Origin: an uncultured Kiloniellaceae bacterium | GTDB taxonomy: Bacteria > Pseudomonadota > Alphaproteobacteria > Kiloniellales > Kiloniellaceae | Length of the DNA: 64,000 bases | Direction: 5' to 3' | Assembly (NCBI GenBank): GCA_947493695.1 | Contig: CANLSF010000002.1 | Location: forward strand, 558,001-622,000 | Part shown: positions 1 through 64,000 of the stretch, piece after piece | Position numbering within the stretch: position 1 is the stretch's first letter | How the letters are laid out: each line of letters opens with the position of its first letter | Notes under the pieces: model-generated | What the model saw: only the letters and a program-made list of their open reading frames with translations | What the model was told of the DNA's origin: nothing | The model's database searches: none | Position numbers and translations under genes: made by a program

Positions 1-276
1 GACATCGCCAACAGAATTCATGTTGATCGCGAGATGACCATCGCAGTTATGAAAGCTGATCGTGGCGTTATAGCCGGTAATAATGCTGGTCGCCTGGCCT
101 GTGCGCCGGCGTGGAAAGATGGAGATCTTTTTTACGTCGGTCTCACTGACGCCTATCTCGCTGAGTTGCCGCTCGACTTCCGGGCGTACATTCTCTACAT
201 GGGCCGCCAAAGTCGGAAGGGCTGTTGCGGCGATGAGAGCTGCGGAAAGAACCGCGCGAGGGATGATCTTGTTCAT
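1..276 (-). CDS. Small secreted protein, 3' end outside window
   Basis: The ATG at 276 on the minus strand is preceded by a GGAGAAA ribosome binding site. The visible 92 codons begin with a clear Sec signal peptide: a charged Asn-Lys start, an Ala/Leu-rich core, and a probable cleavage after LPTLAA near residue 24. The mature part begins HVENVRPEVE and contains a predicted amphipathic stretch followed by residues such as ITGYNATISF and one cysteine. The frame is open to the window edge, so the C terminus is missing. I do not recognise the family. It is probably a small periplasmic protein. The gene reads away from the pseudogene fragment to its right and has no visible operon partner in the window. 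Confidence 0.75.
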   Translation of the reverse strand, partial: MNKIIPRAVLSAALIAATALPTLAAHVENVRPEVERQLSEIGVSETDVKKISIFPRRRTGQATSIITGYNATISFHNCDGHLAINMNSVGDV

Positions 277-574
277 GGGGTTTCTCCAGTTTGATTGTCT
301 GTTCCTCAGCAACTGGGAAGCCGTTTCTCATTCTGCGCGTCACGGTTTTGTGAGACATTGAGTTGCCGCAAACCAGTGGATCGAAAAATCCAGGCATTCT
401 CTGGCTTCGCAGCAGGAAAATAATTTTTTCCATAAATAACAAAGGATTAGTGGACTTTCAACAAAGCGGGTTCCGTCAAGAAACTGTGACGTATTGTGAT
501 GACGAAGGGGCTTTTACGATGAAACGCGCGGCTCCATCTCAAGAGGTCGAGTGAGGAGAGATACACCCGTCACA
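277..574. other. Intergenic region without a supported gene
   Basis: This 298-bp stretch lies between the start of the secreted-protein gene and the protease remnant. It presumably holds the promoter of the minus-strand gene at 276. Short open frames exist on both strands, but none has a ribosome binding site or a recognisable product. The sequence is comparatively AT-rich around 415-460. Confidence 0.4.
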
Positions 575-757
575 TCAATGGGTTCTTGCCATCCTGTACA
601 TCTTGTCGCGCACTTCCTGCAGCATACGATCAAATGGGGGACTTCTGTGTCAGGCGCCGGTGTAGTGCAGTGCAGGGTGTAGGATTGTGCCTTGCGAACA
701 CGCGGCGGACGGTTTCCAGTACCCGGTCATTCTCGGGTACGGAGCGCGATACAGAGT
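575..757 (-). pseudogene. 3'-end fragment of a trypsin-like protease gene
   Basis: On the minus strand this stretch matches the last 55 or so codons and the stop region of the intact protease at 5887-7056. Shared residues include PENDRVLETVRRVFARH, and the same MAR-x-H ending is recognisable. A short insertion of about five bases after the Cys-Thr-Ala codons shifts the frame relative to the intact copy, so the original tail cannot be translated through. The homology also covers about 15 bases beyond the stop. No protease core (His, Asp or Ser regions) is present, so this is a remnant and not an active gene. It abuts the 142-bp repeat at 763, which suggests that a rearrangement brought them together. 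Confidence 0.75.
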
Positions 758-762
758 TAGCT

Positions 763-904
763 GTGAGCGGGGTCAGATCTTCGATCCTGCGCAAGATGAC
801 GAGACAGTACGCAGTTTTAAATTTGCCCCCAGAACATATGACGTCGGCTTCTAGCCTTTTACTATTAGGTTTCCCGACAGGGTCGAGGCAATCGTCGTAA
901 CCCC
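763..904. repeat. 142-bp dispersed repeat, copy A
   Basis: This segment is nearly identical to 2082-2223 over its whole length in the same orientation. I count roughly a dozen differences, mostly at the right end. It begins GTGAGCGGGGTCAG. A related GAGCGGGGTCAG tip also starts the inverted repeat at 13515. Copy A directly follows the protease-gene fragment. No transposase gene or target duplication is seen. The opening motif resembles the REP-type flanks of IS200-like (RAYT) transposases, but that is inference. Confidence 0.85.
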
Positions 905-1142
905 TGCCGCCCGCGCCCGACGCCCGTCTGCCCGAGGCCTGCTCCCCCAAACAGATAATCATTTCCGACTTTCAGAATAGAAGAGCGATTCATCTCGAAT
1001 CTCAATGATCGTCAAAGGAGTTATCAAATAATTATTGAACCCATTTTTCCGAGATAACGACATACGCATTGATACCTGGCTGTCATTGATTGCCAGCCCG
1101 CGTCTCTAATTGCATCGCCTCGTGAATTTTACGGAGAGCACC

Positions 1143-2066
1143 ATGCGTATACTGTTGAAAGCAGTCGTCTTGTCATTGCTTGTACCGGCGACAATGGCGG
1201 GCTCGAATTCTGTCTCGGCCGCAACGAAGCAATGGGGCGCCGTCAAGGATTTTTCACTTGAGGTAAAAAAGCCTTCCAGGTTCGGACATAGCTTGACCTT
1301 TGTCTTCAAGAAGCACAGAGGGAAATACGAATTCGATAAGCTTGAAGGCGGTCCGATTGCGATGCGGCTGAAAGGCAAGGGACTGAGGCGCTCCTGGATT
1401 GACAGTTACGGAATACATATTGGGCGGGAAGGCCGCGGTACAAAAATCTACGGCGGGGACGGTCATTGGAAAAGCTTTGACAAAAAGGTCTCCTGGAAAC
1501 CGACCCGGGATCTCCTGAAGAGCTTTGAAGCGAAGGCTCTAAAATACTGCAAAGATAATGGTGATCCGGCTGAAGAAATTGTGGGAACTGTAAATATCCC
1601 CTTAACCGCCTGGTTGAAGGCAAGTGGTAAAAACAAGGCCTGGGTAGGAAATAGACCTCACTCTCGTGTCGCGATGTCGAGGGCGCACGCTGCAAAAGTC
1701 GTCTGCAAGCCGGAGCCATTTGAGGTCAAGGATTTAAAAGTGAGCGTGAAATACCAAGGAGGGCTTGGGTGTCCTAAGAAAGTAACGCTGACAGCCCAAT
1801 TTAAAGCCAATAAACCGGGCAAGCACAAGATCGAGTTTTTACTGGCACTTGGAGATGGGACGACACAATGGAATTCCGTAAAGACCTATAGTGCAGGTCA
1901 GGGCAGCATGGCCCGCTGGCATAGAAACTACACCTTCAAGAATTCCGTCAATCGCAAATACATGGTGACCGTGAAGGGGTCGCCTATCTCCAGCGAGTGG
2001 ATCCCGATGAAGGTCATCTGCGGGAGCACGCCCGGAGGCTATCAGGCAGCACCGGGAAGAAACTGA
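1143..2066 (+). CDS. Secreted protein of unknown function
   Basis: The ATG at 1143 is chosen over an upstream in-frame TTG at 1110 because it follows a GGAGAG ribosome binding site and opens directly into a signal peptide (MRILLKAVVLSLLVPATMAG) with cleavage near SVSAA. The mature protein of about 280 residues is lysine-rich and basic, with two halves. The first (around residues 30-190) is rich in beta-forming stretches. The second (around 200-305) starts VKDLKVSVKYQGG and contains cysteines that could form disulphides. I do not recognise the family. The second half could be an immunoglobulin-like or similar beta domain, but this is inference. The gene ends 15 bp before repeat copy B. Confidence 0.8.
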   Translation: MRILLKAVVLSLLVPATMAGSNSVSAATKQWGAVKDFSLEVKKPSRFGHSLTFVFKKHRGKYEFDKLEGGPIAMRLKGKGLRRSWIDSYGIHIGREGRGTKIYGGDGHWKSFDKKVSWKPTRDLLKSFEAKALKYCKDNGDPAEEIVGTVNIPLTAWLKASGKNKAWVGNRPHSRVAMSRAHAAKVVCKPEPFEVKDLKVSVKYQGGLGCPKKVTLTAQFKANKPGKHKIEFLLALGDGTTQWNSVKTYSAGQGSMARWHRNYTFKNSVNRKYMVTVKGSPISSEWIPMKVICGSTPGGYQAAPGRN

Positions 2067-2081
2067 ACTCTTCCATCGAAA

Positions 2082-2223
2082 GTGAGCGGGGTCAGATCTT
2101 CGATCCTGTGCAAGATGACGAGACAGTACGCAGTTTTAGATTTGCCCCCAGAACATATGACGTCGGCTTCTAGCCTTTTAGTATTTGGTTTCACCGCAGG
2201 GTCGAGGCAGTGGTCGTAGCCCC
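2082..2223. repeat. 142-bp dispersed repeat, copy B
   Basis: This is the second copy of the repeat at 763-904, in the same orientation. Its right end overlaps the 3' end of the minus-strand lipoprotein gene. It supplies the last ten codons (GATTTASTLR) and the stop codon of that gene. Either the repeat inserted into or recombined with the gene end, or both copies descend from the 3' end and trailer of related genes. Confidence 0.85.
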
Positions 2224-2868
2224 TAAAGTCCGTTCCTCGATCGCCTTGATCACGGCTTTCTGAAAAGCCTCTTCAAGCGGGTCTTCAATGTGACCGCTGA
2301 AGGGCAATGGAAAGAGTGACGAACAGGTGCTTTCCTCCTCTGTTCCAAAGTGCTCGGACGTGACTTCACTGCCGTCAGCGGCAACTTCCGTGACCTTAAA
2401 ATTCACTGTGAATACGGTGACCCAGGGGTTGCAGAAGCTGGACCTGTCAAGCCTCGTTGCGGCCTTGGTGGTCACGGCAATTTTGGCGTATTGTTCAGCG
2501 CCGGGGTTAATCTCGAAGAGGTATTGAGTGGCCTCACGCGTGACAGGCTCCATATCTTCTTTGTGCGAATAATGGGACCGGAACCTCATGACGGTTGATC
2601 CCTGTGTCACACGGGCCGTGATGTCGGTAATGAAGTCTCCTGCGCGAGGCGCGGTAACCTCAACGCGCGATACTTTTTTTCGCAAGGGTTTAATCTCTTC
2701 GAGTTCGTCGAGACCATCAAGCGACGGCGCGTCAATCTTGTATCGATCAATTCCGGAAAGTCCTTTCGGCACATCGCTATGATCCACGCAGGCGGAGACG
2801 AGGGACAGGCAGAGACCAAGAATGGCAAAGCGAAAAACGCTCTCAAATTTTCGCAAAATAAAACGCAT
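2191..2868 (-). CDS. Predicted lipoprotein, 225 residues
   Basis: The ATG at 2868 follows a GGGGAAGA ribosome binding site. The N terminus is a lipoprotein signal: Arg/Lys residues, a hydrophobic run, then the lipobox LVSAC with Cys27. The next residues (VDHSDV) include Asp at +2 and +4 only loosely, so membrane sorting cannot be read. The mature part has alternating hydrophobic stretches around residues 65-180 (for example VTVFTVNFKVTEV), suggesting a beta-rich periplasmic domain, and ends with an amphipathic helix (LEEAFQKAVIKAI). The last ten codons lie inside repeat copy B, so the native C terminus may have been replaced. The family is not recognised. It forms a same-strand pair with the lipoprotein gene at 2913-3362, 44 bp upstream. 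Confidence 0.8.
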   Translation of the reverse strand: MRFILRKFESVFRFAILGLCLSLVSACVDHSDVPKGLSGIDRYKIDAPSLDGLDELEEIKPLRKKVSRVEVTAPRAGDFITDITARVTQGSTVMRFRSHYSHKEDMEPVTREATQYLFEINPGAEQYAKIAVTTKAATRLDRSSFCNPWVTVFTVNFKVTEVAADGSEVTSEHFGTEEESTCSSLFPLPFSGHIEDPLEEAFQKAVIKAIEERTLGATTTASTLR

Positions 2869-2912
2869 GAACTCTTCCCCAAGGATTTTAGATTGTTAAC
2901 GCCGCAGCGATG

Positions 2913-3362
2913 TTATCTCCCGCGCGGTCGGAGATTTTTGATCTCTGTCACCGGTTCATTCGTGGCGAGATCTTCGATCCAGAGCTTTGCTTTATCGTCG
3001 TCCATCTCGGCCCTGACCCGATAGGCGTGACCAGGCTCGGTTACGAGTTTGAAGCGTTCAATGCCCTTGCAGGGGCAAGCGCTGCCAAAGCCGCCGTTGG
3101 CTTCCAGCTCGACAGATATACGGCTATCGCCGGGAGAAATCACGAATGTTTTGCCGAACCCGTCGAAGATGCCATAGTCCATGAGCGTACCATCGACCGA
3201 GAGAACCTTGATGTGATGCCAGGTGATCGGGCTTTCCTGCTCAAAGGAACCCTGGATGCTCGTCGCATTCTTAAACTCGCCGCTTTCGGTATTGGTCGGC
3301 GCAGAGGCGCAGGCCGAGAGAGCGAGAAGAAACAAACAAGAAAAAAGAACGCGCGCCAACAC
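2913..3362 (-). CDS. Predicted small lipoprotein, 149 residues
   Basis: A strong AGGAGG ribosome binding site precedes two possible starts: GTG at 3362 (4-nt spacing) and TTG at 3359 (7-nt spacing). Either gives nearly the same protein. The N terminus is a short signal peptide ending in the lipobox LSAC, with Cys near residue 18. The mature part contains a Cys-Pro-Cys-Lys-Gly motif near residue 95, and its tail ends in LRPRGR. Its layout, with a short beta-rich body, resembles many small Gram-negative lipoproteins, but I cannot name a family. It precedes the second lipoprotein gene on the same strand, and co-transcription is likely. Confidence 0.75.
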   Translation of the reverse strand: MLARVLFSCLFLLALSACASAPTNTESGEFKNATSIQGSFEQESPITWHHIKVLSVDGTLMDYGIFDGFGKTFVISPGDSRISVELEANGGFGSACPCKGIERFKLVTEPGHAYRVRAEMDDDKAKLWIEDLATNEPVTEIKNLRPRGR

Positions 3363-3551
3363 ACCACCTCCTGTGGTTTAAATGCAATAACCTGCCTGGT
3401 AAAATCCGCGCTTAGAATGGATATCAAAGCCCAAACTTGGTAGGGGCTCCCATCACGCCGGCGCAACTTCAGGACCACCCGCAAAAAGTGAGCCAAATAG
3501 TGCCTTTTCCCCAATGGGCGGTCAAGCGATCGAGAACTCCTATTCCTTGAG

Positions 3552-5054
3552 CTAACCGTTGTATCGCTTGATTTCACCACTGGCCACGCGCGCCTTGTAG
3601 CTGAGCATTTCGCGTCGCACGATTGGGGCCAGGAAGTAAAGGGCGAGAATATTAGGCACACAGATCAGGAAGACCAGTGCGTCCGAGATATCCAGGATCG
3701 GGCCAAGCTGCACCATGCATCCCAAAGCGACAAACCCGCAGAAGATGAGCTTGTAGATTGTCTGGCCCATATGCCCCTCGCCAAAGAGATACGTCCAACC
3801 CTTCAGCCCGTAATACGACCAGGAGATCATGGTCGAGAAGGCAAAGAGCAGAGCTCCAAAAGCAAGCGGGAGCGGGAACCAGCTGATCTGGCGCTCAAAC
3901 GCCGCGGATGTCATGGCGACCCCCGTCGCGTCGCCGGCAAAGTTGGGATCGGCAACCTGGCTGGTCCCGATGACCAACGCTGTAATCGTACAGATCACGA
4001 TGGTGTCGATGAAGGGCTCCAGGAGAGAAACGTAACCTTCTGTGACAGGTTCGGGCGTGCGCACAGCCGCGTGAGCGATGGAGGCTGACCCGATCCCCGC
4101 TTCATTGGAGAAAACAGCCCTTTGGAAGCCGATGATCAATGCGCCGATAGCCCCACCCTGGACCCCTGCACCGGTGAATGCGCCTGAGAAGATGTTCCCG
4201 ATTGCCTCCGGAATCGACGTGAAATTCATCAGGATCACAATGATCGCAAAAAGGCAGTAGAAGATCGCCATGAAGGGTACGATTTTTTCTGTGACCCGGG
4301 CGATGGATTTGATGCCGCCGATAATAACCGCAAACACCACTGCCGCCAGGATCAGACCCACAAGCCATCCCAGGCCGTCGAGCCCGCCCCCGGCCACTGT
4401 ATTCAACTGAACATAAGCCTGGTTGGACTGGAACATGTTGCCGATGCCCAAGGCACCGATGAAGATACCGATGGCATAGAAGGTGCCCATGAACTTGCCA
4501 AAGCCGCCCATACCACGCGCTTCAAATCCTTTTCGCATGTAGTACATCGGACCGCCCGAAACCGACCCATCGGGGTTTTCCTGCCGGTATTTCACACCCA
4601 GCGTACATTCCACAAACTTGGTGGACATCCCCAGAAAGCCGGCGACGATCAGCCAGAAGGTCGCGCCGGCACCGCCGATTGTGACGGCAACGGCAACACC
4701 GCCGATATTACCGATGCCGACGGTTCCAGAGACAGCCGTTGCGAGTGCCTGAAAATGCGACACCTCGCCCGGGCTGTCCGGATCGGCGTAGTCACCGCGC
4801 ACCAGCTGGATCGCATGTTTAAAGCCGCCAATGTTCACAAACCCCATATAGAATGTGAAAAACACCGCGCCGATCACAAGCCAAAGCACAACGATCGGAA
4901 GCTGCGCGCCAAAAATCGATATCTTGAAAAACACGAAACTGCCAACAGCAGCTGCGACCGGCGCCGTCAATTCATTGAACGTGTCGTCAAAGCCCGCGTG
5001 GGCCGGAAAGGAAAAAAGAAGAACGGCGATGAGCGCTGCAAGTAGTCTGACCAT
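3552..5054 (-). CDS. Alanine/glycine:cation symporter (AGCS) family protein
   Basis: This is an inner-membrane secondary transporter that would couple sodium (or proton) entry to uptake of alanine or glycine. The 500-residue protein starts with a predicted signal-like segment (VLLFSFPAHAG) followed by about ten hydrophobic helices. The family hallmark TVGIGNIGGVAVAV lies near residue 115, and KFVECTLGVKYR and SGGPMYYMRKG follow as in other AGCS members. A cleavable-looking N terminus before the first helix is seen in some alphaproteobacterial members. The gene follows a universal-stress-protein gene by 62 bp on the same strand, and the two could be one transcript. The substrate cannot be read from the sequence; alanine and glycine are the usual ones. 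Confidence 0.93.
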   Translation of the reverse strand: MVRLLAALIAVLLFSFPAHAGFDDTFNELTAPVAAAVGSFVFFKISIFGAQLPIVVLWLVIGAVFFTFYMGFVNIGGFKHAIQLVRGDYADPDSPGEVSHFQALATAVSGTVGIGNIGGVAVAVTIGGAGATFWLIVAGFLGMSTKFVECTLGVKYRQENPDGSVSGGPMYYMRKGFEARGMGGFGKFMGTFYAIGIFIGALGIGNMFQSNQAYVQLNTVAGGGLDGLGWLVGLILAAVVFAVIIGGIKSIARVTEKIVPFMAIFYCLFAIIVILMNFTSIPEAIGNIFSGAFTGAGVQGGAIGALIIGFQRAVFSNEAGIGSASIAHAAVRTPEPVTEGYVSLLEPFIDTIVICTITALVIGTSQVADPNFAGDATGVAMTSAAFERQISWFPLPLAFGALLFAFSTMISWSYYGLKGWTYLFGEGHMGQTIYKLIFCGFVALGCMVQLGPILDISDALVFLICVPNILALYFLAPIVRREMLSYKARVASGEIKRYNG

Positions 5055-5116
5055 GATGTATCCCCCACTTTTTCGAGCTCTGATTCGTGCTGAGATGAGA
5101 TTTTCGGCTGCGCCTC

Positions 5117-5551
5117 TCAGGGCACAACGACAACGGGCACAGGCGACGTCTGAATGAGGTTACCTGCCACGCTGCCAAAGAGCAGGCTTTTGATCCCGGA
5201 CTGGCCCCGCCGTCCGATAAAGATGTGCTGCACGTTGTGTTTTTCGGCAAGCTTGATGAGCGTTTCAGCGGGCGGTCCATGGGTCACGACAGTTTCGTGT
5301 TCGATACCATCGGCTTTCAGGAGGGCCGCGGCAGGCGCGACCACACCCTCTGTCGCCCGTTCGATTTCCTGTTCGCGCCGCATATGGCGTTCCGCGTTTT
5401 CTTCAGGCGTATTGAAGGAATAGGGTGACCACTCGATCACGTAGGTCACGATCAATTTCGCGCCGTCAAGCTTTGCACGTTCACGAGCATATTGGAGAGC
5501 CCTGCCGCCTCCCTCACTCCCGTCCACTGCAACTAAGACTGAATTTGACAT
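5117..5551 (-). CDS. Universal stress protein, UspA family
   Basis: The ATG at 5551 (MSNSVLVAVDGSEGG) follows GGAAAGGAAC, so the longer open frame upstream is not used. The 144-residue cytoplasmic protein has the single-domain Usp fold. It has an N-terminal beta strand with the Asp-Gly-Ser nucleotide contact (residues 9-11), and near the C terminus the ATP-binding loop GRRGQSG-x9-GSV, which is the G-2X-G-9X-G-S/T pattern of ATP-binding Usp proteins. It ends in the usual PVPVVVV strand. It probably dimerises and modulates stress or transport responses. Its position directly upstream of the AGCS symporter gene suggests that they are expressed together. Confidence 0.92.
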   Translation of the reverse strand: MSNSVLVAVDGSEGGGRALQYARERAKLDGAKLIVTYVIEWSPYSFNTPEENAERHMRREQEIERATEGVVAPAAALLKADGIEHETVVTHGPPAETLIKLAEKHNVQHIFIGRRGQSGIKSLLFGSVAGNLIQTSPVPVVVVP

Positions 5552-5886
5552 TTTATGTTCCTTTCCAGCTATGCAATTGACGCTGCGGAACTTCTCAAAT
5601 TTTGCCGTGCGATTGCTCCACACCCCGGTGCAGTGTTGATCAGTTTTCTATTTCTGGCAAGCAGGTCGGTTTATGGCTTTCACAAGAACACCGCGCTGCG
5701 ACCAGGAAGTAGCCGAGCTGGCCTCAAGCCGGACTTACCTTTTGAGGCAAGTACCTTGTGGGGTCGTCGAAAGCCATGAAGCCTCGCTCCTAAGTGAGCG
5801 GCAGGCTGTTCGGTTTTGCGGAATTGCGCATCTGTACGGTCCCATGTCATTGATGCCACGGTCAGATTGAGATACCGCTGACCACA
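5552..5886. other. Intergenic region with no gene seen
   Basis: This 335-bp gap lies between the UspA gene start and the protease gene stop, both on the minus strand. It should contain the UspA promoter and the protease gene trailer. The last 20 bases resemble the bases beyond the stop in the protease remnant at 555-575. I see two distant 9-bp inverted copies of ATGGCTTTC (about 5673 and 5769). No credible small gene or terminator was found. Confidence 0.4.
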
Positions 5887-7056
5887 TCAGTGGGGTCTTG
5901 CCATCAGTTTCATCTCGTCGCGCACTTCCTGCAGCATTCGATCAAGGGGAGCTAGAGTGTCAGGCGCCGGTGCAGTGCAGAGTTCAGGATGATGCCTTGC
6001 GAACACGCGGCGGACGGTTTCCAATACCCGATCATTCTCAGGCACAGGGGGGCGGTACACAGGAGCGAAGGAAAACTCCAGCTCCTCGGCGACCTTCTTG
6101 ATTCGGTTGGCAATGGAATGTTCTGCCGAAATCGAGTGATTGGTCTCTCCGGCGAAATGCAGCCCGACCGCCATCCCGGTCGCCTCGTTGATCCACAACG
6201 AGCCTGAATCCCCTCCTTCACTGAGTTCGTAATCCTGACCCGGCCAGGGCGGACGTGGAACGATGTGGATCTGGTCGTCAAAGGTCTGACTGCTGCCGTC
6301 GGCGTAGTTCAGGTTGAACGCAAAAGCCAAGCCGTCAATCTGCCCCTTCGTGACCTGCGTCGTCCTGCCGGATTTCACCACCTGCATGCCGAGCTCGGGA
6401 TCCTCCATTCCTGCAATCGGCGTGAGGCCCAAAATATCCTGTGCGTAAGGCCGAGCGCCAGTCAAACGCGCCAGGGCGGCATCGGCGTTGCGGTTCAGTC
6501 GCCAGCGCTTGAGCTCGGCAACCCTGTCCCGGCGTCTGCCACCGTCATGCGAACTCGGTTGATAGATCGCTTCGCCGACCTGACAGCTTTTGCGCCGGCA
6601 GAGCACATGCCAGTTGCTGAGAATGCAGAGTTCGCCGTCCGTCTTGTCCCACACGATCGCGCCGAGAGTCCCGCCACCCCCAATCGCATTGCCGACACTG
6701 ACACCGCCCACGAGGGGTTCGACACGATCAATCCTGCGCAGCTCCTCCGGCGCGATAACAGGGGCGGAGTGGTCCGAAAGACCATATTCGGCCTCGATCA
6801 CATCGATATCGAAGTCGCCAAGCTTTTGAGGTTTGCCGCTCTCGGCAAAGGCCTCAGCCTTGTTCGGCAAGGCACTCACGGGGACCTTTCGGCTGACATG
6901 CACACGTACCGCCAGTTCGTCCGTCAGTTCGCGGCCTTTCATTTTCAGGCCAACATCGACCCCGGTAACACCGGGGCGCCGCAACCAGGAACGCCGGACT
7001 TTTTTCAGTTCGGCAATCGCTGCTTCAAGCTTTTCTTCTGGAATCTTTGCAGACAT
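5887..7056 (-). CDS. Trypsin-like serine peptidase with N-terminal VDVG domain
   Basis: This 389-residue protein has no signal peptide, so it may act in the cytoplasm or leave by another route. Residues 1-95 form an N-terminal domain with RRPGVTGVDVG and ELAVRVHVSRK, which is duplicated in the next gene upstream. Residues about 115-320 are a chymotrypsin-fold peptidase with a readable triad: His150 in SNWHVL, Asp192 in NADAAL and Ser285 in GGDSGS. A linker and a helical tail (PENDRVLETVRRVFARH, residues about 340-389) follow. That tail is the part found as a frameshifted remnant at 575-757. It probably forms an operon with the 7090-7362 gene, 33 bp upstream. Its substrates are unknown. Confidence 0.85.
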   Translation of the reverse strand: MSAKIPEEKLEAAIAELKKVRRSWLRRPGVTGVDVGLKMKGRELTDELAVRVHVSRKVPVSALPNKAEAFAESGKPQKLGDFDIDVIEAEYGLSDHSAPVIAPEELRRIDRVEPLVGGVSVGNAIGGGGTLGAIVWDKTDGELCILSNWHVLCRRKSCQVGEAIYQPSSHDGGRRRDRVAELKRWRLNRNADAALARLTGARPYAQDILGLTPIAGMEDPELGMQVVKSGRTTQVTKGQIDGLAFAFNLNYADGSSQTFDDQIHIVPRPPWPGQDYELSEGGDSGSLWINEATGMAVGLHFAGETNHSISAEHSIANRIKKVAEELEFSFAPVYRPPVPENDRVLETVRRVFARHHPELCTAPAPDTLAPLDRMLQEVRDEMKLMARPH

Positions 7057-7089
7057 GACTTTGCTCTCCCAAGCTTGGCCGCGTAGACC

Positions 7090-7362
7090 TTAATCTGCTT
7101 GTGGACCGTACTCGGCTTCCAGGACGTCGACTTCGTAAGGACCGAGGTATTCCGGAAAAACTTCGTTCGGCGGCAAAGCCGCCTTCGGTAGCTTGCGCCG
7201 GACATGCACCCGAACCGCCAATCCGTCTGTCGGCTTTCCGGCCTTCCACCTGAAACCAACGTCAACGGCAGTCACACCAGGCCGCTTGAGCCAATTCTGA
7301 CGAACGCCATCAAGGGCTTTCGCCATCGCGTCCAGGTCTGCCGTAGAAGGGGATCCACTCAT
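7090..7362 (-). CDS. Stand-alone VDVG-domain protein
   Basis: The ATG at 7362 gives a 90-residue protein (MSGSPSTADLDAM) that is a paralogue of the first 95 residues of the protease downstream. Shared blocks are RPGVTAVDVG versus RPGVTGVDVG, LAVRVHVRRK versus LAVRVHVSRK, and a tail VDVLEAEYG versus IDVIEAEYG. The gene stops just where the protease domain would begin. It may be a truncated duplicate or a deliberate stand-alone partner, for example a propeptide-like chaperone or inhibitor of the neighbouring enzyme; neither is shown. The ribosome binding site is weak (GGAAAT). It lies 33 bp upstream of the protease gene and is likely co-transcribed with it. Confidence 0.72.
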   Translation of the reverse strand: MSGSPSTADLDAMAKALDGVRQNWLKRPGVTAVDVGFRWKAGKPTDGLAVRVHVRRKLPKAALPPNEVFPEYLGPYEVDVLEAEYGPQAD

Positions 7363-7483
7363 GAATAATTTCCAATCGGCTATCAAACCGAAATAATGAC
7401 ACTGTCGAAAAAGCCCGCCGGGCGACACCCTATCATCCAGGAAAAAATATTCCGGACAGCACTTCGGTTTTCAAGACTGCGCC

Positions 7484-7523
7484 GCAGGAAGGACGTAAGA
7501 CCGGCAGCCAACATCCTTCCTGC
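7484..7523. repeat. Inverted repeat after secreted protease gene
   Basis: Perfect 10-bp arms GCAGGAAGGA (7484-7493) and TCCTTCCTGC (7514-7523) flank a 20-base loop. The hairpin lies just past the stop of the minus-strand protease gene at 7551. No run of T follows, so it may stabilise a 3' end more than terminate transcription by itself. Confidence 0.55.
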
Positions 7524-7550
7524 AGAACTCAAGGTTGGAGACCGGATCTC

Positions 7551-8741
7551 CTAGCAGTTCCCGGCCCGATGCGCGCAGGCTATGTTCAGGATATCGAGGA
7601 ACTCCTTGTTGAGGATCGAACTCCCCTGGACTTTAGGGCCGACGGCCACGTATCCGTAGGACGTGACGCCAATGAGCCGATTGGGCCAGGGCTGTAAACC
7701 ACCCACCTGCCCCGCGGCCTTGATGCCAAAGTTCTCAACCCAGCCGCCACCGCTGGATCCGCCCCGCATGTCAGAACCGTAAAGCCGTGTATTCTGACCG
7801 CCGGACTTGAAGTCCTCGGAATCGACCTGATGCATGATCTGGCCATTGTCGTGGTTGCCCGGATACCCGATCTTTTTCGTGTGATTGTTCACGAGGGCGT
7901 TCGTGCGGTAGCCGTAGTAGCCGACGACTTCACCGATCTTTTTGACCTGCGAACCGAACTTGCGATCCTCGACCTCAATGATGGCGAAGTCCGCCTTGTT
8001 CGGGACGTTGCCGTTTGACGAGGCCCAGGATGACGTTGTTATCACCCAGCGCCAGTTCCAGGCCTGATAAGGAGCCTGACCGTTGTGGTAAGCAGGGACG
8101 AAAAGGAAGCTTTTGTAAAATCCGCCTCCTCCGCCACTGCCCTGATGCACGCAATGCCCCGCGGTCAGGATCAGACGCGGCCGCAATACGGCGCCGGAGC
8201 AGATGAAACTGCCACCATCGGGCTTCTGGAAGAAGAGCTTCCCGGACGCGCGGTAAGGATATGACAGGCGCGCGCTCGAAGGAACCAGACGAGAGCTGCT
8301 GAAGGGCGTCTTCAGGGTACCAATGTCTTCCGGCTTCACACCCGCAGGCAAGCTTTCCGGGGAACTGTCACTCACGGGGAAAAGCCGGTCTTCAAGATCG
8401 GGTTCGACCTCCGCAGCTTCCATAATGTTGGCGCCGTCATCGAGCTTTGTGCTGGTGGGCAGCTCCTCAGGCTGAGCCGCAGCCTCCTCGATCAACTCGT
8501 CTAGGCCGAGCGAGGGCACAGGCAGTTCCTGCAGTTGCGCCCGGCTCAACTCGTCCGGTGTCCAATAGCCACCGGGGTCTCGGGCAACGACGTCTTGAAT
8601 CTCGTCGTTCTCAATTGAAATGGTGTCCTGTGCGAGGGCCTGAAATCCCAGAAGGCTGCCCCCTAAAATAACCGCCGTCGCCAAGCGACGGGATGGGTTC
8701 GGGAAATAAGCATGAATATGACGCAGCGTTACTATCTTCAT
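7551..8741 (-). CDS. Secreted trypsin-like (S1/V8-type) serine protease
   Basis: The ATG at 8741 follows AGGAG. A signal peptide ends near LGFQALAQ (residue 38). Residues 39-160 form an acidic, Pro-rich prosegment that includes GGYWTPDELSRAQ at about 58-69. The protease domain runs from about 165 to 396 with His196 in TAGHC, Asp251 in KADFAII and Ser330 in GGSSGGGW. The GSSGG nucleophile context, in place of GDSGG, fits glutamyl-endopeptidase-like enzymes. Two C-terminal cysteines (in IACAHRAGNC) and Cys181/Cys197 could pair. The protein would be exported and activated by removal of the prosegment. The small secreted protein at 9008-9349 shares the GG-x-WTP motif, which suggests that the two are functionally linked. 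Confidence 0.88.
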   Translation of the reverse strand: MKIVTLRHIHAYFPNPSRRLATAVILGGSLLGFQALAQDTISIENDEIQDVVARDPGGYWTPDELSRAQLQELPVPSLGLDELIEEAAAQPEELPTSTKLDDGANIMEAAEVEPDLEDRLFPVSDSSPESLPAGVKPEDIGTLKTPFSSSRLVPSSARLSYPYRASGKLFFQKPDGGSFICSGAVLRPRLILTAGHCVHQGSGGGGGFYKSFLFVPAYHNGQAPYQAWNWRWVITTSSWASSNGNVPNKADFAIIEVEDRKFGSQVKKIGEVVGYYGYRTNALVNNHTKKIGYPGNHDNGQIMHQVDSEDFKSGGQNTRLYGSDMRGGSSGGGWVENFGIKAAGQVGGLQPWPNRLIGVTSYGYVAVGPKVQGSSILNKEFLDILNIACAHRAGNC

Positions 8742-9007
8742 GTCTCGTTCTCCTTTGGAAGACGTGGACGCCTTCGAGGCCCAACATGACGAGAGCTAAC
8801 TGAAAAATTCATTTTCGCAGTGAGACGCGCTGCTCACCGCACATCAATCGATAACTATTTTTTCCTAACTTGGGCCTGAAGGATAATATGTAGACATACA
8901 ATATTGCGATTATTCATAAAAGTCAATAAAAACAGTGCTTATCTGGAAATATTCACACCCAGTCCGTGTTTATAAAGGATTTCACACGCGAAAAGCGAGA
9001 TGCACCT

Positions 9008-9349
9008 TTAGTCGTTCCCGGGCTCAAGGATGCTCTTGTCCGAGGGTTCAATTTCGCCGTCGCCCGTACTTCCCGGGCCGCTTTGCGAGGGGGCTGGCTG
9101 CGGTGTATCCGGCGTCTCCGGCGATGCCGGCAACTCTGGCGCCGTCGGCACCTCAAGCGGCTTGGCGTTCTTCAAACTTTCGGGCGTCCAATGGCCGCCT
9201 TGATCCTTGTCGGAAGTCCTCATCTCAACACCCGGGGGGACAACGGGTCCTTCACGATTGCCAGCAAAGACCCGGTCACCCGTAAGTGTCCCGGTGATGA
9301 CGAACCCGATGACGAGGCAGCTCACGAAACTCCAAGAAAAATACTTCAC
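9008..9349 (-). CDS. Small secreted Pro-rich protein with GG-x-WTP motif
   Basis: The likely start is GTG at 9349, giving 113 residues. The signal peptide has core SCLVIGFVITGTLTG and cleavage near VFAG (about residue 30). The mature part holds DQGGHWTPESLKNAKPLEVP, which parallels GGYWTPDELSRAQLQELPVP in the secreted protease next door. A Pro/Glu/Ser-rich, probably disordered tail follows. It looks like a protease prosegment without a protease. It may be a propeptide-like inhibitor, a substrate or a relic. It is on the same strand as the protease gene, 266 bp upstream, with an AT-rich promoter-like stretch between them. The start codon is the least certain part. Confidence 0.65.
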   Translation of the reverse strand: MKYFSWSFVSCLVIGFVITGTLTGDRVFAGNREGPVVPPGVEMRTSDKDQGGHWTPESLKNAKPLEVPTAPELPASPETPDTPQPAPSQSGPGSTGDGEIEPSDKSILEPGND

Positions 9350-9516
9350 CGTTCATCCAGACATGGCTGCTGTGACAGATCGAATTGTCCAGTGTCTGAA
9401 ATTTATCGCAGGTTTGGTGTAAATTGTCGCGAGCGAAATGTCGGTGTTCATGGCCGATGGGTCCTTCCTCTGATCGCCTAGAAATCTGGCAAAGTGACCA
9501 GGGAAGGACTGATAAA

Positions 9517-9783
9517 TCACATCAACCGGTTCTGGTGCTGCTCTTCGAAACCCTTATAGCACTCAAAGAATGCCGTGAGAGAGGTGTCGAAGACCTGGCA
9601 GGCTTCAAAGAGGCTGATGGCTTCCAGATGGTGCACGCCGATTTCAACGCGCTGGATCACTTCGGGGCTAAGGCCGAGATGCTCTGCGAGCTTCTCCTGG
9701 CTCATGCCGTTGTGGATCCGGTATTGGACCAGACGGCGGGCAACGAATTGGTTCAGGATCTTGTTCTTTTGAGTCGAGTTCAT
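9517..9783 (-). CDS. XRE-family helix-turn-helix regulator
   Basis: This 88-residue protein is essentially one Cro/CI-type HTH domain. Residues about 15-70 include RIHNGMSQEKLAEHLGLS, followed by the recognition helix in PEVIQRVEIG, where family members usually have an Ile-Ser-x-x-Glu-x-Gly pattern. A short helical tail (LFEACQVFDTSLTAFFECY) probably supports dimerisation. The ATG at 9783 follows GGGAGC. It would bind DNA as a dimer and repress or activate nearby promoters, but its targets cannot be told from the sequence. It stands alone between the small secreted protein gene and the response regulator gene, all on the minus strand. Confidence 0.85.
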   Translation of the reverse strand: MNSTQKNKILNQFVARRLVQYRIHNGMSQEKLAEHLGLSPEVIQRVEIGVHHLEAISLFEACQVFDTSLTAFFECYKGFEEQHQNRLM

Positions 9784-9959
9784 GCCTAACGCTCCCTTGG
9801 TGAGAGCTCCTCCTTAGAAAGGTAACGGGTTAAAATCCTGCTACCCGCACTCACCCCCTCGCACCCGCGAGGAAAAGGCCGTTCGGCAGCAGTGGAATCC
9901 AAACACTGACGCCACCGGGAAAGAGGCGCTTAGCGCGAGGATTGGCCGGGTGGCGGCTC

Positions 9960-10400
9960 TCAGCCGCTCCGGAGGCTCTCGCTTTGCCGCGCGGTCGAGA
10001 TCAGCGTCGTGCGCCGGGCAACCGCGTTAATAATTTCCTGTTGCAGCGAGACACGGCCAATCGGCTTGATCAGATAACCGTCGGCGCCCGCCGAAAGCGC
10101 GGTCCTGCGGGTCTGCTGGCTGTCGTCCGTCGTCACCACGACAATCGGGGTCTGGGCGTTCGGCCCCTCACCCTTGCGGATATCCTCAATGAGTTCGATG
10201 CCGTTCAACGTCGAAAAGTTGAGATCCGTCAGGACCACGTCGAATTGTCTCTCTTGCAGTAATTGAACCGCATGCTGAGGGTTGTCCGGGCAGGAAACAC
10301 TCCCGCCAAGACTCTTCAACAACATCGGCAACACCCTGTGATCCAGGGTTTCTTCCTGGATTACGAGGTTCTGCCGCACGGTACGCGATCGCCCGAGCAT
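9960..10400 (-). CDS. Receiver-only response regulator
   Basis: The ATG at 10400 (MLGRSRTVRQ) follows CGGAGA, giving a 146-residue protein made of one receiver domain with a short basic tail. Asp59 in DVVLTDLNF is the predicted phospho-acceptor. Glu16/Glu17 stand in for the usual acidic metal-binding pair, Thr90/Thr91 are the switch hydroxyl residues and Lys112 lies in LIKPIG. There is no output domain, so it should act by protein contact, in the manner of CheY-like or Spo0F-like proteins. No histidine kinase is encoded in the window. It is divergent from the TPR-protein gene at 10597. Confidence 0.88.
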   Translation of the reverse strand: MLGRSRTVRQNLVIQEETLDHRVLPMLLKSLGGSVSCPDNPQHAVQLLQERQFDVVLTDLNFSTLNGIELIEDIRKGEGPNAQTPIVVVTTDDSQQTRRTALSAGADGYLIKPIGRVSLQQEIINAVARRTTLISTARQSESLRSG

Positions 10401-10596
10401 TTTTAGTCTCCGTACGGCAGATATCTGCCTTATGTGTGGAAGCGCCTTTACCAAGCGAGGCGGTTAAATGTGAAGAACAACGGGAGTTGTAACGCTCGAT
10501 TTACAGCCCGGAGTTCTGGAATCTGCAGTGGAGAATGGTTGTTGACACGGTCCTTCAAGCCTCTAGCATTCTGAGATATCGGCGGAGGTTTTGGAC

Positions 10597-12354
10597 GTGA
10601 ATTCTGAGGAAAACCAAGGAGTTTTCGACCCTGAAGAGGTCACGCTCGCGCTCACTCGAATCAGCGCTAGCGGCGTGCTTGGCAGTAAGTCCCGCATTCA
10701 AAAGCTGCTGCAGTATCTCGTTAAAATGGAAATTGACGGTCAGGGCGACAGGCTGAAAGCCTTTACCATCGCAACCGAAGTTCTGGGGCGGGGAAACGAC
10801 TTTGATCCAAGCACGGACAGCATTGTCCGTGTGGAGGTCAACCGGCTCAGACAGGCACTTGAGCACTACTACAACACCCAGGGGGCAGAAGATCCGCTCA
10901 GGATCGAGATTCCCAAGGGAACTTACAGGCCCAAGATACTTGCCACCGAACCAGACTTATCGGAGCCGCTTCCGCCCGAGGCGTCAACAGCAGCGCCAAC
11001 GGCACGCGGATCTCGGCATTGGCGTTGGGGACTGACCTTTGCATCATTTGCCCTCCTCGCCGCGCTTGTCCTTGCCTTAAAGCCGGACTTTATCCCCGGC
11101 CTTTCGGATAAGGCTCGCACGCTGGACCGCACCCACCTGCTGGATCAAAACGCAATCACGGTCGCGGTCCTGCCCTTTAGAAACCTGACCGCAAGCCTGC
11201 ACTCCTCTCAGCTCTCCAGCGGACTGGGAAAGGAATTGCGGAGTTCACTCTCCAAAAACCAGGCACTTTCGCTCATTACAGGTACGCCACTCGGTGAAGG
11301 CGCGGATCTGCCTGCGCTTATGCGCAGCGGTCAGATGGCCTATTTCGTAACCGGCAGCGTGCAGGAGTTCTCCGGCGCACTGCGCGTCGCTGTCGAGCTG
11401 GTCGACGGGCAAAGCGGCGAAATCGTCTGGGCACGCACGTATCATCAGGAATCCCGACAACTCGAAGCTTTCCGGGACAGCTTCGTCAGCGCTGTTTCAA
11501 GCGACCTGAGGCCGCAGTTCTACAGCGCCTCCAAACGCACAATTGCAGCAAAAGACCCGGATGATTTATCGGCCTGGGAGCTTTACCTGATGGCGACCTG
11601 GGCGCCCGGCGAAGCGATCAGCACCCTGGAATGGGAAAAAGAACGTGTCGAGCTGGCGTTGCGTTCGGTGGCGTTGCGCCCGGAGTTCGGTCAGGCGCAC
11701 GCGGTGCTCGCCGACAAGCTGGTTTATCTCGCAGCCGTGGACCCGCCGTCGAACTCCAGCGACATACTTGAGGAGGCACGTCACCATGCCCAAGTCGCCC
11801 ATGAATTGGCATCAAACGACGCCGACGTCCTCTTCAACCTGGCCATACATCACTGGCATATCGGCAAGATCGAACAGGCGACCCGGAGCATGGCCCGGGT
11901 CCTCGAACTCGATCCCAACCATGTTCTGGCGCGCATCCTCGTCAAGACCTTCCCCTATACCTGTGTTGCGCCACCCGACAGCATCCTGCAGGAAGCCATT
12001 GCCTATGACGCCGCACTGGCATCGGACAACCCGGTGCGCTGGGTAACACTGACCTGGCTGAGCATGCTGCACCTGAACAGAGGCGAACTGGATCTTGCGC
12101 TGGCCGCCGAGCAACGGACACATCAGATTTTCCAGACGCCTGATACAACCCTGCGCATGGCTGCCCTGCTGAGTGGGCTGGATCGGATTGAGGATGCAAA
12201 GGACCTGATCGCCGCACAGCGCCGCAACTGGCCCAACATCGATCCCGCACATTTCGCAGAGGTCACCATGCCGCGGCGCTGCCATGAAACAGCAGAGGCC
12301 AGCAGGACTCTGCTGCTCTATGAAAAGCTGGCCGGCAATAGCCGTAGCGATTGA
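10597..12354 (+). CDS. Membrane TPR protein with N-terminal DNA-binding-like domain
   Basis: GTG at 10597 has GGAGG eight bases upstream, better placed than the in-frame TTG at 10591. The 585-residue protein has three parts. Residues 1-110 contain SRIQKLLQYLV and DPSTDSIVRVEVNRLRQALEHYY, ending in IPKGTYRP, as in proteins with CadC/adenylate-cyclase-associated winged-helix-like heads. One membrane helix lies near 147-166. A periplasmic region starts with a TolB/FlgO-like segment (TVAVLPFRNLT) and continues with at least three TPR units (for example ADVLFNLAIHHWHIGKIEQA). This architecture suggests a membrane-bound regulator that senses periplasmic conditions. It could instead be a peripheral regulator of a cyclase-like pathway. 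Confidence 0.75.
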   Translation: MNSEENQGVFDPEEVTLALTRISASGVLGSKSRIQKLLQYLVKMEIDGQGDRLKAFTIATEVLGRGNDFDPSTDSIVRVEVNRLRQALEHYYNTQGAEDPLRIEIPKGTYRPKILATEPDLSEPLPPEASTAAPTARGSRHWRWGLTFASFALLAALVLALKPDFIPGLSDKARTLDRTHLLDQNAITVAVLPFRNLTASLHSSQLSSGLGKELRSSLSKNQALSLITGTPLGEGADLPALMRSGQMAYFVTGSVQEFSGALRVAVELVDGQSGEIVWARTYHQESRQLEAFRDSFVSAVSSDLRPQFYSASKRTIAAKDPDDLSAWELYLMATWAPGEAISTLEWEKERVELALRSVALRPEFGQAHAVLADKLVYLAAVDPPSNSSDILEEARHHAQVAHELASNDADVLFNLAIHHWHIGKIEQATRSMARVLELDPNHVLARILVKTFPYTCVAPPDSILQEAIAYDAALASDNPVRWVTLTWLSMLHLNRGELDLALAAEQRTHQIFQTPDTTLRMAALLSGLDRIEDAKDLIAAQRRNWPNIDPAHFAEVTMPRRCHETAEASRTLLLYEKLAGNSRSD

Positions 12355-12534
12355 CCGCCGCCCGGATCGGCCGCCTCTTCCCTCCCGGACATGCCCACAA
12401 AAAAATGAGCGCGTGAAAACAACGCTGCCTGCCACGGGCGTTTTTTTCAGGCAGGCGTCTTGAATCTCGCCGGGGACGGGCAAGGTAACTACCCAGAGCA
12501 GAAATCAAAGGCAAAAATCAACAGGAGGTTAAGC

Positions 12535-13419
12535 ATGCGGCTCACAGCAAAGGACTTCGATCAGGAGCTTCTGGATCTTTACGACTTCTACGTTCACGGC
12601 AAGATCACAAAGCGCGAGTTTTTACAGGGAGCGGGAAAGTTCGCAGTAGGCGGTGCAACGGCGCTGAGCTTGTTGAACCTGCTGTCGCCAAAGTACGCGC
12701 TGGCCAAACAGGTGGCCGAGGACGATCCGGAGATCAAGGCGGAATACATCGAGTATGCGTCGCCGAACGGTCATGGCAGCGTAAAGGGCTATCTGGTCAA
12801 GCCGGCGGAAGCATCCGGACCGCTGCCGGCTGTGTTGGTGGTGCACGAGAACAGGGGCCTCAACCCCTACATCGAAGACGTTGCGCGACGCACCGCGAAA
12901 GCAGGCTTTATCGCGCTCGCGCCCGACGGATTGACCTCGGTCGGCGGCTATCCGGGTAATGATGACGAGGGGCGCACACTGCAGAAAACGGTCGACGGCA
13001 CGAAGCTGATGAACGATTTCTTCGCTGGCTTTGAGCATCTGATGGCGCGCGATGACAGCAGCGACAAGATCGGTGCGGTCGGCTTCTGCTATGGCGGTGG
13101 AGTCTGCAATGCCCTGGCCGTGGCCTATCCCGAACTCTCGGCTTCGGTGCCCTTCTATGGCCGGCACGCGAAGGCCGAGGACGTGCCGCGCATCAAGGCA
13201 CCTCTCCTGCTGCATTTCGGCGAGCTGGACAAACGGATCAACGAGGGCTGGCCAGCATACGAAGCCGCGCTCAAGGCGAACGACAAAGACTACACAGCCT
13301 ACGTCTATCCGGCGGCCAATCACGGCTTTCACAACGACACAACACCGCGTTACGACCAGGAAGCGGCGGAGTTGGCCTGGAGCCGGACCATCGATTTCTT
13401 CAAGGAGCACCTGGCTTAA
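12535..13419 (+). CDS. Dienelactone hydrolase family protein, exported type
   Basis: The ATG at 12535 follows a full AGGAGG. The 294-residue alpha/beta hydrolase has the family's cysteine nucleophile, Cys185 in GFCYGGG, with Asp232 in GELDKR and His263 in NHGFHND completing the triad. It is about 60 residues longer than cytoplasmic dienelactone hydrolases because of an N-terminal extension with [15 protein letters not shown], a TAT-like signal in which the first Arg is Lys. Export is therefore possible but not certain. Enzymes of this type hydrolyse small esters or lactones; the natural substrate cannot be read. No chlorocatechol-pathway genes are nearby. The gene stands alone. Confidence 0.87.
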
Positions 13420-13514
13420 GAAGCGCGGGTGCTTGAGGCGGTTCAGGTTCAGGCCTTTTGTAAAGCCGGGACCACCGGATCGCCTGTCACAGTTGTTAAC
13501 GCCTAAGTTTGAGC

Positions 13515-13578
13515 GGGGTCAGGTCCCGGTTCTGCGGTTCGTCCCAAACGGATGATACGGAAAACAGGACCTGATCCC
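13515..13578. repeat. REP-like imperfect inverted repeat
   Basis: Left arm GGGGTCAGGTCC (13515-13526) pairs with right arm GGACCTGATCCC (13567-13578) with one mismatch, around a 40-base loop. The left tip GAGCGGGGTCAG is the same as the start of the 142-bp repeats at 763 and 2082. Such GGTCAGGTC hairpins are typical of REP sequences spread by RAYT transposases. No transposase is present in the window. Confidence 0.65.
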
Positions 13579-13665
13579 AATCATAGCAGAGCAGAACCGG
13601 CGCGAACGCTATCGACAACGGCGATCTGTCTGATCGGTGTATCTGCTCTTGTCATGCAAAGAGCC

Positions 13666-13785
13666 TTACGCGGCTTTCTTCAGAGCTTTCTGAGCTTTTT
13701 TCAGCTTGTCGGACTGCTTGGCAACCTTGGCTTTGCGGCTTTTGATTTCTTTTTTCAGGTCTTTGATTTTCGATTTCTTGGACAT
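13666..13785 (-). CDS. 39-residue lysine-rich small protein
   Basis: The ATG at 13785 has AGGAG seven to nine bases upstream. The frame runs MSKKSKIKDLKKEIKSRK onward to a stop at 13666. About 16 of 39 residues are lysine, the only acidic residues are two Asp and one Glu, and Ala and Leu are spaced so that most of the chain could form one amphipathic helix. A highly basic helix of this kind could bind nucleic acid, like the tails of histone-H1-like proteins, or could be a ribosome-associated or antimicrobial-like peptide. No family is assigned. It lies 41 bp downstream of the ribbon-helix-helix gene on the same strand, so the two are probably one operon. Confidence 0.7.
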   Translation of the reverse strand: MSKKSKIKDLKKEIKSRKAKVAKQSDKLKKAQKALKKAA

Positions 13786-13826
13786 GAATATGTCTCCTAT
13801 TTGAGGTTATCAGGGTTCAAAAGCAC

Positions 13827-14006
13827 TTAGTCCGGGCGCTTGTTCTTCTGAAGAAATCCACGGATGAAACTGCGTATCTCCCGCGCAGCGCTCGAATCAA
13901 GCTCATCACAGAGTTCAACAAAACGGTTTCTTTCCTCGCCATTGATGCGAATGACCAGTTGGCTGTCCTTCTTGGATTTCTTCTTCGTATTCTCCTTGGC
14001 GCCCAT
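13827..14006 (-). CDS. Ribbon-helix-helix-like small regulator
   Basis: The ATG at 14006 (MGAKENTKKKSKK) is preferred because GAGG lies six bases upstream; a GTG at 14018 is an alternative. The 59-residue protein begins with a Lys-rich arm, then a short strand (SQLVIRING) and two helices (EERNRFVELCDEL and SAAREIRSFIRGFL), matching the Arc/MetJ ribbon-helix-helix layout. It would bind DNA as a dimer through the strand. The basic arm and a lysine-rich small protein directly downstream recall antitoxin-type or nucleoid-associated pairs, but no toxin is recognised. Confidence 0.7.
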   Translation of the reverse strand: MGAKENTKKKSKKDSQLVIRINGEERNRFVELCDELDSSAAREIRSFIRGFLQKNKRPD

Positions 14007-14232
14007 CTTGGACCTCACTTCCTGATCTCATATAGTGCATAGCCAACGACTATGCAATGACTATTCAATGTATATACATTTTTACCAAAATTCAGCGACG
14101 GCATTAAAGCCTGCACAGCCGTCGCCGTTGCATTTAACTCCCTCAAGCCGCCACCTCTCTGTAACCAGCGGGCTCTGAATTCATCCCCCTCCCAAACCTC
14201 ACGACACCGGGTGATCGGCGTGCCCATAGAAA

Positions 14233-15099
14233 TCAGCTTTCCCCGGTAAACATTGCCAGATCCTCCTGAGCGGCTTCTTCCAGGGCATCGAACACGACCC
14301 GGATACGCGCACTATGGCGCAGGTCCTTGTGACAGACCATCCAAAGCTCGCTCGTGCTTTGGCTCAAGGGTCCGGACAGACGCGTCAGGTTCGGCCACTG
14401 CTCGCCCAGGATCATAGGGATGACCGCAATGCCCGCACCATTGGCGGCAAGACTTGCGCTTAAGACCAGGCCGTTCGAATAGGTCTGGATTTGTGAGTCC
14501 GGAAAGTCGACGTCCTTGGACTGAAGGATTTTCTCGGCGAATTCAATCTGGCTGTAACCGATAACCCGCGCATTGGAGGTTTCCACGCCCGGTTTCTTCC
14601 GTCCGTACTTCGCCCATTTGATATCCGCCAGCTTGCGGCCATACAGCGCATCATCGCTGGGCCGAAAGGGCCGCAGGGCCAGGTCGGCTTCACGGTTGGC
14701 GAGGCTGAGTACACTGTTTCCACAGAGGATCTCAAACTCCAGGCTCGGATGCTGCGCGCAGAGTTTCGGAACGTGCCTGGCCAGAAAAAAATGGGAGAGA
14801 ACCTCAGGGCCGGTAATGGTCACCCTGCCTTGCAGATCGCGATGCTCGCCGTAAACCAGCCGCTCTGCCCGAAAGACCTCCTGCTCCATACGTTCCGCGG
14901 TCAGGGCCAGCTCGGTGCCAAGCTCAGTCGCTTCATAAAAGCCGTCATCGCGACGGAACAGCGGCTCGCTACGCCCTTCCTCGATTTTCTCAAGGCGCCG
15001 ATAAATCGTTGATATGGTTAAATTTAGAGCCTTCGCGGCGGACGCGAGCTTCTTGTGGCGCACGATGGCCAATAAAATTCTGTAGTCGTCCCACTTCAT
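14233..15099 (-). CDS. LysR-type transcriptional regulator
   Basis: This 288-residue protein starts with the winged HTH of LysR proteins (MKWDDYRILLAIV, then SAAKALNLTISTIYRRL around residues 20-38). The common Ser-Gln-Pro/Ser-x-Ser of the recognition helix is replaced by Leu-Thr-Ile-Ser-Thr-Ile-Tyr. The effector-binding domain from about 90 to 280 contains GRVTITGPEVL and a Rossmann-like subdomain (NGAGIAVIPMILGE). It is closest in feel to the group whose first residues read MxWDDLR. The effector is unknown. The divergent PEP-CTERM gene at 15406 is the nearest possible target, about 300 bp away. Confidence 0.9.
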   Translation of the reverse strand: MKWDDYRILLAIVRHKKLASAAKALNLTISTIYRRLEKIEEGRSEPLFRRDDGFYEATELGTELALTAERMEQEVFRAERLVYGEHRDLQGRVTITGPEVLSHFFLARHVPKLCAQHPSLEFEILCGNSVLSLANREADLALRPFRPSDDALYGRKLADIKWAKYGRKKPGVETSNARVIGYSQIEFAEKILQSKDVDFPDSQIQTYSNGLVLSASLAANGAGIAVIPMILGEQWPNLTRLSGPLSQSTSELWMVCHKDLRHSARIRVVFDALEEAAQEDLAMFTGES

Positions 15100-15405
15100 T
15101 TTTGAGGCTCAGGTTGAGGTTCGCATTTTTGCGAATATAGACCGCAAAAAAGAATATAGAAATGCATATATGCGATCTGTAGTTTCCCGGCCATGCATAC
15201 GGGGGCGGATGCAAACGCAGCTAAATTTGAGTGTTGGCAGAGGCTTAGCTGGTGAAGAACCGGTTAACGCCCCGGGTGATTGCATCTTCTCGTCCGACCT
15301 TGAGTGACCTGCCTTTGATCACGCCCTGTTTCACCAGTTTCTGGCCTTTGTTGGCTAGGCAGATGGAAATTAATGCATGTAGCAAACATTACAGGAACCA
15401 GGAAA
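15100..15405. other. Divergent intergenic region
   Basis: This 306-bp region separates the LysR gene from the PEP-CTERM gene and should hold both promoters. It is AT-rich near 15120-15175, with repeated TATA/ATGCATAT-like stretches just upstream of the LysR start. No small gene is supported. Confidence 0.4.
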
Positions 15406-16095
15406 ATGATCCGCAAAACGAAACTCCGCTTCGCTCTGGCGCTGGCCGCCACGTTCTTAGTCACACCTTCCGCCTGGGCGAGCCTGATCACGAATGGCGA
15501 CTTTGAAGGCGGCAACCTGAATGGTTGGACTGTCTTCACCACCGAAACCGGAACAACAGGCATTACGCCTGAAGCCGCTTCGTTTGACACAACGGGCAAC
15601 GGTGCATCACAGGCCGCTCACTTCCGTGTCGGGCAGAGCGAACCGACCTTCACAGAAGAAGGTGGCGGCATCTTCCAGACCTTCAACCTTCTGGCAGACG
15701 GCATCGTTGATATCAGTCTGGATATCGCCTCCACCCTGAACCGGGCCACCAGCCGCAATGGCGCCGGGGGTGTCTTCAGCCTGATCCTCGATGGCGTGGT
15801 GCTCGACAGTCATGATTTCGGATCGATCGAGGCTATGGATATCGAACGTGCGATGCTGTCCGCCTCTATCGAAGCAACGGCAGGACTCCACGAACTTCGT
15901 ATCCTGATGACACGCGCGTTCATCCAGGTCGACGGCGCAAACGTGACGCCTGAGCAGTACATCGACAACGTCATTGTTACGGCCGCGAACCAGCCGGAGC
16001 CCCCTGTCGTCGCGGTCGCCGAACCCGGTACGCTGGCGCTCATGGGCCTGGGACTCGCAGGACTCGGTTTCGCACGCCGCCGCATGAAGGCCTAA
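15406..16095 (+). CDS. PEP-CTERM sorting domain protein
   Basis: The ATG at 15406 follows AGGAA and opens a signal peptide (FALALAATFLVTPSAWA, cleavage near residue 26). The 229-residue protein has a jelly-roll-like body starting LITNGDFEGGNLNGW, as in carbohydrate-binding or DUF642-type modules that begin NGDFE-x-G. It ends with a textbook PEP-CTERM tail: the EPGT motif at about residue 206, a hydrophobic helix (LALMGLGLAGLGFA) and a basic end (RRRMKA). Such proteins are cut by exosortase (EpsH/XrtA type) and placed in the outer surface or matrix. No exosortase is encoded in the window. The gene is monocistronic, with a strong terminator 33 bp downstream. Confidence 0.92.
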   Translation: MIRKTKLRFALALAATFLVTPSAWASLITNGDFEGGNLNGWTVFTTETGTTGITPEAASFDTTGNGASQAAHFRVGQSEPTFTEEGGGIFQTFNLLADGIVDISLDIASTLNRATSRNGAGGVFSLILDGVVLDSHDFGSIEAMDIERAMLSASIEATAGLHELRILMTRAFIQVDGANVTPEQYIDNVIVTAANQPEPPVVAVAEPGTLALMGLGLAGLGFARRRMKA

Positions 16096-16127
16096 CTGCA
16101 CATCGTTCAGAACGACTGCGCAACTTA

Positions 16128-16159
16128 AACGGCGGTTCTTCGGAGCCGCCGTTTTTTTT
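16128..16159 (+). terminator. Intrinsic terminator of PEP-CTERM gene
   Basis: An 11-bp stem (AACGGCGGTTC pairing with GAGCCGCCGTT, one G-U pair) closes a TTCG tetraloop and runs into eight T residues at 16152-16159. This is a classic Rho-independent terminator. Confidence 0.93.
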
Positions 16160-16499
16160 CGCAAACGCGGGATCTTTCCGCCCCACAGGATAGGCCCGCT
16201 GCAAAGAAAACACCTTAACAAGCCTGCGGGAGTTGTCAGGGACATTAGATCTCGAAGGAGCCTTTCGCAGCAGCTTACACACGCAAAAAAAATTCATTCT
16301 ATGTTTTCTTTGGTTGTGCTTTCGATTGCACCACAGCGTGTGCCTGATTACGAATAATAATCACACAAAATACTGTTTAATATACGTTTTTTTGATTATA
16401 TTTTAACACTTAATTTACTGTGAATAATTCGATTGCGGAAAAAATCACCCTGGTGTACGAATCAATTTATCTACCACTGATTGATGATTGAGAGTGCTG
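16160..16499. other. AT-rich intergenic region upstream of GRDP-like gene
   Basis: These 340 bases hold no supported gene. The stretch 16280-16440 is strikingly AT-rich compared with the flanks and probably contains the promoter of the gene at 16500. Its base composition may also mark a transferred segment. Confidence 0.4.
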
Positions 16500-17012
16500 A
16501 TGTCACAAGTGATTTCCGTCGATTTGGTCACCGCAGCGAAGCTGTCCGACGATGTGCCGCGTGGATATACGGATGAAGGTCTCAACACCGCTTTGCTCCA
16601 ATATGAGAAGTTCCTGATGCTTGCAGCCAAGAACCGGAGCGAGCGTCTCGTACCCACCAAAGAGATTGATATGATGTGGCATCTGCACATGCTGCACCCC
16701 CGAGCCTACTACAACGACTGCATGGACCTGTTCGGCGATATCCTCGATCACAATGGCGGATACGGCCTTCGTCCCGACGAACCAGAGGGGCTTGCCGTCG
16801 CTTCGGATGTCACGATGAAACTCTGGGAGCAGGAGTTCGACGAGAGCTATCTGGGCGATACAGTGTCCTGTCGTGCAGGCAAGGTAACCGACGTTGCGTC
16901 CTGCATGGCCGATGGCGAAACACTGTCTCCCGTTAAACAGCTCGCATCCTGCGCGTTCGCCTCGTGTCTTTCAGAGGGCCAAGGAAACTTCCCCGGCGTC
17001 ATTCGCGCGTAG
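16500..17012 (+). CDS. Glycine-rich-domain-protein-like (GRDP/DUF1399-like) protein
   Basis: The ATG at 16500 (MSQVISVDLV) follows GAGAG; a TTG at 16488 is an in-frame alternative. The 170-residue protein has the family's signature near residue 60: PTKEIDMMWHLHMLHPRAYYNDC, where the Trp-His-x-His pair and Tyr are typical, followed by FGDILDHNGGYG. These short bacterial relatives of plant GRDP proteins have no settled biochemical role. The last 50 residues add a cysteine-rich tail (five Cys between about 125 and 160), with no signal peptide. It stands 320 bp upstream of the polysaccharide-lyase-like gene on the same strand. Confidence 0.7.
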   Translation: MSQVISVDLVTAAKLSDDVPRGYTDEGLNTALLQYEKFLMLAAKNRSERLVPTKEIDMMWHLHMLHPRAYYNDCMDLFGDILDHNGGYGLRPDEPEGLAVASDVTMKLWEQEFDESYLGDTVSCRAGKVTDVASCMADGETLSPVKQLASCAFASCLSEGQGNFPGVIRA

Positions 17013-17333
17013 TACCAACAGATCCTATGATCGGGCCAAGGCCGGGCGTCCTCTCGTGGCGTCTGACCTGCGCGGCGAGGCCGGGATACATCCGGCACCG
17101 CTGCCGGCAGGGGAGACATGGCTGCCGACATATCGTCTTCCATGCGGCGTTCGCGAGAGTGAAACAGATCTCGCAAGTCCATCTGCATAGCGGCGTTCCT
17201 CTCCAGGACACGGAAAGCAGACAAAAAACGGAAACCCAAACCTTTGCCCGACCCACTGTCTCATTACGCGAGAAAACACAACTTATAATTACTTTTTTCT
17301 GAAATTATTCCGTAAAACGAGTAGGAGTAACTT
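17013..17333. other. Intergenic region upstream of lyase-like gene
   Basis: This 321-bp gap has no supported gene. Its last 60 bases are AT-rich and lead into the GTAGGAG ribosome binding site of the gene at 17334, so the promoter is probably there. Confidence 0.4.
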
Positions 17334-20300
17334 ATGCGTAGGACCACCTTGCTGGCCGCGACTTCATTACTGTGCCTCGGCGCTGTAAGCGCTCATGCCG
17401 AAGTCTTGCTATCGGCGAACAAAGAAGTCACCACAACATCGCCGGAGAACCTTGGAACGATCAGCGCCGTCGTCGATGGCGACACCGGGGACCAATCCAC
17501 TTTTTCACTCGGGCAAAGCAGTAATAATAAACGGCAGGTCACGATTGATCTTGAGCAACCTTTTTTCCTGTCGCGTCTGGAGATGTTCTCCGGCAGCAAC
17601 GCAAACACATCGGCAATCAAAAACTACCGTTTCTGGTATTCCCTGGATGGAGCCGACTACAAACCGATCCGCGGGGCAACGCGCCGGAACCTGGATGACG
17701 GGGACGTCAGCAAGGCGATCAGGCTTTCGCAGCCCGTGCAGGCTCGCTTCGTCAGGTTCGTCAGCCTGGACGCCGAGGCTTACAGCAAAATACGCGAGAT
17801 CGAAGTCTACGGAACTCAAAGCGCACCAGCGCCAGAGATCGATCACTTTAATCCGGCAAATGATATAACTGACTCAAGCAGTCCCTACCCCTATCCCTCC
17901 GGCAAGGACGAGCTGGACATCCGGGCGCTGACCCGAGCCTTCGAAAATCTGCCGAATGCGCACCCCCGGCTCTACGGCGACAGCGCGCAATACTGGGCCA
18001 ATGCCCAACACTTTGAAGCGCTGGATAAAAAGCTTAAGGGCAGCACCAACGGCTACGGCACAATCAAGAACTACAAGACAATCTGGGACAAATACACCTA
18101 CGACAAAACCAGCGCCAACAAACCCTATCCCACGAGCCTGACCAGCATCAGAGAGGCCAAGTTCTATCTGGATGTCGATCTGGAAAATGGGGAGCTTCCC
18201 AAAGGAAGTATGGAACGCTCCCTGCGCGTTATGCATCTGATTCGGGTTCTGGATGGCTGCCTTGAATACGACAGCAGCTGCCGGTTTCTGGAGTCTTCGA
18301 TCCCGGGCGAAATGGATCAGCTCAAGACGAAGTTCATCCAGTTCGAGTTCAAGAACCTTCAGCGGCAGCTCGCGGACAGCAAGCTGGATTGCGCGACCGG
18401 CGATGGCCCGGCGGTCTCAAGGCCCAAGGACTTTCACTACGGCGGCAACGGTTGCTACTTCGACCTCGGCGCCATCAATCTCATGCGGCCCTGGACAACA
18501 TTCGTCGACTACTTCTGGAATGAACAAGACCATTGGGCAACGCCCACCGATAAAGCCGTCGTGATGGATGTCATGCTGGAATACGCCAACATGTATCTGA
18601 CGCAGGCAGACGACAGCGATCTGGGAACGAACAAACTGAACTGGACCGTCGCCAATCCGAACAACTGGAACGTCATCACTGGTGAAGCCGCGGTGCGCTT
18701 TGCCATGCTGGTTTACAACAAGGGAAACGATGAAGAGGCCGGGCAGGAAGTCTACAAAGGCCTGGGAGAACGTATTTTCAAAGAGGTTCTTCGCTATGCC
18801 TGGAATCACAGAAGCATCTATCTGGACGAAGGTCAGTACAAAGAAGGCGCGGGGTACATCGCAACCGACTTTATCGCCACAAACCGCTTAAACGACTTTT
18901 ATATGCGGACCATCGGTGAGCCCATGCACGCCATGAAGTGGGCCGTGATGAAAAAGACGGCGGCCAGTTATCTGGAAGCCGTCTCGACAGACGGACATAT
19001 CCTGAATTTCGGCGATGTCTGGAAATGGCGCGGACTGTCCAACACCTATCCCTTGAACATGCTCGTTTGGGAAGAGATGACCGGGGTGAAACCCTATGGC
19101 TCGACGAAGGTAAGCGATTTCTCGGATGCTGAGGCCTGTCTGGTATCGAAGTTCTTCGCGAACAATTATTATGACTTTGGACTGCGGGTGCCGATGGAGA
19201 TCAGCCCTGCCCTGGCCCGCGACTGGCATACGATCGCTGCGCGCTGTACCGCCGACACCCCCGACGCCGTCGTAGGTGCCGACTTCATCGGAAGCTCCTA
19301 CACACTCTATAACCCCTACAAGGAGGCTGTGTTCCGGGTTCTCACCGATCGCCAGACGAAGGCATCCAACGAGAAAAACGCCCTGCCGCACCTGTTGCAA
19401 TCGAATCAGACACTGATGGGCATGACCTGCGTTGCCAACGCCTTCCCCCACCGGGAGAAAGACTGTTTCGATGTTAAGTGGTCCGTACACGGCAGCCGCT
19501 TTATCGACGATGTCGGGTACGGAAATTTCACCAAGGGTTACGAATTCTACCAATTGCGAGGCTCAAAGGGCTTCTTCGCGAAAACACACAAAGACGATCT
19601 GCTCCAGTTTTACGTCAAGACCCTCGAAGAGAAGATGAACCTCGATAAGGCCTACATCGCCATTAGCGTGGCGGGTACCGAAAAGCGGTTGGCCATCAAA
19701 CCCTTCATGGCCGCACAGGCTGACGATAGCGGATGGACGAAGGTCCAGATTCCGCTGAGTGACTTCGAAATCAGCGACGCCATCTGGAAACGCAGCATTC
19801 CTGCCGGCAACACGACCACCGGTGTGGGGATTATCGCCATCACCATGGGCAGCGGACTTGCCAACCCGCGCGACGCGGTTCTGGGCATCGACGAGATCAC
19901 GCTGAGAGGCAAGTCCGGCCAAACCCTGCTGTGGTACGGGGACGGCTACACCGGCTCCCTCCAGGGCGAGGCGCTTGATCACAACGAAGCAAAGATCACC
20001 GTGACCGAAGAAAGCGGCAGCGGTAGCGCTGGCGGCGCCATGGGGACAGCGCAATGGCTGAAGATCGGCGCTTATGGCAAGCAAACGGGCCGTGTCGGTC
20101 TCTACTATCGGGACGTACCAGCTGACCGCCGGGTCTATAACCAATACGACACCTTCCCGATTGGCGCGAATTCACTAATCGTTCCGGACGCCCGCTATGT
20201 CCATCCGATCCGTCCTGCGCCAAAGCGCACGCACATAGGACAGCTTCACGGCAAGGAAGCGACGGCGAGGGCCTTCACAATCAACGGCCTTCAGGGCGTT

Positions 20301-21023
20301 GCCTTCGATGCCTCCAGGGTTTACGGCAAAATCGATAACGACGAAGCCGAAAATGAAGGCTGGCTGGAGAAAGCCATTCGCTACATGATCGCGTTGCCGA
20401 ACGGGAACTTCCTGGTTGTCGACGAGTTCGAGACCAAGGCAGATCCGGAAAACCCGGGCCAGAAGCGCAAGTCTCTGATCCAGGAGTTCTGGTATTCCCC
20501 GGTTGACGAGGTGCAGACCTGCGTCAGGCCAAACCTGGGCGGTTCAAGCCACCATGTCGATGTCACGATGTCGGGCGAAAATACCGTCGACTTTTCGCCC
20601 CGCTGCATGGTCCTTCGGATCACCAGCGAAGCGGAAGCAGCGGGACGCATGACCGCCGCATCGCTTGCCGGGGATGTGTTTCTGAAATTCGGCGCACCAT
20701 CATTCATGGCTGACGACCGCTATTTCAAGCGCTTCATCACAGGCGATGTCATTGAGCTTCAAACCCGAAAGGGCACGATCGACAAACGGCGTCTGCTTCG
20801 CTTCGAGCCATTGGAACCGGTGAGTGCCGACGTGCGGGCTTTCCTGTTCCAGGCTGGACTCAATCACAACGAAACCGCCGCCGACGGAGAGAACAACCAG
20901 CTAAAACCGCAGAGCCTGAGCGTCTACGAATGTACCGAAGGCAGTGATACCAGCGTTTGTATCGATGCAACAATCGACGGTGCGAAAACCACCCTCGACC
21001 TCAAAGACATCGTCTATCAATAA
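17334..21023 (+). CDS. Large secreted polysaccharide-lyase-like enzyme with discoidin module
   Basis: This is a 1229-residue exported protein (signal peptide cut after VSAHA, residue 22) with a GTAGGAG ribosome binding site. Residues about 25-162 form an F5/8 type C (discoidin/CBM32) module: QVTIDLEQPFFLSRLEMFSG near the start and KIREIEVYG at the end. Residues about 175-730 are helix-rich with many Trp/Tyr/Asn residues (NPNNWNVITGEAAVRF, DEGQYKEGAGY), like the alpha/alpha toroid of PL8 or heparinase-II/III-type lyases. Residues about 750-860 (DDSGWTKVQIPLSDFEI to GIDEITL) look like an inserted galactose-binding/CIA30-like beta module. The remainder is beta-rich, as in the lyase C-terminal sandwich. 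The substrate is unknown, probably an acidic polysaccharide. It is followed by a terminator. Confidence 0.72.
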   Translation: MRRTTLLAATSLLCLGAVSAHAEVLLSANKEVTTTSPENLGTISAVVDGDTGDQSTFSLGQSSNNKRQVTIDLEQPFFLSRLEMFSGSNANTSAIKNYRFWYSLDGADYKPIRGATRRNLDDGDVSKAIRLSQPVQARFVRFVSLDAEAYSKIREIEVYGTQSAPAPEIDHFNPANDITDSSSPYPYPSGKDELDIRALTRAFENLPNAHPRLYGDSAQYWANAQHFEALDKKLKGSTNGYGTIKNYKTIWDKYTYDKTSANKPYPTSLTSIREAKFYLDVDLENGELPKGSMERSLRVMHLIRVLDGCLEYDSSCRFLESSIPGEMDQLKTKFIQFEFKNLQRQLADSKLDCATGDGPAVSRPKDFHYGGNGCYFDLGAINLMRPWTTFVDYFWNEQDHWATPTDKAVVMDVMLEYANMYLTQADDSDLGTNKLNWTVANPNNWNVITGEAAVRFAMLVYNKGNDEEAGQEVYKGLGERIFKEVLRYAWNHRSIYLDEGQYKEGAGYIATDFIATNRLNDFYMRTIGEPMHAMKWAVMKKTAASYLEAVSTDGHILNFGDVWKWRGLSNTYPLNMLVWEEMTGVKPYGSTKVSDFSDAEACLVSKFFANNYYDFGLRVPMEISPALARDWHTIAARCTADTPDAVVGADFIGSSYTLYNPYKEAVFRVLTDRQTKASNEKNALPHLLQSNQTLMGMTCVANAFPHREKDCFDVKWSVHGSRFIDDVGYGNFTKGYEFYQLRGSKGFFAKTHKDDLLQFYVKTLEEKMNLDKAYIAISVAGTEKRLAIKPFMAAQADDSGWTKVQIPLSDFEISDAIWKRSIPAGNTTTGVGIIAITMGSGLANPRDAVLGIDEITLRGKSGQTLLWYGDGYTGSLQGEALDHNEAKITVTEESGSGSAGGAMGTAQWLKIGAYGKQTGRVGLYYRDVPADRRVYNQYDTFPIGANSLIVPDARYVHPIRPAPKRTHIGQLHGKEATARAFTINGLQGVAFDASRVYGKIDNDEAENEGWLEKAIRYMIALPNGNFLVVDEFETKADPENPGQKRKSLIQEFWYSPVDEVQTCVRPNLGGSSHHVDVTMSGENTVDFSPRCMVLRITSEAEAAGRMTAASLAGDVFLKFGAPSFMADDRYFKRFITGDVIELQTRKGTIDKRRLLRFEPLEPVSADVRAFLFQAGLNHNETAADGENNQLKPQSLSVYECTEGSDTSVCIDATIDGAKTTLDLKDIVYQ

Positions 21024-21082
21024 CTAGGATGAGGTCAGTCTGCAGCCCGAAGATCTGCCGATTGATCAAACGATCTAAACTC

Positions 21083-21113
21083 AGGCCCGCTCCACAAGAG
21101 CGGGCCTTTTTTT
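21083..21113 (+). terminator. Intrinsic terminator after lyase-like gene
   Basis: A perfect 10-bp stem (AGGCCCGCTC with GAGCGGGCCT) and a 5-base loop are followed by a run of six to seven T. It lies 60 bp past the stop of the 17334-21023 gene. Confidence 0.93.
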
Positions 21114-21235
21114 CTTCCGCGCATTTCCGAAATGCCTTCTATCACACACCGCGTGTTGTTGATTCTGCCCACAACATGAGAAGTCTTGTTCTAGTGTGCA
21201 ATGGTATGGGCGGGCTGGAATGCATGGGGTGTAGC

Positions 21236-21883
21236 ATGAAAATATTCTTTGATGTTGATGGGGTTCTTATCGACGGCTGGCATGTAGACCCGGACCGTCG
21301 GAAACCCTGGGACATCACTCTGGAAAGAGACACCGGCGTCAGTAGGGAGGCACTTCGGCGCGCCCTCTTCATGCCAGGCGAGGGTGATGCAGAGTCTCTC
21401 ATAAGCGTTTGTGCTAGAGGTGCAGATGACTTGGTGGATGTTCTGACCGGGATCCTTCCGGGTCTCGGTTACACCGGAACTGCCTATTCATTCATGGACT
21501 ATTGGTTCAGCAGGGACTCCAATATCAATCCGGATGTTCTGAGTTTCGTAGAACGGCTCAAACGTTCAGGTATGTGTGAACTCTATCTTGCAACAAATCA
21601 GGAGCACCATCGGGCTTCCTTCCTATGGGATCGTCTGGGCTTCAAGGAGCTGTTCCAGGATATATTTTACAGCGCACGCCTGGGCATTTTAAAAGACCGG
21701 ACCGAGTTTTACGCAACGATCAACAGGCAACTCAACATTGGCACCGCGGAACGGCCGCTTTTCTTCGATGATAGGGAAAATGTGGTCATGACAGCGCGCG
21801 CTGCCGGGTGGGATGCGGAAATCTTTGAAACATCCGAGACGCTCTCAAAGAATGAACGGCTGCGAGAGATCCTGGACACCTAA
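21236..21883 (+). CDS. HAD-superfamily hydrolase
   Basis: The ATG at 21236 starts MKIFFDVDGVLIDGW. Upstream in-frame ATGs at 21224 and 21206 are possible. The 215-residue cytoplasmic protein carries all four HAD motifs: nucleophile Asp and general acid in FFDVDGVL (residues 4-11), the Thr of LATNQEH near 120, Lys in LKDRTEFY near 153 and the acidic pair in FFDDRENV near 180. A helical cap lies between motifs I and II (about 20-95), as in the beta-phosphoglucomutase/haloacid dehalogenase group. It probably removes phosphate from a small metabolite; the substrate is unknown. It has lower GC and different codon preference than the lyase gene. It is followed 69 bp on by the RlmA-like gene. Confidence 0.88.
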   Translation: MKIFFDVDGVLIDGWHVDPDRRKPWDITLERDTGVSREALRRALFMPGEGDAESLISVCARGADDLVDVLTGILPGLGYTGTAYSFMDYWFSRDSNINPDVLSFVERLKRSGMCELYLATNQEHHRASFLWDRLGFKELFQDIFYSARLGILKDRTEFYATINRQLNIGTAERPLFFDDRENVVMTARAAGWDAEIFETSETLSKNERLREILDT

Positions 21884-21952
21884 CCAAAAAGACACGTGTT
21901 ATCGCAGAGCGAAAGACCTACAAGGGTTCCTCTCAACCAAGTTTGCCGACGC

Positions 21953-22831
21953 ATGACAGATCTCCCGTCCTCCCCTCTGCACTCAGTGCCTTTCATCTGC
22001 CCGCTTGACGGTCTTCCGCTCGTGCCGGGGGTCGGCAGTCTGGTTTGTTCGAACGGGCATGGTTTTGATGTTTCGGCGCGGGGTTACATCAATCTTCTGC
22101 CGGTTCAGTATAAGAAGTCGCGCGATCCGGGGGACAGCAAGTCCATGGTGGCCGCCCGCCGCCGGGTGCTGGATGCGGGGTTGTTCGCCCCCTTGGCCGA
22201 TACAGTCTGCAAAGTCGTCGGCGAGGCGCTGGCGGCCAGTTCAGAACCGGAACCGCTGCTGGTGGATGCCGGCTGCGGCGAGGGATTTTACACGTCGCGT
22301 CTCGCGTCGCATCTGGGAGATAACTCAACAGAGTGTGCAGCCAAGATCATCGGCGTCGATATCTCCAAATGGGCTGTGATGGCCGCCGCGAAACGCAGCC
22401 GGGAGATCGCCTGGGTGGTGGCGAGCAACAAGCGCCTACCCTTGCGACAAGGAAGCGTGACGGGGATCACCAGCCTCTTTGGATTCGAGACCTGGGCGGA
22501 CTGGGCCGCATTGCAAAAGAGCGGACAGTTCGTAACAGTCGTGGATGCCGGGCGGCAGCATCTGCTTGAGCTGCGCGAGATCATCTATCCGACACTTCAG
22601 GTGCACGAACCGCCGAGCCATGAGGGCGCGGTGACAAGCGGCTACGAACTTTTGTCAGAAACCTCCTGTCGTTTCGACCAGAGGGTCGAAAAAAGTGAGC
22701 TGCTGATGGATCTGCTGGAAATGACACCGCACGGTCGCAAGTCGAGCGCCGAAGCCCGCGACAGAGTGCAGGCGCTGACAGAGCTTTCACTCTCTTTCGA
22801 TGCAGCGATCCGAACATTCCGCCGTCAGTAA
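21953..22831 (+). CDS. rlmA: 23S rRNA (guanine-N1)-methyltransferase RlmA-like
   Basis: The 292-residue protein matches the RlmA family, which methylates N1 of a guanine in helix 35 of 23S rRNA (G745 in E. coli). The N-terminal zinc knuckle shows Cys16, Cys32 and His36 (FICPLDG and LVCSNGHGFD), but the second Cys of the usual C-x2-C is Asp19, so metal binding may be altered. The signature ARGYINLLPVQYKKS and PGDSKSMVAARR follow at about 42-70. The Rossmann SAM-binding motif is LVDAGCGEGFYT near 103. The start is uncertain: ATG 21953 lacks a clear Shine-Dalgarno, and an in-frame GTG lies at 21896. It may be co-transcribed with the HAD gene. Confidence 0.88.
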   Translation: MTDLPSSPLHSVPFICPLDGLPLVPGVGSLVCSNGHGFDVSARGYINLLPVQYKKSRDPGDSKSMVAARRRVLDAGLFAPLADTVCKVVGEALAASSEPEPLLVDAGCGEGFYTSRLASHLGDNSTECAAKIIGVDISKWAVMAAAKRSREIAWVVASNKRLPLRQGSVTGITSLFGFETWADWAALQKSGQFVTVVDAGRQHLLELREIIYPTLQVHEPPSHEGAVTSGYELLSETSCRFDQRVEKSELLMDLLEMTPHGRKSSAEARDRVQALTELSLSFDAAIRTFRRQ

Positions 22832-23203
22832 TTCCTGACCAGGCGCAGACCTTCCTTTATCTCTGCAAAGGTCCTGCTCTAACCGCAAGGCATTCCAAGC
22901 AGGCAATGATACGTTCCTCACGACGATCTGCCCGCAGGTTGGTTCCATATCCATACAGCTTTAAGAGAACTGGCAAGCGCGACTGCAGTGCGCTCGCCGG
23001 AATTAACTCCTGTACAGATCTGACGCATCTGTCGAGCTATCGGGAAACAGCGATCGCAGCCTGATAAAATCTCGATAGTGCATTCTCCTGAAAGTTGCTC
23101 TATGAGAGTTATCACGTCAAAGTATCGTAACAATTCTGTCAAAAGAATCTCTTCGGTGTGGGCAGGTAAGCACACGGATAGGATCAAAATCAGGAGCTAA
23201 TGT
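22832..23203. other. Intergenic region upstream of cfa
   Basis: These 372 bases hold no gene I can support. An 89-codon open frame on the minus strand (22918-23187) lacks a ribosome binding site and recognisable sequence. The region should contain the cfa promoter. AT-rich elements near 23100-23140 are candidates. Confidence 0.4.
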
Positions 23204-24436
23204 ATGCTGTTTCAGAAGTTGATGCAGAAGGTGATTCTGGAGGGCGACCTGCGCCTGATCGATTCGCGGGGCCGGACGTACGATTGCGGCGACGGCAGCG
23301 GGGAACGCGTGACCCTGCGTCTGCACAACAGAAGTCTCGAATACAGACTGGTTCTGAATCCTCCGCTTTATCTCGCCGAAGCCTACATGGACGGCACCAT
23401 CACTATTGAAGACGGCAGCCTGCGGATCTTCCTGGAGATGCTGGCACGCAACTATCATGTTCTGGAAAAGAACAAGTTGGTCATGTTCGGCTTCAAGCTC
23501 GCCCGTCATACACGCAAGCTGAAGCAATACAATCCGGTCGGCAAAGCACAGCAGAATGTTGCGCATCACTATGATCTCTCTGGTGAACTTTACGACCTTT
23601 TTCTGGATACTGACCGGCAATACTCCTGTGCTTATTTTCGGAACGGCGACGAAACCCTCGAGCAGGCCCAGACGGACAAGAAGCTTCACCTTGCGGCCAA
23701 GCTTCACCTGAACCGGCCTGGACTGAAGCTGCTCGACATCGGCTCAGGCTGGGGTGGGCTCGGCCTCTATATGGCAGAGGAAGGCGGCTGCGACGTCACC
23801 GGCGTCACCCTTAGCCGTGAACAGCACAAGGTCAGCAGCGAGCGCGTAAAAAAGGCCGGACTTGAAGACAGCGTCAGGTTTCATCTGCGCGACTACCGCG
23901 AGGACAACAACCGCTATGATCGCATCGTCTCGGTCGGCATGTTCGAGCATGTCGGCAAACAGAATTACCGCGAGTTCTTCGAGAAGGTCAGCGATATGCT
24001 GGAGGACGATGGCGTCTTCGTCCTGCACTCGGTCGGCCGCATCAACGACCCGGGACCGACGAACCCCTTTATCCGCAAATACATCTTCCCCGGCGCCGAC
24101 GTGCCGACCCTGGGCGAAGTGCTGCCGGTAATCGAAGACGTCATGCTCGAGGTCACCGATATCGAGGTCCTGCGCCTGCATTACGCCGAGACCCTGCGCA
24201 ACTGGGAAGAACGCTTCCAGGCCAACCGGGATAAGATCGCCGAGCTCTACGACGAGCGCTTCTGCCGCCTTTGGGAGGCCTACCTGCTGGGTTGCGAAAT
24301 GGGCTTCCGCCATCAGGGCCTGGTGGTCTTCCAGATCCAGATCACCAAGAACCCGACCGCGGTGCCACAAACTCGCGACTACATTTACGAATGGGAACAT
24401 GGTATCAAGAAGGAAGCCATCAAAGCGGCGGAGTGA
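23204..24436 (+). CDS. cfa: Cyclopropane-fatty-acyl-phospholipid synthase
   Basis: This SAM-dependent enzyme adds a methylene bridge to the double bond of unsaturated acyl chains in membrane phospholipids, usually on entry to stationary phase or under acid stress. The ATG at 23204 follows AGGAGC. The 410-residue protein has the family N-terminal domain, then HHYDLSGELYDLFLD and YSCAYF at about 120-145, the SAM motif LLDIGSGWGG near 178, and the catalytic-region MFEHVGKQNYREFF near 245. It is slightly longer than the E. coli enzyme (382). The C-terminal EMGFRHQGLVVFQIQ is typical. A DM13-domain gene follows after 9 bp, presumably in one operon. Confidence 0.95.
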   Translation: MLFQKLMQKVILEGDLRLIDSRGRTYDCGDGSGERVTLRLHNRSLEYRLVLNPPLYLAEAYMDGTITIEDGSLRIFLEMLARNYHVLEKNKLVMFGFKLARHTRKLKQYNPVGKAQQNVAHHYDLSGELYDLFLDTDRQYSCAYFRNGDETLEQAQTDKKLHLAAKLHLNRPGLKLLDIGSGWGGLGLYMAEEGGCDVTGVTLSREQHKVSSERVKKAGLEDSVRFHLRDYREDNNRYDRIVSVGMFEHVGKQNYREFFEKVSDMLEDDGVFVLHSVGRINDPGPTNPFIRKYIFPGADVPTLGEVLPVIEDVMLEVTDIEVLRLHYAETLRNWEERFQANRDKIAELYDERFCRLWEAYLLGCEMGFRHQGLVVFQIQITKNPTAVPQTRDYIYEWEHGIKKEAIKAAE

Positions 24437-24445
24437 GGAACACCT

Positions 24446-24913
24446 ATGCGCTGGATTTTTCTGTCTGCCACCCACCTGGCCGTGCTCGCAGTGGGCTTTG
24501 CGCTTGGGGTCTACCTGCTACCGGTGATCACTGCGCCTGCCAGTCTGGATAGAGAGATGCTGGCGACCACCGCCGAGAGTGCGCTCTTTAAAACCAGCTT
24601 TACCCGCGAGCTCGCGGGGAGCGACTTCCTCCATTGGGGCGAAGGTGATGTGAGCGTCTCGGCGCAGAGCATCGTGCATCAAGGCAATTTGGCGCCGGGG
24701 CCCGACTACAAGGTTTATCTTGTGAAAGATTTCGTCGAGGACGAAGCGCAGTTTCTCGCGGTCAAGGAAGCCTCACAGGTCATCGGAGATGTGAAAACCT
24801 TCGATGGCTTCCTCCTTGATGTCCCTGCCGGTGTCGACGTCAACGCCTACACGACCGTCCTTGTCTGGTGCGAAAGCTTCGGTGAGTTCATCACCGCCGC
24901 GAAGTATCGGTAA
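24446..24913 (+). CDS. Membrane-anchored DM13-domain protein
   Basis: The ATG at 24446 lies 9 bp after cfa. The 155-residue protein has one N-terminal membrane helix (LAVLAVGFALGVYLLPVI, about 10-28) and then a DM13 domain (about 50-154). The domain shows FLHWGEGDVSV, a central YKVYLVKDF strand, and the conserved end TTVLVWCESFGEFITAAKYR with the single Cys-Glu-x-Phe that is thought to mark a redox or haem-linked site in DM13 domains. It probably faces the periplasm. The exact role is unknown; DM13 is proposed to be a cytochrome-like electron-transfer domain. The link to cfa suggests a membrane or stress function. Confidence 0.82.
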   Translation: MRWIFLSATHLAVLAVGFALGVYLLPVITAPASLDREMLATTAESALFKTSFTRELAGSDFLHWGEGDVSVSAQSIVHQGNLAPGPDYKVYLVKDFVEDEAQFLAVKEASQVIGDVKTFDGFLLDVPAGVDVNAYTTVLVWCESFGEFITAAKYR

Positions 24914-25102
24914 GCCAGAGCTTGAACGCGGCCCCGGTCCCTCCTGGACAACAGCCAGGATATGGTCCGCACACAGTTGCCTCACCGACACGACACCGGT
25001 GCGAACAAAGCCCAGCGCCGTTCTCAGGTCACCTTTGTGCCGCATTTTCACCTTCATTGCGGCGCTAGAATCCTTCCGGGGTTCACGGCGGAAATCATAA
25101 AA

Positions 25103-25774
25103 ATGCAGAGTTACATCACGCGCCGGCGCGATGCTTTGATTGGGCGTAGGAAAACGGGCCGGCTCTCGATCATTGTGGCCGCGACCCTCCTCGGGAACCT
25201 CTCCCTGGCGGCGGATGCCAAAGCCCAGGCGGAAACATGGGGCACGGGTTACGATGTGCTTCTGGAGCGGCCCGGTGTCACGGTCTCCACGGAAACCAGG
25301 GACGATGGAACCGAGGAGCGCCGCTTTGGACTTCCTGGCGGGGTCGAAATCATCGAAGAGCGAGAGGACAGCGAGGTCTCATCCTTCCGCGTGGATAACA
25401 GCGGGCACGGCGCGGTGCTGTGTTCGTGGGGGGTCACTATTGCTTTGGCCGCCTGGGTTGAGACCTGTCCCGCCCTTCACTCCCAGACCAATCGGACGCG
25501 CTATCGAGATGCCGTGCCCAGGATCAACCGCTTCATCCGCAACAATATGTTCGAGCCGGTGACCCTGGAACAGGTCGAAGCAGCAGCTGCGGAAAGACGC
25601 AAAACCGCCATGGAGCTCTATGAATCTGAGTCCGACCCTGCAAACTTTTGCACGAAAAGCGAATACGCCAAATTCATCGAGGCTTATGGAGAACTCTCCG
25701 ACCAGGAGTTTCAGGCATCTGTCGATAAACTGCTTTCGGTGCCACGGCTACCCGTCATGGGTCCCTGTTTTTGA
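25103..25774 (+). CDS. Exported protein, first of a tandem paralogue pair
   Basis: The ATG at 25103 (MQSYITRRRDALIGRR) gives 223 residues with a long basic n-region, a hydrophobic core (LSIIVAATLLGNLSL) and likely cleavage at AKA near residue 42. The mature protein has WGTGYDVLLERPG, then DNSGHGAVLCSWGV near 108, RINRFIRNNMFEPVTLEQVE near 150 and ends LPVMGPCF. It shares this whole plan with the next gene. Conserved cysteines (in VLCSW, ETCP, NFCTKSEYAKF and the final GPCF) suggest disulphide bonds in the periplasm. I do not recognise the family. Confidence 0.75.
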   Translation: MQSYITRRRDALIGRRKTGRLSIIVAATLLGNLSLAADAKAQAETWGTGYDVLLERPGVTVSTETRDDGTEERRFGLPGGVEIIEEREDSEVSSFRVDNSGHGAVLCSWGVTIALAAWVETCPALHSQTNRTRYRDAVPRINRFIRNNMFEPVTLEQVEAAAAERRKTAMELYESESDPANFCTKSEYAKFIEAYGELSDQEFQASVDKLLSVPRLPVMGPCF

Positions 25775-25802
25775 AGAGCTGTCGCATTAACGAACAGCTC
25801 TT
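25774..25802. other. Hairpin between tandem paralogues
   Basis: Perfect 9-bp arms AAGAGCTGT (25774-25782) and ACAGCTCTT (25794-25802) surround an 11-base loop. It begins at the stop codon of the first paralogue and ends 15 bp before the second ATG. No T-run follows, so it may be an mRNA-processing or attenuating hairpin that lowers expression of the second gene. Confidence 0.6.
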
Positions 25803-25817
25803 AATAAGGATCACCCC

Positions 25818-26453
25818 ATGACAAAACTTACCGGCCTGCAGCTCGCCGGCTCCATGATGGCCGCCGTCGTGGTCGCGTTCCTGAGCAGCACAGCGAGCCA
25901 GGCGCAGCGCGAGCCCTGGGGTAATCCCTATGATGCCCTGCTGGAGCGGCCCGGCATCGAAATCGAGAACGGCACGCGGGAGGACGGAACTCTGTGGCGC
26001 GGTTTTAAAACACCCGCAGGCATCGAGATCTCACAAACCAAACGCGGGGACCTCGTCTCGACATTCAGTATAGATCACAGCAGCCACGGCGCCGTGCTCT
26101 GCCTGTGGGATATCGTGGTCCTTACCAAGCTCCTGTCCGAAATCTGCCCTGAATTGAGCAGTCCGAAAGCGGAGGCCAGACTGCAGACCGCGCTTGACCG
26201 GATTCACCGCTTTATTCTTCAAAACGCGGTCGAACCCGTCACCATCGAAGACCTGGAAACGAGCATCCAACGACGCCGAGAATCAGAGCAAAAAGAACTG
26301 ACAGCCATTGAGGATAAAGCCGCGGCCTGCCGTAAAAGTGACTTCGCGGATTTGGTTACCGCCTTTGCCACGGCACCGGATGAGCAGCTTGAAAAGAACC
26401 TCGAGGAAGATCTTTCCCTGCCGCGCATACCGGTCAAGAACCCCTGTTTGTAG
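25818..26453 (+). CDS. Exported protein, second of a tandem paralogue pair
   Basis: The ATG at 25818 follows AAGGAT. The signal peptide (core MMAAVVVAFLSSTAS, cleavage after SQA near residue 32) leads to a 180-residue mature protein that parallels its neighbour: PWGNPYDALLERPG, DHSSHGAVLCLWD, RIHRFILQNAVEPVTIEDLE and a final IPVKNPCL. Conserved Cys positions match. The helical segment near 150-175 is rich in Glu/Arg. The pair must have arisen by tandem duplication and has diverged considerably, with roughly one-third identical residues by eye. The function is unknown. Confidence 0.78.
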   Translation: MTKLTGLQLAGSMMAAVVVAFLSSTASQAQREPWGNPYDALLERPGIEIENGTREDGTLWRGFKTPAGIEISQTKRGDLVSTFSIDHSSHGAVLCLWDIVVLTKLLSEICPELSSPKAEARLQTALDRIHRFILQNAVEPVTIEDLETSIQRRRESEQKELTAIEDKAAACRKSDFADLVTAFATAPDEQLEKNLEEDLSLPRIPVKNPCL

Positions 26454-26527
26454 GAGGCTGTGTCAAAGTCTTCCGAAATCCGGACTGATAAAGCGTTTCC
26501 CCCGCGCATAAAAGCCTCCGCCGGCGC

Positions 26528-27427
26528 TCATAGCGCCCCCGACACCGTGCCGAATGCCTTGCCTGAGGCGCGCACGACGCCGCCGATCTCAGTCAGTTGG
26601 TCCTGCAGGGGGTTGGTCTTGCGCCAGACCATGCCGATTGTGCGCGAGGGACGCGGGTCCGAGAAACGGGCGACGGAGATCGCGGCGGAACGGGTTTCGA
26701 GCGGCAGGGCCATTTCCGGGATGAGCGTGACGCCGAGGCCCGCGCCGACCATCTGCACGAGGGTCGAGAGCGAAGAGCCTTCCATGAGGTTCTGGGGTTC
26801 CGCTTCGGTTGCCTCACAGAAAGACAAAGCCTGATCGCGGAAGCAATGCCCTTCTTCGAGCAGCAGCAGGCGCATTTCCAGGAGCTGTCTGGGGCTCGGC
26901 ACCGGCTTGTCCACGTCAGCCTCCGGGCGCACCAGAACAAAGTCTTCCTCAAAGAGCGCGAATTCGCGCAACGCAGGTTCTGAGATCGGCAAGGCGACAA
27001 TCGCCATGTCGAGACGTGATTCCAGCAGATCCTCGATCACAGCCTCGGTCATGGCCTCACGCAAACGCAGATCGAGCGCAGGAAAACGGCTCATGATCAG
27101 TTTGATCATCTCCGGCAAGAGGTAAGGCGCGACCGTCGGGATCACACCCACCCTTAGCCGGCCCGCGAGCGGCCCCTGGGCCGCACGCGCAAGATCCTGA
27201 AGCTCATCCACGGCACGGAGGATCTCGCTCGCGCGGCGCGCAAAGTCCTCCCCAAGCGGGGTCAGGTAGATATGCCGCACGGCGCGTTCCACCAGAGGTG
27301 CGCCGAGCATTTTCTCTAACTCTTTGATCTGTATAGAGAGTGCGGGCTGCGTTATCGCGCAGGCTTCTGCCGCGCGACCGAAATGCCCGACACGCGCAAG
27401 GGCATCAAAGTAGCGCAGGTGCTTCAT
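26528..27427 (-). CDS. oxyR: Hydrogen-peroxide-sensing LysR regulator OxyR
   Basis: OxyR activates antioxidant genes when peroxide joins two cysteines in a disulphide. The start MKHLRYFDALARV (ATG 27427) matches OxyR proteins; a second in-frame ATG at 27442 is five codons earlier. The HTH lies at residues 20-40 (ITQPALSIQIKELE). The redox pair is Cys195 and Cys204 (GHCFRDQALSFC), with the same nine-residue spacing as C199/C208 of E. coli. AGLGVTLIPEMAL is the usual C-terminal segment. The 299-residue length is normal. It is divergent from katG across a 190-bp region that contains a T-N11-A palindrome, the standard OxyR-controlled arrangement. Confidence 0.95.
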   Translation of the reverse strand: MKHLRYFDALARVGHFGRAAEACAITQPALSIQIKELEKMLGAPLVERAVRHIYLTPLGEDFARRASEILRAVDELQDLARAAQGPLAGRLRVGVIPTVAPYLLPEMIKLIMSRFPALDLRLREAMTEAVIEDLLESRLDMAIVALPISEPALREFALFEEDFVLVRPEADVDKPVPSPRQLLEMRLLLLEEGHCFRDQALSFCEATEAEPQNLMEGSSLSTLVQMVGAGLGVTLIPEMALPLETRSAAISVARFSDPRPSRTIGMVWRKTNPLQDQLTEIGGVVRASGKAFGTVSGAL

Positions 27428-27444
27428 CGTGAGTCCAATCATAA

Positions 27445-29793
<2,349 letters not shown>

Positions 29794-29857
29794 CCACAGC
29801 GGTCCGGGCGGAAACCAACGCCCGGACCCTCCGCTTCAAGAGAGAAGCTTGAGAATT

Positions 29858-29902
29858 CGCCCGCACGCTCGTCCATCTGGACCACGTGCGGGCGATTTTT
29901 TT
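29858..29902 (+). terminator. Intrinsic terminator of katG
   Basis: Stem CGCCCGCACG (29858-29867) pairs with CGTGCGGGCG (29885-29894), followed by A and seven T. The 17-base loop can pair further. It lies 65 bp after the katG stop. Confidence 0.92.
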
Positions 29903-30035
29903 GACCGTTTCGAGAATCTGTCCGGCAGATCAATTGCCACGCGGCAAACGATATTGTTAGCATGCCTCTCAAAATCGAACCTTCTCCCGCCTCCTGTAAC
30001 AGACCCATGACTTTGAGAGAGGAAAGCCGACGTCG

Positions 30036-30803
30036 ATGGAAAGTATTGCGTCAACGTTCGAGGTCTTGCTGGACCCGGTCATCCTGCTGCCGTTGCTGAT
30101 CGGCGCGCTGATTTCCTGGCTCCTGGCACGTCACTATCTCGTCCCGCCGCTCGACATTAAACTGCGGCAGGCTTTGCGCTATGGGAAAGCCAGCTTTGGC
30201 GGCGCGTCGGTGCCACTCAAACCGGATTCGGACATTGCCCCGCTCGAAACACCTGTGGGCAGGTTCCGGGTCAACGGAAACGGAACCGTTACCGATCTCG
30301 CCCGCAAACTCATGTGGATTCAAGCGCCCTGGGGCATGGAATGGAATGGCGAATGGTTCGTGGGTGAGCCGGTTAAGGTGAACTGGCGAGATGCCACAGA
30401 GCTCTTTGGCAGGGGGGTGCCGCTCGGCTTCCCGGTTGGCTCTCTCAGCCGGAAGCACCTGGAGGCGTCGAAGTATGGCAACGGCTATACGCGCGGCAAA
30501 TGCAGCGTGGACTTCGCCGGGTTTCAGGACTGGCGCCTGCCAACCGCCGACGAGATCAACGCCCTGGGCTTTTTCGATCCGGACGGCCGGCTTGAAGGCT
30601 ACGAATACTCCGGTGCGCCAAAGGCCAGCGCGCTGCGCGAAAAACTGTTCCCCACACTGCGGGCATCGGACAAAGCACATTGGCTCTGGTGTGCTCACGA
30701 GCAGGGCGCGGGAATAGCCTGGGCGGTTGACGGTTCCTGGCCGCCCGGTGATTTTCAGGCAAGCAGTCAGTTCAACGTGCTTCTGGTGCGCTCATTCCGA
30801 TAA
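30036..30803 (+). CDS. Membrane-anchored DUF1566 (Lcl C-terminal-like) protein
   Basis: The ATG at 30036 follows AGAGGAAA. The 255-residue protein starts with one membrane helix (VILLPLLIGALISWLLA, about residues 14-31). Residues about 75-255 form a DUF1566-type domain with RFRVNGNGTVTDLARKLMW (the usual "RFxxNGDGTVTD-x-x-TGLMW" pattern) and, near 160, AGFQDWRLPTADEI. The tail (SSQFNVLLVRSFR) is the normal end of the fold, which is related to C-type-lectin/sulfatase-modifying-like folds. Such domains are often surface or periplasmic modules without known activity. It is convergent with the J-like/RDD gene at 30833-31999. Confidence 0.82.
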   Translation: MESIASTFEVLLDPVILLPLLIGALISWLLARHYLVPPLDIKLRQALRYGKASFGGASVPLKPDSDIAPLETPVGRFRVNGNGTVTDLARKLMWIQAPWGMEWNGEWFVGEPVKVNWRDATELFGRGVPLGFPVGSLSRKHLEASKYGNGYTRGKCSVDFAGFQDWRLPTADEINALGFFDPDGRLEGYEYSGAPKASALREKLFPTLRASDKAHWLWCAHEQGAGIAWAVDGSWPPGDFQASSQFNVLLVRSFR

Positions 30804-30832
30804 CGCGGTTTAGGGCTGAAAAGATACAGCCA

Positions 30833-31999
30833 CTAAAATCCCGGCTTTCTGGCAAGCACCACGAGCGAGTGGGAGGCCGCATCGTTCAAAAACCTGCCCT
30901 TGCTCTTGTTCATGTAGACACCAAACACGCCGAGACCGACTGCCACGATTGAAAAACCGAACGGCACCAGATTATCGATATAGACGACGCCTCCTACCAT
31001 TGCGCCGAGCACGATAGCGCGGAAATAGCTATGGGCCAGAGAGAGGCGTTCCCGCTCTTTACTCAAGGCCAAGAGGCCAAGCAGGCGCTTCCCGGGTGTC
31101 GCACTCCAGCTTGAAAATTCGAACAAAGGCGCGAGAAGCAAATAGAGGCCGAAGATCACAAAGGCCCAATCGTACTGCGCCGAGAACTTGAAGAAATAAT
31201 CCAGCGGATAAAGGACCAGCGCGAGGAGGACGACATCGGCCAGAAATGCGAGCCCACGAAGAAAAGGCAAGGACTCTTCCTCGCCGTCGAAAAGCTCGGC
31301 CGCCGACTTCTTTTTTTCCTCAATGTGCAGCGCCGCACCGCCTTTGAGTCCAAACCTGTTCGACGCGCGCTGCGGCACGTAGTCCTTTAAGTCATTCAGG
31401 AACTCCAGGTCCTCGGCTCTGTAGTCGTAGCCATAGAGCAGATCGTAGTAGCGGTTGCTCCAGCCAAAAATACTGTCCAGGTAATGCAGGACTGCGGGAC
31501 GCAGCATCCCAGGTTCGTTGCGCTGTTGCTCGCAGGCCTTCCAGTGAGCAATCACCCGGGCGAAGACCGCGTCGCCGAGCGAGATGCGGAAAGCGTCGGT
31601 CATCAGATGTTCATCGCGCTCAAAGATCTTCCAGTTCTCGACAAAATAGTGTTCCTGCCCGGCGCCGAGGAGCGCGTCCATATGGTCCAGGAGGTACTGG
31701 AAATTCGGGGGCGGCACGTCGGCTTCGGGGGCTTCGTGCGGCTGATCGTCAGAACTCTCCTCCTGGAAAGTGACAGCATCAGAGCTCTGAAGGCTTTCCT
31801 CCTCTTCCTCGTCATCATTTTGAATCGCCAGCCCGTTTTCGGCGAGATAGCAGGCAAACTTGTAGGCCTCATGGAGTTCCTGAAAGGCAGCACTATCTTC
31901 GTCGGGCCGGGTCCGCTTCAGCTTTCGGGCATAGGCGCGCTTGACCTCGCGTTTGTCTTCCGTGGGCTCGATCTCCAGGACCGACCAGGGCGCTGTCAC
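30833..31999 (-). CDS. J-domain-like and RDD membrane protein, HscC partner
   Basis: GTG at 31999 overlaps the hscC stop by four bases (GTGA). Residues 1-65 resemble a J domain (APWSVLEIEPTEDKREVKRAYARKLK), but the HPD loop reads Arg-Pro-Asp (RTRPDEDSAAFQELHEAY), as in the DjlB/DjlC-type partners of HscC. An acidic linker (about 60-95) and a helical middle region follow. The C-terminal part (about 245-388) is an RDD-type membrane domain with three to four helices, including SATPGKRLLGLLAL. The protein would recruit HscC to the inner membrane. Translational coupling to hscC supports this pairing. Confidence 0.82.
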   Translation of the reverse strand: MTAPWSVLEIEPTEDKREVKRAYARKLKRTRPDEDSAAFQELHEAYKFACYLAENGLAIQNDDEEEEESLQSSDAVTFQEESSDDQPHEAPEADVPPPNFQYLLDHMDALLGAGQEHYFVENWKIFERDEHLMTDAFRISLGDAVFARVIAHWKACEQQRNEPGMLRPAVLHYLDSIFGWSNRYYDLLYGYDYRAEDLEFLNDLKDYVPQRASNRFGLKGGAALHIEEKKKSAAELFDGEEESLPFLRGLAFLADVVLLALVLYPLDYFFKFSAQYDWAFVIFGLYLLLAPLFEFSSWSATPGKRLLGLLALSKERERLSLAHSYFRAIVLGAMVGGVVYIDNLVPFGFSIVAVGLGVFGVYMNKSKGRFLNDAASHSLVVLARKPGF

Positions 32000-33687
32000 T
32001 GCAGCGGCCCCTTATCCATCGCATCAAGCAGCTCTTTCAGCTGTTGGCGTGCCTTGGTGATTTCGGTTCCGTTCTGACCATCCAGAACGCTTTCAAAATG
32101 CGCCAGGAGCTCGCCAAGCATGGTACGCTCATGACCAAGGTACATAGAGTAAAGATGCTCGCCACGGGATAGCAGCTCGATGTTCTCTTCCTTCTCCCGC
32201 GGGTGGAACTTAAGGGCCGCCAGCCTGGCCTTGGACTTTTCCAGCTCTTCATTGCTTAAAGTACCGGGCGACTGCTCAATTACATGATTGATGACATTGC
32301 CCGTGGAGTTGATCTTAACGTCCACCTCGAGCAATCCATTCATGTCATAGCTGAAGCGCAGATCGAAGGTCTCCTCTCCGGCCTTATTGTGCGGCACTTT
32401 CACATCGATCGACCCGAGAAACACATTCTTCTCAACCAGTCTGTGTTCACCCTGGTAGACGTTGACCTGCAGCTGTTTCTGATTGTCTTCCACAGTCTGC
32501 AGTGTCTCGACACGGCTGGCCGGCACGACGGAATTGCGTTCAATGATGGGCAGAAAATAACCCGCACGGCCTGAGCCGCCGGGATCGACGACCTCGGTGC
32601 CAAGGGAATAGGGGCAGACGTCCGTGAGCACCACGTCGTCGAGGGTTTCATCCCTCGCTTTCAGACCGGCCTGCACCGTCGCGCCCATCGCAATCGCGAG
32701 GTCCGGGTCGAGGTGACTGGAGGGAATCCGGCCGAAGAGTTTACCGACGGCGTTCCGGAAGACAGCCATCCGTGTGGCGCCGCCAACCAGAAGAACCTCC
32801 TCGATTTCCGCCAAGGGGATGCGTGCATCGCGAAGCGCCTGCTCAATCGGATTGCGGACGCGCAGGAGAAGCGGCGTCACACAGGACTTGAACCATTCAC
32901 CGGAGGCCTCGAACTGGATGTCCCGACCGGCAAGCGTCAACTCGAGGCGGGAGGACCAGGGCGCATTAATGTTGCACTTCACGCGCTCAAGCGTCTCGTA
33001 GACCCGTTGCAAGTCCTCCTTGCCCAGTGCCTCCTTCTTCAGATCATGCTTAGCCAGGAAATCGCTCACCAGAGCCTCAAGGAAGTCTTCGCCACCGAGG
33101 TAGTTATCGCCGGCACTGGCATGAACCTCCATGACGCCCTCGAAGTACTCGATCACCGAGACATCGAAGGTGCCGCCGCCCATATCAAGCACGGCGAAGG
33201 TTCCCTCCTTGCGCTCATGGAGTCCATAGGCCAGTGCAGCTGCGGTGGGTTCGTTGATCAGGCGCCGGACCTTCAAGCCCGCAATCTCACCCGCCTGCTT
33301 GGTGGCCTGGCGCTGATTGTCGTTAAAATACGCAGGAACACTGATGATTGCTTCCTCGACCTTTTCGCTCAAAAAGGTCTCAGCGTCATCCTTCAGCGAT
33401 TTGAGGACAAATGCGCTCAACTCCGTCGCCGAGAAGCGCCGGTCACCGAGCTCAATCGCATGCTTGGTCCCCATCAGGCGTTTAAACACTCCGACAGTCG
33501 AGGTGGGATGGGTCAAAAGCCGGTGTTTTGCGGTTTTACCGACGATGACATTCTTCTCTCCGTCCAGCCCGACAACCGATGGCGTCAGAAGCTCACCATG
33601 CCGGTTTTCGATAAGCCTGGCCTTACCATCCTGCCAAACGCCGCAGGCGGAGTTGGTCGTGCCTAGATCAATGCCGATAATCGCCAT
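31996..33687 (-). CDS. hscC: Hsp70-family chaperone HscC
   Basis: The 563-residue protein starts MAIIGIDLGTTNSACGVW and is shorter than DnaK (about 640), as is HscC. The ATPase domain shows the phosphate loops GIDLGTTNS and LDMGGGTFDVSVIEYFEG (near 185), the connect-2 region LLVGGATRM near 315 and ELGD/SATEL in the N-terminal half. The substrate-binding domain (about 365-490) has LGTEV, NSVVPASRVE and GEHRLVEKN. The helical lid is short. HscC is a specialised Hsp70 that works with DjlB/DjlC-type partners, here encoded directly downstream with a four-base overlap. No grpE is seen. Confidence 0.93.
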   Translation of the reverse strand: MAIIGIDLGTTNSACGVWQDGKARLIENRHGELLTPSVVGLDGEKNVIVGKTAKHRLLTHPTSTVGVFKRLMGTKHAIELGDRRFSATELSAFVLKSLKDDAETFLSEKVEEAIISVPAYFNDNQRQATKQAGEIAGLKVRRLINEPTAAALAYGLHERKEGTFAVLDMGGGTFDVSVIEYFEGVMEVHASAGDNYLGGEDFLEALVSDFLAKHDLKKEALGKEDLQRVYETLERVKCNINAPWSSRLELTLAGRDIQFEASGEWFKSCVTPLLLRVRNPIEQALRDARIPLAEIEEVLLVGGATRMAVFRNAVGKLFGRIPSSHLDPDLAIAMGATVQAGLKARDETLDDVVLTDVCPYSLGTEVVDPGGSGRAGYFLPIIERNSVVPASRVETLQTVEDNQKQLQVNVYQGEHRLVEKNVFLGSIDVKVPHNKAGEETFDLRFSYDMNGLLEVDVKINSTGNVINHVIEQSPGTLSNEELEKSKARLAALKFHPREKEENIELLSRGEHLYSMYLGHERTMLGELLAHFESVLDGQNGTEITKARQQLKELLDAMDKGPLQ

Positions 33688-33895
33688 ACGAAGACTTCAT
33701 CTTTTGAGGGAGGGGTTAACACTGCCGCCGGGAGAAAATTAAACCTGAGATGCTCGCACCCGGGCATGTTCTTTATTATGATAGGCAGAGTCAATCGATC
33801 GATTTTCGACCCAGTTCACGTGAGTAACCGAGGCCTGTGACAGAGGTTAATGCGGGTTGAAACCTGTAGAACACTTTGAAAAGGAATGAGAAATT

Positions 33896-34723
33896 ATGTT
33901 TCGTTTCGGGTTGTTAGCTGCATTCGTTCTCTCGCTCCCGGCGGTCTTCGCCGCTCATCCCGTCCAGGCCAGCAAGTGCTTCGCCTACGTCGAACGGTCA
34001 CCCGGATTCCCGCCTTCTGGCACGTCAGTGGGCGGCGTTGTTCCCGTGGCGTTCTCCAGGGTGCAGACGGCACCGACAGTCGAGATTACCTACGTCACAC
34101 ACTCGACCTTTCGGCTGGAGACACCGGAGGGAGTCGTGATTGCCACTGATTATGCGGGTTTTGCCGGCGCGGGCCCGCTTCCTACGGTCGTCACTATGAA
34201 CCATGCCCATGAGACCCACTTTACCTCCTTTCCCGATCCTGCAATTCGCCACGTTCTGCGGGGCTGGAACCCTCAGGGCGGCCCGGCCAAGCACAATCTG
34301 ACAGTCGAAGATGTGCTGATCCGCAACGTGCCGACCGACATCCGGCGCTGGGACGGCGGAGTCGAGGCCGACGGCAACTCGATCTTTATCTTCGAAGTTG
34401 CGGACCTCTGCATCGGCCATCTGGGACATCTGCATCACAAGCCGACACCGGAACAGCTCGCCATGATCGGACGTCTGGACGTGGTCTTCGCACCGGTGGA
34501 CGGCAGCTATACACTGGATCTGCCGTCGATGATCGAGTTGCTGAAGGACCTGCGCACCAGTCTCGTCATCCCGATGCATTCCTTCGGAGAAAGCTCCCTC
34601 AAGCTCTTTCTGGCAGGCATGCTTTCGGACTTTGAACTCGATCTCGCAAAAGATGCGACCATCGAGCTCTCACTCACAACCCTGCCCCGGCAGCCGACCG
34701 TATTGGTTCTCCCCGGGCGGTAG
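33896..34723 (+). CDS. Exported metallo-beta-lactamase-fold hydrolase
   Basis: The ATG at 33896 follows AAGGAATGAG. A signal peptide ends near VQA (residue 25). The 275-residue protein has UlaG/MBL-fold features: VTHSTFRLETPEGVVIATD (about 65-85), the metal-binding loop NHAHETH near 103, a later HLGHLHH (about 178-184) and an IPMHSFG near 228. The usual HxHxDH reads His-Ala-His-Glu-Thr-His here, so metal coordination may differ. It would act in the periplasm as a zinc-dependent hydrolase; the substrate is unknown. It faces the HEAT-repeat gene, with only 43 bp between their stops. Confidence 0.85.
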   Translation: MFRFGLLAAFVLSLPAVFAAHPVQASKCFAYVERSPGFPPSGTSVGGVVPVAFSRVQTAPTVEITYVTHSTFRLETPEGVVIATDYAGFAGAGPLPTVVTMNHAHETHFTSFPDPAIRHVLRGWNPQGGPAKHNLTVEDVLIRNVPTDIRRWDGGVEADGNSIFIFEVADLCIGHLGHLHHKPTPEQLAMIGRLDVVFAPVDGSYTLDLPSMIELLKDLRTSLVIPMHSFGESSLKLFLAGMLSDFELDLAKDATIELSLTTLPRQPTVLVLPGR

Positions 34724-34766
34724 CAACGGAAGGTCAATGCTCAGCCTGCCAGGTCAGCACTTTCGA

Positions 34767-37025
34767 TTATGCCGAAGCGATGGCTTCCAGTCCGGCAAGG
34801 ATAGGCTTGCGGGCCAGATTCTCCGTGCCTAGAGCCGTGAAAAGAAGCTTCTTCGCTTCGGAGCTCTGCCTGCAGGCTTCGGCCAGATTACTGGAAAAGC
34901 CCTCTTCCAGGAGGATCGCGATGCTTTGTGCCAGGTTTTCCGGGGATTCACTGGCAAGCGCCCGATCCAGGACCGCTTGACGCACAAAAGAAGACTCATC
35001 GCGCAGAGCCGCAAGAATGCGTTCGGTGGGCAAGGACGTAATAGCGCGCAAAGCGGCAGCGCGCACCACGACGTCCGGGTCATCAAGAAGTGCTTCCAGT
35101 TCCTTTTCGCCGTGCGGCGCAGACTTCGCAACCGCCTGGGCTGCATAACCCCTGATCAAAGGACTTTCATCGCCCAGGCCTTTGATCAAAACCGGCAAGA
35201 GGTTCTCAGACAGTGCTAAGGCTTCGGAACGTTGCACTAGAGTCCCAAAGGCTGCGATCCGAAGTGGAAGCTCCTCCGCCTCCGCCGCCTGGCAAAGTAC
35301 CTGCTCAAGGTCTTCGCCACGGCAATCCGCCGCAACCCGCATCGCCACGAGACGCAGATCCATGGCGAAGTTATCAGGACCGTCGACCGCAACGCGGCGC
35401 TTCTGCTTACCGCCTTTCCGCGGTGAACCGTTTGGCGCATCACCTGAGCGCGGACTCACGATCCGGTCTTCAGTATCCGTCGAGATTGTCTGAATTGCCG
35501 CCAGCGTCGATTTCGGAAAGTCGACATCGATCACGTTACTTTCTTCACCCTGATCACGCTCAGGAGTTTCGTCGTCCCGAGCCCCTTCGGTCTTTTCAAC
35601 CTCTTCTCCCCGCGCCAACCGGGCCCGAACATCATCATCTGAGAGAATATCGCCGTCCTGCGAGAGCGTGATCCGTTGGGACGCGACCTCCTCGACCTTC
35701 GAGGCCTCAAGGGGCGCCTCTTCTTCAACGGCACGGACAGGTTGGCGGATTTCGTCGGCCGCGAATTCGCCTGAAATGGCGCCCACCAAAACCCGGCGCG
35801 CCGACTGCGCAATCGCATCATCCGTCCCTTTGGAGAGGGCCGCGAGCGAGGTCAGTGCCGAAGCGCGGATTTGCCTGGTATTGTCGCTGACGCAGGTTTT
35901 TAGTACGGTAACCACTGCATCCAACGGCAGACCCTTGAGGGCCCGTAGCGCGGCAATTCGGACTTCCAGCGCGCGTTCGGCGTCGCAGGCGATTTCGCAG
36001 AGCGGTGCGTGCGACGCCGCGCCACAGGCCCGCGGAACGTATTGGGCACAGCAGGCCGCCAGCACGGGGCCCGAGGATAACATCCAGGCTTGAATATTGG
36101 CCGCAAGATCTTCCGAGATTTCAAAGTCCGGTTTGGCAAGAAGCGCTTCGAGCGCAGCCGCGCGCACCTCCTCATTCCGGTCCTCAAGGGCAGCCAACGC
36201 GATGTCCTGCCGTTCTCCCGCAAAGGTCTCGACAACTCCACAGCGGACAAGGTGGCTGGGGTCTTCCCGCAGCAAGCGCTCGACCCATGGACTCTCCGCG
36301 TCAAGACAGCCAAGCGCAAGACGGCGCACCTCTGGACTGGCGTCCTGAATCAGGAACTCAACGCGTGGCAGGAGAACCTCTCGATTGGCTTTAGTCAGGG
36401 CGACCAGCGCCTGTTCGCGAACCCGCGCGCTACTGTCGTGCAGCAGACCCAGGAGTGTCGTGATACCGCTCTCGGGAATTTTCGCCAGCGCCGCAAAGAC
36501 AACGTCGTCGAGCTCCTGACCCATCTCATCTTCACGGGCGAGCAACAGCTCCTCAACAGCCTCTTGCGCGGCAATGTCACCCAGTGCGCAAATAGCGGCA
36601 AGCTGAACATCGAGCCAGTCATCCCACATACCGGCTTCGTCTTCCCAGGCAACATCGTGACTGCAGCGGTCTTTCGCCAACGCCATAAGAAGCGGCGCGC
36701 ACGCAGCATCCTGCACTTGGGCCAGGGCCTCAATCGCCAGGATCTTGACTTCCTTGACCGGATCGCCAAGCAAAGAGCGTCGAAGCGCATCCGCATCCTC
36801 AGGCCGTGCACAGCGGACCAGCGCAAACATCGCATCGGTCCGCACGTCCGGATCTTCATCGAGAAGCGCCTCGACAAGATCAGGCGCGGCGGACTTGTCA
36901 CCCAGCGCTGCGAGTGCTCTGGCGGCAGCGCATCGCACCACCTCATCCTCGGATTTCAATCGATGCAGAACGACATCGACTGGCTCGGGAGAAACCTTTG
37001 GCAGCAGATTCTCGGCGATCATCAC
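34767..37025 (-). CDS. HEAT-repeat scaffold protein
   Basis: GTG at 37025 lies 7 bases after AAGGAGGA; the next codon is ATG (37022). The 752-residue protein is built of short helical repeats: residues 10-420 and 560-750 hold at least twelve HEAT/PBS-lyase-like units (typical: DPDVRTDAMFALVRC, EVRAAALEALLAKP, LIRGYAAQAVAKSA). Between them (about 430-550) is an acidic, low-complexity linker (VEEEAPLEASKVEEV). No catalytic site or export signal is seen, so it should be a cytoplasmic binding or assembly factor. It lies just downstream of the molybdoenzyme operon, separated from it by the strong hairpin at 37219-37263. A role in maturation of that enzyme is possible but unproven. Confidence 0.85.
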   Translation of the reverse strand: MMIAENLLPKVSPEPVDVVLHRLKSEDEVVRCAAARALAALGDKSAAPDLVEALLDEDPDVRTDAMFALVRCARPEDADALRRSLLGDPVKEVKILAIEALAQVQDAACAPLLMALAKDRCSHDVAWEDEAGMWDDWLDVQLAAICALGDIAAQEAVEELLLAREDEMGQELDDVVFAALAKIPESGITTLLGLLHDSSARVREQALVALTKANREVLLPRVEFLIQDASPEVRRLALGCLDAESPWVERLLREDPSHLVRCGVVETFAGERQDIALAALEDRNEEVRAAALEALLAKPDFEISEDLAANIQAWMLSSGPVLAACCAQYVPRACGAASHAPLCEIACDAERALEVRIAALRALKGLPLDAVVTVLKTCVSDNTRQIRASALTSLAALSKGTDDAIAQSARRVLVGAISGEFAADEIRQPVRAVEEEAPLEASKVEEVASQRITLSQDGDILSDDDVRARLARGEEVEKTEGARDDETPERDQGEESNVIDVDFPKSTLAAIQTISTDTEDRIVSPRSGDAPNGSPRKGGKQKRRVAVDGPDNFAMDLRLVAMRVAADCRGEDLEQVLCQAAEAEELPLRIAAFGTLVQRSEALALSENLLPVLIKGLGDESPLIRGYAAQAVAKSAPHGEKELEALLDDPDVVVRAAALRAITSLPTERILAALRDESSFVRQAVLDRALASESPENLAQSIAILLEEGFSSNLAEACRQSSEAKKLLFTALGTENLARKPILAGLEAIASA

Positions 37026-37218
37026 GGCGGACTCCTCCTTATCGGTTCATTGGGTTAAGGCGCATAAACGACGGTGATCCCGATCGCATTATGAGATCTC
37101 AACCCTGAAGGCGGCTCGCACTCCTGATCAGCTCCGTCAAGAGTGATCGCGCACTGGAGACTGATTGTTTTCACGCTCCCGTAAAAACGTGAAACAGCCT
37201 CATTTTTGTATAAAATCA

Positions 37219-37263
37219 AAGGGCGGTCGCTCCTGACATGGCAGGCCAGGAGCGACCGCCCTT
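37219..37263 (-). terminator. Strong terminator-like hairpin after idr operon
   Basis: Perfect 17-bp arms (AAGGGCGGTCGCTCCTG at 37219-37235 and its complement at 37247-37263) enclose an 11-base loop. On the minus strand it starts 10 bp after the stop of the molybdopterin gene and is followed by TTGATTTTATAC, so it can end the operon. It separates the operon from the HEAT-repeat gene. Confidence 0.85.
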
Positions 37264-37273
37264 GCAGATAAAA

Positions 37274-39949
37274 TCAGGCAATATCCCGACGGGCAAAAGA
37301 CATGGAACGGAACTGCTTTTTGTAGGGGCTCTCACCCAAACGCCGCACCTGTCCAATACCCATCTTGTAATTGTAATTGCCGCTGATCCAGTCGACGACC
37401 CGCCCGGCCAGCGCGTTTGCCGGCTGGCTGGTGTGCAGGAAGTCCATGTAGCCGACACCCTTCTTCACGGCAGGCGTCACCATGGCAACCGCGGTAATCG
37501 CCGCTTTGGTCAATTCGATATGACCGTTCTCCAGCAAGGAGGCAAAATCGAAGTCATCGCCCTCGATACCGATGATGGTGTCTTTCTGAACCGGGATCCG
37601 GTCGGAATAGAGCATGACGTAGTCGCCTGATTCGACACCATACTTCTCGGCATCTTCAGGATGCAGCTCGATCCAGTTTTCCGGCCAACGCTGGACGATG
37701 TACGGGCGGCGGCGGTCATCGTAACCGGACTGCCAGCGCTCGTTGATCCGGCCAGACGTCATCCAGATTTCGCCCTCGCGGGGCTTCAGCCACTCCCAGT
37801 AACTGGAGAAGAGACTCCAGGGTGCTTTTTGCAGGTTGCACTTACCGGTCTGGGTGTTGAAATGGGTCAGCTTCTTATTGAAGACGGTGCCACCGGCCGG
37901 GCCATTTTCAGGCAGAACACGATTGATGTCGTGAAGACGTTTGGTTTCCTCCAAGGTTCCGTCCGCCCGCATCAGGACAGGTCCCTGAATGCCGTTGGTG
38001 CCGAACTCACCGAGCTTCTCGTGAAGGGTCTTGCCTTCGCGGTGCGCGGCAACCTTGACCATATGGAAGTCCTTGCGCGATCCACGTGACCGGCGCGAGC
38101 CTTCCTCCAGAACCTCGTTGGAGTTTTTCCAGTCGAAGCCTTCGAAGCCCATTTTCTTCGAGAGCTGCGCGATGATCCACCAATCCGGCTTCGCCTCACC
38201 CGGCGCATCGTAGAATTTCGGGTAAAGCCGGATACGCCGTTCACCGTTGGCACGGGTGAAGGTTTCTTCGCCCCAGCCCGACGCCGGGAAGACGATGTCC
38301 GCATAGCGTGCGCCAATAGGATCAACCAGATAGATATCCTGATCCCACACGACCATACCGCCGGAGTCAGCACGTCTCTTCAAGGTCTCGATAATCTCGG
38401 CCTTGTCAAAAGACTGTACCTGGTGCGGATTGCGGGTGGTCAGTTCATCGAACTTGGACTGCAGTGACTGCGAACCAAGCATGGCCTGCACCCAGGTGGT
38501 GCCGATGACGTGTGCCAGACGCGTGTGACCCGATATGAGGTAGCGGTCGGTGTCCATGGCGCGCCGGCGGCGTCCCGGCAGTTTTTCCGGGCTTTTGTTG
38601 CGCGGATAGGAACCGCCGCGCAGACCGCCGCGTTGATGTCCGCCCGCACGGCCGATGACCTGGCCAGGACGGCCACCACAGCCGCAGATGATACCAAGCG
38701 AGGAAATCGCGTTGGTGTTGCCGGTGTTGTTGGACCAGTAGAAGCCCTTTTCGATCATGATCGAGGTCTTGGGCCGGGTTCCGTCCGCTTTCGGCTTCGC
38801 CATCCACTCGGCGGCTTTATAGATCTTCTCAACGTCGATCTGGGCAATCTCGGCGGCTTTTTCAGGCTCGGCATAGTCCTGTTCGAGCAACCACTTCTTC
38901 CAGTCCTCGAAACCGTCGGTCTGGAACTTGCCCCAGGTCGTGCGCCACTGCCAGGGCGTGTTACGGGTGCCCTGTCCGAACCCGGAAGAGCTTTCCCACT
39001 TGGAGTTGACCCAGTTCTGGATCCATTCCGCGTCTTCCCAGCCCTTCTCGACAATCACACGGGCAATCGCCAGAACCACAGGCAGATCGGTGCCCGGCTG
39101 GATGTCGATCAACATGCCGCCGTTCTTCTCGGCATAGGCAACACCGGCAGTCCGGCGCGGCAGAAGGAAGATGGTCTTCTGGCCGTTCTGAATGCCCGGC
39201 ATGATCCAGTCCGTGAAGAGAATCGTCTTGGACTCATAGGGATCCGTGCCGCACATCAGCAGGGTGTCGGCGTCGCGCCAGTCCTCGTAGCTGGGTCCGA
39301 AATTGTCAAAACCGGCATCCCGAAAACCGGGCGTCGAGGTGACATCGGACGGCGTATCGTGGAAGGTGAAGTTGGCCGTTGAGATATTGCGCAGCGCGTA
39401 CTTGGTAATGGCGTAGGTGTTCTCCATGTAACCGTAGGAGAAGGTCTTCACGCCGTAGGCATTGGTGCCGTGCTTCTCGAGCACATGCTTGCCGACTTCG
39501 GCGGCGATATCCAGCGCGAAGTCCCAGGTCACCGGCATCAGAACGCCGAACATCCGCACCATGGGGGACTTCAGACGATCACGTGTCGGGGTCTGTGGAT
39601 TGTAGACCTTCTGCGCGATCGCGCCGCCACGGATCGAAGAGTTACCCCTTGGATTGACGTGCTCGGTGTCCTTGTCGGGAATGATCACGACATGATGCGG
39701 TTCGCCGTTGTGCAGCACAATGTTGTGCTGAGTGGGTGCAACCCAGGCACCGAGAGGTGCGACCGGGAAATCTTCACCAAAAGCGTTCTGATCGGCAGCG
39801 GGACCGCCGACCTTGCCGCCGCGGACCGGCCAGCGGTAAACCTTGTAACCGCAGGCGACGATGCAGTAGTCGCACGCCGTGGTGATGACGTCCGCATCAG
39901 GCGGCGGCAGGGGAATCGATTCCTCGGGGACATAATATGGGGTGGACAT
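37274..39949 (-). CDS. idrA: Molybdopterin oxidoreductase, iodate reductase IdrA-like
   Basis: The ATG at 39949 follows GGAG. The 891-residue protein belongs to the AioA/IdrA branch of the DMSO reductase family. Cys26, Cys29 and Cys33 (ACDYCIVACGYKVYRW) give the C-x2-C-x3-C site of a 3Fe-4S-type cluster, and the fourth position near RGNSSIRGG offers Ser, not Cys. GRAGGHQRGGLRGG (about residues 430-445) corresponds to the active-site segment that reads GGHQ in arsenite oxidase. The protein has no signal peptide and would be exported folded with the TAT-tagged Rieske subunit. Co-encoded dihaem peroxidases and the absence of arsenic genes favour iodate reductase (IO3- as electron acceptor) over arsenite oxidase. 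Confidence 0.82.
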   Translation of the reverse strand: MSTPYYVPEESIPLPPPDADVITTACDYCIVACGYKVYRWPVRGGKVGGPAADQNAFGEDFPVAPLGAWVAPTQHNIVLHNGEPHHVVIIPDKDTEHVNPRGNSSIRGGAIAQKVYNPQTPTRDRLKSPMVRMFGVLMPVTWDFALDIAAEVGKHVLEKHGTNAYGVKTFSYGYMENTYAITKYALRNISTANFTFHDTPSDVTSTPGFRDAGFDNFGPSYEDWRDADTLLMCGTDPYESKTILFTDWIMPGIQNGQKTIFLLPRRTAGVAYAEKNGGMLIDIQPGTDLPVVLAIARVIVEKGWEDAEWIQNWVNSKWESSSGFGQGTRNTPWQWRTTWGKFQTDGFEDWKKWLLEQDYAEPEKAAEIAQIDVEKIYKAAEWMAKPKADGTRPKTSIMIEKGFYWSNNTGNTNAISSLGIICGCGGRPGQVIGRAGGHQRGGLRGGSYPRNKSPEKLPGRRRRAMDTDRYLISGHTRLAHVIGTTWVQAMLGSQSLQSKFDELTTRNPHQVQSFDKAEIIETLKRRADSGGMVVWDQDIYLVDPIGARYADIVFPASGWGEETFTRANGERRIRLYPKFYDAPGEAKPDWWIIAQLSKKMGFEGFDWKNSNEVLEEGSRRSRGSRKDFHMVKVAAHREGKTLHEKLGEFGTNGIQGPVLMRADGTLEETKRLHDINRVLPENGPAGGTVFNKKLTHFNTQTGKCNLQKAPWSLFSSYWEWLKPREGEIWMTSGRINERWQSGYDDRRRPYIVQRWPENWIELHPEDAEKYGVESGDYVMLYSDRIPVQKDTIIGIEGDDFDFASLLENGHIELTKAAITAVAMVTPAVKKGVGYMDFLHTSQPANALAGRVVDWISGNYNYKMGIGQVRRLGESPYKKQFRSMSFARRDIA

Positions 39950-39961
39950 GGTTGCGTCTCC

Positions 39962-40546
39962 TTAGCCCTGAAGATTATCGAAACGGCCGTAGATCAGGCC
40001 AAACATACCGACGGCATAGATGTCGTCGCCCTCAAGCTCCAACAGCACCTGCGGCAGAGACTGATAAGCCTGGCCGGAAATAAAGATGCCGTGGCGGGTG
40101 AGGTCGAAGGTGGTCAAATGCAGAGGACAGGGACCCAGCGCCTTATCGGCCGCCTGGTAAGTGCCCTGCAAAGCGCCGCCCTGGTGGGTGCAGGTGTAGT
40201 TGAAGGCAACCACGTCCTTGTCGGGCCCAAGCCCGCCACCGGCCTCGTTACCGAGCTTGACCAGGATCGATTCCGCGTACTGCCCCTCATCGGGGTATTC
40301 GAAATCGAAAGGCTCGTCGACCTTCAGGGACGAAAGCTTGGTAATGAACTTCTTGGGGTAGGTCGCCACCACTGCCGGAGTCTGTGACTCCGCCAGCCCT
40401 GGAATACCAACCATCACGATAGTGGTCGCAATACCGCCGGAAAGCAGAAAGCTGCGCCGGTTCATCAGACAAGACCGGGTGCCGGCCTTCTTCGCCTCGC
40501 CGTTTTCACCATTGATGGCAGCGGCTATACGGGGATCGATCGTCAT
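39962..40546 (-). CDS. idrB: Rieske 2Fe-2S subunit, IdrB-like, TAT exported
   Basis: This 194-residue small subunit would pass electrons to the molybdenum subunit. After a 28-residue N-terminal extension comes a twin-arginine signal, NRRSFLLSGGIATTIVMV. The Rieske motifs are Cys-Thr-His-Gln-Gly near residue 119 and Cys-Pro-Leu-His near 140 (CPLHLTTFD). The second motif lacks the extra cysteines that form a disulphide in bc1-type Rieske proteins, as in AioB. The stop lies 12 bp before the idrA ATG and the gene is on the same strand. The TAT signal can carry IdrA as a hitchhiker to the periplasm. Confidence 0.85.
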   Translation of the reverse strand: MTIDPRIAAAINGENGEAKKAGTRSCLMNRRSFLLSGGIATTIVMVGIPGLAESQTPAVVATYPKKFITKLSSLKVDEPFDFEYPDEGQYAESILVKLGNEAGGGLGPDKDVVAFNYTCTHQGGALQGTYQAADKALGPCPLHLTTFDLTRHGIFISGQAYQSLPQVLLELEGDDIYAVGMFGLIYGRFDNLQG

Positions 40547-40561
40547 CTCGTCCCACTCCTC

Positions 40562-41692
40562 TTAATTTTGAAGCGCTGCAGGCAGCGGTTCCATTACCGG
40601 AAGCTCCGGCTCTTCAATCAGAATTTCATCGCCCGAGAGTGACTCGAGGAAGGCAACCAGATCGTCGATTTCGACATCGCTGAGACCAAGCGGTTTGATC
40701 AGCGGGCTTTTGGTCTTGGCGAATTCGTTGGTACCGCCACCCTCGTTGTAGAACACCACCACATCGCGCAGAGTCTCGATCATGCCGTTGTGCATGTAGG
40801 GAAAGGTGTACTTGGTATAACGCAGACTGGGCGTCCGGAACTTGCCCTTGTGCTGTGCATCCTTGCTGCGGAAGTACAGACCGGGGTCGTCCTTGGTATT
40901 GCGGTAGAGTTCCTCATTCGAGCCCTTGGCGTAGAGTTCGAAGCGGAAGGTGATCTGTGCAAGCTCGTCTTCTTCCCAACCGGAATAAGGCGGCACACCG
41001 AGATTGTAATACTGCTGATCGGACAGCAGCGGCCCGTTGTGGCAAGCCACGCAGTTGCCCTTGCCGGTAAAGACTTCGAGACCGCGTTTCTGCTGGTCGG
41101 TCAGCGCCGCATCGTCACCGTTCATGTAATTATCGAATGGCGTATCCATCTGCACAAGCGTGCGTTCGAATGCGGCGATCGCCATATAAGCGTGACGGAC
41201 GTTGGGCCAGTCATCCCCAAAAACATCTGCAAAGCGTTCCCGATACTCGGGCACAAACGCCAGGCGCGCTTCCATCATATCGTCTTCGCCGTTGCCTGCG
41301 ACACCGCCGCGGGCTGCCGAACGCGCCTGCCCCTCGAGGGACTTGGATGCCCCCGCCAGGAAGAGGTTCGTGTAGTAAGCCGAGTTAATAATGGTCTGGC
41401 TGTTACGCCAATGGGTCGTGCCGGGATAACCGAAGCTGATCGGTGCCTGAATAGCCCAGCCTGCCTCGGGCAGGTGACAGGCCGAACACGGCATCGCGTA
41501 GTTGCCCGAAAGGATCGGATCGAAAAACAGCATCTTGCCGAGCTCGATCTTTGCATCCGTCATGGGATTATCGGCCGGGATCGGAGGTGGCCCGAGAGCC
41601 GCCAGGCCTTCCGGTCGATGGCCATCCGCCAGTGCAGGCACCGTCAAAAACGAAGCAAGCATGGCGGCAGTAAGTGTCCTGGATAAGGTCAT
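40562..41692 (-). CDS. Dihaem cytochrome c peroxidase, IdrP-like
   Basis: The ATG at 41692 (MTLSRTLTAAML) has GGAGG five to seven bases upstream; the in-frame ATG at 41704 overlaps the previous stop and is less likely. A Sec signal peptide ends near LTVPALADG. The 376-residue mature protein holds two c-type haem sites, CSACH (Cys69-His73) and CVACH (Cys214-His218), in the MauG/bacterial cytochrome c peroxidase family. Conserved SGNYAMPCSACHLPEAG and YMHNGMIETLRDVV are present. It should reduce hydrogen peroxide in the periplasm. Such peroxidases accompany IdrAB, where they are thought to remove H2O2 made during iodate reduction. Confidence 0.88.
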   Translation of the reverse strand: MTLSRTLTAAMLASFLTVPALADGHRPEGLAALGPPPIPADNPMTDAKIELGKMLFFDPILSGNYAMPCSACHLPEAGWAIQAPISFGYPGTTHWRNSQTIINSAYYTNLFLAGASKSLEGQARSAARGGVAGNGEDDMMEARLAFVPEYRERFADVFGDDWPNVRHAYMAIAAFERTLVQMDTPFDNYMNGDDAALTDQQKRGLEVFTGKGNCVACHNGPLLSDQQYYNLGVPPYSGWEEDELAQITFRFELYAKGSNEELYRNTKDDPGLYFRSKDAQHKGKFRTPSLRYTKYTFPYMHNGMIETLRDVVVFYNEGGGTNEFAKTKSPLIKPLGLSDVEIDDLVAFLESLSGDEILIEEPELPVMEPLPAALQN

Positions 41693-41703
41693 TGTCGCCT
41701 CCA

Positions 41704-42777
41704 TTAATTCTTCGTATCGCGCCAGTTTTCGATCAGCTCATAACCATAGTCATCAGCCCGCCAGACGTATTCGTCCGTATCGAAAGTCTCACCACTGAGC
41801 GATTGCAGAAAGGCGACCAGATCGGCTTTCTCGTTCGACGCCAGATCAAGCGGTTTCAGGCGCGCGTCCTTGAGCGGATCATCACCGCCGCCGGCATTGT
41901 AGAAATCAACAACATCCTCAAGCGTGGCCATGACACCATTGTGCATGTACGGCGCCGTCCAGGTCAGTTCGCGCAGGGTCGGCGTCAGGAAGCTGCGCTC
42001 CGTCCCCTCCCTGCGGGTGCGGACCCAGGCACCAACGTCCTCTCGCAAATTCATGTAGTTCTCAACACCCATGAACTTGGCATAAGTGACAAACGCGGAA
42101 TGCCGCTCCGGATCGCTCCAGATGTCCGGGTTGTTCGGAACACCGGTATTGTAAGTCGCGTCATCCGTGTAGCGCGTGCCGGAATGGCAGGCAGCGCAGC
42201 CGCCCTTGCCATTAAAGACTTCCTGCCCTCGCCTGGCCGACTCCGAAAGCGTACCTTCGTCAATGGGCGCATTACGCGAAACAATGGTCTTCATGAAGGC
42301 CTGAAGCGCATTCCGAGCGCCGCCGTTCGAAGGCTCCTTCATACCGGCCGTATTGAACATCTCCACATAAACAGGGTCCTGCTTCATGCGTTCCTGCATG
42401 ATCCGCATGTCCATGTTCATCATGTAGGTTTCCGTGATCATCTCACGGCTGACATCGTTCAGGTTCGTACCTAAACGGCCATCATGAAACCAGGCAGCGC
42501 GATAGCCGACATTGGCCAGGGTCGGCGAATTGCGGAAGTGTGCGGCGCCCGTATAGGCAGCCGACAGCGCCTCGCCATCTGTGAAGGCCTTGTCCGGCTG
42601 ATGACAGCTCGAACAGGCCAGAGTGGTATCGCCCGACAGTCTCGTATCATAGAACATCCGCTTACCGAGCTCGGCCAATTCGGGCTTGACCTCCATCGGC
42701 TTGAGCTGGCCCGTATCCTGGGCAAGCGCGGAACATCCGGCCAGCGCAGTACAGGCAAGGGTTAGCATCAGTCTCAT
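41704..42777 (-). CDS. Dihaem cytochrome c peroxidase, IdrP-like, possible lipoprotein
   Basis: The first gene of the operon. The ATG at 42777 follows GGGGAGA; an upstream TTG at 42783 is less good. The 357-residue protein has two haem c motifs, CSSCH (Cys55-His59) and CAACH (Cys194-His198), with the family segments LACSSCHQPDKAFTDG and PYMHNGVMATLEDVVDFYN. Its N terminus (MRLMLTLACTALAGCSAL) contains the lipobox LAGC at residues 12-15. It may thus be membrane-anchored, unlike its soluble-looking partner encoded next. Order in the operon is peroxidase, peroxidase, Rieske, molybdenum subunit. Promoter elements lie at 42833-42872. Confidence 0.88.
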   Translation of the reverse strand: MRLMLTLACTALAGCSALAQDTGQLKPMEVKPELAELGKRMFYDTRLSGDTTLACSSCHQPDKAFTDGEALSAAYTGAAHFRNSPTLANVGYRAAWFHDGRLGTNLNDVSREMITETYMMNMDMRIMQERMKQDPVYVEMFNTAGMKEPSNGGARNALQAFMKTIVSRNAPIDEGTLSESARRGQEVFNGKGGCAACHSGTRYTDDATYNTGVPNNPDIWSDPERHSAFVTYAKFMGVENYMNLREDVGAWVRTRREGTERSFLTPTLRELTWTAPYMHNGVMATLEDVVDFYNAGGGDDPLKDARLKPLDLASNEKADLVAFLQSLSGETFDTDEYVWRADDYGYELIENWRDTKN

Positions 42778-42858
42778 CGACAATCTCCCCGAAGCACAGC
42801 CGCGCAGAATGATGGCGGCTCGAAGCGGGAACTAGATAGAAAGGCTCCGAAACTGTAA

Positions 42859-42872
42859 TTGATTGAAATCAA
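42859..42872 (-). promoter_or_regulatory. FNR/DNR box and -10 element of idr operon
   Basis: TTGATTGAAATCAA is a perfect TTGAT-N4-ATCAA site. On the minus strand a TATCTA hexamer lies at 42838-42833. This places a start near 42826, about 40 bp from the box centre, the geometry of a class II FNR-activated promoter. The idr operon ATG is at 42777, leaving a leader of about 50 bases. Confidence 0.85.
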
Positions 42873-43044
42873 TCGGGGTCGCGAAATTGATCAAATATTA
42901 AAGTGCTCGTTATAGTTGATGCGCTAAAGCACCGGTATCTCTAAGAAATCGATTTTAAATTCAACGAAAAATCCTGAACGAATTTCTATAGGTTGCAATA
43001 ACACCAGTAAAGTTGCCCGTTTTTTTGAGCATTCGCTCCGCGAG

Positions 43045-43058
43045 TTGATGCAGATCAA
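43045..43058 (+). promoter_or_regulatory. FNR/DNR box and -10 element of crp-family gene
   Basis: TTGATGCAGATCAA is a second perfect TTGAT-N4-ATCAA site. A TATCTA hexamer follows at 43081-43086. A start seven bases later (43093) is 41.5 bp from the box centre, exactly the class II FNR spacing. The regulator gene begins at 43368, so the leader would be about 275 bases. It contains a perfect 15-base palindrome at 43220-43234 (CGATGCG-T-CGCATCG). Confidence 0.82.
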
Positions 43059-43367
43059 CGTGATTATTCTCAGGATTCGTTATCTAGGTCCTATTCCGAT
43101 CTTACGGGTTCATTTGATGGGTCAGAGGTAATTATCGGGCGCGTTACTTATCCGATTATTGCCTGTGACCCACCGTGAACCGGGGTCTTCTGTCTCCTGG
43201 ATGTGTTGTGTTTATCGACCGATGCGTCGCATCGAATGCCCCGCGCCGGACGGTACCGCATCGGCCTTCAAAACGCGCTGTGCCAGGAAAGAAAGTCATC
43301 CCCGGGCAAATGAACCCCGCAAGATCGAATGATGCTCCAACAGCACAACAAACTTTGGGGATGCGCA

Positions 43368-44111
43368 ATGGACAAGGTTCCGAGCGTTCTAACTATCGAG
43401 GCACCTGATCATTCATTAGAAACCACAGGTCTTCCCGACCGCCTACCCTGGAACCGGCTGTCAGCCGAAAGCCTCTGCGACCTGCTGGGCCCGGCGACTC
43501 TTGTCAGTCTTTCACGGGATGAGGAAGTCGGCTCCGATATCGGCATTGTAGTCTCCGGCGCATTCGCCGTGCAGCGGGAACTGTCTGACGGGCGCAGAGT
43601 ACTCTGCAGTCTGTTCCATGAAGGCGATCTGGTCGACGTGCGGCGGAGCGAACGGATTCGACAGGGCAGACTGATTGCCTTGAAGGACTCGGAGTTTCTG
43701 ATGCTCGATGAAGATCAGATCGAGACCTGTATTAAAAGGCACAGCGATATCGCAGGGGCCTTCATTACACAGCAGGGCACACACTTTGCGCGGATGCGCG
43801 ACCATGTAACTGATCTCGCCTGCAAGACTCCCTTTGAACGCCTCGCGTCCGTATTGTTCGAATTCAAGCGCTGGCCCCGGCGGCAAAGCAAAATACGAGA
43901 CGCAGATACGGTGCACATCCCAATCATGCGGATTGATATCGCCGACTATATCGGGGTCAAGCCTGAGACCGTGAGCCGCGCGATCCGCAAGCTCGAGCAG
44001 GAAAAACGCATCGCCATCCCGCGGTCTGATCAGGTTTTTATGATCGACGTTCCCGCCATGCGCCAGATTGCAAACGGCGGCCGCCCGCGGCAATCCACCC
44101 GCAGGGCCTAG
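43368..44111 (+). CDS. Crp/Fnr-family regulator (FNR/DNR-type DNA recognition)
   Basis: The ATG at 43368 lies after TTTGGGGATGCGCA. The 247-residue protein has a cyclic-nucleotide-binding-like fold (about 40-150, with VVSGAFAVQRELSDGRR and FHEGDLVDV) and a C-terminal HTH. The recognition helix reads KPETVSRAIRKL, the E-x-x-S-R pattern of FNR, FixK and DNR proteins that bind TTGAT-N4-ATCAA. The N terminus lacks the cysteine cluster that binds 4Fe-4S in FNR, so it is closer to DNR/FixK or to an unsensed type. Two perfect boxes in the divergent region suggest that it controls both itself and the idr operon. Confidence 0.85.
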   Translation: MDKVPSVLTIEAPDHSLETTGLPDRLPWNRLSAESLCDLLGPATLVSLSRDEEVGSDIGIVVSGAFAVQRELSDGRRVLCSLFHEGDLVDVRRSERIRQGRLIALKDSEFLMLDEDQIETCIKRHSDIAGAFITQQGTHFARMRDHVTDLACKTPFERLASVLFEFKRWPRRQSKIRDADTVHIPIMRIDIADYIGVKPETVSRAIRKLEQEKRIAIPRSDQVFMIDVPAMRQIANGGRPRQSTRRA

Positions 44112-44128
44112 GTTATGGATACATAGAC

Positions 44129-45673
44129 TTACTGCGGTGTAGACCGCGCCTCGCCGACGACACGCACGCGCGCACGGATGGCACGGCCCGGCAGATAACT
44201 GAGCGGCAGGTCTTCGACCTCGATAACCTGGATTGTTTCGCTATCTGCGCCGGCTTTGACCGCATTGTCGATGGCATTTTCGCGGGCGGACTCAATCGCG
44301 TCCTCACGGTCCATATCCCGGTAGATCCGGTCGGTCTCTCCGGAAATCTGCGCGATGGCCGCCCCAACCGCGTTAGCCACGGATTCATGCTCGACATGCA
44401 CCACTTCGCTTATACCCGCCATGCTCTCGGGTATAAGCATTGCCCCGCCGCCCACGGCCAACAAAGGAACCGGTGTCGCATCGGTTTTCATCCGATCGAC
44501 AGCTTCGGCGAGGCGCAGGTGAACCGTCTCAAGCGCCGCGTCGATGACGGCCTTATCAAGATTCTGAACCAGCGCTTTGTCGCCGACATCCGCGAGCCCG
44601 GCCGCAACTGCAATATCCGTGCAGGTCAGAGTCTTGCCGCCAAACACCAAGGCTTCATGTCCCAGGCGATATCCCACGGATTGCGGACCAATTTTACTGG
44701 CATCCTCGGACACAATCGTTCCGCCGCCGATGGCGATGGACAGCAGATCGGGCATGCGGAAAAGCGTGCGCACGCCGCCGACTTCGACGACGTTGTTGGC
44801 CTCCCGCGGGAAGCCGTTTATCAGGCAGCCAACGTCGGCGGTGGTGCCGCCAACGTCGCAGACCATCGCGTGCTTAATTCCGGTCAAGAGTGCGGCGCCG
44901 CGCATTGAATTGGTCGGACCGGACGCAAATGAGAAGACGGGGTAATCCCGTGCCAGCTCGGCGCGGGCGACAGTTCCATCATTCTGAGTGATGAACAGGC
45001 TGGCATTCAAACCGCTTTCCGATACGGCTGAGCTGAAGGCCCGCGTGATCTCATCGGCCAGGCCGATCAGCGACGCATTCATCAGCGCTACATTCTCACG
45101 TTCCAACAAGCCAATGCGGCCCAAGGCGGAGGACAAGGTCACATGCGCATCGGGATGTTCGTTTTTCACGATCTCCGCTGCGCGGATCTCGCACTCGGCC
45201 GTCAAGGGCGAGAAGGTCGCGCTGATCGCCACCGCATTCACGCCATCACGGCGAATTGCGCGCGCGGCCTCGACAATCTCCATCTCATTCATGGGCACGA
45301 CCGGACGTCCGTCATATTCGTGTCCGCCATGCACGAGGTAGGTACCGCCATTCACTTTGGCCGAAAGTTCGCTCGGCCAGTCGCAAAAGGGGATCAGACT
45401 TGCGGAAGCCGGAAGGCTGATCCGGATGGCAGCCGCCCGACCTATGTTCCTGCGCTCGACAACGGCGTTGGTGTAATGGGTCGTGCCGATCATCACCGCA
45501 TCGACGCCCTCAATCGCAGATCCCGCCGAGGTAACGATTTCCGCCAGCGCCTTTTTTATGCCGCTGGTGACGTCGGGTGTGGTGAAGGTCTTTGTCGCGC
45601 AGACCACCGCTTCGCCGTCAATCAAAACCGCATCCGTATTGGTACCGCCGACATCAATGCCAATTCGCTTCAC
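44129..45673 (-). CDS. Hydantoinase/oxoprolinase family protein (HyuA-like)
   Basis: GTG at 45673 overlaps the upstream DUF917 stop by four bases. The 514-residue protein starts MKRIGIDVGGTNTDAVLID, the ATP-binding loop of the actin-like hydantoinase A family, and has DVGGTTADVGCL (near 270) and GHEALVFGGKTLTCTD, as in HyuA/oxoprolinase A. These ATP-dependent enzymes open cyclic amides such as hydantoins or 5-oxoproline. It lacks the B subunit (HyuB); this single-subunit form is commonly paired with a DUF917 gene, as here. It converges on the regulator gene with only 17 bp between stops. The neighbouring divergent ABC operon may import its substrate. Confidence 0.9.
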   Translation of the reverse strand: MKRIGIDVGGTNTDAVLIDGEAVVCATKTFTTPDVTSGIKKALAEIVTSAGSAIEGVDAVMIGTTHYTNAVVERRNIGRAAAIRISLPASASLIPFCDWPSELSAKVNGGTYLVHGGHEYDGRPVVPMNEMEIVEAARAIRRDGVNAVAISATFSPLTAECEIRAAEIVKNEHPDAHVTLSSALGRIGLLERENVALMNASLIGLADEITRAFSSAVSESGLNASLFITQNDGTVARAELARDYPVFSFASGPTNSMRGAALLTGIKHAMVCDVGGTTADVGCLINGFPREANNVVEVGGVRTLFRMPDLLSIAIGGGTIVSEDASKIGPQSVGYRLGHEALVFGGKTLTCTDIAVAAGLADVGDKALVQNLDKAVIDAALETVHLRLAEAVDRMKTDATPVPLLAVGGGAMLIPESMAGISEVVHVEHESVANAVGAAIAQISGETDRIYRDMDREDAIESARENAIDNAVKAGADSETIQVIEVEDLPLSYLPGRAIRARVRVVGEARSTPQ

Positions 45674-46791
45674 GACAGTGCCTCGTCAAAAACAGAAGAA
45701 AACTCTATATCGAACCCGAAAGCTCTGGGACCGACGGCCTCCAACCCCTTGGGCGACAGGAAGACCGGGGGCGCGGGTAGCGCCAGCACCGAGACACGCT
45801 GTCCAAAGCGGATAATGTCCGTGCCGATTCCCTCACCGGAGACACTATCAAGCAGGCAGATAAGGTCGGGCGTCATCACCACCGGTTCACCGTCTTTGTA
45901 GGCAACGGCGAATTCATTCTGAAAATGGACAACAAGTTTCGATCCGCTGTCGTTGCCCAGGCCCTCAATCACGGCGTTGCCACGCAGGAAGCCTTCCGTG
46001 GCCCGGCGCTCCACATCGATAACCTTGCCGGTGAACATCAGTTTGCCATGCGCCGCCTCCAGGACCGCCTCGATCGGATCCGCATGGGCACGTCGTGCCG
46101 CAAGGACCGTCTCACCAAGGCGGATCGCTTTTGAGGTGGTATAGAGGATTCCGTGTTTTTTGACCTCGGCACCGGTGCGCGGGGCTTTGCAGGTCGCGGC
46201 GACTGAGCCGATTTCAGTACAGGCTTTCCGGCTGATCCGCTCCATCCAGGTCCAGGATTCAGCGCGTGGAATGATGACTTCGTTATCACGGATGTCGGCC
46301 ATGGCAAAGGGGAAACATCTCAAATCCCCCACCGCGACCGACGTCATCTGTGCTTCCGGATAAGCCCTTCCCATGGTGTCCGCATCAACCACAGGCAAAC
46401 CGGTCAAAGCCGCAATCAGCAGAGGTTGAAGTCCATTCCCACCGCCGATCTCGAGCGCCATCACCGCATCGAACTTGCGGCCCAGATACTGTTCCATCAT
46501 CCGGACCGGGCGTGCCGAGAATTCAGGGTCGGACAGGCGCTCCTGGCCCACGATGGGCGCCCCCATATTAGAGACGACGGCAACGCTAGCGTCACTTTCC
46601 AACGACATGGGGTCGATCAAAGTGACCGTATGCCCACGCGCGTAGAGTTGCCGCATGTTGAGCAGTTTATGGTAGGGATCACCGCCACCGCCGGTGCCCA
46701 ATATCCAAGCGCCGATCGCAAGTGCTTCGACATCATCCGCGGTCAGAACGCGATGAGTCTGATTTGGTGTGCGAAGAGCCAGACCGGCCAT
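45670..46791 (-). CDS. DUF917 family protein
   Basis: The ATG at 46791 (MAGLALRTPNQTHR) follows GGGAGGAGG. The 373-residue cytoplasmic protein has the family start ADDVEALAIGAWILGTGGGGDPY, MALEIGGGNG, VVDADTMGRAYPE and the C-terminal VMTPDLICLLDSVSGEGIGTD typical of DUF917 (PF06032). Its biochemistry is not established. It is encoded with hydantoinase/oxoprolinase-family genes in many bacteria and is taken to be a partner or second subunit in their pathway. The pair is divergent from the ABC transporter operon beginning at 47072 across about 280 bp, suggesting shared control by the LysR gene in that operon. Confidence 0.9.
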   Translation of the reverse strand: MAGLALRTPNQTHRVLTADDVEALAIGAWILGTGGGGDPYHKLLNMRQLYARGHTVTLIDPMSLESDASVAVVSNMGAPIVGQERLSDPEFSARPVRMMEQYLGRKFDAVMALEIGGGNGLQPLLIAALTGLPVVDADTMGRAYPEAQMTSVAVGDLRCFPFAMADIRDNEVIIPRAESWTWMERISRKACTEIGSVAATCKAPRTGAEVKKHGILYTTSKAIRLGETVLAARRAHADPIEAVLEAAHGKLMFTGKVIDVERRATEGFLRGNAVIEGLGNDSGSKLVVHFQNEFAVAYKDGEPVVMTPDLICLLDSVSGEGIGTDIIRFGQRVSVLALPAPPVFLSPKGLEAVGPRAFGFDIEFSSVFDEALS

Positions 46792-47071
46792 CCAAATGCC
46801 TCCTCCCAATCAGGGTTACCGTATCGTTGTTGACTAAAAAAGATGCAGAACGATCCAGTTTGCAAATAATGATACGGCATGCACCCGATAATCCGCACCT
46901 ATGAGCAATCTGCTGTTAGGCGGAGGACATAGGCTTGGTCAATGCCCGTCATTGACAATGATTAGTTTCCAAGCGCCGCTATCGCTGCTGATATGAATTG
47001 CTTCAGGCCTATGCCGGTCGCGATTTTTGGCGATGGCATCATCCTGAGGCATCTATCTGGGAGAGGCTCAA

Positions 47072-48679
47072 ATGAAAATCACAAGAAGAATCGCAACCAC
47101 GGTGATCGCAGGTGCAGCCGTGCTCGCAGGCGGCTTTATGATGCTGCCGACGCAAGACGCCACGGCCGCCGAACAGGTCGATGGCAAGCTCTATATGGTT
47201 ATCGCCGGCCGCCAGCCCGTCAGCCATCTCGACCCGGCGCTCAAGTATGATCTTGCTGTGCGCATGATGCAGCAACAGCTCTATGACGCGCTGGTAAAGT
47301 ACGAAGGAAATCCTTCGGAAATCAAACCCTGGCTCGCGGAAAGCTGGAGCACCTCGGACGATGGCCTGACCTGGACCTTTAATCTGGCCAAGAACGCAAA
47401 ATTCCACGATGGCAGTCCGGTCACTGCGGACGCGGTAGTCTATTCCTTCAAGCGGACCATGGAAATCAACGAGGGTCCGGCCTGGATGCTGGAGGGCTTT
47501 GTCGAAGCCGACGGCATTAAAGCCGTCGATGCCCACACGGTTTCCTTCACGCTCAACAAGCCCTACGCGGCCTTTTTGTCGTTTCTGCCCTGGTGGTATG
47601 TGGTGAATCCGGCTGTTGTCGAGGCGAACATCAAAGACGGCGATTTCGGCCAAGGCTTCCTGCAGGAAAATGCCGCCGGGTCCGGCCCCTACAAGCTACA
47701 GCGCTTCGAGCAGGGCACCGCCTATGTTCTGGAGCGCAACGACGACTACTGGAAGGGTTTTCCCTACGAAAATGACCGGATGGGGGGGGTGATTTACCGC
47801 CTGGTCCGCGAAAGCGCAGCGCAACGCGCGGCTCTCTTAAAGGGAGAGGCCGATCTGGTGACGGGACTTTCTCCGGAAGAACGTCAGGCAGTCAACGCCA
47901 ACAAGGATATCTCGACCACTTCGCTTCCGGCGCTGACGTCTTTCGGCCTGAAGATGAACACCACCCAGGGCGTCACGGCGGATCTCAATATCCGTAAGGC
48001 CCTGGCCTACGCCTACGATTACGAAGCCTTTATCAAGATCATGAATGGCGAAGCGAAACTGCAAACCAGCCCCTTCACCGATGCGGTCCAGGGTATGGTT
48101 CCAATCGCAGACATGCCAAGCCGGGACGTTGCCAAAGCGAAGGAATATCTGGCTAAGTCAGCCCATCCCGACGGTGGCTTTGAGGTCGAATACGTCTATG
48201 TCGAAGGCTTTGAAATCGAACGACAGATGGGCCTCGCCATGATCGACGCCTACAAGGACATCAACGTTGCCGTTAAGATGGTGCCGCTGACCTGGCCGAA
48301 TATGGTCGCCCGGGGTGCTAAGCCCGAGACGTCACCGGATCTCATGGCGATTTTCGCAACCCCCGTCTCGACGGATCCGGACGCAATCGCCATCCAGTAT
48401 CATCCTTCTTCAGCCGGGAAGTACTATGGCTCCCACTTCCTGAACGATCCGGACTTGAATGCATTGATCGAAAAGGCCCGTGCGGAAACCGTTTGGGACA
48501 AGCGGGCGCCGATCTACGCTGAAATTCAACAAAAGATCGTGGATCTTCAGCCTGAGATATTCGGTATGATGCGCAACCGTGGCGTCGCGCTGCGCGACTG
48601 GGTCAAGGGCTACCAAGACAGCCCAATCCGTATGGGCGGTGAGATCGACTTTTATTCGGTTCACCTCGATCCGCAATAA
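47072..48679 (+). CDS. Peptide-type ABC transporter substrate-binding protein (SBP family 5)
   Basis: The ATG at 47072 follows GGGAGAGG. The 535-residue protein has a signal peptide (ending near ATAAEQ, residue 34) and the family-5 extracellular binding fold of DppA/OppA. LDPALKYDLAVRMMQQQLYDALVKY and the FHDGSPVTADAVVYSFKR motif (near 130) are classic. It would bind a peptide, opine or related cyclic amide in the periplasm and deliver it to the two permeases encoded next. The hydantoinase/DUF917 pair encoded divergently hints at a hydantoin- or lactam-like ligand, which is inference. A stable hairpin separates this gene from the rest of the operon. Confidence 0.93.
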   Translation: MKITRRIATTVIAGAAVLAGGFMMLPTQDATAAEQVDGKLYMVIAGRQPVSHLDPALKYDLAVRMMQQQLYDALVKYEGNPSEIKPWLAESWSTSDDGLTWTFNLAKNAKFHDGSPVTADAVVYSFKRTMEINEGPAWMLEGFVEADGIKAVDAHTVSFTLNKPYAAFLSFLPWWYVVNPAVVEANIKDGDFGQGFLQENAAGSGPYKLQRFEQGTAYVLERNDDYWKGFPYENDRMGGVIYRLVRESAAQRAALLKGEADLVTGLSPEERQAVNANKDISTTSLPALTSFGLKMNTTQGVTADLNIRKALAYAYDYEAFIKIMNGEAKLQTSPFTDAVQGMVPIADMPSRDVAKAKEYLAKSAHPDGGFEVEYVYVEGFEIERQMGLAMIDAYKDINVAVKMVPLTWPNMVARGAKPETSPDLMAIFATPVSTDPDAIAIQYHPSSAGKYYGSHFLNDPDLNALIEKARAETVWDKRAPIYAEIQQKIVDLQPEIFGMMRNRGVALRDWVKGYQDSPIRMGGEIDFYSVHLDPQ

Positions 48680-48702
48680 GTAGTTCTCACGCATACGGCA
48701 CC

Positions 48703-48732
48703 GGCGGGTTTTGCAGGTACGCAAAACCCGCC
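48703..48732 (+). other. Intercistronic hairpin after binding-protein gene
   Basis: Twelve-base arms (GGCGGGTTTTGC at 48703-48714 and its complement at 48721-48732) enclose a 6-base loop. No T-run follows. It sits in the gap between the binding-protein and first permease genes, where such hairpins usually protect the abundant upstream message and lower downstream expression. Confidence 0.7.
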
Positions 48733-48777
48733 CTCATATACGCGACCAGAGCATTTACGCGAGTAGGGGAAAGTCAA

Positions 48778-49788
48778 TTGGGCCAGCTAATCTTCCGGCG
48801 ACTGGTCTTCATGATCTTTATGCTGATTGGCCTGATGGCGATCGTGTTCGCGATTTCCAACATTGCTCCCGGCGACCCCGCCCGTTTGGCCGCGGGTCCG
48901 GATGCGACCAATGAAATGGTCGAAAGACTGCGGGTCGAGCGGGGCTTGGATAAGCCTATTATCATCCGCTTTGGGGTCTATCTCTCGAATTTGGCAGTTG
49001 GAGACTTAGGTACATCGTTGCACACCCGGCGCGCGGTCGTCGACGATCTGGCGCGCTATTTCCCGGCCACTCTGGAACTGGTTCTGTTTTCCATCGCATT
49101 CGCAGTCCTTCTGGGCGTTCCGCTCGGGATGGCGGGGGCCGCGTTTCAAAACAAGATACCCGACCATTCCATCCGTTTTCTTGCGGTGTCGGGCGTCGCC
49201 CTACCCATGTTCTGGCTCGGTTTGATGCTGCAGTGGTATCTTTCGCTAGAGCTGGACCTCTTTCCACTCGGTGGACGACTTGGCATTATGACGCCCCGCC
49301 CCGAGACGGTGACCGGTATGCTAACGGTCGACTCTCTGCTCAGCGGGAACTTCGACACTTTCCGGGAATCAGTTTGGCATCTGGTGCTGCCTTCCCTTGC
49401 GCTCAGCCTACCCGCGCTTGCTTCTATCATCCGAGTGAACCGGGCGGAGATGCTGGAGACCTTGAACAAAGACTATATCCTGAATGCCCGCGCGCAGGGC
49501 ATTGGCCCGCTGCGGATCGTCACTACCTATGCCCTGAAAAACGCGATCCTTCCAACGCTCGCCATGATCGGACTGCGCTTCGGCTGGATGCTGGGTGGCA
49601 CGGTCCTGGTAGAAGGCGTGTTTGATTACCCAGGTGTCGGCCTCTATGCGACCAAGGCTGCCGTGTCTTCCGACTTCGAACCGATCATTGCCGTCACACT
49701 GGTGTTGGGGGCCAGCTTCATGCTGGTCAATCTGCTGATCGACCTCACATATGCCCTTCTTGATCCCCGCGTGAGGTCGCAGATATGA
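48778..49788 (+). CDS. ABC transporter permease (DppB/OppB-like)
   Basis: The start is TTG at 48778, preceded by AGGGGAAAG. The 336-residue inner-membrane protein has about six helices, the N-terminal LIFRRLVFMIFMLIGLMAIVF helix of OppB-type permeases, IAPGDPARLAAGPDA and GLDKPIIIRF typical of the family, and the EAA loop NKDYILNARAQGIGPLRIVTTYALKNA near 235-265 that contacts the ATPases. It forms the channel with the next gene product. Its stop overlaps the next start by four bases. Confidence 0.93.
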   Translation: MGQLIFRRLVFMIFMLIGLMAIVFAISNIAPGDPARLAAGPDATNEMVERLRVERGLDKPIIIRFGVYLSNLAVGDLGTSLHTRRAVVDDLARYFPATLELVLFSIAFAVLLGVPLGMAGAAFQNKIPDHSIRFLAVSGVALPMFWLGLMLQWYLSLELDLFPLGGRLGIMTPRPETVTGMLTVDSLLSGNFDTFRESVWHLVLPSLALSLPALASIIRVNRAEMLETLNKDYILNARAQGIGPLRIVTTYALKNAILPTLAMIGLRFGWMLGGTVLVEGVFDYPGVGLYATKAAVSSDFEPIIAVTLVLGASFMLVNLLIDLTYALLDPRVRSQI

Positions 49789-50729
49789 CCCTCGCCGAGA
49801 ACATAGTTCCGAAGCCGATGGGTACGGGACCGGGGGATGACTTCATCGCCCCTGAAACAGATTTTGCGCCGGTCGATCGCTTTCGGGAATATCGCCGGAT
49901 GTGGGCGACATTCCGCCGATCTCATTCCTCGATGGCGGGGCTGATCATCGTGATGCTGTTCCTGATTATCGCGGCAATCGGCCCCTGGATCGTGCCCTTT
50001 CCCGAGGACGCCCTGGGTTCGATCCATCTGGACCGAAAGCTCCAGCCACCCAATGCGATCCACTGGTTCGGCACAGACGAAGTGGGAATGGACATCTATA
50101 CCCGAGTCGTCGTTGGTGCGCGGACGACACTATGGATCGGCCTGACCATCACGGGGCTGGCCATGCTGATCGGCGTACCGTTGGGTCTGATCGCCGGAGT
50201 TTCCAACACCTGGGTTCGCGAGACGATCATGCGGATCACCGATATCTTCCTGTCGATCCCCGGCCTCATTCTGGCCGTGGCCATTGTCGGTGCCTTGGGA
50301 CCGGGCATTCTGAATGCGATGATCGCCCTCAGCTTGGTTTGGTGGCCCGGTTATGTGCGGCTGGTCCAGTCAAAGGTACTCTCGGTCAGAAACGAGACCT
50401 ATGTGGAAGCGGCCCGGTCGATCGGCGCTTCCAACTTCCGCATCATATTTATTCACATCCTGCCGAACTGCATGTCGCCAATCGTGGTGAAGGCATCGAT
50501 GGATATGGGCATGGCGATCCTGGCGGCGGCCAGTCTGGGGTTCCTGGGACTCGGCGCTCAGCCGCCTTACCCGGAATGGGGCGCGATGATCTCCATCGGC
50601 CGGAATTATCTGCCTGACTGGTGGTGGTATTCGCTTTTTCCCGGTCTTGCCATCTACTTCACGGTGCTGGGATTCAACCTGCTTGGCGACGGCTTGCGGG
50701 ATGTTCTCGATCCCAAGCAGAGGTCATGA
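49785..50729 (+). CDS. ABC transporter permease (DppC/OppC-like)
   Basis: ATG at 49785 overlaps the previous stop (ATGA). The 314-residue protein has an N-terminal cytoplasmic segment of about 45 residues (WATFRRSHSSMAGLIIV), then six predicted helices. FGTDEVGMDIYTRVVVGARTTLWIG (about 90-115) is the DppC hallmark, and the EAA loop RNETYVEAARSIGASNFRIIFIHILPN lies near 202-228. GLGAQPPYPEWGAMI is the usual C-terminal motif. It pairs with the DppB-like protein and the two ATPases encoded downstream. Confidence 0.93.
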   Translation: MTLAENIVPKPMGTGPGDDFIAPETDFAPVDRFREYRRMWATFRRSHSSMAGLIIVMLFLIIAAIGPWIVPFPEDALGSIHLDRKLQPPNAIHWFGTDEVGMDIYTRVVVGARTTLWIGLTITGLAMLIGVPLGLIAGVSNTWVRETIMRITDIFLSIPGLILAVAIVGALGPGILNAMIALSLVWWPGYVRLVQSKVLSVRNETYVEAARSIGASNFRIIFIHILPNCMSPIVVKASMDMGMAILAAASLGFLGLGAQPPYPEWGAMISIGRNYLPDWWWYSLFPGLAIYFTVLGFNLLGDGLRDVLDPKQRS

Positions 50730-51718
50730 TGCAGCCTCTTCTCTCCATTCGCGATCTATCGCTTGAGTTCAACACCTTCGACGGCACCTATCAGGCGATC
50801 GACCGGGTTTCACTGGAGCTCAATCCGGGCGAGGCCCTGGGGCTGGTCGGTGAAACCGGCTGCGGCAAATCGGTCCTTACCCGGGCCGCCTTCGGTCTGG
50901 TCCCCTCTCCGCCCGCACGCATTACCTCCGGGTCTGTTTTGTTCCAGGGTCGTGAAATTCTGGGACTGTCGCCGCGCGAACAACGGGCCATGCGCGGCCG
51001 CGATGTAGCTTTGATCTTTCAAGACCCGATGACTTTCATTAACCCCGTCTTCAAGGTCGGCACCCAGCTGGTGGACGCCATCCGTGCGCAGCAACTAGGC
51101 AAGGTCACGCGGAAGGCAGCGCGGGATATCGCGCTCAACATGCTGGATAAGGTTCAGTTGCCCAACCCGGTGCGTCAGTTCGAGAGTTATCCGCATCAGC
51201 TTTCTGGCGGAATGCGGCAGCGGGTTCTGATCGCCATGGCGCTCACGGCCGAACCCAAGCTGCTGATCGCTGACGAACCCACGACCGCGCTCGACGTGAC
51301 CATTCAGGCGCAGATCCTCGATCTGATCGAGCGACTCGTTCAGGACATGGGCATTTCGCTGATCATGATCAGCCACGATCTCGGCGTCGTCAGCCAGGTT
51401 TGTTCCCGCGTCGCGGTGATGTACGCCGGGCAGATCGTCGAGGATGCACCCGTCGCACAGATCTTCGACAGTCCGGCCCATCCCTACACCAAGGGCCTGC
51501 TGGCCGCCGTTCCCCATCCTTTCCGTCCCGAAGACAGGCTGGATGGCATTCCCGGGTCTCTGCCCAATCTCTACAATCCGCACACCGGCTGCCGCTTTGC
51601 CGAGAGGTGTCCGCTCGCAATCAACCGCTGCGTCGAAGCGCGGGTTGCACAGACATTTGTGGGACCGCAACACATGGTCGCCTGTACAGCCTGCGAAGGT
51701 GCCCAAATCGATGCGTGA
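50726..51718 (+). CDS. ABC transporter ATPase (DppD/OppD-like)
   Basis: ATG at 50726 overlaps the permease stop. The 330-residue protein carries Walker A GETGCGKS (near 40), the Q loop, the signature LSGGMRQR (near 155), Walker B LLIADEP and the switch His in ISHDLGV. The C-terminal extension has the oligopeptide-family cysteines (TGCRFAERCP and Cys residues near 310-325) that bind an iron-sulfur cluster in DppD-type ATPases. It energises import by the two permeases together with the next gene product. Its stop overlaps the next start by eight bases. Confidence 0.94.
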   Translation: MMQPLLSIRDLSLEFNTFDGTYQAIDRVSLELNPGEALGLVGETGCGKSVLTRAAFGLVPSPPARITSGSVLFQGREILGLSPREQRAMRGRDVALIFQDPMTFINPVFKVGTQLVDAIRAQQLGKVTRKAARDIALNMLDKVQLPNPVRQFESYPHQLSGGMRQRVLIAMALTAEPKLLIADEPTTALDVTIQAQILDLIERLVQDMGISLIMISHDLGVVSQVCSRVAVMYAGQIVEDAPVAQIFDSPAHPYTKGLLAAVPHPFRPEDRLDGIPGSLPNLYNPHTGCRFAERCPLAINRCVEARVAQTFVGPQHMVACTACEGAQIDA

Positions 51719-52712
51719 GTCCAGTCCGTCCGTCCCAATGCTCGAGCTTGAAAATCTGCGGGTGCACTTTCCCACCAAGTCTGCCGTCGTTCGGGCTGTT
51801 GATGACATTTCGCTCAAACTCTATCCTGGCGAAATCCTCGGACTCGTCGGCGAAAGCGGATCGGGCAAATCGACCGTGGGAAAGGCCGCGCTGCGCCTGA
51901 TCGATTCGACCGACGGCAAGATCAAAATCAATGGAAGCGATATTACCAAGGCGTCAGGCAAAGAGCTCAAGTCCGTGCGAACGAAAGCGCAGTTGATTTT
52001 TCAAGATCCGCATTCCTCTCTCAACCCCCGCATGACCATCGGCAAGATTGTCGCGGAGCCCCTGCTGATTCACAGCCGGCAGCGCGGAAGCGAACTTGCC
52101 GAGACGGTCTCAAAGCTATTGGGCCGGGTGGGATTGCCGCGGCAATTCCTGCATCGCTATCCCCACGAACTCTCGGGCGGGCAAAAGCAGCGGGTCGCCA
52201 TCGCGCGGGCTCTTTCCGTCGATCCGGACATGCTGATCCTCGACGAACCGACCAGTGCGCTGGATGTCTCGGTTCAGGCGCAGATCCTGGAATTCCTGAA
52301 GGAGCTCCATGACGAGCGGCAGCGCATGACCTCGCTGTTCATCTCGCATAATCTGGCCGTGGTCCGCTTTCTCTGCCATCGTATTGCTGTAATGTATCTT
52401 GGACGCATTGTGGAAGAAGGACCCGTGGAACAGGTTTTCTCCAATCCTCAACATCCCTACACGAAAGCCTTGCTGAGCGCCGTACCGCTGCCGCAAGCCG
52501 AGCGCAACGCAGGCCGGATCCATCTGCAGGGCGACCTGCCCAGCCCAGTTAACGTTCCAACCGGATGCGCATTTCATCCACGCTGTCCACAGGCGGAGGC
52601 CGGAAAATGCGACAGCGAGACGCCCCATTGGGTTACGGTCGGACAGTCACGGGCACGCTGCCACTTTGCCGGCGAAGATCTCGGTCCTGACTTTGGCGGT
52701 GACGTTGAATGA
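51711..52712 (+). CDS. ABC transporter ATPase (DppF/OppF-like)
   Basis: ATG at 51711 (MRESSPSVPMLELENLRVHF) is chosen because it overlaps the DppD-like stop and follows AAGG. The 333-residue protein has Walker A GESGSGKST near 45, DPHSSLNPRMTIG in the Q-loop region, signature LSGGQKQR near 155, Walker B MLILDEP and the SALDVSVQAQIL D-loop. The C-terminal GCAFHPRCPQAEAGKC holds the usual cysteines. It is the second ATPase of the importer. Its stop overlaps the LysR start (ATGA). Confidence 0.94.
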   Translation: MRESSPSVPMLELENLRVHFPTKSAVVRAVDDISLKLYPGEILGLVGESGSGKSTVGKAALRLIDSTDGKIKINGSDITKASGKELKSVRTKAQLIFQDPHSSLNPRMTIGKIVAEPLLIHSRQRGSELAETVSKLLGRVGLPRQFLHRYPHELSGGQKQRVAIARALSVDPDMLILDEPTSALDVSVQAQILEFLKELHDERQRMTSLFISHNLAVVRFLCHRIAVMYLGRIVEEGPVEQVFSNPQHPYTKALLSAVPLPQAERNAGRIHLQGDLPSPVNVPTGCAFHPRCPQAEAGKCDSETPHWVTVGQSRARCHFAGEDLGPDFGGDVE

Positions 52713-53650
52713 GTTTTCAACTGGACCGGCTGGCGAACCAACTGGATTGGAATTTGCTACGCACCTTCATGGTGATCGTGCAGGAACGCTCGATCACCAG
52801 TGCCGCACGGCGTCTGAACGTGACTCAGCCTTCGGTCAGCGCTGCGCTGCGGCGGCTCGAAGAGCGGCTTGAGGTTCAGCTTGTTGAGCGGGGCTCAGGG
52901 CGGGTCTTTTCCATCACCAGCTCAGGTGAAGTGGTTTACCGCGAAGCGCTCGAAATGTACGGTGGCGTGGTTCGGCTCAACGAGCTCAGTCAATCGAGCG
53001 AACAGGTTCTCTCCGGCAACATCGTAATCTACCGTTCCAGCCATCTCGACGTCGGCTTCTTGAATGCCCTTCTTGCAGAGTTTCAGGAAATCCACCCGGG
53101 CGTGACCTTTTCCATTTCCTCAACACCTTGCCCCGATGTGGTGCGGGCGCTACAGCAACGCGTGGCTTCGCTGGGTTTCTGCACGCGCCTGGAAACGGCG
53201 CCGCAGTTAAAACCGCACCGGCTGCCCGGTCAGGAGTTTGCCTTCTACTGTGGATACCGACATCCGCTTTACGAAGTTGAACAACCTGATCCGTCGATAC
53301 TAGCTGCCTCAGACACTGTGGGCTTCGAGGGTGAGACGCTTAGTGGCCCTCTCGCGCAGATCCTCCGCTATCGGGCGCGTCATGAAATCGGCGACAAGAT
53401 GAGCGCCACCACCAGTAGTATCGTCGATCTCATTGAAATGGTCCGCCACGCCCCGGCCATCGGCTGTGTGGCCATAAACCATGTAAAAAAACATGCACCT
53501 GATCTCTGGCAGATACCACTGAACGCTGCCAATCCACTGATCGATATCTACGCCCTCGTGGATACGGACCGGCATTTGACCCACGCGGAACGGCAATTGC
53601 TGGACTTCCTTGAGGTAAACGGGGTTTTGCAGAGCAGTAAAACCACTTAG
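52709..53650 (+). CDS. LysR-type regulator of the ABC/hydantoinase locus
   Basis: ATG at 52709 overlaps the ATPase stop by four bases, so it is the last gene of the operon. The 313-residue protein has a LysR HTH at about 20-60 (SITSAARRLNVTQPSVSAALRRLEERL) and a periplasmic-binding-like effector domain from about 100. GLCTR-type loops are replaced by ASLGFCTRLETAP. Because it is co-transcribed with the transporter and the HyuA/DUF917 genes are divergent, it probably controls the 46792-47071 promoter region in response to the imported compound. The ligand is unknown. Confidence 0.9.
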   Translation: MSFQLDRLANQLDWNLLRTFMVIVQERSITSAARRLNVTQPSVSAALRRLEERLEVQLVERGSGRVFSITSSGEVVYREALEMYGGVVRLNELSQSSEQVLSGNIVIYRSSHLDVGFLNALLAEFQEIHPGVTFSISSTPCPDVVRALQQRVASLGFCTRLETAPQLKPHRLPGQEFAFYCGYRHPLYEVEQPDPSILAASDTVGFEGETLSGPLAQILRYRARHEIGDKMSATTSSIVDLIEMVRHAPAIGCVAINHVKKHAPDLWQIPLNAANPLIDIYALVDTDRHLTHAERQLLDFLEVNGVLQSSKTT

Positions 53651-53666
53651 CGCCTCGTTTCCCGCA

Positions 53667-53900
53667 CTACAGGTCCAGGTCCAGGTCCTGATCGGACAGG
53701 GTCGCGCGCCGCTGCCGCTCGTCCAGAATCAACAACATCCGTGCGAGCATCGCAGTATCGATGTTCGACCAGCCCGCCGTGATGTGCCCGTCCTTCCACA
53801 GGATGCTGGTGGCCACCGCCTCGATCTCTCCGGCGTGTTCCAAGCCGCTTTGAAATATCTCCGCAGGCTCCACGCCGTGCAGCGTAACGATGTCGGCCAT
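53667..53900 (-). CDS. Small uncharacterised protein
   Basis: The ATG at 53900 follows AGAGGTAG. The 77-residue protein has a compact sequence with a strand-like start (MADIVTLHGVEPAEIF), a helix, SILWKDGHITAGWSNIDTAMLARMLL and an acidic end (LSDQDLDLDL). There is no signal peptide or membrane helix. The GW-x-N-x-D-x-A-M-L-A pattern appears in small alphaproteobacterial proteins of unknown function, and I cannot name a family. It is convergent with the LysR gene (16 bp between stops). Confidence 0.62.
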   Translation of the reverse strand: MADIVTLHGVEPAEIFQSGLEHAGEIEAVATSILWKDGHITAGWSNIDTAMLARMLLILDERQRRATLSDQDLDLDL

Positions 53901-54101
53901 GTCTTTTCACTACCTCTCAGGTTTCGATGTGTCGATTGACATGGATCGAACCTATCCAAATGGCAGCGCATGCCACTTGAGTTAAATCAAGCCCCTGTTC
54001 AAAGCAGCGTGATCAACTGCGTTTCGGAGTCTGATCTGGGTCAAGGTCGCCCTCCCTCCCCCTCGTTAATCTGAAGCCTCTTGGCAAAAAAGCTCTATCG
54101 C

Positions 54102-54860
54102 ATGCGGAGAAAGCGCGTGGTTGCTCAAGCAAAACAGGGGATCGAGGCCGACACGCAAACACCCTCGATACGAACCAGGGGCCTGACCAAAATCTACCGG
54201 ACGGGCGACGTTGAAGTGCGCGCGTTGAACGGCGTCGATTTGACGCTCTATCAGTCCGAACTGGTCGTACTGCTGGGTGCGTCGGGCAGCGGAAAATCAA
54301 CGCTGCTGAACATCCTGGGAGGGCTCGACCGTCCGACCGACGGGCAGGTGTTCTTTGGCGACGCGGAGCTGACCGCCATTGACGACTCGGCCCTCACGCG
54401 CTTCAGGCGCGACAACGTCGGTTTCGTGTTCCAGTTCTATAACCTGATCCCCAGTCTGACAGCCCGCGAGAACGTGGCCCTGGTGACTGAAATCGCCCCG
54501 GCACCGATGGCGCCCGCCGAAGCTCTGGAGATGGTCGGCCTTGGTGAGCGCCTGGACCACTTTCCCGCCCAGCTGTCGGGCGGCGAGCAGCAGCGGGTCG
54601 CCATTGCCCGCGCCATCGCCAAACAACCGCGGATTCTGCTCTGTGACGAGCCCACCGGCGCGCTCGACAGCGCCAGCGGCGTGATCGTCCTGGAGGCAAT
54701 CCAGCGGGTAAACCTGGAACTCGGCACCACCACCGCATTGATCACCCATAATGCCGTAATCGCCGACATGGCCGACCGCGTGATCATCTTCGCCGACGGT
54801 CGAATTCACGAGACCCGCGTCAATACACGCAAATGCCGGGTCAGCGAAATGACCTGGTAA
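54102..54860 (+). CDS. ABC exporter ATPase (MacB/LolD-like)
   Basis: Starts possible are TTG 54081, ATG 54102 (used here) and GTG 54117. GTG 54117 has the best Shine-Dalgarno (GGAG, seven bases upstream), so the true N terminus may be five codons shorter. The protein of about 250 residues has Walker [10 protein letters not shown], the Q loop [18 protein letters not shown], signature LSGGEQQR and Walker B ILLCDEP, typical of the LolD/MacB ATPase group. The permease and adaptor genes follow within 20 bp. It powers export or lipoprotein-type transport by the FtsX-like permease. Confidence 0.93.
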
Positions 54861-54878
54861 TCCCAAGGAGCATTGATA

Positions 54879-57242
54879 GTGACTCCGCTCGACCGAAAAC
54901 TCTTTCGTGATCTCTGGCGACTGCGCGGTCAGGTCATCGCCATCGCCCTGATCGTTGCCTCGGGCGTCGGCGTTCTGATCATGTCCTTGAGTTCCCTCGA
55001 AGCCCTGGAGGAAACCGCAAACTCCTACTACGAGCGTTATCGCTTTGCGCAGGTCTTCGCAGAGGTAAAACGTGCGCCTCGCTCCCTGGAAAAGAAAATC
55101 ACCGCGCTGCCGGGGGTACAGGCGGTCGACACGCGGATTGCCCAGTTCGCCGTTGTCGATATCGCCGGATTTGGCGAACCGGTTATCGCACAACTGGTTT
55201 CGGTCCCGGAGCGCGGGCAGCCTGCTCTGAACCAGTTGGTCCTACGCAGTGGCCGTTGGGTCACACCAGGCCGGGTCGATGAAGTTATCGTCAGCGAGCC
55301 CTTCGCCGAAGCCCATGGTTTCAAGCCTGGAGACACGATCCGGGCGGTTCTGAAGGGGAATAAACGCACCCTCACCATCGTCGGCACTGCGCTTTCACCC
55401 GAATTCGTCTACTCCATCGGACCGGGCGCTCTGATGCCGGATGATCTGCGCTTCGGTGTCTTCTGGATGGGACGTGACGCTTTGGCGGCGGCCTACGACC
55501 TGGAAGACTCATTTAACGGTTTGGCGGTGTCGCTGCTGCGCGGTGTCGAGCCCAAAGGCGTCATCGAGCATCTCGACAATCTGCTGGAGGATTACGGCGG
55601 GGTCGGGGCCTATGCGCGCAAGGACCAGATCTCCAACTGGTTCCTGATGAACGAGCTGGAACAGCTGCGCAGCATGTCGACCATCATGCCAACGATCTTT
55701 CTGGCGGTGGCGGGTTTTCTCACCAACATGGTTCTGGCGCGCCTGATCGCGATCGAGCGCACCGAGATCGGGCTTCTCAAGGCCTTCGGCTACAGCAATC
55801 TGGCGGTCGGCTGGCATTACGCCAAGATGGTGATGGCGATGACTGGCCTGGGCATTCTGATCGGCTGGGGCATCGGCTATGGCCTGGGACAGTGGAGCAC
55901 GCACATCTACGCGGATCAGTTCCGCTTCCCCTTCCTCCTGTTCCGCCCGGGCCCGACTTCCTTTACCATTGCAGCCCTCGTCAGCATGACCGCGGCTCTG
56001 ATCGGTGCGGCAGGCGCGGTCCGCAGTTCGGTTGCCCTGTCACCCGCTGAAGCCATGCGGCCACCGGCCCCGCCTGCCTTTCACAAGGGCGGCCTGGTGG
56101 ATAGCGTGCTCGCAGTTCTGCTGGACCAACCCAGCCGCATGATCCTGCGGCAGATTATCCGCTGGCCCCTGCGGGCCTTCCTGACTGCATCCGGCATCGC
56201 CCTCTCGGTGGCGGTTCTGATTTCCTCGCTGCAGTGGCTCGATTCCATCGACCACATGGCCGACACGCACTTTTTCCAGGCTCAGCATCAGGACATCATG
56301 GTCGGACTGGTTGAGGCGGAGCAGGAGAGCGTGGTGCGCGAGTTCGCGAATTTACCCGGGGTGCTCTCCGTCGAATCCCAGCGGATCGTGACGGCGGTCT
56401 TTCATTCCGGCACGCGCCTACACCGGGGGTCTCTCAACGGCATCGAACCGGACGCCAGACTACAGCCGATCTACGACAATCACGGCGGGGTGGTGGCCGT
56501 GCCACCGGGCGGGCTGGTGCTCTCAAACGAGCTCGCAAAAAAGCTGGGCGTAGGACCGGGCGATAGTGTCCGGGTCGAAATACTGGAGGGCTGCCGCCCA
56601 ACCCTCGAGTTAACGGTAGCCAGTCTCTTCGAGACCTACATCGGCATGCCGGCCTATATCGATATGGCCGCGCTGAACCGGCTGCTCCTCGAGCCACGGC
56701 GCGTGGAAATCCTGGATCTTCTGGTCGATGAGCGGGAACAGGCGGAGCTTTTCGCTGAATTGAAGGAACTGCCCAGCATTGCTGCCGTTATGCTGCGCCG
56801 TGCAGCGGTCGACGAGTTCTACGAGACCCTGGCCAAAACCCTGCTTGTCTATGTCTCCTTTTTTGTCGCCTTCTCCTGCACCCTGTCCTTCGGCGTCGTC
56901 TACAACACCGCTCGGATAGCTCTGTCGGAACGCGGGCGTGAACTGGCAACCCTGCGCGTGCTCGGATTCTCCCGCTGGGAGATTTCCTACATTCTCTTGG
57001 GCGAGGTCGGCCTGACGGTTCTCTTCGGCCTGCCGCTGGGCTGCTTTGCCGGGCTCGGTCTGGCATGGCTTATGACCGCGGCTTTCGAATCCGAGCTCTA
57101 TCGCATTCCAATGATCATCGAACCTTCGACCTACGGCATGGGTGTGCTGGTCGTATTGCTGGCCGCCTTGGTTTCGGGGCTTCTGGTGCGGGAGCGCCTC
57201 GACAAGCTCGATCTGATCTCTGTTCTCAAGACCCGCGAATGA
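54879..57242 (+). CDS. FtsX/MacB-type ABC permease
   Basis: GTG at 54879 lies eight bases after AAGGAG; the TTG at 54873 is too close to that site. The 787-residue protein has two FtsX-like halves, each with periplasmic loop and membrane helices: helix near 18-38 (VIAIALIVASGVGVLIM), a periplasmic MacB-like domain to about 265, helices to about 390, then a second helix at 428-448, another periplasmic domain, and final helices. IERTEIGLLKAFGYSNLAV and GRELATLRVLGFSRWEIS are the conserved cytoplasmic FtsX loops. It works with the ATPase upstream and the adaptor downstream. The duplicated architecture fits DevC/HlyD-linked or LolE-like exporters; the substrate is unknown. Confidence 0.92.
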   Translation: MTPLDRKLFRDLWRLRGQVIAIALIVASGVGVLIMSLSSLEALEETANSYYERYRFAQVFAEVKRAPRSLEKKITALPGVQAVDTRIAQFAVVDIAGFGEPVIAQLVSVPERGQPALNQLVLRSGRWVTPGRVDEVIVSEPFAEAHGFKPGDTIRAVLKGNKRTLTIVGTALSPEFVYSIGPGALMPDDLRFGVFWMGRDALAAAYDLEDSFNGLAVSLLRGVEPKGVIEHLDNLLEDYGGVGAYARKDQISNWFLMNELEQLRSMSTIMPTIFLAVAGFLTNMVLARLIAIERTEIGLLKAFGYSNLAVGWHYAKMVMAMTGLGILIGWGIGYGLGQWSTHIYADQFRFPFLLFRPGPTSFTIAALVSMTAALIGAAGAVRSSVALSPAEAMRPPAPPAFHKGGLVDSVLAVLLDQPSRMILRQIIRWPLRAFLTASGIALSVAVLISSLQWLDSIDHMADTHFFQAQHQDIMVGLVEAEQESVVREFANLPGVLSVESQRIVTAVFHSGTRLHRGSLNGIEPDARLQPIYDNHGGVVAVPPGGLVLSNELAKKLGVGPGDSVRVEILEGCRPTLELTVASLFETYIGMPAYIDMAALNRLLLEPRRVEILDLLVDEREQAELFAELKELPSIAAVMLRRAAVDEFYETLAKTLLVYVSFFVAFSCTLSFGVVYNTARIALSERGRELATLRVLGFSRWEISYILLGEVGLTVLFGLPLGCFAGLGLAWLMTAAFESELYRIPMIIEPSTYGMGVLVVLLAALVSGLLVRERLDKLDLISVLKTRE

Positions 57243-57260
57243 AAAGAGAGGTACGCTGAT

Positions 57261-58472
57261 ATGCAGGTAAAAGGACGCCGTCTTTTGCTCTGGGGCTGCC
57301 TCGGCGCAGTGCTGGTGGCAGGCTTGACCTATGCCTTCTGGCCCCGGCCGGTTCCGGTTGACTTTGTAACTGTGACACCGGGGCCGATTGTCGTCACCGT
57401 CGCTGAAGAAGGTGAGACACGGGTGCGGGACGTATTTGTACTCTCCGCCCCGGTGACCGGCCATATGCGGCGGATCGAACTGGACGTGGGCGATCTGCTA
57501 CGCGCCCAGGTCACAGAAGTCGCCCGTATCGAGCCGATCGACCCGACTTTCCTCGATGTGCGCAGCGTGGCCCAGGCTCAGGCCGCTATCGAAACCGCGG
57601 AGGCCGCCCGCAGCCTGGCGCTGGCCGAAGTCGATGTCGCAGAGGCGGAACTCGACTTTGCGGACGCCGAGGTCAAACGCGCCCGCAGGCTGATCACCAC
57701 CGACACCATTTCACAGCGCGCCCTGGATGATGCCGAACGGATTTTTCGCACCAAGAAGGCAAGCCTGGATACGGCCCGTGCCGGTCTGCGCATGCGCGAT
57801 TCCGAGCTGACCCAGACCCGTGCGCAACTGGTCTCCCCCGCGACGGCCCAACGCGCTTTCAAGACCTGCGATTGCGTCGTCCTCTCCGCGCCAGTCAGTG
57901 GACAGGTGTTGAAGATCCATCAGAAAAGCGCGGGCGTGGTGCAATCCGGGCAAGCCCTGATCGATATCGGCAACCCTCGCAAGCTGGAGATTGTCGTCGA
58001 CCTGCTGTCCGAAGACGCCGTGAAGGTCGAAGCCAACCAACGCGTCATGATCGAGGATTGGGGCGGTGCCAAAGATCTCAAAGGAAGGGTTCGCCGGATC
58101 GAGCCGACCGGCTTCACCAAGGTCTCGGCCCTGGGGATCGAGGAACAGCGGGTCAATGTCGTCATTGACTTCACCGATCCGCCGCAGGAATGGCTGCGCC
58201 TGGGTCATGGCTATCGCGTAGAGCTGCAGGTGGTGCTTTGGGAAGATCCTTCGGTACTGAAAATACCGCTCACGGCGCTATTCCGAAACGGCGCAGACTG
58301 GGCCGTCTTTGTCGAGCGCGAAGGCCGCGCTCGTCTGCAGACGGTTGAGCTTGGGCAGCGGACCGATCTGGAGGCTCAGATCCTGGAGGGCCTGGGCGAA
58401 GGCGACCGGGTCGTGCTCTACCCCAGCGACCGGGTTATCGAGGGAGTGCGCCTGAGTGAGCGGGTGCTCTAA
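57261..58472 (+). CDS. Periplasmic adaptor (HlyD/MacA-like)
   Basis: The ATG at 57261 follows AAAAGAGAGG. The 403-residue protein has an N-terminal membrane anchor (LLLWGCLGAVLVAGLTYAF, about 8-26), lipoyl-like halves (VLSAPVTGHMRRIELDVGD near 60 and VVLSAPVSGQVLKIH near 205), a long coiled-coil hairpin (about 90-185, repeated Ala/Glu/Leu as in AQAQAAIETAEAARSLALAEV) and a beta-barrel/MP domain at the end (EDPSVLKIPLTALFRNG). It would link the FtsX-like permease to an outer-membrane channel or stabilise substrate transfer. No TolC-like gene is seen nearby. Confidence 0.93.
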   Translation: MQVKGRRLLLWGCLGAVLVAGLTYAFWPRPVPVDFVTVTPGPIVVTVAEEGETRVRDVFVLSAPVTGHMRRIELDVGDLLRAQVTEVARIEPIDPTFLDVRSVAQAQAAIETAEAARSLALAEVDVAEAELDFADAEVKRARRLITTDTISQRALDDAERIFRTKKASLDTARAGLRMRDSELTQTRAQLVSPATAQRAFKTCDCVVLSAPVSGQVLKIHQKSAGVVQSGQALIDIGNPRKLEIVVDLLSEDAVKVEANQRVMIEDWGGAKDLKGRVRRIEPTGFTKVSALGIEEQRVNVVIDFTDPPQEWLRLGHGYRVELQVVLWEDPSVLKIPLTALFRNGADWAVFVEREGRARLQTVELGQRTDLEAQILEGLGEGDRVVLYPSDRVIEGVRLSERVL

Positions 58473-58757
58473 GCCGCGCGAGAACGAGCCCTCTGGTGAT
58501 GATCGTCAATGTCCTCTCGACGAAGCCCCTCCGCCGCATTAGGCTCGCAGGAGAACAGAGTGTGCCATCGAAAAAGGCAAGAGGGTGAATAACAGGCAAA
58601 AACAATCAGCCTGAGCCCAATTTGCCCAGTTTCTGAGCGGTTTTCCCGCGATAGAATCCGCAAGCGGTTTTCAGGCGGGGGTTTGTCCGATGGCATAGGG
58701 CTTGCAGTGCGAGACCTTTTGAACGATCGCACAAAAAAACGGGGAGATTATACAACA

Positions 58758-59780
58758 ATGTTAGAATTCAAAGCCTTGCGCGGTGCCGCGCTCCTGGCCG
58801 CTTTTGTCGGCTTCTCAACACAGGCTTCTGCCGAGGTCGACATCAAATTCACCCTCGATTGGAAATTCCAGGGACCGACCGCCGCCTTCCTGGTCGCGGC
58901 GGACAAGGGTTTCTACGCCGAAGAAGGCCTGGATGTTTCGATCGACAGCGGCAACGGTTCCGCAGGCGCGGTCACCCGTGTTGCCGGAGGCGCCTATCAG
59001 ATGGGCTTCGCGGACATCAACGCGCTGGTCGACTTCAACGCCAAAAACCCCGGCCAGTCGGTCAAGGCCGTCATGATGGCCTACGATGCGCCGCCTTTCT
59101 CGCTCTTCACGCTGAAGAAGAACAATATCGCAAAGGCCGAAGATCTGGTCGGACGCAAACTGGGCGCACCGGTCTTCGATGCTTCCTACAAGCTCTTCCC
59201 TGCCTTTGCTCATGAAACGGGCATCGATGAAAAGGCTGTCGAGCGGGTCAACATGGATCCAGCCCTGCGTGAAGCCATGCTGGTGCGGGGCGATGTCGAT
59301 TTCATTTCGGGGCACTTTTTCTCCTCCATGCTGGATCTGAAATCCAAAGGCGTGGCCGAGGAAGACATCAAGTATTTCCTCTATTCCGACTTCGGGATGG
59401 ATTTTTACGGCAATGCGGTGATCGCTTCGGGTGAATTCATCAGCGAGAATCCGGAGGCCATCTCCGGTTTCATCCGCGCGACTGTGCGTGGCTGGCAGGA
59501 AATCATCGCAGACCCCGCAGCCGCCATCGAGATCGTGGCCAAGAGCGATCCGCTGATCGAGAAGAAGCTGGAGCTGGAACGGCTGCAGCTCGCCCTGGAC
59601 GTCAATGTCCTGACGCCGCATGTGCTCAAGGCCGGTATCGGCGATGTGGACGAGGCGCGCCTGCGCAGTTCCATCGCTCAACTCGCCATCGCCTACGGGC
59701 TGACGGCGACGCCGGAACCTGCCGATGTCTGGACTTCGGAGTTCCTGCCCCCAGCGAAAGAGCGGATGCTTTCGCGCTGA
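58758..59780 (+). CDS. ABC transporter substrate-binding protein, NMT1/SsuA-like
   Basis: ATG at 58758 follows GGGGAGA. The 340-residue protein has a signal peptide (cleaved near TQASA, residue 25) and an NMT1/THI5-like binding fold: IKFTLDWKFQGPTAAFLVAADKGFYAEEGLDV at the start is the hallmark of this group, followed by GADI-like QMGFADINALVDF. Relatives bind taurine, sulfonates, nitrate or thiamine-precursor pyrimidines, and the ligand cannot be told here. No thiamine riboswitch or thi gene is seen. The ATPase and permease genes follow, so this is a complete importer. Confidence 0.9.
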   Translation: MLEFKALRGAALLAAFVGFSTQASAEVDIKFTLDWKFQGPTAAFLVAADKGFYAEEGLDVSIDSGNGSAGAVTRVAGGAYQMGFADINALVDFNAKNPGQSVKAVMMAYDAPPFSLFTLKKNNIAKAEDLVGRKLGAPVFDASYKLFPAFAHETGIDEKAVERVNMDPALREAMLVRGDVDFISGHFFSSMLDLKSKGVAEEDIKYFLYSDFGMDFYGNAVIASGEFISENPEAISGFIRATVRGWQEIIADPAAAIEIVAKSDPLIEKKLELERLQLALDVNVLTPHVLKAGIGDVDEARLRSSIAQLAIAYGLTATPEPADVWTSEFLPPAKERMLSR

Positions 59781-59820
59781 ACGAGCTGAATCCTCTTGTC
59801 TCTAGCATGCGGTTATTTTT

Positions 59821-60612
59821 GTGACGGCCTTCGTTGAACTCGACCAGGTCACCATGACCTATGGCGGCCCCGGTATCGACACGGTACCGGCGGTCGCCGA
59901 CGCCACCCTGACCATCAACCAGGGCGAATTCGTCGCCATGGTCGGTCCCTCCGGCTGTGGAAAGTCTTCGCTTCTGAAGATCGTCTCCGGCCTGATGCCA
60001 GCCGACAAGGGCATCACCCGTGTCGCGGGAGAGCCCGTGACCCGGCCACTGACCATGGTGGGCATGGCGTTTCAGAACGCCACGCTCTTACCCTGGCGGA
60101 CGACCCTGGAGAATGTCCTACTGCCGCTGGAGGTCAGCCGCACGCACAGAAGTACCTTCCGGCGCAAGAAGGCGGAACATCTGGAAACCGCGAGGGCCCT
60201 TCTCAAGACGGTCGGGCTCGAAGGCTATGAAGACCATGCACCCTACGAGCTTTCGGGCGGTATGCAGCAGCGTGCGTCCCTCTGCCGGGCGCTCATTCAT
60301 GCACCTGATCTGCTGTTGCTCGATGAGCCCTTCGCGGCGCTCGACGCCTTCACCCGCGAAGAGCTCTGGGGCGTGCTGCAGGACCTCTGGATGCAACGCA
60401 AGTTCACCGTGATCCTGGTCACCCATGATCTGCGCGAAGCAGTCTATCTGGCCGACCGGGTGTATGTGGTGAGCAAACGCCCGGGACGGATTGTTTATGA
60501 ACGCCCCATTCCCTTGGCGCGTCCACGCACTCTGGAATCGACCTTCGATCAGGATTTCGTCGATCTGGTGCACAAATTGCGCGATCACATCGGTGAGGTG
60601 CGCGCATCATGA
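59821..60612 (+). CDS. ABC importer ATPase (SsuB/TauB-like)
   Basis: GTG at 59821 begins MTAFVELDQVTMTYGG. The 263-residue protein has Walker A GPSGCGKSS near 45, the signature LSGGMQQR near 145, Walker B LLLLDEP and the switch THDLREA. LPWRTTLENV after the Q loop is typical of the nitrate/sulfonate/taurine ATPase group. It energises the importer with the 60609 permease. Its stop overlaps the next start (ATGA). Confidence 0.94.
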   Translation: MTAFVELDQVTMTYGGPGIDTVPAVADATLTINQGEFVAMVGPSGCGKSSLLKIVSGLMPADKGITRVAGEPVTRPLTMVGMAFQNATLLPWRTTLENVLLPLEVSRTHRSTFRRKKAEHLETARALLKTVGLEGYEDHAPYELSGGMQQRASLCRALIHAPDLLLLDEPFAALDAFTREELWGVLQDLWMQRKFTVILVTHDLREAVYLADRVYVVSKRPGRIVYERPIPLARPRTLESTFDQDFVDLVHKLRDHIGEVRAS

Positions 60613-61367
60613 TCTCGAAAATCAAGCTCGCGCCCTGGATCGCCACCATCGGCCTCTTCGTTTTCTGGGAGTTGATCTGCCGCCTCTTCTCCGTGCCGGA
60701 ATTCATCCTGCCCGCCCCCAGTGCCGCCATGGCGGCAATGATCGAGTACTGGCCCGCCATCTGGCAAAATGCCTTCTACACCTTCTGGGTTACCATGGTC
60801 GGGTTTGCCCTGGCCGTTGTCTTTGGGCTGGCGCTTGGACTGGTCACCGGTGCTTCGGCACTGGTCTATTCGGCGATCTATCCTCTGCTGGTCGGCTTCA
60901 ACTCGATTCCCAAAGTCGCCATCGTGCCGGTTCTGGTGGTGTGGTTCGGCATCGGGACCATCCCCGCCATCCTGACCGCCTTCACCATTTCCTTCTTTCC
61001 GATTGTGGTCAACGTCGCCACCGGACTGGCGACCTTGGAGCCCGAACTCAAGGACGTTCTGCGGTCTCTCGGCGCCCGCAAGATCGACATCCTGCTGAAA
61101 GTAGGCGTGCCCCGCTCCATGCCTTACTTCTTTGCATCACTGAAGGTTGCGGTCACTCTGGCTTTTGTTGGCACAGTGATCTCAGAGACCGTCGCCGGAA
61201 ACGCCGGCATGGGCCATCTGATGCTGACCGCTTCCTCGAGCTTTCGCGTGCCCCTGGTCTTTGCCGGACTACTGGTGATCGCCGCCATGGGTGTGGGGAT
61301 GTATGTGGTCTTCGTCCTGGTCGAGCGGCGCTTTGTCGGCTGGGCTTTCCGGGGCGGGGATAGCTGA
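60609..61367 (+). CDS. ABC importer permease (SsuC/TauC-like)
   Basis: ATG at 60609 overlaps the ATPase stop. The 252-residue protein has six predicted membrane helices; FILPAPSAAMAAMIEYW near 32 and the EAA loop LEPELKDVLRSLGARKIDILLKVGVPRSMPYFF near 140-172 are diagnostic of the SsuC/TauC/NtrB group. LVGFNSIPKVAIVPVLVVWFGIG is a conserved central stretch. It completes the importer. Its stop overlaps the CIA30-domain gene by one base, indicating translational coupling. Confidence 0.93.
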   Translation: MISKIKLAPWIATIGLFVFWELICRLFSVPEFILPAPSAAMAAMIEYWPAIWQNAFYTFWVTMVGFALAVVFGLALGLVTGASALVYSAIYPLLVGFNSIPKVAIVPVLVVWFGIGTIPAILTAFTISFFPIVVNVATGLATLEPELKDVLRSLGARKIDILLKVGVPRSMPYFFASLKVAVTLAFVGTVISETVAGNAGMGHLMLTASSSFRVPLVFAGLLVIAAMGVGMYVVFVLVERRFVGWAFRGGDS

Positions 61368-62005
61368 TGGGCGTTTCCGGGCAGGCGAGAGTTTCTCAAA
61401 ACCTGTCCAGGCGCTGCTGTGCCAAGATAATCCTGGTCACGGGTCTTCTCGGCCCTATCTTGTTGCATTCCACAGAGGGCAATGCACAAGCGGAAGACAT
61501 GCTGATTGACGATTTTAGCGATCCCGGTCTGACCTCAAAGCTGGGCAGCGTTTGGCGCGGCGTTAGCGATCAGGTCATGGGCGGCATCTCGCAGGCTTCG
61601 GTCACACGTGAGGTAATTGAGGAACGAAACGCCTTGCGCCTGAAAGGCGATGTCCGGCTCGAAAACGATGGCGGTTTTATCCAGGCCGCGCTCGACCTCT
61701 CGCCTGACCGCGGTGTTTACGATGCCTCGGGCTTTACCGGCCTGCGGTTGACGGTACGCGGCAATGGCGAGCGCTATTCCCTGCATCTGCGCAGCACCGA
61801 TAACGTACGGCCCTGGCAATCCTACCGGGCACATTTCACAGCTGGTCCCGAATGGGAGGCGATTGAGCTGCCCTTTGCGTCCTTTACCCCTTACCGGCTG
61901 GAAACCGCCCTGGATACCTCACGGTTGCGGCGTATCGGTCTGGTGGCTATCGGACGCGCGTTTTCGGCAGATCTGGCGGTCAGTGAGCTCGCCTTCTACC
62001 GCTAA
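61367..62005 (+). CDS. Exported CIA30-domain protein
   Basis: ATG at 61367 overlaps the permease stop by one base. The 212-residue protein has a signal-like segment (AKIILVTGLLGPILLHS, cleavage near NAQA, residue 42). The rest is a CIA30 (NDUFAF1-like) galactose-binding fold: DDFSDPGLTSKLGSVWRGVSDQVMGGISQASV, with the typical W-x-x-V-x-D-x-V-M-G-G, and a C-terminal LRRIGLVAIGRAFSADLAVSELAFYR strand set. CIA30 domains bind or scaffold; in eukaryotes one assembles complex I, but here secretion and the operon context point to a periplasmic role with the importer. Confidence 0.85.
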   Translation: MGVSGQARVSQNLSRRCCAKIILVTGLLGPILLHSTEGNAQAEDMLIDDFSDPGLTSKLGSVWRGVSDQVMGGISQASVTREVIEERNALRLKGDVRLENDGGFIQAALDLSPDRGVYDASGFTGLRLTVRGNGERYSLHLRSTDNVRPWQSYRAHFTAGPEWEAIELPFASFTPYRLETALDTSRLRRIGLVAIGRAFSADLAVSELAFYR

Positions 62006-62006
62006 T

Positions 62007-62480
62007 TCAATTCAACAGCCATAGGGTGCCCGTCAGAATCGTGGCGTAGGACACCCAGGCTGCATAGGGAACGAACAACGCTCCCGCCAGCCGGTCCAGA
62101 CGCCAGAACAACACCGTGTTCACAAGGATCACGAGCAGGAGAACCACAATCTCCGCCAGAGACCAGCCGATCTGCTGCAGGCCGAAAAAGAGGAACGACC
62201 AGAGAAGGTTCAAGGCCAGCTGCAGGCCATAGACAAAAAGAGCCTGCTTTCGGGCCTGAGACGCTTTCTGACGCCAAACGCGCCAACCCGCGACCGCCAT
62301 GAAGATAAAGAGCGTGGTCCAGACCGGCCCGAAAACCCAATCGGGCGGACTGAGTACTGACCTTTCAAGCGTCTGATACCAGTTGCTAACCGACGTCGCG
62401 GTGATGGCGCCTCCAACGCCGGAAACGACAAAAGACAGCAGAAAAAATCCCACGAGACCGAACCAGTCGCGGCGTATCAT
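62007..62480 (-). CDS. tspO: TspO/MBR family tryptophan-rich sensory protein
   Basis: The 157-residue membrane protein has five predicted helices and the TspO pattern: VSGVGGAITATSVSNWYQTLERSVLSPPDWVFGPVWTTLF (about 20-60) with the conserved Pro-Pro-x-W and P-x-W, QLALNLLWSFLFFGLQQIGW near 90-107 and an AAWVSYATILTGTLWLLN ending. TspO binds porphyrins and steroids and modulates stress or photosynthetic gene expression in alphaproteobacteria. The start overlaps the phosphatase stop by four bases (ATGA), and its own stop faces the CIA30 gene with almost no gap. Confidence 0.93.
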   Translation of the reverse strand: MIRRDWFGLVGFFLLSFVVSGVGGAITATSVSNWYQTLERSVLSPPDWVFGPVWTTLFIFMAVAGWRVWRQKASQARKQALFVYGLQLALNLLWSFLFFGLQQIGWSLAEIVVLLLVILVNTVLFWRLDRLAGALFVPYAAWVSYATILTGTLWLLN

Positions 62481-63076
62481 TCTGTTTCAATTCTCCCTAC
62501 TACCGGGAACTCACCGCTACCGGATCGCTCCAGGACAATCATCTCCCCTGAGCGTGGAAAAACGTCTGTCAACGCGGTGATGTTAACCTGATGCGTAACA
62601 AGAACCAGTGGTTCGTCAGACGGCTGATCACGCAACCACTCTCTCAACGCGTTCGTCGCAGCGGGTTGCTGCTCGCGCTGCCGGAAGAAGGAATTGAGGG
62701 GCGGGAGTTCTTCCACGGCTCCCAGCTTCAGAAGTTCCGCAGTTTCCAGGCAGCGGCACCATTGGCTCGAAAACACACGCGCGGATCCGAGTCCCGCGTC
62801 GCGAAGACGTGCGCCGATCCGTGCTGCCTGGGCACGGCCTTCGACGGAAAGGTTTCTTTGCGTACTGCAATCCCGCAGGGTGAAGTTGTTGGGATCACCT
62901 GTCCCCGGCGCGACGGCATGGCGCATGATCACGATATGGCCTTCCTGAGCGATCGATCGCAAGAGAGAGGCGTCGTCCGCAGATGCAAAACTCTGCGGCA
63001 CAATGACAAGCAGGAGACTTAAAGCAACGGCAGTAATTTTCGAGCGACGTGCCGGATCAGTACAAAACTCTACCAT
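62477..63076 (-). CDS. Exported histidine phosphatase family protein
   Basis: ATG at 63076 (MVEFCTDPARRSK) follows a GGGG stretch and overlaps the DUF427 stop by seven bases. The 199-residue protein has a signal-like segment (VALSLLLVIVPQSFAS, about residues 16-31). The phosphatase pattern is IVIMRHAVAPGTG near 52 (the RHG-type His nucleophile as Arg-His-Ala), SSQWCRCLETAEL near 103 and the second His in VTHQVNITAL near 164. This short branch is similar to SixA-like/periplasmic histidine phosphatases. The substrate is unknown. It is translationally coupled to tspO downstream. Confidence 0.88.
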   Translation of the reverse strand: MVEFCTDPARRSKITAVALSLLLVIVPQSFASADDASLLRSIAQEGHIVIMRHAVAPGTGDPNNFTLRDCSTQRNLSVEGRAQAARIGARLRDAGLGSARVFSSQWCRCLETAELLKLGAVEELPPLNSFFRQREQQPAATNALREWLRDQPSDEPLVLVTHQVNITALTDVFPRSGEMIVLERSGSGEFPVVGRIETE

Positions 63077-63570
63077 CCCCAGGTTCCGGGCGCGCCTTTG
63101 AAGGGGCCGACGATACGCGACGTAATCCATCCGCCGTAAAAGTCACCCGCCTGGGACTGAACCTTTTCATCACCGACCCAGCAGGACCCAACCCGTGAGG
63201 CATAAAAGGCGTAAAAACCCTGGATGGCTCGAAAGGAAGGGGTCGTCTCAGGATAACTCCAGCCCGCCTGAGGCGCGCAGGCTCCGTCAACGTTAAGAGT
63301 CCAATAACTGGCCGGTCCCTTGAACTCACAGAAAGATCCGCCCGGTTCAGGGCTCAGCAACACCTGCCGGACATCCTCTGGCGGAAAGTAATAGACGGGC
63401 GGGTGGCTGGTCTCCAGGACCCGATACCCACTGGTTGTCTCAGCGACGGTTTCTCCGGCAAAGATGACTGAGAGTCGTTCTTTTACCTTCTCAATACGCG
63501 GAGGCCTGGGATAGTCCCAAACAGATTCCTGGTCCGGTCCAGGAACGATATACAGACCTCTCTCAATCAT
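63070..63570 (-). CDS. DUF427 domain protein
   Basis: The ATG at 63570 follows GGAGGAG. The 166-residue cytoplasmic protein matches DUF427 (PF04248): VIFAGETVAETTSGYRVLETSHPPVYYFPPEDV (about 35-65), then GSFCEFKGPASYWTL and the W-x-YPE segment of GWSYPETTPSFRAIQGFYAFY. The core is a small beta-rich fold of unknown activity, widespread in soil and marine bacteria. The tail DFYGGWITSRIVGPFKG is typical. Its stop overlaps the phosphatase start, so it is the first of a three-gene operon with the phosphatase and tspO. Confidence 0.9.
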   Translation of the reverse strand: MIERGLYIVPGPDQESVWDYPRPPRIEKVKERLSVIFAGETVAETTSGYRVLETSHPPVYYFPPEDVRQVLLSPEPGGSFCEFKGPASYWTLNVDGACAPQAGWSYPETTPSFRAIQGFYAFYASRVGSCWVGDEKVQSQAGDFYGGWITSRIVGPFKGAPGTWGW

Positions 63571-63644
63571 AGTGGTGTTCTCCTCCCATCCATCATGAAA
63601 GATACGTCTGAAAGGTCGCGGCGGATCAGCCTCTCAGTATCAAT

Positions 63645-64000
63645 TTAGCTGTTGTTCCATGGCCCGTGATGCGCACCTGGTGCATCGAAGCGCTCAAAAC
63701 TGTGCGCCCCGAAAAAATCGCGCTGTGCCTGGATCATATTGGCCGTGGAACGGCTGGTACGCATCATATCGAAATATGAAAGCGCCGCGGAGAGTGCGGG
63801 CACAGGCAAACCTGACAGAGCCGAAACCGCAACGGTCTCACGCAAAGCCTGTTCGTTGTCTCTCAAAAGCGCGGCGAAGAAATCCGAGAACATCAAGTTC
63901 AGTGCCGGATTTTCGGTCAGGGCACCAGCCATGTCATTCAGCATTGTCGAGCGGATAATACAGCCGGCCCGCCAGACCCGTGCGACATCCGGCAAGGGAA
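63645..64000 (-). CDS. gnd: 6-phosphogluconate dehydrogenase, C-terminal part
   Basis: The frame is open from the right edge of the window, and the stop is at 63645-63647. The visible 117 residues form the helical C-terminal domain of the decarboxylating enzyme of the pentose phosphate pathway: VARVWRAGCIIRSTMLNDM, then PALSAALSYFDMMRTSRSTANMIQAQRDFFGAHSFERFD, with the conserved final H-x-GPW segment (HHGPW) that completes the substrate site of the partner subunit. The N-terminal NADP-binding part lies outside the window. It is upstream of the DUF427 operon on the same strand but 75 bp away. Confidence 0.93.
   Translation of the reverse strand, partial: PLPDVARVWRAGCIIRSTMLNDMAGALTENPALNLMFSDFFAALLRDNEQALRETVAVSALSGLPVPALSAALSYFDMMRTSRSTANMIQAQRDFFGAHSFERFDAPGAHHGPWNNS

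What the first reader, a model, noticed from the sequence alone, without database searches (positions are those of the whole stretch)
37219..44111. Putative dissimilatory iodate reductase operon with its own regulator
Four closely spaced minus-strand genes encode two dihaem c-type peroxidases, a TAT-exported Rieske protein and an AioA-branch molybdopterin subunit. This gene set is the published signature of IdrABP1P2, which reduces iodate anaerobically; arsenite oxidase clusters have no peroxidase genes. No arsenic resistance or aioXSR-type genes are present. The molybdenum subunit shows a C-x2-C-x3-C cluster site with Ser-type replacement at the fourth position and GRAGGHQRGG at the active-site segment, where arsenite oxidase has GGHQ. 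The divergent Crp/Fnr gene, two FNR boxes and a 17-bp-stem terminator make a self-contained module.
Basis: partly seen in the sequence, partly recalled or inferred. Interest (0 to 1): 0.9.

Follow-up and report, generated by a model that had tools for sequence, protein, structure and literature searches.

The report
Iodate reductase operon with HEAT partner
This stretch of a marine bacterium's chromosome carries the known gene set for turning iodate into iodide, and next to it sits a fast-evolving helper-like gene that travels with this enzyme in many marine bacteria but turned up in none of the iodate papers searched here.

Summary
The finding is real. Window 37274-42783 (minus strand) encodes idrP2-idrP1-idrB-idrA. 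IdrA falls in the iodate-reductase clade, apart from arsenite oxidase; it lacks the AioA glutamate and has GGHQR where AioA has GGHQE. The operon is a new member of a published kind, IdrABP1P2.

Corrections: the [3Fe-4S] site with Ser, and GGHQ itself, are shared with AioA. 'Dissimilatory' is unproven for this clade: its tested marine relatives reduced iodate mainly under oxygen limitation and did not grow anaerobically (PMC11445184). The host also has aioBA about 285 kb away and a third, deep-branching Idr-like cluster.

It lies beside idr in 75 of 81 loci (in 5 of the other 6 the contig ends too soon). In 385 genomes of the class it was hit in 10 of the 12 with IdrA and 0 of 373 without. My paper searches found nothing on it. 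An assembly role is inferred.

The divergent Crp/Fnr gene and FNR-type boxes are conserved together (boxes of 9/10 or better in 18 of 21 loci).

The parts
37274..39949 (-). idrA, molybdopterin subunit, 891 aa
   Evidence: Pfam Rieske_3 + Molybdopterin; Idr clade in tree; residues
39962..40546 (-). idrB, Rieske [2Fe-2S] subunit with TAT-type motif RRSFL, 194 aa
   Evidence: TIGR02694 115 bits; motifs
40562..41704 (-). idrP1, di-haem CCP/MauG-family protein, 380 aa
   Evidence: PF03150; two CxxCH
41704..42783 (-). idrP2, di-haem CCP/MauG-family protein, 359 aa (in-frame ATG at 42777)
   Evidence: PF03150; two CxxCH
34767..37025 (-). HEAT-repeat partner gene, 752 aa, two alpha solenoids; conserved neighbour of idr
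   Evidence: HEAT_2; 75 of 81 loci; phyletic match; AlphaFold2 pLDDT 84.6
43368..44111 (+). Crp/Fnr-family regulator, 247 aa from the start suggested by relatives (ORF open from 43329)
   Evidence: HTH_Crp_2; start by comparison
42859..42872 (.). FNR-type box TTGATTGAAATCAA, upstream of idrP2
   Evidence: 10/10 match, one of two in the window; kept in relatives
43045..43058 (.). FNR-type box TTGATGCAGATCAA, between idrP2 and the regulator
   Evidence: 10/10 match; kept in L008, L016, L010, L012
37219..37263 (-). terminator-like hairpin between idrA and the HEAT gene
   Evidence: 19 pairs, 13 G-C

Best explanation
An IdrABP1P2-type periplasmic iodate reductase of the marine clade, in a host of the genus Denitrobaculum. 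Electrons reach the IdrB Rieske centre, pass the IdrA [3Fe-4S] cluster and reduce iodate at molybdenum, probably to hypoiodous acid, which disproportionates to iodide; IdrP1/IdrP2 remove oxidant by-products (published Denitromonas model; inferred here). The Crp/Fnr protein acts on the TTGAT-N4-ATCAA boxes and turns the operon on, most likely at low oxygen (pairing shown by conservation; signal inferred). The HEAT-repeat protein beside idrA is a fifth component of this clade's module (association shown) and most likely a cytoplasmic assembly or proofreading scaffold for IdrAB before Tat export (inferred, about 50%). Its likeliest use is as an electron sink when oxygen runs short; growth on iodate is possible in this nap-bearing host but unproven.
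For: Tree: window IdrA among 26 Idr-side rows (100/100), 16 AioA rows apart (97/87). AioA Glu in 16 of 16 AioA rows and 0 of 26 Idr-side rows; GGHQE 16 of 16 against GGHQR 25 of 26. Gene order P2-P1-B-A as published. No chlorite dismutase in the host, which fits the Denitromonas rather than the SCT model. HEAT gene next to idr in 75 of 81 loci, in 10 of 12 IdrA genomes and 0 of 373 others. Boxes >=9/10 in 18 of 21 loci with the Crp/Fnr gene, 5 of 25 with the kinase/regulator pair, 8 of 20 others, 118 of 4000 random stretches.
Against: No biochemical test; named IdrA of proven strains could not be fetched, so the clade assignment of proven enzymes rests on papers. NCBI's arsenite-oxidase equivalog model passes IdrA (441.6 against 359.05 bits). 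The HEAT gene is missing in the branch that resembles the proven respirers (Azonexus, Thiothrix, G235, G022) and in G014, so it is not needed by every Idr; in the window a hairpin and 248 nt lie between it and idrA; its distances follow IdrA's less closely (Spearman 0.73) than those of B, P1, P2 (0.91-0.94). The window's regulator lacks the N-terminal cysteines of oxygen-sensing FNR. 8 of 20 loci with neither regulator type also have a box.
Confidence: 0.85

Rival explanations
1. A divergent arsenite oxidase that lies beside two peroxidase genes.
For: TIGR02693 is passed; the best solved-structure matches are AioA/AioB; His, Arg and His of the AioA site are shared.
Against: Tree and residues; the host has its own AioA scoring 1195 bits on that model against 433 for this gene.
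Confidence: 0.04
2. A true Idr that supports anaerobic growth by iodate respiration in this host.
For: Host has napA and a nosZ-family gene, so it can probably grow without oxygen; FNR-type control.
Against: Three marine alphaproteobacteria with idr did not grow anaerobically (PMC11445184), but those were called aerobic bacteria; all then-proven respirers are in another clade (PMC8801600).
Confidence: 0.35
3. The enzyme's main natural substrate is another oxyanion, such as bromate or chlorate.
For: Substrate range is not readable from sequence; the site change is shared by the whole clade.
Against: R. azorensis IdrA was found in the iodate-active gel band and is induced by 0.1 uM iodate (PMC11445184).
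Confidence: 0.06
4. The HEAT gene is only a passenger that is inherited with the operon.
For: Hairpin between the genes in the window; median identity only 26%; looser distance correlation.
Against: The next most frequent real neighbours are in 21-23 of 81 loci. It is kept in a second arrangement (L085, L087), overlaps idrA by 4 nt in 4 loci, is kept 13.5 kb away in G653, and has 0 hits in 373 genomes without IdrA.
Confidence: 0.15

Closest known systems
idrABP1P2 of Denitromonas IR-12, Pseudomonas SCT, Aromatoleum TC-10, Azoarcus DN11 (growth on iodate reported)
   Same: Four genes in the same order; Mo subunit and Rieske related to AioAB; two di-haem peroxidases
   Different: DN11 has a sigma-54 regulator and kinase upstream; the window has a Crp/Fnr gene and a HEAT gene. 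The nearest look-alike that I could fetch, Azonexus L099, has 50% IdrA identity, cytochrome c and moaA and no HEAT hit on its plasmid
idr of marine aerobic alphaproteobacteria (Roseovarius azorensis, Notoacmeibacter, Aliiroseovarius)
   Same: Presumably the same clade: the window IdrA is 85% identical to that of an Aliiroseovarius MAG (L032), whose locus also has the HEAT gene
   Different: The tested strains themselves were not among my loci; L032 shows a response-regulator gene and no Crp/Fnr gene on its short contig
Arsenite oxidase AioAB
   Same: Fold family, [3Fe-4S] site with Ser, Rieske partner, GGHQ
   Different: No peroxidases in the six annotated plasmid neighbourhoods seen; Glu and GGHQE against Ser and GGHQR
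HEAT/PBS-lyase repeat proteins (CpcE/F, NblB)
   Same: Weak repeat-level matches
   Different: None reaches a curated cut-off in the window protein; two solenoids with a long disordered linker; fold search gives generic scaffolds

Membership tests
IdrABP1P2 iodate reductase | IdrA groups with iodate reductases and not with AioA | tested here: met
   100/100 clade of 26 Idr-side rows; AioA apart. Rows of proven enzymes themselves were not available
IdrABP1P2 iodate reductase | Two adjacent di-haem peroxidase genes in the order P2-P1-B-A | tested here: met
   published order
IdrABP1P2 iodate reductase | IdrB with TAT signal, IdrA without export signal, P1/P2 with Sec signals | tested here: inconclusive
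   RRSFL found in IdrB; no signal predictor was run; P1/P2 and IdrA judged by eye
IdrABP1P2 iodate reductase | Score of at least 640 with the published IdrA HMM | not testable with these tools
   HMM of PMC8692401 not held (cut-off)
IdrABP1P2 iodate reductase | Reduces iodate to iodide; mutant does not | not testable with these tools
   needs the bench
AioA arsenite oxidase | Glu eight residues after the site His, and GGHQE | tested here: not met
   Ser and GGHQR (role of these residues recalled)
AioA arsenite oxidase | Passes TIGR02693 | tested here: met
   441.6 against 359.05; the four other Idr-side genes from the phylum search pass too (404-437 bits), so the model does not separate the two
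FNR oxygen sensor | N-terminal cysteines for a [4Fe-4S] cluster | tested here: not met
   Cys only at 37, 80, 121, 152 of the 247-aa form; Roseibium and Pseudovibrio counterparts have an N-terminal cysteine group
FNR oxygen sensor | FNR-type operators TTGAT-N4-ATCAA next to the gene | tested here: met
   (consensus recalled)

The most novel reading that the evidence does not exclude
The HEAT-repeat protein is an unrecognised, dedicated maturation factor of marine-clade iodate reductase: a cytoplasmic double solenoid that holds IdrA (or IdrAB) during cofactor and Fe-S insertion and releases it to Tat. It would be a new type of molybdoenzyme chaperone, unlike the TorD/NarJ kind (comparison recalled), and it would mark off the marine Idr clade from the clade of proven iodate respirers.
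Probability: 0.45. Interest if true: 0.7.

Novelty: new variant of a known kind. Interest (0 to 1): 0.52.

Why it matters
Iodide in surface seawater drives ozone loss and iodine emission (PMC11445184), and that paper calls the mechanism in marine aerobic bacteria unclear. The HEAT gene and the Crp/Fnr-box pair are two concrete, deletable candidates for what makes marine iodate reduction work and what switches it on. The case also shows that a curated arsenite-oxidase model passes idrA, and that one host can carry AioA, IdrA and a third enzyme, so names alone mislead.

Tried and rejected
Arsenite oxidase: rejected on tree and residues. Chlorite-dismutase step of the SCT model: no PF06778 match in the host. 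IdrA structure: pLDDT 48 from 13 rows, not used. HEAT fold search: generic scaffolds (CAND1, karyopherins, PP2A-A, SF3b) with TM-scores of about 0.2-0.4; profile search of solved structures gave mostly designed alphaRep proteins, adaptins and armadillo designs. Lipobox on IdrP2: in the window by eye (LAGC), but such a motif was found in only 5 of 68 P2 ORFs (ORF starts may be wrong), so dropped. Substrate of the third host cluster: not assignable.

Rows left out of counts: the box test used 66 of 81 loci, those with two peroxidase ORFs and enough upstream sequence. The distance comparison used 52 of 81. The tree used 46 hand-picked rows: 17 of the 80 Idr loci and the window, 8 further Idr-side rows, 16 AioA rows, and 4 host outgroup proteins, all four cut by their locus ends; the Thiothrix row lacks its N-terminus. 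The HEAT count over 385 genomes used E <= 1e-25; a laxer limit (1e-8) was tried on 10 chosen genomes or records only. The profile was built from idr loci, so unrelated HEAT proteins were not counted.
Full report
What is there. On the minus strand of window 34767-42783 lie idrP2, idrP1, idrB, idrA and a HEAT-repeat gene, with a divergent Crp/Fnr gene at 43329-44111. Family searches give CCP_MauG for both P genes, Rieske and TIGR02694 for idrB, Rieske_3, Molybdopterin and TIGR02693 for idrA, HTH_Crp_2 for the regulator and HEAT repeats for the last gene. The four idr genes are 12, 15 and 0 nt apart; the HEAT gene follows 248 nt later, behind a hairpin of 19 pairs.

Host. The window lies in a genome of 6.46 Mb in 20 contigs. 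A genome that the tool calls 'same genus' (G697) has its idrA at exactly the coordinates of Denitrobaculum tricleocarpae R148 contig NZ_ML660067.1, so by this reckoning the host is a Denitrobaculum. It has napA, a nosZ-family gene (458.5 bits, below the cut-off of the model used) and no chlorite-dismutase match.

Is it iodate reductase? I collected the best 80 of 163 related loci with named organisms, loci from annotated plasmid records and from 398 genomes of the phylum, 14 of which had a match. In a tree of 46 rows the window protein lies in a clade of 26 Idr-side rows (100/100); 16 AioA rows, among them the host's own AioA, form another (97/87). Eight residues after a conserved His, AioA has Glu in 16 of 16 rows; the Idr side has Ser in 20, Asp in 5 and Ala in 1, the window Ser. 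After GGHQ, AioA has Glu in 16 of 16; the Idr side has Arg in 25 of 26 (Azonexus Cys) (the roles of these residues in arsenite binding are recalled). NCBI's arsenite-oxidase equivalog model passes this protein (441.6 against 359.05 bits); two Idr-like plasmid genes are annotated by names of that kind or as a general molybdopterin oxidoreductase.

What is published. PMC8692401 (passages) speaks of 145 putative iodate-reducing genomes, conserved idrABP1P2 order, and an idrA deletion in Denitromonas that lost growth on iodate. PMC8801600 (passages) puts all then-confirmed iodate respirers in one small clade with variable two-component, cytochrome c551 and moaA genes. PMC11445184 (parts 1-3 of 5 read) shows three marine alphaproteobacteria that reduced 2 mM iodate almost fully in static culture and 0.1-0.5 mM when shaken, with no growth or reduction in N2-filled bottles; induced washed cells of R. 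azorensis reduced iodate anaerobically only, and idr transcription was highest in static culture with iodate. The window IdrA is 85% identical to that of an Aliiroseovarius MAG and 50% to the Azonexus plasmid protein whose neighbours (kinase, sigma-54 regulator, cytochrome c, moaA) look like those of the respirers. So iodate reductase is well supported, and 'dissimilatory' is not shown for this clade.

The HEAT gene. In 81 loci (80 plus the window) a homologous HEAT ORF follows idrA on the same strand in 73 and lies divergently upstream of idrP2 in 2 gammaproteobacterial loci; in 5 the contig ends within 700 nt of idrA; only L064 lacks it with room (1,933 nt). In 71 of the 73 the predicted ORF begins no later than 210 nt after idrA (some predicted starts lie inside idrA); the exceptions are L008 (300 nt) and the window (248 nt). 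In 4 loci the overlap is 4 nt. Leaving aside small ORFs that, as I read them, overlap these genes in other frames, the next most frequent neighbours are a histidine kinase, a response regulator and the Crp/Fnr gene in 23, 23 and 21 loci. In the same 385 genomes of the class a 27-row HEAT profile (E <= 1e-25) hits 10 and IdrA (E <= 1e-180) hits 12; the 10 are among the 12, and none of the 373 others is hit. Of the two left over, G506 has a more distant HEAT gene 66 nt after idrA; G449 has idrA at a contig end and no hit at 1e-8. In G653 the genes are 13.5 kb apart, and in G648 on two contigs. A weak HEAT-like ORF lies divergently upstream of idrP2 on a Vibrio plasmid (hmmsearch E 1e-5, Pfam HEAT_2 24.8 bits, below its cut-off). 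Against: no hit in G014, G235 or G022, nor on the Azonexus and Thiothrix plasmids (their chromosomes were not searched). The host has one copy; none was found around aioA in the six AioA loci examined.

Its nature. Median identity is 26% for HEAT against 80% for IdrA over 52 loci. The AlphaFold2 model (mean pLDDT 84.6) has helical solenoids at about 15-420 and 550-752 and a mostly disordered linker with a conserved P-x-STL-x-AI stretch (Ser506 invariant); W127 and W134 are invariant in 27 sequences. No curated NCBIfam family covers it and solved folds point only to generic protein-binding scaffolds. Literature: no held paper has iodate, 'HEAT repeat' and molybd, and none has 'HEAT repeat', molybdoenzyme and chaperone. 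Three have 'iodate reductase' and the word heat: in the two that I looked into, the passages shown are about heat-killed controls; the third, on Shewanella, I saw only in the listing. Two idr papers speak of poor or limited conservation around the four genes. Seven held papers name idrABP1P2; of two of them (PMC9732548, PMC11302344) I saw only the listing. Most subscription papers are not in that library.

How it might work. IdrA has no signal of its own and is thought to be carried out with IdrB through Tat (PMC8692401), so it must be loaded in the cytoplasm. A scaffold without an evident export signal (by eye), encoded next to idrA, fits an assembly or proofreading role. This is inference; a regulatory or protective role is not excluded.

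The switch. The two boxes are the only perfect ones in 64 kb and both are present in L008, L016, L010 and L012. Of 66 loci with usable upstream sequence, a box of at least 9/10 is found in 18 of 21 with the Crp/Fnr gene (the other 3 have CTGATTGCAATCAG), 5 of 25 with the kinase/regulator pair and 8 of 20 others, against 118 of 4000 random stretches. Relatedness among loci inflates these counts. The window's regulator lacks an N-terminal cysteine group that its Roseibium and Pseudovibrio counterparts have, so how this one senses oxygen or iodate is open. I found no held paper that ties a Crp/Fnr protein to idr: three papers hold 'iodate reduction', Crp and idr, and by their titles all are on Shewanella (listing only).

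Third enzyme in the host. On contig C8 an ECF sigma/anti-sigma pair, a Rieske protein, an Idr-like Mo protein, a di-haem cytochrome c, a 253-aa protein and one peroxidase form another cluster. Its Mo protein is sister to the other Idr-side rows (a long branch, so its place is less sure). Among 58 relatives only one other genome, of the same genus, has it at 97%.

Verdict. The operon is a sound new member of the Idr family. What is added is a conserved fifth gene, unreported as far as these searches go, and a conserved Crp/Fnr-box pair; together they make the marine module a variant of the published one.

Noticed in passing
L096 (G000:C8:224000-237669), 4247-12061: Third AioA/IdrA-branch cluster in the host: ECF sigma and anti-sigma, Rieske, Idr-like Mo protein (46% to the window IdrA), di-haem cytochrome c, 253-aa protein, one di-haem peroxidase. 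Found in one other genome of the genus among 58 relatives.
   Followed up: partly
L097 (G000:C2:874000-892000), 2187-11007: aioBA of the host lies beside an ArsR-type gene, an EPSP-synthase-like gene, an iPGM-like metalloenzyme gene, a methyltransferase and a LuxR-type regulator. EPSP-synthase and phosphoglycerate-mutase homologues make arsonopyruvate in bisenarsan biosynthesis (PMC12159101, passages), so a carbon-arsenic pathway is possible here.
   Followed up: partly
window 26528-29793: Peroxidase-family gene (PF00141, 765 aa, two stretches; looks like katG) next to a divergent LysR-type gene (by eye), about 7 kb past the HEAT gene; possibly peroxide defence.
   Followed up: no
window 30833-33687: HSP70-family gene and a DnaJ/RDD gene in tandem, same strand as idr, past the HEAT gene and a convergent beta-lactamase-fold gene. 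ORFs of like size lie there in L016.
   Followed up: no
window 44129-48679: Hydantoinase-A-like and S-Me-THD-like genes back to back with what looks by eye like a peptide-type ABC transporter; of the two related loci with the same genus-level context, L008 has the pair and L016 does not.
   Followed up: no
L065, L070, L077, L080, L082, L128, L129: Deep-branching idr loci carry a roughly 720-aa protein with a cytochrome bd subunit I match and, in several, a cytochrome c and a 260-aa protein related to one in the host's third cluster: perhaps a membrane route for electrons to Idr.
   Followed up: partly
L017-L038 and other marine idr loci: A PAS-histidine kinase with receiver domain and an OmpR-type response regulator take the place of the Crp/Fnr gene in many loci: the switch has been exchanged within the clade.
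   Followed up: partly
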